NCBI GenBank assembly: GCA_020846695.1
Contig: JADLDM010000079.1
Coordinates: 1-32,194, forward strand
Length of the DNA stretch: 32,194 bases
Reading direction: 5' to 3'
DNA from: a bacterium
GTDB taxonomy: Bacteria > Electryoneota > RPQS01
Shown: one piece after another, positions 1 through 32,194 of the stretch
Numbering within the stretch: the stretch's first letter is position 1
Layout: every line of letters starts with the position of its first letter
Translations under genes and position numbers: made by a program
Notes under the pieces: model-generated
The model's input: only the letters and a program-made list of their open reading frames with translations
Databases searched by the model: none
Told to the model about the DNA's origin: nothing

Positions 1-495
1 AAGTGTCCCGCCACGTGCTCCCGCCCGATGGCAGGTTGCGCAGGCAATTCCACCGTTCGAGAGCGGCTTTTCGCCTTCATAGAGTCTCTGACCTTCACTC
101 TTGGACGCGGGTTCTAATGTCGCGGCTACGGCCTTGCTCGCCAGATATTGAGCGACTTTCACACGCTCTCCGGCGCGCGCATCATGTAGAAGATCAACGA
201 AACCGTTTACTTCGTCATCTGTCATCGGTCCGACGCGCTGCTCCATCAACTTAATCTTTGTGAACAGCTCGCTCTTCGGCCACACACGCGTAGGGAGGAG
301 GTCCGGCCCTGTAAGCTTTCCTCCGCCGATCGTGTGGCAGCCCGCGCATTTCATGGCGTATTTTGCCGCGACGTCATCCGCCTGACTTTGCCCGCTTGCA
401 GTTGTGTCAGTATCTGCAACGAATGTGCTGTCCTGCGCAGTTGCAACACAAGACATCAATATGAGCAGCGCAAGATTCACGAGTAGTCTTTTCAT
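1..495 (-). CDS. Di-haem c-type cytochrome, C-terminus cut off by window edge
   Basis: The reading frame is open from the ATG at 495 to the left edge (165 codons, no stop), so the gene continues outside. The N-terminus is a signal peptide (hydrophobic residues 4-15). LMSC at 13-16 could be a lipobox, or signal peptidase I could cut after ATA at 18-20. Two haem c attachment motifs are visible: CAGCH at 50-54, followed by the GPDL motif typical of class I cytochromes, and CATCH at 152-156. This means two mono-haem domains in tandem, as in periplasmic electron-transfer cytochromes of the c4/c553 type. Each needs an axial Met, and the one for the second domain would lie outside the window. The Rrf2 regulator gene lies 125 bp upstream on the same strand, which suggests redox or Fe-S control. 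The exact electron partner cannot be inferred. Haem binding is sure, family placement only general. Confidence 0.85.
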   Translation of the reverse strand, partial: MKRLLVNLALLILMSCVATAQDSTFVADTDTTASGQSQADDVAAKYAMKCAGCHTIGGGKLTGPDLLPTRVWPKSELFTKIKLMEQRVGPMTDDEVNGFVDLLHDARAGERVKVAQYLASKAVAATLEPASKSEGQRLYEGEKPLSNGGIACATCHRAGARGGTL

Positions 496-620
496 ACCAT
501 CACCCGTCCTGATTTGTCGGCTCACTCGGAGCGGAAACGGATTCACTTTATGACTCACCTTCGGCCATCTTCCGATTTCAGTCAGTCTGTTATTAGACAA
601 TATCTGCTTCCCAGAGTGCA

Positions 621-1043
621 CTACCCCGATGCACTTTGTCCCGCTCGGCCGGCAAGCGTTCCTATCGTGACATCGTCGAGAAACTGACTGATCGCTATTC
701 GGTTACTATCCCACAGACCGCTAATCGGACAGCGCGAACAATCGCGGCAAGAGCCATAGGCGAGTAGACAGACATTCTCGGGCTGCTCGCCGTCAAACAG
801 CCGAGCGACCTCTCGAAGTGTTATCACAGCAGGATCCTTAGCCAGACTGTATCCACCATGCGGCCCGCGAGAAGATGTTACCATACCCTGTGACTTAAGG
901 GTGCCCATGACCTTACTCAGATAGGGCTGCGGGATCCCCTCGTCATTAGCCACATCCCCCACCAGCCATCGGCTTCGCTGAGGTTTGCGAGCCAGCCAGA
1001 CGAGTGCCCGGACAGCGTAAGCAGTAGAGTGCGAAAATAACAT
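621..1043 (-). CDS. Rrf2-family transcriptional regulator, probable Fe-S sensor
   Basis: This 140-residue protein opens with MLFSHSTAYAVRALVWLA, the usual Rrf2 start, followed by the winged helix-turn-helix (the YLSKVMGTLKSQGMV segment is the recognition helix, then the GPHGGYSLAK wing). A cysteine cluster sits at residues 92, 99, 102 and 105, in the place where IscR, NsrR and RsrR bind a [2Fe-2S] or [4Fe-4S] cluster, so cluster binding is likely but not shown. An ATG 15 nt upstream (1058) is in frame. I prefer 1043 because the predicted transcription start lies near 1063 and would leave that first ATG only about 5 nt of leader, and because Rrf2 proteins normally begin at this residue. The promoter and a possible operator lie directly upstream. 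It probably regulates itself and the downstream cytochrome gene. Confidence 0.9.
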   Translation of the reverse strand: MLFSHSTAYAVRALVWLARKPQRSRWLVGDVANDEGIPQPYLSKVMGTLKSQGMVTSSRGPHGGYSLAKDPAVITLREVARLFDGEQPENVCLLAYGSCRDCSRCPISGLWDSNRIAISQFLDDVTIGTLAGRAGQSASG

Positions 1044-1086
1044 TTTGGAGTATTGCATCTTTTAATCCAAATATAAGGTGTTTGGA
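1044..1086. promoter_or_regulatory. Candidate Rrf2 operator: TCCAAA/TTTGGA half-sites over the -10
   Basis: On the plus strand TCCAAA (1066-1071) and TTTGGA (1081-1086) form a perfect 6+6 dyad with a 9 bp spacer (21 bp in all) that covers the -10 hexamer. A third half-site TTTGGA lies at 1044-1049 beside the start codon and can pair with the first across 16 bp. Position and symmetry suit autorepression by a dimeric Rrf2 protein. The sequence does not match the IscR or NsrR consensus as I know them, so the link to the regulator is inference. Confidence 0.4.
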
Positions 1087-1098
1087 GCTTGCTGTCAA
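1070..1098 (-). promoter_or_regulatory. Sigma70-type promoter of the Rrf2 gene
   Basis: Read on the minus strand, TTGACA (1098-1093) is followed after exactly 17 bp by TATATT (1075-1070). That is a full -35 match and a near-consensus -10. Transcription would start around 1063, about 20 nt before the chosen ATG at 1043. No clear Shine-Dalgarno sequence is present. Confidence 0.75.
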
Positions 1099-1692
1099 GG
1101 GGTGCTGATAAACACCGGAACACTACAAATCATTGTATGTTATCTCTTTAATGTGATTCTCTTGATTCAACTTCTGAGTGACAGCCTCTTCAATATTTGA
1201 TCTACTTCTCTCTGAAAATCTGACAAGCCTGCAACTTCAGCTTACCGAGCCACAATTGGTCTTCTGCCATCTGGCTCGATTTTATGAACTCCGAGTTGCA
1301 CGGATGTTTATCTAATAGGAGACTTACACTTAGACTCCGAACCGAATGACCGACGAAGACGTGCCACACCATGACTCCTTTTCTGCCCCCCCCCGAATTT
1401 ACGAAATCAACACCTTAAATGTCCAGCCGCAGAGAACTGTCCATCACCCGAACCAGCCAATCAGATTGGCACAGTTGCAGATACTACTTTCACAGATGTC
1501 GCGCCATATCCGCGAACTTGCAGCGCCTCCAGATCGTCCTCCCGCACTAAGCTCTTTCCATTTTGAGGAGTGCCGTTTCGGAGGATAGTTAGACGTTGCA
1601 GCGGGTTTCGGTCGGACACTGGAGATGGCGTTTGCGGCAATTGAGTAGCGGGTTCCGTCAGAGTGGCATGTAGCCCACGGGAGAAAGTGAGC
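1099..1692. other. Intergenic stretch without a convincing gene
   Basis: No frame here has a good ribosome site, family signature or coding-like composition. A plus-strand frame of 80 codons (1346-1588) is open but has no Shine-Dalgarno at usable distance. On the minus strand a frame ending at a TGA at 1461-1463 is also open for roughly 80 codons. Several overlapping open frames could mean a decayed gene. A run of nine C lies at 1386-1394. I assign no function. Confidence 0.5.
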
Positions 1693-1730
1693 AGAGCCGA
1701 CTCAGAGTGTCTGGGTCGGCTCTTGTTGTT
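1693..1730 (+). terminator. Long hairpin with T-rich tail, likely terminator
   Basis: AGAGCCGAC (1693-1701) pairs with GTCGGCTCT (1715-1723). The interior continues with a G-T pair and CAGA/TCTG (1703-1706 with 1710-1713), closing on a 3 nt loop, which gives a 14 bp stem. The plus-strand side is followed by a T-rich tract. It lies 27 bp beyond the stop of the minus-strand S9 peptidase gene and may act for that transcript too, although the T tract faces the other way. Confidence 0.55.
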
Positions 1731-1749
1731 GCTTTGCGCACCTACGAAG

Positions 1750-3669
1750 TCAGTCCGTCTTTTTCATGCCGAGGTTCGTCTGCATGAAATCATACATCGT
1801 ATTGTAGGCTTTCAGCTTGTTGTCGCGCTTGCGCAGTCCGTGACCTTCATCTTCGAAGATCATGTATTCGACTTCTTTGTTGTTCTTGCGCGCGGCTTCG
1901 ACAATCTGATCGGACTCAGCGACTTTTACGCGCGGGTCATTTCTTCCCTGAACAATGAATAGGGGACGGACGATGCGATCGGCGAAATTGACGGGAGATT
2001 GTCGCCACATGCGCGCACTGTCTTCGGGAATCTCCGGATTGCCGATTTCCGTGTAGAAGTATTTCAGGAACGGCTTCCAGTAAGGCGGAACGGAATTAAG
2101 CAATGTGAAGAGATTGGAGGGGCCGACCCAATCCATACCGAGAGCGAACTCTTCGGGCATGAAGGTCAGAGCAGCGAGCACCATGTCTCCGCCGTAGCTT
2201 CCGCCCCAGATAACCGTGCGCGATGTATCGGCCTCGGGGAGCGCGCCGAGATGTTTCTTCAGATAGACGACATCCTGCAACGGAGCTTCGCCCCACTTCT
2301 GGTCATCGGCTAAGTAATAGGATTTTCCATAGCCAGTTGACCCGCGCACGTTGGGAGCGGCAACGATAAAGCCGCGACTAACCAGAAACTGAATCCAGGG
2401 ACTGTATCCCGCCTTCTGCTGAGCCATCGGGCCGCCATGAACCTCGATCACGACGGGCGATCGCTTGGTCGCATTCTTTGGCTTGTAGAGCCATGCGGGG
2501 ATCGTCATTCCGTCGAAGGACTTGTAATGGATGAGTTCCGACTTGACGAGCATCTCGGACGAGACTTCACTTTGATCGAAGAGATTCGTGAGCTTGATCA
2601 GCTCGTTTGCGCTAATGTCGTAAACGTATTGATCGCCGGGGATGTTGTCGGCATTGACGTAGATGCGCAAATAGCGCTCGCTTCTCGAAAAGCCGACGGG
2701 AATGACTTCCGCGTTAGGCAGCGGAGGAAGGAGAAATTCCTCTCCGCTTTTCACACTCTTGATGCTGACGTTTGAAACGCCGTCTATGTTGACCGTCGTG
2801 AAGAAGTAGGTGTTGTTATGGCTGAAGCCGGCTTTGGTAACGTCCCAGTTCGTTTCGAGAAGCGTTTTCCATTCACCGGTTTCGCGGTTGAAGGTCGCAA
2901 GTTTCTGGAACTCGGAACCTTTGTCGGTCAGGATGTAGAAGAGCTTTCCGTCGGGAGAGAAGTCCGCGAATTCGTAGCCGGCCTCGCCGTCCTCCTGTGA
3001 GGTGAAGGCTTTCATCTCCTTCGAATCAAGATCGTAGGTATAGAGATTTGACGAGGTGACATTGATAAATTCGGAGAGAATCAGGAGCTTGTCGTCCCGT
3101 GAGATATCAGAGACCGAGAAGGTCGTGTTATTTTCAAAGATGCGCTCGGTGGTCATGGCTCGCACGTCGAGGCGATAGGTATCCATGAACTGCGGATCGC
3201 GTTCGTTGGAGTGGTAATAGAGATAGAACCCGCTTTGCGACCATCCGAATATCTCCGCGCGGGCACCTTCGGGAGTGAGAGCCTCTTGTTCCTTGCTTTC
3301 GAGATTGAAAGAGAAGAGGCGGAAGTTCTCGTCTCCGCCTTTGTCTTTCAGGAAGAAGATCTTCTTTTCGTCGGTGGGACACCAGCTCACGACATAGACG
3401 GCGTCTTCGGATTCAAAGAGGCGCGTCCATTCGCCGCCGCGCACGGGCATCGTGAAGGGCTGCGAGTGGCCATATTTGTCTGAGACGAAGACGAAGCGCG
3501 TTTCGTCGGGCGAGAAGCTCAGGCTGCCGACGCGATAAGTCTTGAAGAACTCTTCGAGCGGGAGATCGGAGGCAGTCTTGGAGCAGGCGGTATTCATAAG
3601 CAGTGCAAGGAGCGCGAAGGTGGATAGCAGAATGCGAGACATTTCTCTTTCAGTCTTTTGTGTGATCAT
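1750..3669 (-). CDS. S9 family peptidase (prolyl oligopeptidase/acylaminoacyl-peptidase type), exported
   Basis: This 639-residue protein has an N-terminal hydrophobic signal (residues 12-29, ending NTAC, a weak lipobox), a beta-propeller of about 340 residues, and a C-terminal alpha/beta hydrolase domain. The catalytic serine is Ser491 in GGSYGG (489-494), the acid is Asp578 in GRNDPR, and the histidine is His610 in DEGHG. HGGP at 411-414 gives the oxyanion hole. It should cleave small peptides, with the propeller limiting substrate size, in the periplasm or at a membrane. The ATG at 3669 lies 3 nt after the stop of the GNAT gene, so the two are probably co-transcribed. A second in-frame ATG at 3642 begins directly before the hydrophobic signal and is an equally good start. 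Neither has a strong ribosome site. Substrate specificity cannot be read. Confidence 0.93.
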   Translation of the reverse strand: MITQKTEREMSRILLSTFALLALLMNTACSKTASDLPLEEFFKTYRVGSLSFSPDETRFVFVSDKYGHSQPFTMPVRGGEWTRLFESEDAVYVVSWCPTDEKKIFFLKDKGGDENFRLFSFNLESKEQEALTPEGARAEIFGWSQSGFYLYYHSNERDPQFMDTYRLDVRAMTTERIFENNTTFSVSDISRDDKLLILSEFINVTSSNLYTYDLDSKEMKAFTSQEDGEAGYEFADFSPDGKLFYILTDKGSEFQKLATFNRETGEWKTLLETNWDVTKAGFSHNNTYFFTTVNIDGVSNVSIKSVKSGEEFLLPPLPNAEVIPVGFSRSERYLRIYVNADNIPGDQYVYDISANELIKLTNLFDQSEVSSEMLVKSELIHYKSFDGMTIPAWLYKPKNATKRSPVVIEVHGGPMAQQKAGYSPWIQFLVSRGFIVAAPNVRGSTGYGKSYYLADDQKWGEAPLQDVVYLKKHLGALPEADTSRTVIWGGSYGGDMVLAALTFMPEEFALGMDWVGPSNLFTLLNSVPPYWKPFLKYFYTEIGNPEIPEDSARMWRQSPVNFADRIVRPLFIVQGRNDPRVKVAESDQIVEAARKNNKEVEYMIFEDEGHGLRKRDNKLKAYNTMYDFMQTNLGMKKTD

Positions 3670-3672
3670 TCG

Positions 3673-4275
3673 TTATCGAAATTGCGGTTCGGGCACACGG
3701 ATATTGGAGTTGCCCTCACGGTAGGATTCCCAGATAGGTAGCCAGTCTTCTCTGAGCAGTCCGGTCTCAATTGAATCCCAATATCTCCCCGCACGAAACA
3801 GATGCTCGCGTCGCCGCCCCTCAATTTTGTAACCGCACTTCTCGTTGTACCGTTGACTCGCCACGTTGAATTCATAGCTGTAAGTGTAGAGTCGGTGCAG
3901 ATTCAGCGTGCAGAACGCGTGATAGCACAACAGCATCTTCGCGTCCGTGGCATATCCCTTGCCGCGATCTTCAGAACGACCGATCCAGAGGCCCGATGTC
4001 GAGTTACGATTAATCCAATTGATGTTATGCAATCCAGTCATTCCGAGCCAGCGATCGTCGTGCCCGCAGATTGCGAACAACTGCGCATCTTCCGCATTCG
4101 ACATCCTCTCAACAAACTCACGCGAATCCTTTTCGCGATTCGGCTCACTCAGCAGGAGATTCAAGTAGATGTCCGGATCATTGACTAAATCCGCCAGAAG
4201 CGGAATCTCTGAATCATCTAACGCGCGCAAGCTGACCTGCTTTCCGCGCAGAAAGTGTGTGTGAAGATCTGACAC
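3673..4275 (-). CDS. GNAT family N-acetyltransferase, RimJ/RimL-like
   Basis: From the GTG at 4275 the protein has 200 residues. It shows the GNAT fold of the acetyltransf_3 type: an N-terminal LRALDDSEIPLLADLVND segment, the acetyl-CoA loop in DRGKGYATDA, and the C-terminal NVASQRYNEKCGYKIEGRRR segment (the conserved N..S...YeK.GF motif) followed by RAGRYWDSIETGLLREDW. Such enzymes acetylate protein N-termini, amino sugars, polyamines or antibiotics. The frame remains open upstream to 4347, but that part overlaps the preceding permease. The GTG has a weak AGAGAG 7 nt before it and starts 14 nt after the permease stop. The position between an efflux permease and a peptidase makes a modifying role on a transported compound possible, which is inference. 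Confidence 0.85.
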   Translation of the reverse strand: MSDLHTHFLRGKQVSLRALDDSEIPLLADLVNDPDIYLNLLLSEPNREKDSREFVERMSNAEDAQLFAICGHDDRWLGMTGLHNINWINRNSTSGLWIGRSEDRGKGYATDAKMLLCYHAFCTLNLHRLYTYSYEFNVASQRYNEKCGYKIEGRRREHLFRAGRYWDSIETGLLREDWLPIWESYREGNSNIRVPEPQFR

Positions 4276-4289
4276 CGGGGGACTCTCTG

Positions 4290-5540
4290 TTATTCGTAGC
4301 GAAGGGCTTCGATGGGATCCAAGCGTGAGGCTTTCATTGCGGGCCACATGCCGAAGCCAACGCCGACTCCAGTGCAGAAGATGACAGCGAGGAAGACGGC
4401 CCAGACCGGGACCGGCGCGGGGAAATTGAAGCTTTCGTTGATGAAGATTGCGGCGCCGTATCCCAGAAAGATTCCGATCGCGCCGCCAACCAGAGAGAGC
4501 AGCGTGGCCTCAATCAGGAATTGACGCAGGATGGATGAGCGTGTGCCGCCCAATGCCTTGCGCACACCGATTTCACGTGTGCGCTCGGTGACGGACACGA
4601 GCATGATATTCATGATGCCGATACCGGCGATCAATAGCGAGATACCGCAGATTCCGAAGGCTGCGATGCCGATGATGGCGGTTTGCTCGGTGAACTGCTT
4701 CTGCATAATGTCCGGAGTCCACATCGCGAAATCATTCTCTTCGCCGGGTTTCAATCCGCGAATAATGCGCATTGCCTCGTGCACTTCGCTTTGAGCTTTG
4801 CGATAGACGGTAGGATCCCATGCGGCCACAGTGAGGTTAACGGATTTTTCGCCATAAATTCGCTCGAAAGTCGAGAGCGGAATCCAGTTCTCGGTATCTT
4901 GCGATTCGCCAAACATTTCGCCTCGCTCCTCAAAGACTCCGACGACTTCGAATTTCTGTCCGTCCACCCGCACGAATTGGCCGGCGGGATCGAGACCGGC
5001 GAAGAGGGTTTTGTAGACGTCAAAACCGAGCACTATGACGCGCCGCGCAGAGGAAATATCCTGCTCCGTGATGGGGCGGCCCATCGCGATGTAGCGAGAG
5101 TTGTTGACGGCGAACTCGACGGATCCACCAGCAATACTCTGATTCTCGTTGGTTTCAAGTCCGCCTCGTGTGATGCGTCTGCCGAAGCTCCAGGACTCCA
5201 CGCCGACATATTTCACCGAGGGGCAGCGCTGTTTGATTTCGACGGCGTACTCAGCCTTGAGTTTGGGCCGCCATTTCCTGCGGTGTGGGCCGAATTGAAT
5301 ACCCCCAGACTGATCGAATCGTTGCACCTGAAAGACATTGGCGCCGAGCGAATTGAGCATCGCATCGTCAATCTTGTACTTGATTCCGCCCAACACGGTC
5401 ATCATAGAGATGATGGTGGCCACGCCGATCACTACACCGATCAGTGTCAGAAAGGCGCGCATCTTGTGAGCGCGCAACGCTTCGAGAGCCATACGAAATG
5501 ACTCCCAGAGCGAATAGAGCAGGAAATGCGGTTTGCTCAT
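4290..5540 (-). CDS. MacB/FtsX-type ABC transporter permease (second of two)
   Basis: This 416-residue protein has one N-terminal membrane helix (around residues 28-50, LTLIGVVIGVATIISMMTVL), a large periplasmic MacB_PCD domain, then three C-terminal helices with the FtsX signature (GIGIMNIMLVSVTERTREIGVRKALGG) and the closing WPAMKASRLDPIEALRYE. The ATG at 5540 follows the stop of the first permease by 2 nt, so translation is coupled. A longer open frame up to 5657 lies inside the upstream gene and is not used. MacB-type permeases work by mechanotransmission, using cytoplasmic ATP hydrolysis to move the periplasmic adaptor. Here two different permeases probably make a heterodimer. Confidence 0.93.
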   Translation of the reverse strand: MSKPHFLLYSLWESFRMALEALRAHKMRAFLTLIGVVIGVATIISMMTVLGGIKYKIDDAMLNSLGANVFQVQRFDQSGGIQFGPHRRKWRPKLKAEYAVEIKQRCPSVKYVGVESWSFGRRITRGGLETNENQSIAGGSVEFAVNNSRYIAMGRPITEQDISSARRVIVLGFDVYKTLFAGLDPAGQFVRVDGQKFEVVGVFEERGEMFGESQDTENWIPLSTFERIYGEKSVNLTVAAWDPTVYRKAQSEVHEAMRIIRGLKPGEENDFAMWTPDIMQKQFTEQTAIIGIAAFGICGISLLIAGIGIMNIMLVSVTERTREIGVRKALGGTRSSILRQFLIEATLLSLVGGAIGIFLGYGAAIFINESFNFPAPVPVWAVFLAVIFCTGVGVGFGMWPAMKASRLDPIEALRYE

Positions 5541-5542
5541 GA

Positions 5543-6763
5543 TCAGTCCGAGCGCAGGGCTTCGATGGGTGAAAGTCGCGCGGCTTTCATTGCGGGATAT
5601 AGACCGAAAATGATGCCAACGACGCCGGAGAAGATGACGCCGACGCCGACAATCCACATCGGCATGTAGGTCGGGAGGAAGTTGTTGATGGCCTTGGACA
5701 ATCCGGCCGCCATGGCCACGCCAAAAATTCCGCCGATGGCGCAGATCACGGCGGACTCAACCAGAAATTGCCAGGAGATATTCCAGTTTTTTGCGCCGAG
5801 TGCTTTGCGCAATCCGATTTCGGCAGTGCGCTCAGTGACGGAAACCAACATGATGTTCATGATGCCGATCCCGCCGACCAGAAGCGAGATGAAGCCGATG
5901 ATGATGCCGCCGGCGTAAACGGCGGCGGTCATTTGATCAAACTGCTCAAGAATTGCCGACTGCGTGTTCAAACCAAAATCATTGGCCTGACGCGGGTCGA
6001 GTTTGCGCAGGCGGCGCATGATGCCTTCGACTTCCCATTTCATGTCGTCGAGATGTCCGCCTTCGACCGATTTGGCGACAATGGTCAAATCTGCCCAGCG
6101 GCCGCTGAAGCGCTTCTGAAAGGCGCCGTAGGGAACGACGGCGAAGTTGTCCCAGCTTTGTCCAAAAACTTTTCCGAAAGGTGTGCTCATGCCGATGACT
6201 TCAAAATCCCAGCCGTTGAGCTTGATGGTCTTGCCGATGGGTGACTCTTCGGGGAAGAGCGAGCGAGCGACATCCTGACCGATCACGGCGACGTGAGCAT
6301 TACGGCTGACTTCCTGTTCCGTGAAGATGCGGCCTTCGGCGAGTTCTTTCGGATTGGTGATGAAGAATTCTTCGGACACGCCCTGCACATTGACACGCGA
6401 GAGTGACGAGCCGCGATAGGTCACGGTCATTTCGCGGTCATAGAAGGGCGAGATGGCCTCGACGTATTCGGATTCCTCGCGCAGCGCTTCGATGTAGTCC
6501 ACACGCATATCTCGGCGTTTGATCATGTCGCGCCAATTGTTGCTCATCCAGTCCCAGCGCGAAACGAAGACGGTTTCAGCGCCGAGAAAATCGAGCTGAC
6601 TGCGCAGCGCCTTGTTCAGACCGAGCACAATCACGACCATCATGATGACTGTCATCACGCCGATCACGATTCCGAGCGCCGTCAGGCCCGCGCGCAGTTT
6701 GTTTGCGCGCAAAGCGCCGAAAGCGATGCGGAGTCCGTTGATAACGTCAATGAAGAAACGCAT
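5543..6763 (-). CDS. MacB/FtsX-type ABC transporter permease (first of two)
   Basis: From the ATG at 6763 the protein has 406 residues. It has the same layout as its neighbour: N-terminal helix (LTALGIVIGVMTVIMMVVIVLGL), periplasmic core, and three C-terminal helices containing GGIGIMNIMLVSVTERTAEIG and YPAMKAARLSPIEALRSD. The two permeases are clearly paralogous but diverged. The frame is open upstream to a TTG at 6844, but that would translate a G-run tract into Gly/Arg-rich sequence without family support, so I use the ATG that begins MRFFIDVINGLRIAFGALRANKLR. No Shine-Dalgarno is visible before it. Instead a possible G-quadruplex lies about 25 nt upstream (6789-6810), which may affect translation relative to the ATPase gene. 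Confidence 0.92.
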   Translation of the reverse strand: MRFFIDVINGLRIAFGALRANKLRAGLTALGIVIGVMTVIMMVVIVLGLNKALRSQLDFLGAETVFVSRWDWMSNNWRDMIKRRDMRVDYIEALREESEYVEAISPFYDREMTVTYRGSSLSRVNVQGVSEEFFITNPKELAEGRIFTEQEVSRNAHVAVIGQDVARSLFPEESPIGKTIKLNGWDFEVIGMSTPFGKVFGQSWDNFAVVPYGAFQKRFSGRWADLTIVAKSVEGGHLDDMKWEVEGIMRRLRKLDPRQANDFGLNTQSAILEQFDQMTAAVYAGGIIIGFISLLVGGIGIMNIMLVSVTERTAEIGLRKALGAKNWNISWQFLVESAVICAIGGIFGVAMAAGLSKAINNFLPTYMPMWIVGVGVIFSGVVGIIFGLYPAMKAARLSPIEALRSD

Positions 6764-6788
6764 GGATAAGTTAGAAGTCGGAAGCGAA

Positions 6789-6810
6789 CCCCATCCCCCG
6801 CCCCTTCCCC
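6789..6810 (-). promoter_or_regulatory. Potential G-quadruplex in the ATPase-permease spacer
   Basis: On the minus (coding) strand four G runs of 4, 4, 5 and 4 are separated by 2, 1 and 2 nt. This fits the canonical quadruplex rule with very short loops and lies in the 83 nt untranslated spacer of the message, about 25 nt before the permease start codon. Folding in RNA would be expected to be very stable. The effect on expression is inferred. It could also be the remnant of a dispersed G-rich intergenic repeat. Confidence 0.5.
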
Positions 6811-6846
6811 GTAAACAGAGATGGAGAGCGGAGAAGAAAGTCAAAT

Positions 6847-7554
6847 CTATGCAGCGCGGTGAATAACTTCGTCGGATTCAATCAGACCGTCTCGGAGGCG
6901 GACGATGCGGTGAGCGTGACGCGCGATGTCTTCTTCGTGCGTGACGAGAATTATCGTGTTGCCCTTTTCATAGATTGTTTCGAGCAAGAGCATGATTTCA
7001 TTTCCGGTCTTCGAGTCGAGATTGCCGGTCGGCTCGTCGGCGAGAATGATCGCGGGATTGGTGACCAGCGCGCGGGCAATCGCGACGCGCTGACGTTGAC
7101 CTCCGGACATTTCGTTGGGCTTGTGCTTCATTCTATCGCCAAGCCCGACGGCCTCCAGCGCCTCCCTTGCGCGTCTGCGCCGCTCCGAGGGGGATTCACC
7201 TGCATAGACGAGAGGGAGTTCCACGTTTTGCAGCGCCGACGCGCGAGGGAGGAGATTGAAGGTCTGAAATACGAAGCCGATACGGCGATTGCGAATCTCC
7301 GCAAGCTGTTTGTCGGAAAGTCCGGCTACGCGCTCACCTGCAAGAAAATATTCGCCGGAAGTCGCGGTGTCCAGACAACCGATCAGATTCATCAACGTGG
7401 ACTTGCCGGAACCGGATGGTCCCATGATGGCCACGTAATCATTTTCAAGTATGTTGACGTTCACTCCGGCGAGCGCCTCTACCTTGACTGCGCCCAGGTC
7501 GTAGATCTTGCGGAGTTCACGAATCTCAATCATCGGGCGGCGTTCGCCGTTCAT
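6847..7554 (-). CDS. MacB-type ABC transporter ATP-binding protein (LolD/MacB family)
   Basis: This 235-residue ATPase carries a complete motif set: Walker [10 protein letters not shown] (45-53), Q-loop in FQTFNLL, signature MSGGQ (149-153), Walker B IILADEP (169-175), D-loop and H-loop His206 (VTHEED). The spacing and the [20 protein letters not shown] segment are those of the LolD/MacB/FtsE branch that pairs with FtsX-like permeases. The ATG at 7554 has AAGGA 8 nt upstream, so I choose it over the upstream frame extension to 7626 and over the internal ATG at 7533. It ends with TAG. It powers the two downstream permeases and lies directly after the adaptor gene. Confidence 0.95.
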
Positions 7555-7649
7555 ATTCTTGTTCCTTTGGTTTCGACCGGATTGCGCGCGAACTGAATCG
7601 CACCCTCCTTGTGCCCCCCCCCGCAAGCAGGGATAATTGGAGAAGCTAC

Positions 7650-8954
7650 TTATCCGCGTTCGTTGCCGCCTTTGCCGTCTTTGCCGTTCTTTTTCTTCTC
7701 TTCGATCTTGACCTTGTCGCCGTTCTTCAGCTCACGTGCGAGCACGCGATAGGGCCCGGCGATGATGGAGTCGCCATCTGCCAAGCCGGATGTGATTTCC
7801 ATGTAGCGATCGGCGGCGATGCCGGTTGTAATGATCTTCCACATCGCTTCACCGTTGGCGAAGACAAAGACGCCGGTTTCAAGTTCGTCTTTCTGATTCT
7901 GCACCTTCGAGGTATCGAGCGTGCCGGCCCGAACTTGCTCTTGAATCTGGCGAGAGGATTGCTCTTCGACTTCGCGGGAGACTGAGACGATTTCGCCTTC
8001 GCCCTTCTTGCGCACGGCCACGGCCTGAATAGGAACGGAAAGGGCGCCAGTGCGATAGTCGGTTTCGACATCCACCGTAGCGGACATGCCGGGACGGATA
8101 CCGGGGATGCTGTCAATCAAAAAGATTTTAACTTCAAAATTAGTCGCGGAAACGTCCGCGCCGAAATCGCCGGAGGCCGTGATGTTGCTGGCGGATTGAG
8201 CGATTTCGGTGACCACGCCCTTGAAGGTGGTATCGGGGAAGGCGTCAATTTCGACGCGCGCGGTATCTCCAAGCGCGACATTGATAACGTCGTTTTCATC
8301 CACGCTGGCGAGCACCTGCATCTTGCTCAGATCGGCGACGATGAGAATAACGTCCTCTTGAAACTGACTTCCAAGAGTGAGTTCGCCGACTTCTTTGTTC
8401 AATACGGAGATGGTTCCCGACATGGGAGCGGAGAGGCGGGTCTTGCCGAGATTTTCGCGCGACTGACGCTCGTTGGCTTCGGCGCGTTCGAGTTCAGCTT
8501 CGGCAAGTTTGTATGCAGCTTCGGCTCCGTCTTTGTCTGCCTGCGAAGCCATGCCGCGCGCAACAAGTTCGGAGATTCTGCGATAATCCGCGTCAGATTT
8601 CTGCTTGTTGGCTTGCGCGGATTTGAGAGCGGACTTGGAAGCATCGAGAGCCGAGATGTAAACCTCGGGATCGAGCTCTACGAGGAAATCGCCCTGTTGA
8701 ACCACGTCTCCTTCCTTGACCGTCAGTTTGACAATGCGGCCCGGAATTTCAGCAGAGACCTTGACCTGAGTGACGGGATCAATCTTGCCTTCGGCGGCAA
8801 CAGTGGCAACGAGGCGGCGCAAGCTCGCGGCCTCGACTGTGACTTCGGTAACTTTTTTCTTTTCGGCGTTGTTCTTCTGGATTGCTCCAATGACCACGCC
8901 TGCGACGACGAGCACGCCGCCGATCCAGAGAATACGTCTTGTCTTCTTCGTCAT
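7650..8954 (-). CDS. HlyD/MacA-family periplasmic adaptor of an efflux pump
   Basis: This 434-residue protein has one N-terminal membrane helix (8-26), the first half of a lipoyl-like domain (66-95, with [26 protein letters not shown]), a helical hairpin rich in Ala/Lys/Glu (100-171), the second lipoyl half ([25 protein letters not shown], 174-198), then beta-barrel and membrane-proximal domains. The tail is very basic ([19 protein letters not shown]). This is the MacA/RND adaptor architecture. It would bridge the MacB-like permeases to a TolC-type outer-membrane channel, which is not in the window. The start is the ATG at 8954. A GTG at 8969 in the same frame has no better ribosome site. It is first in the operon. 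A 95 bp spacer with a run of nine C (7614-7622) separates it from the ATPase gene. Confidence 0.93.
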
Positions 8955-8996
8955 GATTTTCTGACCCACTAAGTTGACCCCAAGGGGCGCACTTCA

Positions 8997-9023
8997 TTGA
9001 CCGCGACGGGCGCGGCTTACAAT
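8997..9023 (+). promoter_or_regulatory. Possible promoter of the coiled-coil gene pair
   Basis: TTGACC (8997-9002) and TACAAT (9018-9023) are separated by 15 bp, slightly short for sigma70. They lie in the divergent region between the efflux operon and the gene starting at 9148. No better pair was seen on the plus strand. Confidence 0.35.
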
Positions 9024-9147
9024 ACCCCGTTCAATAGGAATGGAGCAGGAACCCGGGGAAATGTTGCAGACCTGCTTCCTCGTCTGGCCACAAACTTGCA
9101 CAGAGGGGTCGCGATGAGCTATTTTGCTTCACGATGGAGATAATGAT

Positions 9148-11691
9148 ATGACGCCTTCCAAACCCGGCCTGGGCACCGAATTAGTAGAGCCGCTACGCAA
9201 TTTCCTCGAGTCCTTCACGCAAGAGCTTACAGAACAGCAGTTTATTCCGGCGTTCAGGGATGAGCTTGGAAAGCTGGCCCAGGCATTCGAAAATATCCAA
9301 CAGGCCGGTGACACCCTGCAACAGGTTGCGCGCGGTGTTGACAGGTTGCGCGACGTCTTCGCCCCTGCCGGAACGCGAATGCTCGACGGAGTCAAGGAGT
9401 TGGAGGCGCAGATGCGCTCCAATTCGGACCTGTTGCGCACACAAGCTAACGAAGTTCTGACGCAACTTCAAACTTCGCATTCAGAATTGGAGACCGCGCT
9501 CAGGCGCGAGTCAGGTCTGTTGGGCGATCATTCTTCGGCGGGACGTGAAGCCGTGATGCGGATATCGGGAGAGGTTGAAGAGCGGCTTTCGTTGTTCTCG
9601 CAGAAGCTCGATCAGCTTTGTGCCCGAGCGGAGCAGGAACTCGGGCAGTTCTCGGCGCTTGCAGCCAGATCGAGCGAGCCGGCAGCGCCGGTTGCAACCG
9701 CGGCGCCTCAGCAGGTTGCGACGGCGCAGATCACTCTGGAATCGAGCGAAGAACTCAAGTCGTATTTGTCGCGCGCGGAGAGCAGTGTTGCGGATGAATT
9801 ATCCCGGCATTCGAGCGAGATCCGCGAGCTGTTAAACTCGAATACGAAGGAGAGTCAGGAGCGGCTGACGCGACTGGACAAGACGATTGATGAAGCATTG
9901 CGCGCCGTGGCTCCGCGCGTCCAGAGTGAATTGGACAGCGCGCTGACCAGATTGCGCGATCAGATGGATGCGATTGTGCGAGCGGAGCGCGAGGCGCTGC
10001 CTGCTCCGGTCGAGCAGCATCAAGAGCAGGCCCCCGCGACGGTGGTCATCACGTCTTTGACTTCGACGGAAAACCGGCTGTTGCGCGAGTTCGATGAATT
10101 GCGTAAATCGGGAACGTCTGAGCTTACGGAGATACAAAAGGGGCTTGCCAACCTGGCTCTCGATTTGGCCGAGATTACAGAGAAGCAGACGGAGCGAGTC
10201 GAGAAAGAGCAGCAGACGATTAAGGAATCGCTGATCAAAGTGGATCGGATGCTGAAGGAGCGGGCCGCAGAATTCGGGATTGTGTCGAAGCATCTCGGCG
10301 AAGGCAAGCAGCAGCTTGAAGCGCTGAAGGCGCAGCAGGCGCACTCGGTGACGCAGCTTACGCAGCTCGTGTCGGGCTCGCTTGAAAAGATGGGCGTTCA
10401 AGCACAGCTTGCGCAGCACGTGAAGGACGCTGTGGACTCCGGGTTCAGCACGCTGAAGACGAACGTCGCACGTATTGAAGAGTATCTTCCGAAGACGGTT
10501 GAGCAGGCGGTTCAGGAAAGCCGCGCCGTAAGGGAGCGAATAGAGGCGGCGCTAAATGATTTGCGCGGGAAACTGGACGGGCGGTTTGACAGTTCGCTCC
10601 AGAAGAGTGAAGAGTCGCTCAAGGAGCTTGCGACATCGTGGGCGGAGCAGTATCGCCAGCTCAAGGGCGACATTGAGAAGAAACTTGATGGGGCGGGAGA
10701 TATCCTGAAGTCGGATTTGGAGAAGCTGGCGGGCTTCGTTCGCGAGCAGACCAAGCAGCAGGAATTGCGATCCGCTGATCTTTCCGACGAACTCATACGC
10801 GCGCACACGATTCTCGACGAGAGAATGTCGAAATTTGAGTCATCGCGCGAAGAGAACGAGCAGTTTTCGCGGGCGATTGAGCAGCACGTAAAGGTGGTGG
10901 CCTCGGAAGTTACGACCTTGCGCTCGAAATCGCAGGAGCAGCTTGAAGTTCTGAAAGAGGCGATTCGCGCGAACTACGACGACAACTCCGCACGACTGAA
11001 GGAAGTGATTGACGGAGGATTCGATCGCTTCCTCGAACAGATCCGCACCGTGCCGCAGGCGCTGGAACGCTATTCGAAATTCACGGAGGCGATGCACCAG
11101 AGCAGTCAGCTTGCGCTGCAAGGGATTTCCGGCGACACGGCAAACCTGCTTACATTGGCCAAAGCAGAGTTTGAAGAGATTCGCGCGAATACCGAGGCGC
11201 AGAAGAAGCTGTTTCCGCTGATTAACAAGAGTCTGGAGAAGCACGGCGGCATGTTGGAAGGCGTGCGGCGTGCGCAGGCTGAGCAGGATAAGGCGCTGGA
11301 TAAGCAGAGCAAGTATCAACATGAGACGCGTGATGAGTTGACGCGATTCCTTATTGATCTGAAGGGCGAGATCCGAAGGGTCGAAGGCGCGGAGCAAACG
11401 CGGCTTACGGAACTCGATCAGATGCTGCACTCGATTTACGGTGAACTTGAGAAGCTGCAACGCAATGATCTCCCCGCCTTCCGGCGCGAACTGATCAACT
11501 TGATTCAATCAAAATTTGATTTCATCGAGAGCACGAACGCGGATCGGCAGAATGCGTTTCGCGCGGAATTGACGACGCGGCTGGAAGAAGACCGGAAGAA
11601 CACGAAGAAGATGCTGACGATGATCGCGGGGCTGGTCGGCCTTGGAGTGCTGGTTCAGTTTGCGCTCCACTATCGGCTTTTCTCCTTCTAA
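9148..11691 (+). CDS. Long coiled-coil protein with a single C-terminal membrane helix, unknown function
   Basis: From the ATG at 9148 the protein has 847 residues. GGAG lies 8 nt upstream, so this start beats the TTG at 9124. Apart from a short Ala/Pro/Gln-rich linker near residues 175-195 and another around 290-310, it is almost wholly charged, heptad-like helix rich in Glu, Gln, Lys, Arg and Leu (for example EKQTERVEKEQQTIKESLIK). A membrane helix lies at the extreme C-terminus (about 824-843, MLTMIAGLVGLGVLVQFALH), ending with only a few residues. There is no signal peptide, so this is a tail-anchored topology with a long cytoplasmic rod. I recognise no family. It resembles methyl-accepting or RmuC/SMC-like rods only in composition. 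The next gene starts 18 nt downstream and should be a partner. A terminator follows that gene, making this a two-gene unit. Confidence 0.85.
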   Translation: MTPSKPGLGTELVEPLRNFLESFTQELTEQQFIPAFRDELGKLAQAFENIQQAGDTLQQVARGVDRLRDVFAPAGTRMLDGVKELEAQMRSNSDLLRTQANEVLTQLQTSHSELETALRRESGLLGDHSSAGREAVMRISGEVEERLSLFSQKLDQLCARAEQELGQFSALAARSSEPAAPVATAAPQQVATAQITLESSEELKSYLSRAESSVADELSRHSSEIRELLNSNTKESQERLTRLDKTIDEALRAVAPRVQSELDSALTRLRDQMDAIVRAEREALPAPVEQHQEQAPATVVITSLTSTENRLLREFDELRKSGTSELTEIQKGLANLALDLAEITEKQTERVEKEQQTIKESLIKVDRMLKERAAEFGIVSKHLGEGKQQLEALKAQQAHSVTQLTQLVSGSLEKMGVQAQLAQHVKDAVDSGFSTLKTNVARIEEYLPKTVEQAVQESRAVRERIEAALNDLRGKLDGRFDSSLQKSEESLKELATSWAEQYRQLKGDIEKKLDGAGDILKSDLEKLAGFVREQTKQQELRSADLSDELIRAHTILDERMSKFESSREENEQFSRAIEQHVKVVASEVTTLRSKSQEQLEVLKEAIRANYDDNSARLKEVIDGGFDRFLEQIRTVPQALERYSKFTEAMHQSSQLALQGISGDTANLLTLAKAEFEEIRANTEAQKKLFPLINKSLEKHGGMLEGVRRAQAEQDKALDKQSKYQHETRDELTRFLIDLKGEIRRVEGAEQTRLTELDQMLHSIYGELEKLQRNDLPAFRRELINLIQSKFDFIESTNADRQNAFRAELTTRLEEDRKNTKKMLTMIAGLVGLGVLVQFALHYRLFSF

Positions 11692-11709
11692 CCGACAGGC
11701 AGCCAAGCA

Positions 11710-13266
11710 ATGTCCAACCGATTCTCAGCTTCATCCACAGCGGCGCTGGCGTTTCTCAATCGTCTGGTGGAGAGTGCGATGCGCGACGCCGACCGGCTTG
11801 CGGCTCCGCAGCTTCTTGAACTCCAGACCCTTTGCCGGGAAGCGGGACTGCATCTCTCGCTGCTGGACGTCTTCAGTGCGGTGTGCGATAGAGAGCCTGC
11901 CGTGTTCATTTGCGGAGGAGACGAGCAGACGGCGTCCGACGTGGCGCACTGTTTCGGATTGCGCACACAGTTGCCGGCCGCAGTGGAGGCGCCGCTCTTG
12001 TGGTGGGTGAAGCCGGGTGAGACTAACGCATCGGCGATTTCTGTTGGGAACAACTACAGGGAACTTTCGGAGAACGCGCTTCATGCACTGCTTGGTTCGG
12101 ATTTGCCGATGGATCGTGTGACGGTCTTAGCGAAGCAGGTGGAATCCGAATCGTCGTGGCGCGCAGCGTGGATTTCCGATCCGGAACTCCTGAGCAGATT
12201 CATGGGTTGGCCTGCGCTCTTGGAAGCTCTCATGGCGGCACAGGTTGTGGTGGTGATTGGCGATGATCTGCCGCAAAATTTCGCGCCGTGGCTTTCGAGA
12301 CCCGGACTTGTGAGCTTTCAACTCGCGACGACGGAAATTTGCCGCGATGACGTGCGCGGGCCGCTACTTTCGCAGCTTTGCGCACTTCGCGAGCAGGGAG
12401 CCGCCGAGCACCAGAGTGTGTTGGATGCGACGTGGCAGTTTCTTTCGCCGAGATTGCTGGATTCCCTCGATGCACTTCGTCAGCAATATACGCTTGAAAT
12501 CGACCGGCAGAACGGCAAGGTGCAGACAACGAGGCAGATGCTTGGAGAGTATCGCCGGAACTGGATCAGCGGAGTTCGCAACCTCATCAGCGATTACATG
12601 ACGAAGAAGGTCACGGGTCAGGCATTTGCGACGCTGCTTGAGCCGAAGCAGGCCGGACCGCAGGCGGAGAATTTCTTGCAGGCGATGGCCATGCAGACCT
12701 TGAACAAGCGCTTGACGGAGATGATGACCGATCGCATGGCGGAGTTTGTGCAGGGACTCAGCGCTTTGGCGACGCGTGTTGATCTTCGCTCTATTCCGCT
12801 GAAGGACCTTGACACGGTCTGGAATCCGCAGCCGCTCGCTTCCCAGATTGAAAACGAATTGAGCGCAAAGAGCTTTTTCACAAAAGGCGGCGGCGAACGC
12901 GCGGGATTGGTCGGGTCGCTGATGGGAAAGTCGGATGAGATTGTTCAGCAACGGAAGAACCAGCTCGCGCGCGCCTCGAAGCTGGTGCAGCAGACTTTGG
13001 AAAGCGACTTTCAGGAATGGTGCGACAACTTTCTGCACACGGTTGAGCAACGCGTGCGCGTGCAGATTGCCGCTGCGCAGATCAACCAGGGACTTCCCGA
13101 TCATGAGGCGCTGAGGCGCGGACTGGAGGGAATTGATCGCCTGACGACCCTGCTTGAAGGACGGCGCGAAGGAAGCCGAACGGCTCCCGGACAGCACACG
13201 TCGGCCTGGCTTGGTGCGCTTTCCAAGCGGCGTTGGTTTCGCCGCTACACACCGGCGGCGGCCTGA
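11710..13266 (+). CDS. Unknown protein, possibly a degenerate dynamin-like GTPase
   Basis: A 518-residue soluble protein with no signal peptide or membrane helix. The first 220 residues look like an alpha/beta domain: REPAVFICGGDEQTAS (61-75) sits where a dynamin-type P-loop (G-x4-GKS/T) would be expected but lacks the Lys, and AQVVVVIGDDLPQNF (177-191) resembles the later strand-plus-loop carrying the N/TKxD guanine motif, again without its key residues. Residues 235-500 are mostly helical (SLDALRQQYTLEIDRQNGKVQTTRQMLGEYRRNW), like the stalk of bacterial dynamins. The similarity is by eye and may be wrong. The gene lies 18 nt after the coiled-coil membrane protein and ends just before a strong terminator, so the pair probably acts together, perhaps in membrane or envelope organisation. 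Confidence 0.8.
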   Translation: MSNRFSASSTAALAFLNRLVESAMRDADRLAAPQLLELQTLCREAGLHLSLLDVFSAVCDREPAVFICGGDEQTASDVAHCFGLRTQLPAAVEAPLLWWVKPGETNASAISVGNNYRELSENALHALLGSDLPMDRVTVLAKQVESESSWRAAWISDPELLSRFMGWPALLEALMAAQVVVVIGDDLPQNFAPWLSRPGLVSFQLATTEICRDDVRGPLLSQLCALREQGAAEHQSVLDATWQFLSPRLLDSLDALRQQYTLEIDRQNGKVQTTRQMLGEYRRNWISGVRNLISDYMTKKVTGQAFATLLEPKQAGPQAENFLQAMAMQTLNKRLTEMMTDRMAEFVQGLSALATRVDLRSIPLKDLDTVWNPQPLASQIENELSAKSFFTKGGGERAGLVGSLMGKSDEIVQQRKNQLARASKLVQQTLESDFQEWCDNFLHTVEQRVRVQIAAAQINQGLPDHEALRRGLEGIDRLTTLLEGRREGSRTAPGQHTSAWLGALSKRRWFRRYTPAAA

Positions 13267-13283
13267 CGCCTCTCTTTCCTCTG

Positions 13284-13323
13284 AAGAGCGCCCGCATTTT
13301 GTGTGGGCGCTCTTGCTTTTTCC
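13284..13323 (+). terminator. Rho-independent terminator after the coiled-coil gene pair
   Basis: AAGAGCGCCC (13284-13293) and GGGCGCTCTT (13305-13314) form a perfect 10 bp stem, followed by GC and a run of five T. It lies 17 bp after the stop at 13266 and separates this unit from the Omp85 operon. The arms are identical to those at 28287-28310. Confidence 0.85.
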
Positions 13324-13340
13324 TCCGATTTTCGCATAAT
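13313..13340 (+). promoter_or_regulatory. Possible promoter of the Omp85/TamB operon
   Basis: TTGCTT (13313-13318) and CATAAT (13335-13340) are 16 bp apart and overlap the tail of the terminator. Transcription would begin close to the first ATG (13348), giving an almost leaderless message. This is a moderate match only. Confidence 0.3.
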
Positions 13341-13347
13341 TTCAAGA

Positions 13348-15249
13348 ATGGTGAAAAAGACGATGCAATACCCCGTCCGCAGCTTTGGAGCACGCGCTCC
13401 TTTGCGGCGGTTTGCTCTCTTTGCACTCTTGCTGTTCCTTAGCTCATCCGCGCGCGCGCAGTTCACGCTTGAGGAGTACGAATCGTGGCAGCGCTACACT
13501 GGCTGGCCGATTCGAGTGATCGAGTTTCCGGGCATTCATGCCTTTGCGCGCGCGGACCTTCTAACCGTCATGGCGACCGAGAAGCCGACGTGGCTCAGGC
13601 GATACGTACCCATCGGCAGCCGCACGACGTTTTATGCGGACGACTTTGCGACGGACCTGATTCGCGTGCGGAACTTCTATGCGCGAGAGGGATTTCCGCG
13701 AGCGGAAGTGACTGGGCTTGTGATTCCCGAAGAGAAGCAGCTTAGACTGTTGGTGCGCATCAGTGAGGGTGAGCCCCTGCTGTTGCGCAGTTGGCGAATG
13801 CAGCTTGCCGAAGGAAGTCAAGCGCGCGTGGATTCCGCACGCTGGTCGGCAAAGCTGCCAATCAAGATCGGCAAGCGGATTTCAGGAACGACTCTGAAGA
13901 TGTCCGCTGATACACTTCGCTACGAATTGCAGCTCAACGGACACGCGAAGGCGCGGGTGCAAGTGGACACTCTGGAGAGTTCCACGCCGTTTGAAGCCGA
14001 TGTTGTCTTCAAGCTCAATCCGGGGCCATATTGCCGTATCGGGCGGACAGCGATTGCGGGTTTGAAGCAGGTGCGCGAACCGACGGCGCGGCGCGAATTG
14101 ACCTATCATGAGCATGATCCCTATTCGCCGCTTGTTATTGAAGAGACACGCAAGAGATTGCTGAGATTGGAGACCTTCCGACTGGTGCGTGTTGAACTGG
14201 ATTCGGTGAGCCGCGCGGATACGATTGACGTGCAGTACAGCACGGAGGAAGGCAACCGCTATCTGATTCGCACGGGCGGCGGCTACGACACGGAAGACGG
14301 CGCGCGCGCGGAAGCGAAGTTGACGGATTTGAATTTCTTCGGGCGGGCGCGTCGTTTTACAACGGAGGTGAAAGCCTCGCGCCTGTTCGGAGCGAGCGAT
14401 GAAGTGAACCGAAGCATCGGATTCAATCTCTTCTGGCCGCACACGCCGTGGAACGCTACGGACATCACCCTTGCTCCGGCTTGGAAGTATGAATTTAACG
14501 GCGGCGCGATTACGGAAACACGCTCTTCCACCACGATTCTTTCTGCGGCGCCATTGCGGAAGACGGCGATTTCGGTTTCCAATGAGTTCGGTAGTCAGAC
14601 GGTGGAACTCGCGGGACAGGATACGATTCCTTCCGAGACGAGCACAATTTCGATTGAGTCTTTCTCGATTGGTTGGGACACGCGCGACAATCCGCTGGTG
14701 CCGCGTCGCGGACATTTCCTAAGTTTCTCCGCGTCGGAATCGGGCGCGTTTTGGAATATTGACAATCGTTGGTGGCGTGCGGTGTTGGGTGGGCGCGTGC
14801 TGGCGCCGGCGAATCGCTTCACAACGTTTGCTTTTCGCGGCGAAGCGGGAGCAATGGGACCGCTTCATCAATCCGAAGAGACGCCGATCAATGAGCGCTT
14901 TCGTTTGGGCGGAGCTTCGGACATTCGCGGCTGGGGAAATGATATGGTGGGACCGCGAACTACGGATGGCGCTGCGGTGCTCGGCGGAGATGTTTCGATG
15001 TATGCATCTGCGGAAGTGCGTCGCCAGATTTGGGGACCCGTAACGTTTGTGCTGTTTGCCGATGCGGGAAATGCGTGGAACGATTCCAAAGCCGTACGCT
15101 TGGACGACGTCTATTATGCAGGCGGAGCAGGTTTGCAGTTTCTGACGCCGTTCGGGCCGGTGCGCACGGACTTTGGCTATCAATTGACCGAGAATCCCTA
15201 CGGAGAAAGGCCCTGGGCAATTCATCTTGTCCTGGGCTCGACTTTCTGA
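13348..15249 (+). CDS. Omp85-family outer-membrane protein, TamA-like (three POTRA plus barrel)
   Basis: From the ATG at 13348 the protein has 633 residues. An ATG at 13363 would give a tidier signal peptide (RRFALFALLLFLSSSARAQ). After the signal come three POTRA-like units: one from about WPIRVIEFPGIHAF to ISEGEP, a second ending FKLNPGP, and a third YCRIGRTAIAGLKQV to STEEGNRY. Then follows a 16-strand barrel with the Omp85 loop-6 signature RLGGASDIRGW (about 519-529) and a C-terminal strand ending in Phe (LVLGSTF), the signal read by the Bam machine. Size and POTRA number fit TamA rather than BamA (five POTRA). It stands first in an operon directly before tamB, with one base between stop and start. 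It should insert or support outer-membrane proteins or lipid transfer together with TamB. Confidence 0.9.
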   Translation: MVKKTMQYPVRSFGARAPLRRFALFALLLFLSSSARAQFTLEEYESWQRYTGWPIRVIEFPGIHAFARADLLTVMATEKPTWLRRYVPIGSRTTFYADDFATDLIRVRNFYAREGFPRAEVTGLVIPEEKQLRLLVRISEGEPLLLRSWRMQLAEGSQARVDSARWSAKLPIKIGKRISGTTLKMSADTLRYELQLNGHAKARVQVDTLESSTPFEADVVFKLNPGPYCRIGRTAIAGLKQVREPTARRELTYHEHDPYSPLVIEETRKRLLRLETFRLVRVELDSVSRADTIDVQYSTEEGNRYLIRTGGGYDTEDGARAEAKLTDLNFFGRARRFTTEVKASRLFGASDEVNRSIGFNLFWPHTPWNATDITLAPAWKYEFNGGAITETRSSTTILSAAPLRKTAISVSNEFGSQTVELAGQDTIPSETSTISIESFSIGWDTRDNPLVPRRGHFLSFSASESGAFWNIDNRWWRAVLGGRVLAPANRFTTFAFRGEAGAMGPLHQSEETPINERFRLGGASDIRGWGNDMVGPRTTDGAAVLGGDVSMYASAEVRRQIWGPVTFVLFADAGNAWNDSKAVRLDDVYYAGGAGLQFLTPFGPVRTDFGYQLTENPYGERPWAIHLVLGSTF

Positions 15250-15250
15250 G

Positions 15251-18200
15251 ATGCTACGCGTCCTGAGCAGAATATTGATTTGGCCATTCGCACTGATTGC
15301 GGCGATTCTTTGCGCGCTGTTCTTCGCGCTGCAGCTTGAACCGGTGCTGAACTTTGCGGCTCAGCGCGCGCTTAAGATTGTTAATGAATCGCTGCGCGGC
15401 TCCATTCAGGTTGAGAGAGCGCGATTTTCATTTACCGGGCAAGTGTATGTTTCGGATTTGGTGATTCGGGACGAGCGCGATGAGGCCGCGCTTTCGGCGA
15501 AGACCGTTGCGGTGTGGCTCGCGCCTTGGGACCTTGTGCTCGGCAGAGTGCATGTCTTGAAGGCGGACATCACCGGAGTTCGCGTTCACTACGTGCAGGA
15601 TTCCACAGGCTCGAATCTTCAAAGATCGTTCGCGTCGCGAGCACCTGCCAAGAAGGACACAACACAGTCGGAGACATGGGTGCGGGTTGACCGGACGAGC
15701 ATTTCATTTGACTCGATTGCGGTTACGCTCGATTCTTTGACTGAATATTCGCTTGAAAACGTGAAGCTGGAACTTTCGGCCCTGCTGACGGATTCTACAA
15801 TCGGTTACGAAATTGAGTTGGAGTCGAAACCGCTGATCGAGCTAACGGGCGATGGAACGGTGTGGATTCAACCTGAGTTTCGCCATTCGGGACACTTTGC
15901 CGTGAAGGCCGATTCCAGTTTAGTCCTGAAGTATGTTCCCGCGCTGCCGAATCCGGGGAATCTCATGTTGGAAGGAAATGTGCGAGCAACTGCTTCGAGT
16001 ATTCACGCAGATTGTTTCGTCAGCGCTGATCAGGTGGGGAGCGGCGCATTTGACGTGATGGTCTCGAACATGAGCACGATGCCGGAGGTTCGCGGCGAGA
16101 TGTTCTTTGATACGCTGTCGCTGGTTCCGTGGATTGGTGATTCGCTTGCGCATCGTTTCTCCGGGCACGCAACCTTTCAGAAAACTCGATCCGCAGACTG
16201 GATTCATGATTGGAGCGGCGAGCTTGTACTGGATAGTTCGATGCTGAATCACATCGGAATAGACGCAAAGCTCTCTGTCAACTACCACGGTGATTCGGCG
16301 CGCGCCGACGGAGAAATTTCCACAGAGTTCGGTAGCGCAAGACTTGATGCTTCCGCGCATGGATTGGAGTCGGAACAATTGCAGGTTGAGGGATCGGGTT
16401 TGGTCGAGAGAATCGAGCTGCACAAATTCGCACCGCAGATTCCGGATTCGCTTTCGCCGCTGACAGGACGTGTGGAATTTGCATGGAAGCAGGGAGACAC
16501 GAAGGCGACGGAGGCGCGAGTGCGCGCGGAACTTTCGACGCTTACTTTCGGGAAACACAAACTTGACAGTCTGTCGCTCAATGCGGAACTTGAAGGCTCG
16601 CATGTGCAGCTTCATCCCACGGTTGCGAGATTAGGAAGCTCCGCTTTCACGGTTTCGGCGCAAGGAAGTCTTGAAGACTCGATTGAGGTTGAGATTGATG
16701 CGGATGTGCCGAAGCTTGCGGAACTCTTTGAGCTTGCCGCAGGTTTCACGCTTGAGACAGATTCGCTGGACGGCGCATTGACTTTGACATCACGCGCGAC
16801 AATTCTGCTTCAAGACAGTGCGCTTGCGGATTTGCGCGCGCATGGAAGCATTAAATTGAGTGACGTGACCTACGGCGACATGAAGCTGAAAACCGCCGAG
16901 ATTTCCTTCGCGGAATTTTCGCTTGAGGATTCGACCATTACTGTTGCACTCGACGCGGATTCACTCTCCTTATCCGGGGAAACCATAACGAATATCCGCG
17001 TGGACACAGAGGGGAATTGGCTGCGTTCGCACTTCGGAGCAAGGATGTCGGCGCGTGGCGACACCTTTCGTATTGCCTCAAGCGGAGACTACGACCTCAC
17101 CCGTGCGCGATATCGAATTTCGATGGACAGTCTTTCGCTTGAGATTTTTGGAAGCCATTGGGTGAACGACTATCCGTTCGAGCTATCCTTCGACAGCTTG
17201 ACTTACGAAGTGGACGGGCTGACGATGCGTTCCGGCTTGGGAGTCTTGCGCGCGGCGGGACTCGTTTCAAGAACAGGTGAACAGGATCTCGCGCTGGAGT
17301 TTTCCGGATTCCGCACGGGACAGCTCTCCACATTTACCGGTGCGGAAGTGCCCGATGGAAAGCTCAATTTGCGACTGCAATTCGCAGGGCCCGCCTCAGC
17401 GATTGTGGGAAATCTCGACGCGTCGCTGGACAGCGTGACCTACAATCAGTCGCCGATCTCCGATGAATTTTCACTGAGTGCGGAAATCGGAAACAACGGC
17501 GTGCTTTCAGCGAGCGGTAACTCGATCTGGTTTGGTGATACTTCGCTTGTGTTTTCGGCGTCCGTTCCCGCGACACTCTCATTGGAAAACGGAATCAGTG
17601 TGGTGGACTCGCTGCCGCTTTCGGGCCGATTGCTTTTGCTGGAGCAATCCATCGGAAGAATCAGTCCGTGGTTGGAACAGAACACGCATCTTGACGGAGT
17701 TTGCTCCGCCGACTTGAATTTGAAAGGAACATTGCGCGAGCCGGATTGGAACGGCGAGATTCATTTGCGCGACGGTTATTACGGTGACAATCGTTACGGC
17801 ATCGGTTACAAGTGGATCATGTTTGACGCGGAGCTTCTGCGGGACTCGCTGCTGATCAGACAATTCCGTGCGACCAGCAAAGGAACCTTGACCGGATCAG
17901 GATACGCCGTGTTAGGCGTGCCATGGCCCGAGCGCTTGGATTTGACTTTGAATTTCGACAAATTCAATGCGGTGGATTCGCGGATTCAGAAGGCGAAATT
18001 GGACGGCGCGCTGCACATCGTCGGGCCGTTCGATTCTCTTGACGCATCTGGCGACATCACACTTGAAGAGGGGTTTTATCGGATCACGCAATCGGCGACC
18101 AAGGACATTGAGACCGTCAATCTCGACAGTGTGCTTGCCGTGATGCGAGGCGATACGATTGAGCAGGGTTTCAATGCGGATGCGCTTTACAACTCAACTG

Positions 18201-18934
18201 CGCATCACTTGAGTATTTCGATTCCGGGCAACTTCTGGATTCGCGGCGCGGGAGTGAATATTGAATTGAGCGGAGATATGCTGCTTGATAAGGCGCATCA
18301 TCAGCCGCCGAGCGCCGATGGAAAGATTGCCATTCGGCAGGGCACTGTGAAGTTTTACGGTAAAGAACTGCGTGTGCAGGAGAACTCGGCGCTCACGTTT
18401 GTCGGACCGCCGACTATGCCGACGATGGACATCTCGGCAGCCTACAAAGGCGCGGATAAGAGCGGGTCATTTGAAGTGCTGGCGACGGTGACCGGAACTC
18501 CGGACGTGACACAGCTCACGTTCAGCGGAACACGAAGCGACGGGACCGCTCTCAGTGAAGCGGAGGCAATTACCTATCTGCTCGGTCTTCAGGATACGGA
18601 GAATTTGAATGCCGAAGAGCAGGCGATTTCCGCAGCGAGTGGGCAGATTTCCGATATTGTCGGACGCGCGTCGAAACTCGACGTGTTTGAATTTCGTCCC
18701 GGTGAGGGCGGATTAAGCGATTTGTCCTCGGGTTCGCTTGAGGTGGGAACGTATATTACGGATCGTCTCTTTGTGCGCGTGCTTCAGCCCATTGAAACGA
18801 TTCAGGCGGGGCAAACGGTTTCGATTGACTACAGGTTACTGGATTGGCTTAAACTTTCGGCGGAACAGATGTCTCAGACCAGCGGTGATCAGGTGAGTTC
18901 CTTCGTGGTGTATCTGCAATTTGAATGGCGATGA
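15251..18934 (+). CDS. tamB: TamB-like translocation/assembly protein (DUF490 C-terminal domain)
   Basis: A 1227-residue protein starting one base after the TamA stop (TGAGATG). It has an N-terminal membrane anchor (about 7-29, LIWPFALIAAILCALFFALQL), then a long beta-rich body typical of AsmA/TamB bridge proteins that form a hydrophobic groove across the periplasm. The C-terminal TamB domain (roughly 830-1227) includes DGYYGDNRYGIGYKW, GDITLEEGFYRI, GKIAIRQGTVKFYGKELRVQENSALTF, SGTRSDGTALSEAEAITYLLG and DRLFVRVLQPI. It ends in a barrel-like strand (VVYLQFEWR), the region that contacts TamA. Proposed roles in the family are outer-membrane protein assembly and phospholipid transport. Length is close to E. 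coli TamB (about 1259 residues). Its stop overlaps the next start (ATGA). Confidence 0.93.
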   Translation: MLRVLSRILIWPFALIAAILCALFFALQLEPVLNFAAQRALKIVNESLRGSIQVERARFSFTGQVYVSDLVIRDERDEAALSAKTVAVWLAPWDLVLGRVHVLKADITGVRVHYVQDSTGSNLQRSFASRAPAKKDTTQSETWVRVDRTSISFDSIAVTLDSLTEYSLENVKLELSALLTDSTIGYEIELESKPLIELTGDGTVWIQPEFRHSGHFAVKADSSLVLKYVPALPNPGNLMLEGNVRATASSIHADCFVSADQVGSGAFDVMVSNMSTMPEVRGEMFFDTLSLVPWIGDSLAHRFSGHATFQKTRSADWIHDWSGELVLDSSMLNHIGIDAKLSVNYHGDSARADGEISTEFGSARLDASAHGLESEQLQVEGSGLVERIELHKFAPQIPDSLSPLTGRVEFAWKQGDTKATEARVRAELSTLTFGKHKLDSLSLNAELEGSHVQLHPTVARLGSSAFTVSAQGSLEDSIEVEIDADVPKLAELFELAAGFTLETDSLDGALTLTSRATILLQDSALADLRAHGSIKLSDVTYGDMKLKTAEISFAEFSLEDSTITVALDADSLSLSGETITNIRVDTEGNWLRSHFGARMSARGDTFRIASSGDYDLTRARYRISMDSLSLEIFGSHWVNDYPFELSFDSLTYEVDGLTMRSGLGVLRAAGLVSRTGEQDLALEFSGFRTGQLSTFTGAEVPDGKLNLRLQFAGPASAIVGNLDASLDSVTYNQSPISDEFSLSAEIGNNGVLSASGNSIWFGDTSLVFSASVPATLSLENGISVVDSLPLSGRLLLLEQSIGRISPWLEQNTHLDGVCSADLNLKGTLREPDWNGEIHLRDGYYGDNRYGIGYKWIMFDAELLRDSLLIRQFRATSKGTLTGSGYAVLGVPWPERLDLTLNFDKFNAVDSRIQKAKLDGALHIVGPFDSLDASGDITLEEGFYRITQSATKDIETVNLDSVLAVMRGDTIEQGFNADALYNSTAHHLSISIPGNFWIRGAGVNIELSGDMLLDKAHHQPPSADGKIAIRQGTVKFYGKELRVQENSALTFVGPPTMPTMDISAAYKGADKSGSFEVLATVTGTPDVTQLTFSGTRSDGTALSEAEAITYLLGLQDTENLNAEEQAISAASGQISDIVGRASKLDVFEFRPGEGGLSDLSSGSLEVGTYITDRLFVRVLQPIETIQAGQTVSIDYRLLDWLKLSAEQMSQTSGDQVSSFVVYLQFEWR

Positions 18935-20214
18935 GACGAAACTTACTCGTCCTGCTCATTCTCCTTGTGTGCGTTGCTCCCGGTTTTGCGCAGGACGCTG
19001 CGATTCAAGTTAGCGCTATCGAGATCATCGGGAATCAGACGACCAAGGAGTGGGTGATTCTGCGTGAGTTGCAGTTTGACGCGGAGGATCGGGTTACGCG
19101 CGAGGAGCTTGACCGTGCGCGATTACGGTTGTTGAGCCTCGGGATTTTCAATAACGTGCGGATTGACACGGACGACGAAGGCGTGGTCACGATTCAGGTT
19201 TCGGAGCAGTTTCGTTACATTCCCGTGTTCGATGTGAGTCCGGTTGAAGGCACCATCAACGATGCGCTCACGAAGCCGGGTGATGCGATGAAGATTCTGG
19301 TCGTGACGTTCGGCGCGGCGGACATCAATCATCGCGGAACATCGGCGCTTGCTGCGGCAACTGCGCAAGTCGGAGCGCGCACGGGGTTTTCGCTTGACTA
19401 CAGTTCGCGCTGGCTCTCGCCTTCGCTTCCGATTGTGTTGCGCTTCGGTGGACGAGCGGTACGCGTATCAAACAGACACGCTTCGGTTCTCGGATATGAA
19501 TTGAAGTCGAAGAGCGAAGTTGCTTACGTCGAAGTTGCGACACGACGCGGCGCGCCGTCGCGAATCGGATTGCAGTTTCTCTATCAGGGATTGCATGAAT
19601 CCGACGAATACCCTGCGCAGGGCAGGGATTACTCCTCGCTCTTCATCAATCCTTTCGTCGCATTGGATCGGAGAAACCTCGAATGGTATCCGACCGAGGG
19701 AATTTACGCGCGGACGGATATTGAATATGTTTTGGATTCACCGGACTTTGTACGCTCGCGGGGAATCGCGGCGGCTTATGTTCCATTTGCAAAGGGAGGG
19801 CGCGGCCCTTCGATAGCCGCGCGTCTCTATGGAGGAATATCCGACTCCAAGACTCCTGCTTGGGCGCATTACTACTTCGGTTTTGCGGACGAGGTCAGGG
19901 GTTATGCTTCAGAGCAGGCGGAGGCTGCGAACTTTCTTTCGGGCGAAATGGAACTTCGCTTTCCTATCACGCGTGAAATCACATACGATGTTCCACTGGT
20001 CGGAAGATACGGGCAGGATATTCCGTTTTGGCTTGGCGGTGCGCTCTTTGTTGAGCGCGCGCAATTATCGCTGGATGGAGCGCGCGAGGATTTGCTTGGT
20101 TATGGCGGCGCAGTTCACCTGAGATTTCCGTATGTGCAGGTCTTCGAGTTTTCCTACGCGTGGAATCAGAATGGTGAGGGACAGTTCATTATGGCAACCG
20201 GAGTGCGCTTCTGA
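18931..20214 (+). CDS. Second, small Omp85-type outer-membrane barrel (one POTRA)
   Basis: A 427-residue protein from the ATG at 18931, which overlaps the TamB stop as ATGA. Another ATG lies 6 nt upstream (18925). The signal peptide is MRRNLLVLLILLVCVAPGFAQ. A single POTRA follows (IQVSAIEIIGNQTTKEWVILRELQF to VTIQVSEQF, about residues 24-95), with the classic sequence of a POTRA adjacent to the barrel. The barrel then carries the loop-6 motif GFADEVRGYA (about 316-325) and ends MATGVRF with terminal Phe. At this size it is about 200 residues shorter than the TamA-like protein upstream. Having two Omp85 proteins around one TamB suggests alternative or joint barrel partners. It could also be a BamA-like accessory or patatin-less surface transporter. 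The stop overlaps pyrD (TGATG). Confidence 0.88.
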   Translation: MRRNLLVLLILLVCVAPGFAQDAAIQVSAIEIIGNQTTKEWVILRELQFDAEDRVTREELDRARLRLLSLGIFNNVRIDTDDEGVVTIQVSEQFRYIPVFDVSPVEGTINDALTKPGDAMKILVVTFGAADINHRGTSALAAATAQVGARTGFSLDYSSRWLSPSLPIVLRFGGRAVRVSNRHASVLGYELKSKSEVAYVEVATRRGAPSRIGLQFLYQGLHESDEYPAQGRDYSSLFINPFVALDRRNLEWYPTEGIYARTDIEYVLDSPDFVRSRGIAAAYVPFAKGGRGPSIAARLYGGISDSKTPAWAHYYFGFADEVRGYASEQAEAANFLSGEMELRFPITREITYDVPLVGRYGQDIPFWLGGALFVERAQLSLDGAREDLLGYGGAVHLRFPYVQVFEFSYAWNQNGEGQFIMATGVRF

Positions 20215-21230
20215 TGATCTACTCAGTTCTCAAGCGGCTGCTGTTTCTTCGGGATCCGGAGCGCGTGCATGACCTGATGCTCGCACGCTTGGCGACCGCG
20301 GGGAACAGCGCGGCGGGAAGAGCGCTGCTTCATTCATTTGCCGGCGCGCCCATCTCGAGTCCGGTTCATGCGATGGGCCTTTTGTTTCCGCATCCAATTG
20401 GATTGGCTGCGGGTTTCGACAAGAATGCGTCGGCAATTCCGGCTCTGCAAGCTCTCAACTTCTCATTTCTCGAAATCGGAACCGTCACACCGCGGCCGCA
20501 ACCGGGAAATCCCAAGCCGCGTGTGTGGAGATTTCCTGAAGCGAATACGCTCGTCAATGCACTTGGATTTCCGGGCGAGGGAATGAACGTTGTGCGTGAG
20601 CGTCTGGAGGAATTGCGAGAGCGGAAGCTGATTCGTGTCCCCATCGGAATTAATCTCGGGAAGAACAAGGATACATCAGCGGAGAGTGCGCCGAGCGATT
20701 ATCTCGCCGTGTTTCGGGAGTTGTCAGATGCGGGTGACTATTTTGTGGTAAACGTTTCGTCGCCGAACACTCCGGGTTTGCGCGACATGCAGAGTGTCGA
20801 GTCGCTGAAGTTAATTCTGCATCCACTGCTTGAGTTGCGCGCGAAGTCACCGAAACCGCTCTTGGTGAAAATTGCGCCCGATCTCTCAAATGACGACGTG
20901 ATTGCGATTGCAAGGCTTGTGCGAGAATTTGCACTCGACGGAATCGTCTCAGCAAACACGACCATTAATCGAGCGCAGGTTCCGCGCGCGGCCTCTTTAG
21001 ACAGAGGAGGATTGTCGGGAAGCCCACTCTATCCGCGCACGCTGCATCTCGCAAAATTGCTGCGCTCCGAACTCAAAGCGGAGCAGACTCTGATTGCCGT
21101 CGGCGGCATTGACTCTGCTGGAAGAGTGAAGGAGATGCTCGAGGCCGGCGCGAACCTGATTCAGATCTATACGGCCTTCATCTACGAGGGACCACGCGCT
21201 GTGCGAAACCTTCTGGAAGGAATTGGATGA
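20214..21230 (+). CDS. pyrD: Dihydroorotate dehydrogenase, class 2 (quinone-dependent)
   Basis: A 338-residue flavoenzyme that oxidises dihydroorotate to orotate in de novo pyrimidine synthesis and passes electrons to membrane quinone. The N-terminal amphipathic segment (MIYSVLKRLLFLRDPERVHDLML) is the membrane/quinone-binding helix pair of class 2 enzymes. FMN and substrate motifs are present: GLAAGFDKN (63-71), EIGTVTPRPQPGNPKPR (87-103), NVSSPNTPGLR (180-190), in which Ser183 is the class 2 catalytic base, Lys219 (VKIAPDLS), SANTT (246-250), GGLSG (265-269) and VGGI (296-299). It is complete and its start overlaps the preceding stop by one base, an unusual place for a pyrimidine gene. The downstream TPR gene overlaps it by 4 nt. 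Confidence 0.97.
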   Translation: MIYSVLKRLLFLRDPERVHDLMLARLATAGNSAAGRALLHSFAGAPISSPVHAMGLLFPHPIGLAAGFDKNASAIPALQALNFSFLEIGTVTPRPQPGNPKPRVWRFPEANTLVNALGFPGEGMNVVRERLEELRERKLIRVPIGINLGKNKDTSAESAPSDYLAVFRELSDAGDYFVVNVSSPNTPGLRDMQSVESLKLILHPLLELRAKSPKPLLVKIAPDLSNDDVIAIARLVREFALDGIVSANTTINRAQVPRAASLDRGGLSGSPLYPRTLHLAKLLRSELKAEQTLIAVGGIDSAGRVKEMLEAGANLIQIYTAFIYEGPRAVRNLLEGIG

Positions 21231-21739
21231 TCCGATTCTTGATCTGTGCTTTTCTGCTTGCGTCCTGCGCGAATTCAGATCACTCGCAGCCGGGCGTGCA
21301 GAAGACTCCGGCATCCTCGCGTGAAGATACGCTCTTCCTTGCGGATGATTTCGAGGAGTTGGGATGGGATCAATACTCCTATGAGGACTTTGATTCGGGA
21401 TTAGTATTGTTCGACTCTTCGTTGAAATACAATCCGGAGAATTCGCAGGCGTGGCACGGACGCGCTTTGATGCTGCATAACCTCAAGCGATATGACGAGG
21501 CTGAGATTGCTTACAAGAACGCGGAGAAATACAATTCGCGCAACAGGCAGGCAATCTTTCATCACGGCTGCATGTATGCGATCAACGGGAAGAAGGATGA
21601 GGCGCTCGTGCAGCTTCGCAGAGTGATTGCGCTGGATTCAAGCTATGCAATCGGTGTGCGCACAGAAGATTGCTGGACGCAGCTTTGGAATGAGACGGAT
21701 TTTCTGGAAGTGGTCGGAGTGCTGAAGGCGAGCGAGTGA
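21227..21739 (+). CDS. Small TPR-repeat lipoprotein
   Basis: 170 residues, start overlapping the pyrD stop as ATGA. The signal peptide ends in the lipobox LLASC (Cys14), so it is a lipid-anchored periplasmic protein. Residues about 40-150 hold two to three TPR-like helix pairs (YSYEDFDSGLVLFDSSLKYNPENSQAWHGRALML, then LKRYDEAEIAYKNAEKYNSRNRQAIFHHGCMYA, then GKKDEALVQLRRVIALDSSYAIGVRTE), the usual scaffold for protein-protein contacts. As last gene of the Omp85/TamB operon it may play a BamD-like accessory part, but BamD has five TPRs and this is much smaller, so that is only a suggestion. Confidence 0.85.
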   Translation: MIRFLICAFLLASCANSDHSQPGVQKTPASSREDTLFLADDFEELGWDQYSYEDFDSGLVLFDSSLKYNPENSQAWHGRALMLHNLKRYDEAEIAYKNAEKYNSRNRQAIFHHGCMYAINGKKDEALVQLRRVIALDSSYAIGVRTEDCWTQLWNETDFLEVVGVLKASE

Positions 21740-21933
21740 GGTGGGAAGATTTGGGCGCTTGAAAGTCAGCAGGCTATTCGTTTCAACTCAGCCATGACTT
21801 AAATGCACTTTTCTCTTGCGGTTGTAGCTTATACTCGGTGAGTACTTGAAAAGTTCCCGATTTGTTTTTGATGTGTTTAGGAAATCGGCCTCTAAGAGCA
21901 GCCGAGATTCATGATTCCGAGTTTAGGACTTCG
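21740..21933 (+). other. 3' untranslated stretch with a stem, no gene
   Basis: Between the TPR gene and the terminator lie 194 bp without a reading frame of note. CCGATTT (21857-21863) pairs perfectly with AAATCGG (21882-21888) over an 18 nt loop, and a TATACT lies at 21830-21835 but without a good -35. It is probably the 3' untranslated region. A short RNA ending at the terminator is possible. Confidence 0.3.
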
Positions 21934-21965
21934 AAAAAACCCCGACCTAATGGCCGGGGTTTTTC
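21934..21965. terminator. Bidirectional terminator between convergent operons
   Basis: CCCCG (21940-21944) pairs with CGGGG (21955-21959), the stem continues with an A/C mismatch and CC/GG around a TAAT loop, and it is flanked by six A on the left and five T on the right. It can stop both the pyrD/TPR transcript and the oppositely oriented oligoendopeptidase transcript. Confidence 0.85.
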
Positions 21966-21979
21966 TTTGCTTTCAAAGG

Positions 21980-21999
21980 GTCGGCTGCAAGCAGCCGAC
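21980..21999. repeat. Perfect 9 bp inverted repeat behind the oligoendopeptidase gene
   Basis: GTCGGCTGC and GCAGCCGAC are separated by AA only. It lies 13 bp after the minus-strand stop at 22013 and may strengthen termination or protect the 3' end. There is no T tract on either side. Confidence 0.5.
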
Positions 22000-22012
22000 A
22001 CCGCAAGGCTTG

Positions 22013-23893
22013 TTAGCCCTTCTTGTTCTTGAGCATCACTTCGAGTTCGTCCACGAGTTCGCCGAACTTCTTCATGGCGGCTTCAATCGGAGCAGGGGAC
22101 GACATGTCTACGCCCGCGCCCTTGAGCAGGTCGAGCGGATACTTCGACTTGCCTCCGGCGAGGAAGCCGAGATAGTCCTGACGCTCTTTCTCGCCGCCGC
22201 TCAGCACTTTTTCGGAAAGCGCAAGAGCCGCCGACATTGAGGTTGCGTACTTATACACGTAGAAGTTGTTGTAGAAGTGGGGAATGCGCAGCCACGTGAA
22301 ATCATACTGCGGATCAATCACGACTTCGGGGGCATAGTACTCCGAGAGAATCCTGCGATACAATTCGCTCAGGGACTCGGCCGTCAACGGCTCTCCGCGT
22401 TCGTACATCCGATGCATCTCGAGTTCGTATTCCGCGAAGACGGTCTGACGGATTATCGTTCCGTGGATGTTGTCAATGTACTGATTGATGTAGACCAGGC
22501 GCTTGTCGGGATCGGTTTCCGTTTTCAAGAGGTGATCCATGAGCAGCGCCTCGTTGAACGTCGAAGCGACTTCGGCCACGAAGATTTCGTAATCCGCGTA
22601 GATTTGCGGCTGATACTTGTAGGTGTACCACGTGTGCATGGTGTGGCCGATTTCGTGCGCATTTGTGAACACGTCATCGAGCGTGCCGTGGTAGTTCAGA
22701 AGCATGTAGGGATGACTCTTGTAGCTTCCCCACGAATACGCGCCGCCGCGCTTGGCAGGTGTTTCATAGACATCCACCCAGCGGTTGTCATAGGCAGTGG
22801 CCAGCGCGCCGCCGTATTCTTCACCCAAAGGCTTCAGCGCAGTCTTGATCATGGCCACGCCGGTCTCATATTCCCAGTTTGGGGCGTCGCCGACGATCGG
22901 TGCGCTGAAATCATAAAGATGCAGCTCTTTCAAACCGAGCGCTTCGCGGCGCAGACGCGAATACTTCTGCAATGGCTTGAGATTCGCCTTCACGGTGGAA
23001 ATCAGATTCAGATAGACGGTGGTATCTACGTTGTCATTGTCCACGGCGAGATGCAGCGCGGAGTCATAGCCGCGGGCGCGCGCCTGAAAAACCTGCGCCG
23101 CGACGTTGGCGCCCATCAGACTCGCGAAGGTATTCTTGTATTTCGCATATTCGTCATGCAATGCGATTGCCGCGTCGTGGCGAACCGTCGGATTGGTGGA
23201 CTCAAGCAGAGCGCGATACCTTCCCTCAGTTAGCTTCACCATTTCGCCGTCCGGCCCTTTGATCTCCGGAAATTGAATATCGGTGTTGCGCAAGGCCTCG
23301 GCAGCGGATTCAGACTGATTGATCATCTCGCCGGTCATCGCCATGATCTTCTCTTCTTCCGTCGAGAGCACGTATTTCTTCTGACGCATCTCATCGGCGA
23401 AAGATTGCTTGTACAAATCGAGGCCCTTTACATCCTTGTACCACATCTGAAGCGTGGCATCAGGGATTGAAGTCAGCTCGGGTGAGAACCACGACACCGC
23501 CTGTCCGAACTGGCTTCCGGTAACATCCGCGCGATCGCGTAGCGCGATATATTCCGGTACACGAGTATCAAGATGGTGCGACATGTTCGCATAGGTGTAG
23601 AGGTTTTCCTGATGCGCGCCAACTTCAACCACAAGTTCCATGAAGGCGAGCAGGTCTTTTCCTGACTTGCTGATTTTGCCCTGGTATGCCTGCAATTCCG
23701 GCAGCTTGGACTCTATCCACTTGTAATCCGCATCCCATGCCGCAGTGTTCGGATACATCGCGGTCAGATCCCACTTATACTTGTCTTCGATCTGGCTGCG
23801 TTCCGGCATTTCTTCCGCTGCCACTGCGATCAGAGTGCTAAACGCAAATAGGATCGCGAACCCCGGAAACCACTTTGCCCAACCTTGCTTCAT
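22013..23893 (-). CDS. pepF: Oligoendopeptidase F (M3 family metallopeptidase), exported
   Basis: A 626-residue zinc peptidase with a signal peptide (about residues 1-26, ending AVAAEE), so it acts in the periplasm or outside, unlike the cytoplasmic PepF of Gram-positives. The catalytic HEIGH motif is at 413-417 (His413, His417 ligands, Glu414 base), and the third ligand is Glu441 in FVAEVASTFNE. The N-terminal oligopeptidase F region contains KYKWDLTAMYPN, a hallmark of the family. C-terminal YDFTWLRIPHFYNNFYVYKYATS completes the substrate channel. It degrades peptides of roughly 6 to 20 residues. AGGAGA lies 6 nt before the ATG. The gene stands alone, convergent with the TamB operon. Confidence 0.95.
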   Translation of the reverse strand: MKQGWAKWFPGFAILFAFSTLIAVAAEEMPERSQIEDKYKWDLTAMYPNTAAWDADYKWIESKLPELQAYQGKISKSGKDLLAFMELVVEVGAHQENLYTYANMSHHLDTRVPEYIALRDRADVTGSQFGQAVSWFSPELTSIPDATLQMWYKDVKGLDLYKQSFADEMRQKKYVLSTEEEKIMAMTGEMINQSESAAEALRNTDIQFPEIKGPDGEMVKLTEGRYRALLESTNPTVRHDAAIALHDEYAKYKNTFASLMGANVAAQVFQARARGYDSALHLAVDNDNVDTTVYLNLISTVKANLKPLQKYSRLRREALGLKELHLYDFSAPIVGDAPNWEYETGVAMIKTALKPLGEEYGGALATAYDNRWVDVYETPAKRGGAYSWGSYKSHPYMLLNYHGTLDDVFTNAHEIGHTMHTWYTYKYQPQIYADYEIFVAEVASTFNEALLMDHLLKTETDPDKRLVYINQYIDNIHGTIIRQTVFAEYELEMHRMYERGEPLTAESLSELYRRILSEYYAPEVVIDPQYDFTWLRIPHFYNNFYVYKYATSMSAALALSEKVLSGGEKERQDYLGFLAGGKSKYPLDLLKGAGVDMSSPAPIEAAMKKFGELVDELEVMLKNKKG

Positions 23894-24137
23894 CTCAAGT
23901 CTCCTGTGCTATGTTGAATGTCCTGACTTCGCTAACTTAGAGCCAGCAAACTACTGTCTTTGTTGCAGAGTTGCAAGGCTTCTGGGCCGAAATCCCAAAC
24001 CCCTCAGGCTCAACTTCGTCATTGTGCGTGGAAATTCATCATTTTCAAAATATTGCTGACCCATTCGAGGGTTCATACTGACTGGGCGAGGCACATTCGC
24101 TTCGCATAATGTTGATAAGTTGTGCATGTGTTGGCAA

Positions 24138-24182
24138 AACTGCAAGATATGGCTTGGACGAACTTAGAAAAATCTTGCAGTT
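24138..24182. repeat. Perfect 11 bp inverted repeat upstream of the 24198 promoter
   Basis: AACTGCAAGAT (24138-24148) and ATCTTGCAGTT (24172-24182) are exact complements with a 23 bp spacer. The repeat ends 15 bp before the -35 box. It could be an activator or repressor site or a hairpin. No gene covers it. Confidence 0.55.
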
Positions 24183-24197
24183 GTCATACTTTGCCTC

Positions 24198-24226
24198 TTG
24201 ACTTAGCGGCACGGCAGCCTTATACT
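24198..24226 (+). promoter_or_regulatory. Strong sigma70-type promoter in a gene-free gap
   Basis: TTGACT (24198-24203), exactly 17 bp, then TATACT (24221-24226): five of six bases match the consensus in each box. Transcription should begin near 24233. The first annotated gene downstream starts only at 24559, after two terminators. Confidence 0.7.
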
Positions 24227-24353
24227 CTGGCGCAGGCATCAGGCTTGTGCAGGCGACGGGAATTACGATTATGTGCCGCAAGTTTTGTTAGTAAGTGAGG
24301 AGTGAGACGATCAGATCAAATTGATAGGCGTTTGCTCAGGCGGATGGCGACCG

Positions 24354-24378
24354 AGACCCCTGTTCTCCCCGGGGGTCT
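24354..24378 (+). terminator. First of two hairpins in the RNA candidate
   Basis: AGACCCC (24354-24360) pairs with GGGGTCT (24372-24378) around an 11 nt loop. The following tract (TGTGTTTG) is only moderately T-rich, so it may be a structural hairpin rather than a terminator. Confidence 0.5.
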
Positions 24379-24396
24379 TGTGTTTGTAGGAGATTG

Positions 24397-24423
24397 GCGG
24401 CGACCCTCTGGTTGCCGCTTTTT
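24397..24423 (+). terminator. Rho-independent terminator ending the RNA candidate
   Basis: GCGGCGACC (24397-24405) pairs with GGTTGCCGC (24410-24418), nine pairs with one G-T, a CTCT loop, and five T directly after. No plus-strand protein gene precedes it within 2.6 kb, so it must serve the transcript from the 24198 promoter. Confidence 0.75.
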
Positions 24424-24558
24424 CTGCGCTTTTCTTCGTGATATCACTGATCAGAAACCGAGTTGACCCACTTATATGTTGCATCGTCGCAACTTCTTTA
24501 CTATCTTGGACATTCGCGAACAAATTTGTCAATTATTAATTAGTGGACCCGAAAACAC

Positions 24559-25638
24559 ATGAAAAGCGCCCTTAGACTTGTTTTGCTTTCAGCTTTGCTG
24601 GCTATTGCCTCTAACGCCTTCGCAACGATTCGATTTGTCTCACCCAATCCGGGGTCTGCACCACACTCGACTATCACCCAAGCGTGGAGTGCCGCAGCCA
24701 CCGGGGACACGATTGTGATCGGCCCGGGCAATTACTCGGAAAACTTGAACCCAAACGGCAAGCGAATCCACTTCATTGGAGCAGGCTGGGATGTCTGCAC
24801 GTGGACCGGCGTCTTTCAAGTCAATGGAAGCGCTGCTAGCGGCACAACTTTCGAGGGGATCCGCTTTCTTGGAGGCGGATACTATACCTTTTACAATCAC
24901 TCCAGCGTAGATTCTGTCACCTATCGCCGCTGCAATATTCTATCAATTGCGGGTTATGTGCCGCTCTATTTGGCGTCGGGCAGAACCTACGTTACCGACT
25001 GTGTACTGCACTCCAACGGAGGGCAAGCTGTCTATATGACCAGCAACGGCAACATGGTTTTTCGCAACACAGTCTTCAACTGCATCACGCAGAGCGTCAA
25101 CAACAACGCGCTCAACGGTCCAAACGGTGGAACAGTGGAAATTTACAACTGTGTCTTCCTGAATTTCGTCAAGCCTTTTGAAGTTACGGGTATTCCGCAG
25201 GTCATCGGGCTCAACAACATCTTCTGGGATTGGGGCGCGTCGCCGACGTACGGCACCCTTCCCGTCGGTTCCGTGTTCGAATACACTGCCTCGGGAAGCG
25301 GCGCGCCTGCCTTTCCTGCGAGTTTCACAACTAACATCTCGCTCGGTGCAAACAATCCCTTTGTTACCTACGACAACACTTACTATACGTACCCGGATTC
25401 AAATCTTCATTTGAACGGCGGCGCGGGTGGTTTGCTGTGTGTGGACGCAGGCTATCCTTCCATTCTCGATCTGGATAGTTCACCTTCTGATCTCGGAGTC
25501 TACGGCGGACCGAAACCGTTTGTGGATCACGGCGTTCCCGCGTATCCATTTGCACTCACTCTATCTATTGACAATCTTGTGGAAGTCGGCGACAGCGTGA
25601 ACGTCACGTCGTCTGGCCGCATCGGACCGCGTTATTAA
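24559..25638 (+). CDS. Exported right-handed beta-helix (pectate-lyase-like fold) protein
   Basis: 359 residues with a clear signal peptide (MKSALRLVLLSALLAIASNAFA). The first mature part, SPNPGSAPHSTITQAWSAAATGDTIVIGPGNYSENLNPNGKRIHFIGAG, is the typical opening of a parallel beta-helix repeat domain. Rungs follow with regular short turns (VDSVTYRRCNILSIAGYVPLY, GRTYVTDCVLHSNG, GNMVFRNTVFNCI, GTVEIYNCVFLNF). No catalytic residues of a lyase can be named, so it is likely a surface or adhesive protein. The C-terminus ends abruptly in GRIGPRY, without a recognisable sorting domain. No good Shine-Dalgarno is seen before the ATG. The gene at 25657 follows after 18 bp and is probably in the same operon. 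Confidence 0.85.
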   Translation: MKSALRLVLLSALLAIASNAFATIRFVSPNPGSAPHSTITQAWSAAATGDTIVIGPGNYSENLNPNGKRIHFIGAGWDVCTWTGVFQVNGSAASGTTFEGIRFLGGGYYTFYNHSSVDSVTYRRCNILSIAGYVPLYLASGRTYVTDCVLHSNGGQAVYMTSNGNMVFRNTVFNCITQSVNNNALNGPNGGTVEIYNCVFLNFVKPFEVTGIPQVIGLNNIFWDWGASPTYGTLPVGSVFEYTASGSGAPAFPASFTTNISLGANNPFVTYDNTYYTYPDSNLHLNGGAGGLLCVDAGYPSILDLDSSPSDLGVYGGPKPFVDHGVPAYPFALTLSIDNLVEVGDSVNVTSSGRIGPRY

Positions 25639-25658
25639 TCAGGAGAACTAATCCTGAT
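25638..25658 (+). promoter_or_regulatory. Hairpin covering the ribosome site and start of the 25657 gene
   Basis: ATCAGGA (25638-25644) pairs with TCCTGAT (25652-25658) around a 7 nt loop. The left arm contains the Shine-Dalgarno AGGA and the right arm runs into the ATG at 25657. It also includes the last base of the previous stop codon, so ribosomes finishing the upstream gene would open it, consistent with translational coupling. Confidence 0.5.
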
Positions 25659-27327
25659 GATCACACGCATTCTCTGTATTCTGCTTCTCATCGGCTCGGC
25701 GGTGGGCGCGACCATTACGGAAGCGGAATACTACATCAACACGGATCCGGGGCCGGGAAACGGAATGGATATTCCGATCACGCCGGGAGAGTCCGTGAAC
25801 ATAACTGGCCTGATGGTTCCGACCAACTTGCTCGCAAATAACGACGACCACAAGCTGCTCGTTCGTTATCGCGATGAGTTGGGATATTGGGGCAATACCG
25901 AAGCACGGTATTTCTTCATTCACCAGCCCGCTCCGAATATCTTCGCCGGACGCGACGTAGTTTCGGCGGAGTATTGGTTTGACGACCTCGCGCCCACGCT
26001 CGTTGATATTGACGACGATCCGGAAGTGGTCTTTGCCGCTCTGATCCCTTCCGCAGGTCTTGCCACGCGTCAGGCTCACAAATTCTCGATTCGCTACTAC
26101 GGGACGAACGGCACCATCGGCAATACGGAATCGCGCTACTTCTTCCTGCATGAGCCGATCCCGGGCATTTGGTACAGCCGGGATATTACCGACGTCGAGT
26201 ATCACTTTGACAATCTTCCGCCTGTGCAAATTGATCTGGGCAACAACTTCGATGTGGATTACTACGACCTGATTCCCATCGCAGGACTTGCGCCGAACAT
26301 GCAGCACAAGTTTTCCGTTCGCTATTTGAATGAAGATGGTCTGTGGGGGAATTACGAATCGCGCTACTTCTTCGCCATTCAGCTCGAAGGCGGCACGGTC
26401 GAGTATTTCGACATCACGCACATCGAGTATTCCTACGACAACGTGAGTCCGGTTGTGGAGGATGTGACGGATGGACAAAGCATCAACTACTCGGCGTTGA
26501 TTCCCTCACTGGGTTTGACCGTGAATCAATCGCACAAGTTGTCCGTTCGTTATCTTGATGAGCGCGGCTACTGGAGTAACCCGGAAGCGCGCTATGTTTT
26601 CGTGCATGAATCGCCGGATGGAACCTTGACATGGGATGATGTCAGCGCAGTGGAGTACTGGATTGATAGCGACGCTCCCTTGATGGTGGATATTGCCGAT
26701 GCGCACAGTGTTTCGTTCAATAGTCTCGTGCCGCATTACGCGAGCGCCGGGCCGCACAGCTTCTACTTCCGCTATGTGGATGAGAACGGAGTCCGCTCGA
26801 ATAAGGAGCATCTGCCCTTCTTCGTGTGGACAGGCGCTGGCACAAGCGCACCGGCTCGTCTTGCGGGCGCGGAGTATTTTGTGAATGCCGATCCCGGAGT
26901 GGGCAACGGAGTTTCGATTAACTTTCCGCAGGACGGCGCGTGGGATGAAGGCGATGAGAGCACGTTGGCTGTCTTAACCGGACTTCCTGCAGGCGCGCAT
27001 CTTTTTGGAATTCGTTTTCGTGATGAAGTGGACAACTGGAGTTTGACGCTGATTGATACATTCATCGTCGGGCCGGTGGTAGTGATTTCGCGTTCGGGCA
27101 ATGACATCGTGCTGAATTGGACGGCGAATCCCGATCACTATCCCTTCCGCGTGTTCCGCTCTGCTCAACTCGACGCAGGCTACACCGAAATCGGCACGTC
27201 GAATACGATGTCCTACACCGATGCGGGAATTGTCCCTCTGCAGGATAAGCAATTCTACTACATCACGGTGACACCGGGAGTGTTTTCCTCCTACCGATTG
27301 CCGGAGTTGCAACCGCTCAAAGACTGA
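25657..27327 (+). CDS. Exported protein with six tandem 76-residue beta repeats
   Basis: 556 residues with a short signal peptide (MITRILCILLLIGSAVGA). Six repeats begin at EY residues near 24, 105, 181, 257, 333 and 406. Three successive spacings are exactly 76 residues, the others 81 and 73. Each unit reads approximately: EYW.D...P.V.D, then L.P..GL....HK.SVRY.DE.G.W.N.E.RYFF. Such repeats occur in large extracellular proteins of FCB bacteria and may form beta-sandwich modules. I cannot name the family with certainty. The C-terminal 85 residues (ISRSGNDIVLNWTANPDHYPFRVFRSAQ to YYITVTPG) look like a fibronectin type III domain. No sorting domain or membrane anchor is visible. AGGAG lies about 10 nt before the ATG, inside a hairpin. 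A terminator follows. Confidence 0.85.
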   Translation: MITRILCILLLIGSAVGATITEAEYYINTDPGPGNGMDIPITPGESVNITGLMVPTNLLANNDDHKLLVRYRDELGYWGNTEARYFFIHQPAPNIFAGRDVVSAEYWFDDLAPTLVDIDDDPEVVFAALIPSAGLATRQAHKFSIRYYGTNGTIGNTESRYFFLHEPIPGIWYSRDITDVEYHFDNLPPVQIDLGNNFDVDYYDLIPIAGLAPNMQHKFSVRYLNEDGLWGNYESRYFFAIQLEGGTVEYFDITHIEYSYDNVSPVVEDVTDGQSINYSALIPSLGLTVNQSHKLSVRYLDERGYWSNPEARYVFVHESPDGTLTWDDVSAVEYWIDSDAPLMVDIADAHSVSFNSLVPHYASAGPHSFYFRYVDENGVRSNKEHLPFFVWTGAGTSAPARLAGAEYFVNADPGVGNGVSINFPQDGAWDEGDESTLAVLTGLPAGAHLFGIRFRDEVDNWSLTLIDTFIVGPVVVISRSGNDIVLNWTANPDHYPFRVFRSAQLDAGYTEIGTSNTMSYTDAGIVPLQDKQFYYITVTPGVFSSYRLPELQPLKD

Positions 27328-27345
27328 TAAAAAGCTCTCTAAATG

Positions 27346-27389
27346 AAAACGGCGGCCCGTGCTTGACAAGCACAGGTCGCCGTTTTTTT
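27346..27389. terminator. Terminator between the repeat protein and the cupredoxin gene
   Basis: AAAACGGCG (27346-27354) pairs with CGCCGTTTT (27378-27386), and the interior adds GTGCTT/AAGCAC (27359-27364 with 27368-27373). Seven T follow on the plus strand and four T on the minus strand, so it can serve both converging genes. Confidence 0.85.
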
Positions 27390-27409
27390 GTTCCACTTCG
27401 GAGTCGTCC

Positions 27410-27787
27410 CTACTCCACTCTCACCTTGCCCACCTTTTTCTCCGCACCGAGAATGATGTCGAAGGTGCCTTTCTTTTCAGGAAGAAAAGCCATGATCGTC
27501 GTGTGCGCGGCGGGAAGCAGTTCGTACAATTCCAGTTCGGCAATCTCGAATATCTAGTCGGCAGGCTCAGAGTCGTAGCGATGGATCAGCCATTGCACAG
27601 GCAAATCAACCTTGAGCACAATCTCCGAAGGCTCCAGCTTCCCGTTCATGAGCTTCGTCTCAACCTGCTGGAGTTTCCGCTCCTCGCGAGGGCCGGACCT
27701 GCCTCCCTTCCGCCAGTAGAACCACCAAAACACCAGCCCTACAAAGGCGATTCCAAGCACCAGCTTCCAAATCTTGCTTGCTTCCAA
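27410..27787 (-). pseudogene. Membrane-anchored cupredoxin-like protein interrupted by an in-frame amber codon
   Basis: A TTG start at 27787 with GGAG 7 nt before it opens a protein with one N-terminal membrane helix (KLVLGIAFVGLVFWWFYW) and a cupredoxin_1-like (EfeO/plastocyanin-type) domain: LEPSEIVLKVDLPVQWLIHRYDSEPAD, then a TAG codon at 27554-27556, then in the same frame IFEIAELELYELLPAAH and FLPEKKGTFDIILGAEKKVGKVRVE to a second TAG at 27410-27412. Joined, it is 125 codons and reads as a complete domain. A single GAG to TAG change would explain the break. The copper ligands of the family (the Cys/His before the IFE segment and the CGMGM near the end) are absent, so it was already a non-classical cupredoxin. 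Promoter and ribosome site remain intact. Base-calling error is the plain alternative. Confidence 0.7.
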
Positions 27788-27814
27788 ATTCAGACTCCAT
27801 TATCTGTAATCTGT

Positions 27815-27843
27815 AATATAACAACTTCTTAACATACGTTCAA
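27815..27843 (-). promoter_or_regulatory. Sigma70-type promoter of the cupredoxin-like gene
   Basis: On the minus strand TTGAAC (27843-27838), 17 bp, TATATT (27820-27815). Transcription would start near 27808, giving a leader of about 20 nt with GGAG before the TTG start. Confidence 0.65.
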
Positions 27844-27919
27844 GGGGTTTGCTTTTGCTACGAATAGTTCCACATTAAGCCATTTCCAAAGTCCGTGAGA
27901 AAACGGGAACTTTCGTGAA

Positions 27920-27985
27920 TCCTATGGCGTATTATCCTATGAAGGCGGGCGAAACGGCCTGCCAATTTGGCAACCTCGCATAGGA
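27920..27985 (+). promoter_or_regulatory. Three TCCTATG sites, two direct and one inverted, in the leader of the HTH gene
   Basis: TCCTATG occurs at 27920-27926 and 27935-27941 (15 bp apart) and its exact complement CATAGGA at 27979-27985. The inverted copy contains the AGGA of the ribosome site AGGAAGG, so the second copy can pair with it and close the translation start. Between them lie GC-rich complementary segments and a TGCCAA/TTGGCA palindrome (27959-27971). It could be an operator for the encoded DNA-binding protein, an RNA switch, or both. Confidence 0.45.
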
Positions 27986-27997
27986 AGGATGGACATC

Positions 27998-28261
27998 ATG
28001 GTGATTCTCAGCGTTCAGGAGGCTGCGAAGTTCTTAGGGAAGACCCCGGCCGCGCTGCGTAACGGGTACAAACGGTGGGGCATTCCGCACTTCCGGCTCG
28101 GCGGGCAAATCAAGTTCACGCAGGAGGCCCTTCAGGAGTGGGTCGAAAAAAACATGAAGATCGAGTCTTCGTCAACGGAAACCACTCCCAAGAATGGCCG
28201 CCGCACCCGCCGTGCGGTGGAAACTAAGCCGACTTCGCGCCCGGGCACACACGTCGCCTAA
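27998..28261 (+). CDS. Small excisionase/MerR-type helix-turn-helix DNA-binding protein
   Basis: 87 residues. The first 50 form a HTH_17-like winged helix: VILSVQEAAKFLGKTPAALRNGYKRWGIPHFRLGGQIKFTQEALQEWVEKN, in which the G..I.F....L..W motif is typical of excisionase-family proteins. The tail is a basic, Ser/Thr/Arg-rich extension (NGRRTRRAVETKPTSRPGTHVA). I take the ATG at 27998 because AGGAAGG ends 9 nt before it. The ATG at 27989 touches the ribosome site and is too close. No integrase or other phage gene is visible nearby, so it is more likely a small regulator than a true excisionase. The upstream repeats may be its operator. Confidence 0.85.
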   Translation: MVILSVQEAAKFLGKTPAALRNGYKRWGIPHFRLGGQIKFTQEALQEWVEKNMKIESSSTETTPKNGRRTRRAVETKPTSRPGTHVA

Positions 28262-28280
28262 GGCCTGACACAGGACCCCA

Positions 28281-28317
28281 AATGCAAAGAGCGCCCGAAA
28301 GGGCGCTCTTTGTGCAT
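28281..28317. terminator. Bidirectional terminator between the HTH gene and the sorting-domain gene
   Basis: AAGAGCGCCC (28287-28296) and GGGCGCTCTT (28301-28310) form a perfect 10 bp stem with a GAAA tetraloop. The outer AATGC/GCATT adds five pairs. It stands between two convergent genes and shares its arms with the terminator at 13284-13314. Confidence 0.8.
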
Positions 28318-28338
28318 TCTGAAGGTCTCAACAGCAAC

Positions 28339-29457
28339 TTATTTGAGCAGCAGAAGCTTGCGGGTGATGGTCACATCGGGAGAAGTCATGCGCGCGATGT
28401 AATGACCCGAAGGACATGCCATGCAATTCCAACTTACCGTGTGATATCCTGCCTCAAGTCTTCCTGAAATCAGAACAGCGGCACGGCGACCCAATACATC
28501 GTAAGTTTCGATTGAAACTTCGGATGCGCGCGGGACCCCAAAGCGAATCGTTGTCGAGGGATTGAAAGGATTCGGATAGTTCTGATCCATGAAGAACACG
28601 GTCGGAATTTGCGCATCCCGGTCATTGATTGCAGTCGCGCCCGCAGTCAGGGGAATGCCGATATTCCCCCCGACGCTGCTTGAGATAATCAGCGTGTCGA
28701 GATAGACTCCGCTCGTGACGGCATGGAAACGAAGGAGGAGAGAAGTCGTATCATACGCGCCGAGAGTCAACTCGGGGTCCTGTGCGATCATGAAGTGATC
28801 ACTCGTAAGAACAAAATTCGTCATATCGAGTCCCGTGTTGCCCGAGCTGATCAATGTCAACTCCGCATCGGCTGAATCACCAACGGCGATAATTCCCATG
28901 TCCACGGATTGTGGAGTTGCAGTAAGTTCTGTCCAGACACCGTGAGCGGCGATCGCAATCGAAATTTCTTCCGCGTTACAGTGAACCGTTAGAAGCGCCG
29001 AATAGCTCAAGGTATCGGGAACTTGTAATTGATAGACAACCGTATGACTTTGCGAGGGAGCGACGGTGAAAGACTGCGTGAGTGATGGGAGAAGTGGATT
29101 GTCCGAATGTAGAGAATCCACGATTAGGTCGGAGTTTCCCGTGTTCGTGATCGTGAAGCTATCGGTCGCAATTGTGTTGATCCAAATGTCTCCGTAATTC
29201 AGCGTGTCCCGATTCACGGAAACTTCCGGCGCGGGGATTGTGAAGACGGGAGTCAGAACTCCACTCGTGAAGATGAAGTTCGCGCTCGTATGGGTGTCAG
29301 CAATCGAAAGTTGTCCGATGGCGCTACGCAGAATGTAGTTCTGTGTGCTGTCATGAGAAGCAAGCGCGCTGAATGTCTCGCTCGACATGACGAAGTTCGG
29401 GCTTTGCGGCTGCGCGAAGAGCACAAGCGGGAGGAGAATTGCGAGAATGTATTTCAT
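28339..29457 (-). CDS. Secreted protein with Ig-like domains and a C-terminal T9SS/FlgD-like sorting domain
   Basis: 372 residues. Signal peptide MKYILAILLPLVLFAQ, then an N-terminal segment (MSSETFSALASHDSTQNYILRSAIGQL) common in such secreted proteins, two Ig-like/ASH-type modules (VSVNRDTLNYGDIWINTIATDSFTITNTGNSDL and LTATPQSVDMGIIAVGDSADAELTLISSGNTGL), and the C-terminal domain from about 290: FMDQNYPNPFNPSTTIRFGVP, VSIETYDVLGRR, LEAGYHTVSWN, SGHYIARM, TRKLLLLK. This is the pattern of type IX secretion type A sorting domains and is very frequent in FCB and related candidate phyla. GGAGGAGAG lies directly before the ATG and 8 nt after the stop of the fibre gene, so both are one operon. Confidence 0.93.
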   Translation of the reverse strand: MKYILAILLPLVLFAQPQSPNFVMSSETFSALASHDSTQNYILRSAIGQLSIADTHTSANFIFTSGVLTPVFTIPAPEVSVNRDTLNYGDIWINTIATDSFTITNTGNSDLIVDSLHSDNPLLPSLTQSFTVAPSQSHTVVYQLQVPDTLSYSALLTVHCNAEEISIAIAAHGVWTELTATPQSVDMGIIAVGDSADAELTLISSGNTGLDMTNFVLTSDHFMIAQDPELTLGAYDTTSLLLRFHAVTSGVYLDTLIISSSVGGNIGIPLTAGATAINDRDAQIPTVFFMDQNYPNPFNPSTTIRFGVPRASEVSIETYDVLGRRAAVLISGRLEAGYHTVSWNCMACPSGHYIARMTSPDVTITRKLLLLK

Positions 29458-29465
29458 CTCTCCTC

Positions 29466-32194
29466 CTACTGCTTCGTTACGCTTGGCGCCTGACCGAATT
29501 GCAAAATCGCATTCTCAAGCCGCTTGATCTGCTGTTTCATCTCGGCGATCTCTTTGTCTTTCGCGGAATTCTGTTTGGCGAGTTCCTGCACCGCCGCGAA
29601 GAGCACGCCGTCGGCGTCAATGGTGGATATGCCGAGCGAATCGCTTCCGAGATGGAAACTATTCCAGAAATCCTGAGCCATCGGACCAAGATGCTCGTTC
29701 CCTTCCGCCTCAGACTTGTATTCCCAGTTTTTCACCGGCAGCAATTCGATCTTCCGCAAGATTGCCCTTGTGTCACTTAGCAGAATGTCTCGCTTCATGT
29801 TTGAATCGGAAACCGCGACCCATGAGCTTCCTCCGGCAGCCATCGTCACACCGGAAGTATGAGCGCTGTTGCTGTAGAGCTTGTATCCTCCTGATGCACG
29901 GGAAAGAAATTGATCGTTGCCTGTAGATGTGAGATTGGTTCCCCATCCGTCTCCCCAAATGAAGCAGCCGGGATGATTTGAATGCGAGTTCCGACCGGAA
30001 ACAAAGGAGTAGGTGCCGGATGACGAGTTGCCCAAACCGCCCGGAATCGCCGAGTAGTCTCCGGATACAGTGTTATTGCTTCCACCGAAAACGCAAGTGT
30101 ACTGTCCTGTTGCCGAGTTGCTTCCGCCTCCTGCGACGACAGAATACCAACCGGAGGCTTGGTTCATGTACCCTCCACCTACAACAGCAGTTCGGCCGCT
30201 CGCAATGTTGTCCCAGCCGCCGCCTATTGCAGAGCCGTTCTCGGATGCAAAATTATTCCATCCGCCGCACACGACATCCTGAAGCCCCGTCGCACGGTTC
30301 CTTGCTCCGCCTCCGACAAAGCCATGACTGTAGGCATAGTTTGAATCGGCTTCGTTGCTATAGCCGCCGCCGCACACAACAGAAAAGTCGCCGCGCGCTT
30401 TGCAGTATTCGCCGCCGCCCACTGTTGCCCCAAGACCCGACGCAACGTTCAAGATTCCTCCGCTAACATGCGAGAAGTCCCCGGACGCGGTGTTGGTGCT
30501 GCCGCCTCCGACAAACGACTGACCACCCTGAGAGCGATTATGCAAGCCGCCACCGACCGTTGACATGAATCCATCAGAGAAGTTTCGATTTCCTCCGCCT
30601 ATAACAGAATAGTCACCCACCGCGCTGTTAGAATCCGCTTCGTTAATACCGCCACCACCGCCAACAAAAGAGTATTGTCCACGCGCGTGGTTATAGTAGC
30701 CACCGCCGATCGTTGATGTGTAGCCTGTAGCAGTGTTGTTCAGTCCTCCGCCCACGGAACTTCCGAAGTCGGCGGTGTTTGTCCATCCACCGCCTATTGT
30801 GGCAAGGCTCCATGTCGCACGATTATGCTCGCCGCCGCCGATAGTGGAGCCGCCGCCAACTGAGAGATTGTCGAAGCCGCCTCCTACTGCACAGTAATCG
30901 CTCGACGTGCCGTTGCGCTGTCCTCCGGAAATCGTTGCGCCTAATCCCGTCGCCGAATTGGAGTCGGCCTCCTGCCATCCGCCTCCGCCGGCCACCACTG
31001 CATAGTGCCCGCGGGCACGATTGTTCCATCCGCCGCCTACGACCGCAGCTTCGCCGCTTGAGATATTGGAGTTTCCTCCGCTGACGTTGCCGTATTGTTG
31101 CCAAACGTGGTTCGTCGCTCCTCCGGCAATCGTCGAGTGATTTCCATAGGCAATATGCGCTTTTCCGCCACCTATGGTGGAGTATTCGCCTGCCGCGTAA
31201 TTCGAGTCAGCCAGCGTCGAGCCGCCGCCGCCAGCTATCGTCGAGTAGCTTCCCCATGCTCGGTTGCTCCCACCTCCGCCAACGACCGCGCCTTGCGACA
31301 TGGTGAGGTTTCTTCTTCCACCTCCAATGAAAGACACATAGCCCTGGGCCGAGTTAGAATCTGACACCGTCCCGGTTCCTCCCCCCGCAACCACTGAGTA
31401 TTGCCCGCGCGCGCGATTGTTGCCGCCGCCGCCAATGAAACTCCCAACATCGCTCGCAATATTCCCGCTTCCGCCGCCGATGACTGAGAGATTCCCCGAA
31501 CTTTGATTTGAATTGCCCGACAAGACTCCCGACGATTGCCCGCTCGCCAGATTTGAGAATCCACCGGCAACCACGGAATAGGTATTTGTGGCGCTATTCT
31601 CTATTCCGGCGCCTATGAAGGAAGCGTGGCCGCCGGCGGTGTGGCCCAAACCACCCACGATTGCGGAGTAGCTACCGGTTGCTGAGTTGGAATCGGCTGC
31701 ACTGATCGCGCCGCCGCCGCTCCCGACGAACGAGTAGTCACCACGCGCGTGATTATTCACGCCACCCCCGACGAATCCCCCGGTCCCGGTTGCACTATTC
31801 GAGGCGTCTCTCATATAACCGTTCGTCTGCACCCATGCGCGCGTCGCGTCATAGCTATTCGTATCCGACGCCTGCTGCCCGGAACTTAACTGCGATTGCA
31901 CGTAGCTGCGCGTCGCATCAAACGTGTTCGTGTCGGAATCCTGCTGATACGTTGCAAGCTGAGACTGCACGTAATAGTGAGTTGCATCAAATAGGATCGT
32001 GTCCGCATCTTGCTGGCTTGAACCAATTTGAGACTGCACATACGCGCGTGTAGCATCAAAGGTGTTTGTGTCAGAGTAATCCTGAACCTGAATGAGTTGC
32101 TGCTGAACGTAATATCTCGTCGCGTCATAGTTTTTCGTGTCACCCTCCTGCTGGCCGGAGCCTGAGTTAATCTGCTCGCTCACCCAGCTCTTGG
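29466..32194 (-). CDS. Giant fibre/adhesin with YadA-head-like repeats and S74 chaperone domain, N-terminus outside window
   Basis: At least 908 residues and open to the right edge. The GTG at 32183 is in the middle of a repeat and is not the start. Layout, numbered from that GTG: 23-residue tandem repeats (DATRAYVQSQ type) at 20-120; a long Gly-rich left-handed beta-roll region (130-735) of about 16-residue units (N.A.G.YS.I.GGG); and a C-terminal peptidase_S74/intramolecular chaperone domain (about 785-900) with SDSNMK, VKNWEYKSE, HLGPMAQDFW, STIDADGVLFAAVQEL and a final coiled coil. S74 domains help trimeric fibres fold and may then cut themselves off. Ser792 and Lys797 have the spacing of the Ser-Lys dyad of phage endosialidases. 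It is related in type to trimeric autotransporter heads and phage tail fibres. With the neighbouring sorting-domain gene it suggests a surface adhesin. Confidence 0.9.
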   Translation of the reverse strand, partial: KSWVSEQINSGSGQQEGDTKNYDATRYYVQQQLIQVQDYSDTNTFDATRAYVQSQIGSSQQDADTILFDATHYYVQSQLATYQQDSDTNTFDATRSYVQSQLSSGQQASDTNSYDATRAWVQTNGYMRDASNSATGTGGFVGGGVNNHARGDYSFVGSGGGAISAADSNSATGSYSAIVGGLGHTAGGHASFIGAGIENSATNTYSVVAGGFSNLASGQSSGVLSGNSNQSSGNLSVIGGGSGNIASDVGSFIGGGGNNRARGQYSVVAGGGTGTVSDSNSAQGYVSFIGGGRRNLTMSQGAVVGGGGSNRAWGSYSTIAGGGGSTLADSNYAAGEYSTIGGGKAHIAYGNHSTIAGGATNHVWQQYGNVSGGNSNISSGEAAVVGGGWNNRARGHYAVVAGGGGWQEADSNSATGLGATISGGQRNGTSSDYCAVGGGFDNLSVGGGSTIGGGEHNRATWSLATIGGGWTNTADFGSSVGGGLNNTATGYTSTIGGGYYNHARGQYSFVGGGGGINEADSNSAVGDYSVIGGGNRNFSDGFMSTVGGGLHNRSQGGQSFVGGGSTNTASGDFSHVSGGILNVASGLGATVGGGEYCKARGDFSVVCGGGYSNEADSNYAYSHGFVGGGARNRATGLQDVVCGGWNNFASENGSAIGGGWDNIASGRTAVVGGGYMNQASGWYSVVAGGGSNSATGQYTCVFGGSNNTVSGDYSAIPGGLGNSSSGTYSFVSGRNSHSNHPGCFIWGDGWGTNLTSTGNDQFLSRASGGYKLYSNSAHTSGVTMAAGGSSWVAVSDSNMKRDILLSDTRAILRKIELLPVKNWEYKSEAEGNEHLGPMAQDFWNSFHLGSDSLGISTIDADGVLFAAVQELAKQNSAKDKEIAEMKQQIKRLENAILQFGQAPSVTKQ
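31815..32194 (-). repeat. 69 bp tandem repeats coding for a 23-residue unit
   Basis: Within the fibre gene, units begin with an Asp codon at 32126, 32057, 31988, 31919 and 31850, exactly 69 bp apart. Each encodes DATR.YVQSQL..QQ..DTN.F with few changes. Four full units plus partial ones at each end are visible, and more probably lie beyond the window. Regular length and preserved QQ..DTN and DATR suggest recent duplication and length variation between strains. Confidence 0.85.

Follow-up and report, generated by a model that had tools for sequence, protein, structure and literature searches.

What can a bacterium do with a membrane-anchored coiled-coil rod whose gene is paired with that of a possibly GTPase-like protein lacking GTP-binding motifs? 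Two genes that we call ROD and PSG raise this question. They lie in a 32,194-nt stretch of DNA (the window) from a bacterium of a KSB1 order.

A gene pair conserved throughout one order

The pair and its downstream border are laid out as follows.

9148..11691, + strand: ROD, a helical coiled-coil protein of 847 aa with a tail anchor in the inner membrane
11710..13266, + strand: PSG, a 518-aa protein, predicted from its fold model and motif pattern to be a soluble dynamin-like pseudo-GTPase
13284..13314, + strand: strong intrinsic terminator ending the ROD-PSG unit, with a T-run behind a 14-pair hairpin

The genes are 18 nt apart, and in four genomes the PSG start overlaps the ROD stop by 4 nt. 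Upstream, a divergent HlyD-family gene ends at 8969; downstream, a terminator occupies the same junction in L012 and L013, the window's two closest relatives. The two-gene unit running from a divergent promoter region to a strong terminator, as described in an earlier, sequence-only reading of this DNA, was thus confirmed in its coordinates and in its hairpin and T-run. We found ROD in all 13 genomes of the order and PSG in 11 of them, and in each of these 11 PSG adjoins ROD, with both genes pointing the same way; the contigs of the remaining two genomes stop inside ROD. Searches of the rest of the phylum gave neither gene, and a further ~350 genomes lacked PSG. The sequence-only reading had staked its proposal on adjacency in related genomes, and adjacency is what these genomes have; it is not due to chance.

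ROD is a tail-anchored coiled-coil protein

Counted from its ATG, ROD has 847 residues (the enclosing TTG-started frame has 855). It is a helical protein, poor in Pro and Gly, whose hydrophobic residues recur with a heptad-like period, and from its length the protein would span about 100 nm if fully extended. Two segments stand out.

9148..9597, + strand: ROD residues 1-150, the segment with the highest conservation
11611..11667, + strand: ROD residues 822-840, the sole C-terminal membrane anchor, kept in 10/10 homologues

The consensus of the first segment reads ELxEPLxxFLExxxxELTxxxFxPAxRxE ... DRLREVFAPAGTRLLEGVKDLE. The second is the only hydrophobic segment in ROD and leaves a tail of 7 residues. 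The ten aligned homologues likewise have one hydrophobic segment each, with tails of 2-10 residues, and so have the layout of tail-anchored proteins (a single transmembrane segment at most ~30 residues from the C-terminus and no other). An 847-residue rod fixed by its last helix, as first proposed, is therefore what the single C-terminal segment and the heptad-like helical sequence describe. Neither ROD nor PSG gave a meaningful match in Pfam, NCBIfam, PADLOC, PHROG or PDB sequences. Apolipoprotein, SpiroCoCo and ZorA matches of ROD reflect coiled-coil composition and so were rejected as names; the PADLOC ZorA matches are confined to the coiled coil.

PSG has lost its GTP-binding motifs and may have a dynamin-like fold

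Four segments of PSG were placed against the motifs and parts of dynamin GTPases.

11914..11937, + strand: PSG residues 69-76 (GGDEQTAS), the place of the P-loop (G1), with Gly and Lys replaced in 10/10 homologues
12157..12183, + strand: PSG residues 150-158 (WRAAWISDP), the place of G3 (DxxG), holding a WxPxP-type sequence instead, in a register inferred from the model strands
12310..12345, + strand: PSG residues 201-212, a strand and a degenerate G4 (NKxD) place
12877..12927, + strand: PSG residues 390-406, a conserved Gly/basic loop between stalk helices, from model and alignment

The loss of GTP-binding motifs is lineage-wide. The P-loop Lys position holds Ala in nine homologues and Val in one, and a search of the whole PSG sequence for GxxxxGKS/T returned nothing in any of the ten. 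None of the ten has NKxD at the G4 place or a conserved DxxG at the G3 place; one homologue (L036/L015) retains SKDDL at the G4 place. Both the P-loop without Lys and the degenerate guanine motif reported from the window's own sequence are thus features of the family. By analogy, the 390-406 loop may sit where dynamins have their membrane paddle. The hydrophobic stretch at residues 165-183 is short, lies on a core strand and offers no conserved anchor.

An AlphaFold (AF2) model of PSG, built on an alignment of two sequences (mean pLDDT 60.6, pTM 0.44), has a parallel-strand core and long stalk helices. Its best nine matches among PDB folds all belong to the dynamin superfamily, including MxA (E-value 8e-5), the Campylobacter pair of dynamin-like proteins (DLPs; 2.4e-4), LeoA (5.3e-4) and BDLP (6.5e-3), and giant-virus dynamins took ranks 2-4 in an independent (viral) fold library. 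A PDB profile search gave no dynamin match, and hhalign comparisons were not significant with four DLPs (P=0.49) or with sets of MnmE, HflX, Der and EngB. Because these profile comparisons are not significant, "dynamin-like" rests on a moderate-confidence model and on motif register, and "pseudo-dynamin" is supported by fold and motif pattern, not by sequence homology. Of the nucleotide-binding-like fold with a dynamin-stalk-like part that had been proposed by eye, the model thus supports the GTPase-like core, the dynamin matches and the long helices, and the sequence profiles do not support the kinship. In the genomes of the order, the Dynamin_N matches that we inspected were MnmE-, HflX-, Der- or EngB-like, with one ABC protein, and therefore no true dynamin was found there; the DLP_helical profile had 0 matches.

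PSG could instead be unrelated to dynamin, an order-specific alpha/beta and helical-bundle protein whose low-confidence model converges on a Rossmann-like core and long helices. We consider this unlikely. Consistent with it are the silence of the profiles towards DLPs, MnmE, HflX, Der and EngB, the gaps in the model (residues 86-147 are unmodelled and the sixth strand/G5 region before the stalk is missing) and a control model with homologue L036 placed first, which reached pLDDT 39 and drew mostly generic coiled-coil matches. Against it, dynamins fill all nine best PDB places and viral-library ranks 2-4, the degenerate G1, G3 and G4 segments match in position, and one homologue has SKDDL.

The ROD promoter shares a site and an element with pilin genes

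Upstream of ROD, we found two promoter features.

9085..9100, + strand: sigma54 (-24/-12) promoter TGGCCACAAACTTGCA, 63 nt upstream of the ROD start
9059..9068, + strand: activator-like element AAATGTTGCA, separated by 16 nt from the sigma54 site downstream

All ten ROD loci have TGG[CT]N7TTGC[AG] at -46 to -68 (shuffle P 0.0004-0.005 each), with the -24/-12 layout and GG-N10-GC spacing of sigma54 promoters, and rpoN is present in the window's own genome and in most of the phylum. A sigma70 promoter scan of the region found none; TTGACC-N15-TACAAT, a near-match further upstream, lacks conservation and was discarded. A GTTGCA element precedes the sigma54 site in eight of the ten ROD promoters, as ATGTTGCA in seven and AAGTTGCA in one, at gaps of 16, 45, 84-85 or 97 nt; the background frequency of ATGTTGCA is 0.3% per 113 nt. 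The two most distant genomes, L019 and L020, keep the sigma54 site at ROD and lack the element.

In the 13 genomes, the composite pattern ATGTTGCA-N26..86-TGGYN7TTGC has 13 occurrences, against one for the reversed pattern. Six of these occurrences lie at ROD and three at one orthologous GspG/PilA-like pilin, where the spacing is 84-85 nt, as at ROD. In the pilB-pilT-pilC-(pilS)-pilR-pilA cluster, the pilA promoter has a sigma54 site with GTTGCA 16 or 98 nt away, matching the ROD gaps of 16 and 97 nt. Overall, the element accompanies 15/19 ROD or pilus sites versus 3/32 other sigma54-like sites (Fisher P 7e-7); it is absent from the pilB sigma54 sites. ROD and pilin promoters thus share a putative activator site at matching spacing, as expected of a PilR-type regulon, except at the two distant ROD loci. 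Judged from these promoter sequences, ROD-PSG probably belongs to the sigma54/PilR-type regulon of type IV pili, with a PilR-type protein as the likely activator at ROD, and the unit lies outside the pilus gene cluster. Sigma54 regulons of mixed function are common. The regulon link hands ROD-PSG a testable function that was beyond the reach of sequence similarity.

The flgF-flgG operons of these genomes have sigma54 promoters too, but without the GTTGCA element, and flagellar co-regulation of ROD-PSG was rejected. The same promoters bear on the idea of a polar or cell-organising scaffold, similar in role to HubP/FimV or FrzS, serving pili and flagella alike, with sigma54 marking surface appendages generally. 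Their sigma54 sites favour this idea, as does the use of large coiled-coil proteins and pseudo-signalling domains in Myxococcus type IVa pilus (T4aP) polarity (FrzS, PMC11580455); their lack of the element weighs against it, and Pfam and NCBIfam give no sequence relation to the FimV, HubP or FrzS families. On balance, we regard such a general scaffold as unlikely.

The neighbouring TamA-TamB-Omp85 operon

TamA-TamB-Omp85 lies downstream of ROD-PSG in the window and in nine of nine related loci that were read past this junction, an arrangement that the sequence-only reading had not mentioned. The TAM operon carries a conserved promoter-like sequence of its own, and PSG is followed by a terminator in the window as well as in L012 and L013, so that the layout does not indicate co-transcription with tamA-tamB.

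To the sequence-only reading, the neighbouring operon had suggested an envelope-organising role. In a proposal close to that idea, ROD and PSG would organise the inner-membrane side of TamA-TamB-Omp85 and couple the delivery of lipid or outer-membrane proteins to a cytoplasmic scaffold. The constant downstream position fits this proposal, while the second family does not conserve the MacAB-like operon found upstream; also in its favour, TamA-TamB occurs without ROD-PSG elsewhere in the phylum. The proposal is nevertheless weak, and in our judgement improbable, because the TAM operon has a conserved promoter-like sequence to itself, beyond a terminator in three genomes, and the ROD promoter belongs to another class, one common to pilin genes, and points to type IV pili.

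The location also speaks to an anti-phage or stress membrane module resembling some DLPs. A membrane anchor beside a dynamin-like protein would suit such a module, and PMC8844932 gives phage-resistance roles for bacterial DLPs. However, ROD occurs in all genomes of the order, the pair occupies a core chromosomal site beside TamAB (in family f1 also beside pyrD) wherever the locus was read, PADLOC gives no PSG match, and its ZorA matches touch only the ROD coiled coil, making a defence role highly improbable.

A possible scaffold for the type IV pilus

We tentatively favour, at somewhat less than even chances, ROD-PSG as a two-protein module of the T4aP system in this order. ROD would have its last helix in the inner membrane and its long coiled-coil rod extending into the cytoplasm. 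PSG would be soluble, with N-terminal helices, a small Rossmann-like head and long stalk helices in the model, and may bind ROD; because every GTP-binding motif is lost, it would serve as an assembly or adaptor part that needs no nucleotide, working on ROD, the membrane or both. Both genes are probably expressed from one sigma54 promoter, switched on with the pilins by a PilR-type activator, and through this co-activation the module would be built when pili are built. As a cytoplasmic scaffold, it would most likely position or gate the pilus motor at the inner membrane.

In its strongest form, the proposal is a pilus scaffold made of a tail-anchored rod and a dynamin-derived protein without GTP binding, the first dynamin-fold pseudo-GTPase to act as a structural appendage part in bacteria. 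This is possible but doubtful; a literature search for a bacterial dynamin fold retained as a scaffold without GTP binding gave no example. If true, an uncultured phylum has an additional, undescribed two-protein module in its type IV pili, and a dynamin fold can persist as a scaffold after lineage-wide loss of GTP binding.

Comparison with known systems

HubP/FimV polar hubs organise pili and flagella; they are large, cross the inner membrane once and have long cytoplasmic parts. In contrast to these hubs, ROD has its anchor at the C-terminus, lacks a periplasmic domain and gave no family match.

Bacterial DLP genes are as a rule paired (PMC6104087, PMC4159319). Like Campylobacter Cj-DLP1/2, LeoABC and BDLP1, ROD and PSG are side-by-side genes, and the head-stalk fold of those proteins matches the PSG model. 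Unlike them, only PSG is dynamin-like here, and it lacks G1, G3 and G4; its partner is a tail-anchored coiled-coil rod, no GTPase, and there is no sequence-profile match to DLP pairs.

FrzS, which acts in Myxococcus T4aP control, joins a pseudo-receiver to a long coiled coil (PMC11580455). Within the FrzS/SgmX/MglA/SopA system, FrzS thus combines a dead signalling domain with a coiled coil, much as ROD-PSG would combine a dead GTPase-like protein with a rod in a pilus regulon; ROD-PSG differs in being two genes with a membrane anchor, in showing no detected sequence relation and in a pilus role that is inferred.

PilR and sigma54 bind at the pilA promoter (PMC6058289). The literature read on the PilS-PilR/sigma54 regulon does not describe the GTTGCA element or a ROD-PSG target, and the activator here is putative; as in the Pseudomonas and Geobacter regulons, pilA in this order adjoins a pilR-like gene and carries a sigma54 site with an upstream element.

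Organization and conservation of the ROD-PSG unit

The sequence-only reading had described a two-gene unit of a coiled-coil rod (ROD) and a possible dynamin-like pseudo-GTPase (PSG). Both open reading frames and the terminator behind them were confirmed in the window, which lies on contig C80 of the metagenome-assembled genome G000:

9148-11691, forward strand, ROD, 847 aa
11710-13266, forward strand, PSG, 518 aa
13284-13314, 14-pair terminator after PSG
13303-13350, promoter-like sequence between PSG and tamA, also in the homologous junctions L012-L018; weaker in the window

All genomes compared were metagenome-assembled, and the closest named record to the window was locus L036 (RPQS01000034.1, candidate division KSB1 bacterium). 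ROD was found in 13/13 genomes of the KSB1 order, which span two families and 10 genera; 26 other genomes of the phylum gave no ROD. We found PSG in 11 genomes of the order, adjoining ROD in the same orientation every time; in the genomes where PSG was not found (G003 and G004), the contig stops within ROD. PSG profile searches matched nothing elsewhere in the phylum and nothing in about 350 additional genomes. At loci L015-L018 the PSG start codon overlaps the ROD stop codon by 4 nt, which suggests translational coupling. The divergent MacB-MacB-ABC-HlyD operon (4290-8969) lies beside ROD in the first family, not in the second (L019, L020).

ROD is helical and heptad-like in composition, with scarce Pro and Gly. 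Its one hydrophobic segment (residues 822-840) is followed by a 7-residue tail, and 10/10 homologues share this single C-terminal segment and short tail, in support of a rod fixed to the membrane by its last helix. PSG has no conserved membrane segment.

PSG resembles dynamins in its predicted fold

Comparison of PSG with Pfam, NCBIfam and PDB profiles revealed no relation to dynamins by sequence, and hhalign against dynamin-like protein and GTPase sets was negative. An AlphaFold model from a shallow alignment of two sequences (mean pLDDT 60.6, pTM 0.44) placed strands at 64-69, 151-155, 177-183 and 201-205, with helices interspersed, ahead of helices at 230-309, 328-356 and 409-459. The best nine Foldseek matches of this model in the PDB were all dynamin-superfamily structures (MxA, a Campylobacter DLP pair, Dnm1, LeoA, MxB, BDLP and dynamin), and named giant-virus dynamins took ranks 2 to 4 in a viral library. 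A second run with a homologue placed first reached pLDDT 39 and returned one weak Drp1 match, then generic coiled coils; the dynamin match of the first model therefore needs the head to be modelled. In the model register, the G1 (P-loop) position reads GGDxxLAx, with Ala at the Lys site in 9/10 homologues, the G3 position is WxPxP-like, and the G4 position is degenerate, SKDDL being retained in one homologue. No homologue has a P-loop. PSG probably adopts a dynamin-like fold devoid of nucleotide motifs: the motif loss behind the "dead" part of the earlier proposal held in every homologue, and its dynamin-like part drew support from the structural model, not from sequence comparison.

ROD shares promoter architecture with pilus genes

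Every ROD promoter carries a sigma54-type site, TGG[CT]N7TTGC[AG], at -46 to -68 (shuffle P 0.0004-0.005 per locus, values not fully independent among related genomes), and rpoN was found in the genome that holds the window and across most of the phylum. A GTTGCA element precedes this site in 8/10 ROD loci (seven in the form ATGTTGCA) at gaps of 16, 45, 84-85 or 97 nt. Searching 13 genomes for ATGTTGCA-N26..86-TGGYN7TTGC yielded 13 matches, against 1 for the reversed control pattern. Six fall at ROD and three at one orthologous GspG/PilA-like pilin gene (G000, G006, G010), whose 84-85 nt spacing equals that of ROD in G004, G005, G007 and G009; the other four have different spacing and look like chance. 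Among the loci examined, the element occurred at 15/19 ROD or pilus sigma54 sites versus 3/32 other site matches (Fisher P 7e-7). It was absent from the sigma54 sites of the flgF-flgG operon in three genomes.

That operon has a well-matched sigma54 promoter in all three (L120, L127, L130); judging from sequence, these uncultured members of KSB1 appear to have flagellar genes controlled by sigma54.

G006 and G007 contain a pilB-pilT-pilC-(pilS)-pilR-pilA cluster, with PilB and PilT above NCBIfam cut-offs. A sigma54 site precedes pilA in both. The GTTGC element stands 16 and 95 nt ahead of this site in G006 and, in G007, 98 nt ahead; these distances agree with the 16- and 97-nt gaps at ROD. pilA lies between two activator genes. 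In model searches the pilin homologues came out as prepilins without reaching the GspG equivalog cut-off, so PilA and GspG are indistinguishable with these models; linkage to pilB, pilT and pilC supports a type IVa pilus identity.

The full order at L150 (G006:C6) and L151 (G007:C16) is pilB-x-pilT-pilC-(pilS)-pilR-pilA-second sigma54 activator-very large protein-minor pilins; sigma54-like sites stand ahead of pilB, pilA and the second activator. The stand-alone GspG/PilA-like pilin gene (L137/L147, L138/L148, L136/L149; ATGTTGCA-84/85-sigma54 promoter) adjoins a gene whose secreted product has a T9SS-type sorting tail; the tail was confirmed in G006. The gene at 28339-29457 of the window codes for a choice-of-anchor domain and a T9SS type A sorting tail; the next ORF (29466-32183, 905 aa) has no NCBIfam match.

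Under conditions that call for pili, pilins and ROD-PSG may be made jointly through sigma54 and a PilR-type activator. ROD would insert its tail anchor into the inner membrane and reach out into the cytoplasm; PSG, dynamin-like in shape and lacking a nucleotide switch, would assemble on ROD and/or the membrane, making contacts via its stalk and a Gly/basic loop (390-406). Such an assembly could position or gate the motor ATPases or the bases of pili. A parallel in function, not in kinship, is FrzS of Myxococcus: this protein joins a dead receiver domain to a long coiled coil and helps to bring in regulators of the pilus (PMC11580455).

The TAM operon is a neighboring unit

TamA-TamB-Omp85 genes lie downstream of ROD-PSG in 9/9 related loci read through the junction, and TamA-TamB-type genes occur without ROD-PSG in other families of the phylum. 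Most loci have a conserved promoter-like sequence of the TTGA...TAATT type (CCTTGATTTTCTGCT...CGTAATT) before this operon, and the window and its two closest relatives also have a terminator ahead of it. In the KSB1 order the operon seems to be transcribed separately, from a promoter of its own. The envelope role that the sequence-only reading drew from this outer-membrane operon is weaker than the pilus link because of that promoter-like sequence and terminator. The conserved ROD-PSG/TAM order is a feature that the pilus link does not account for.

The 429-aa Omp85 protein after TamB in the window (18925-20214) is conserved in all nine related loci read. Its best NCBIfam match, BamA, covers one POTRA-like stretch only (residues 27-84), and it is perhaps a second, short Omp85.
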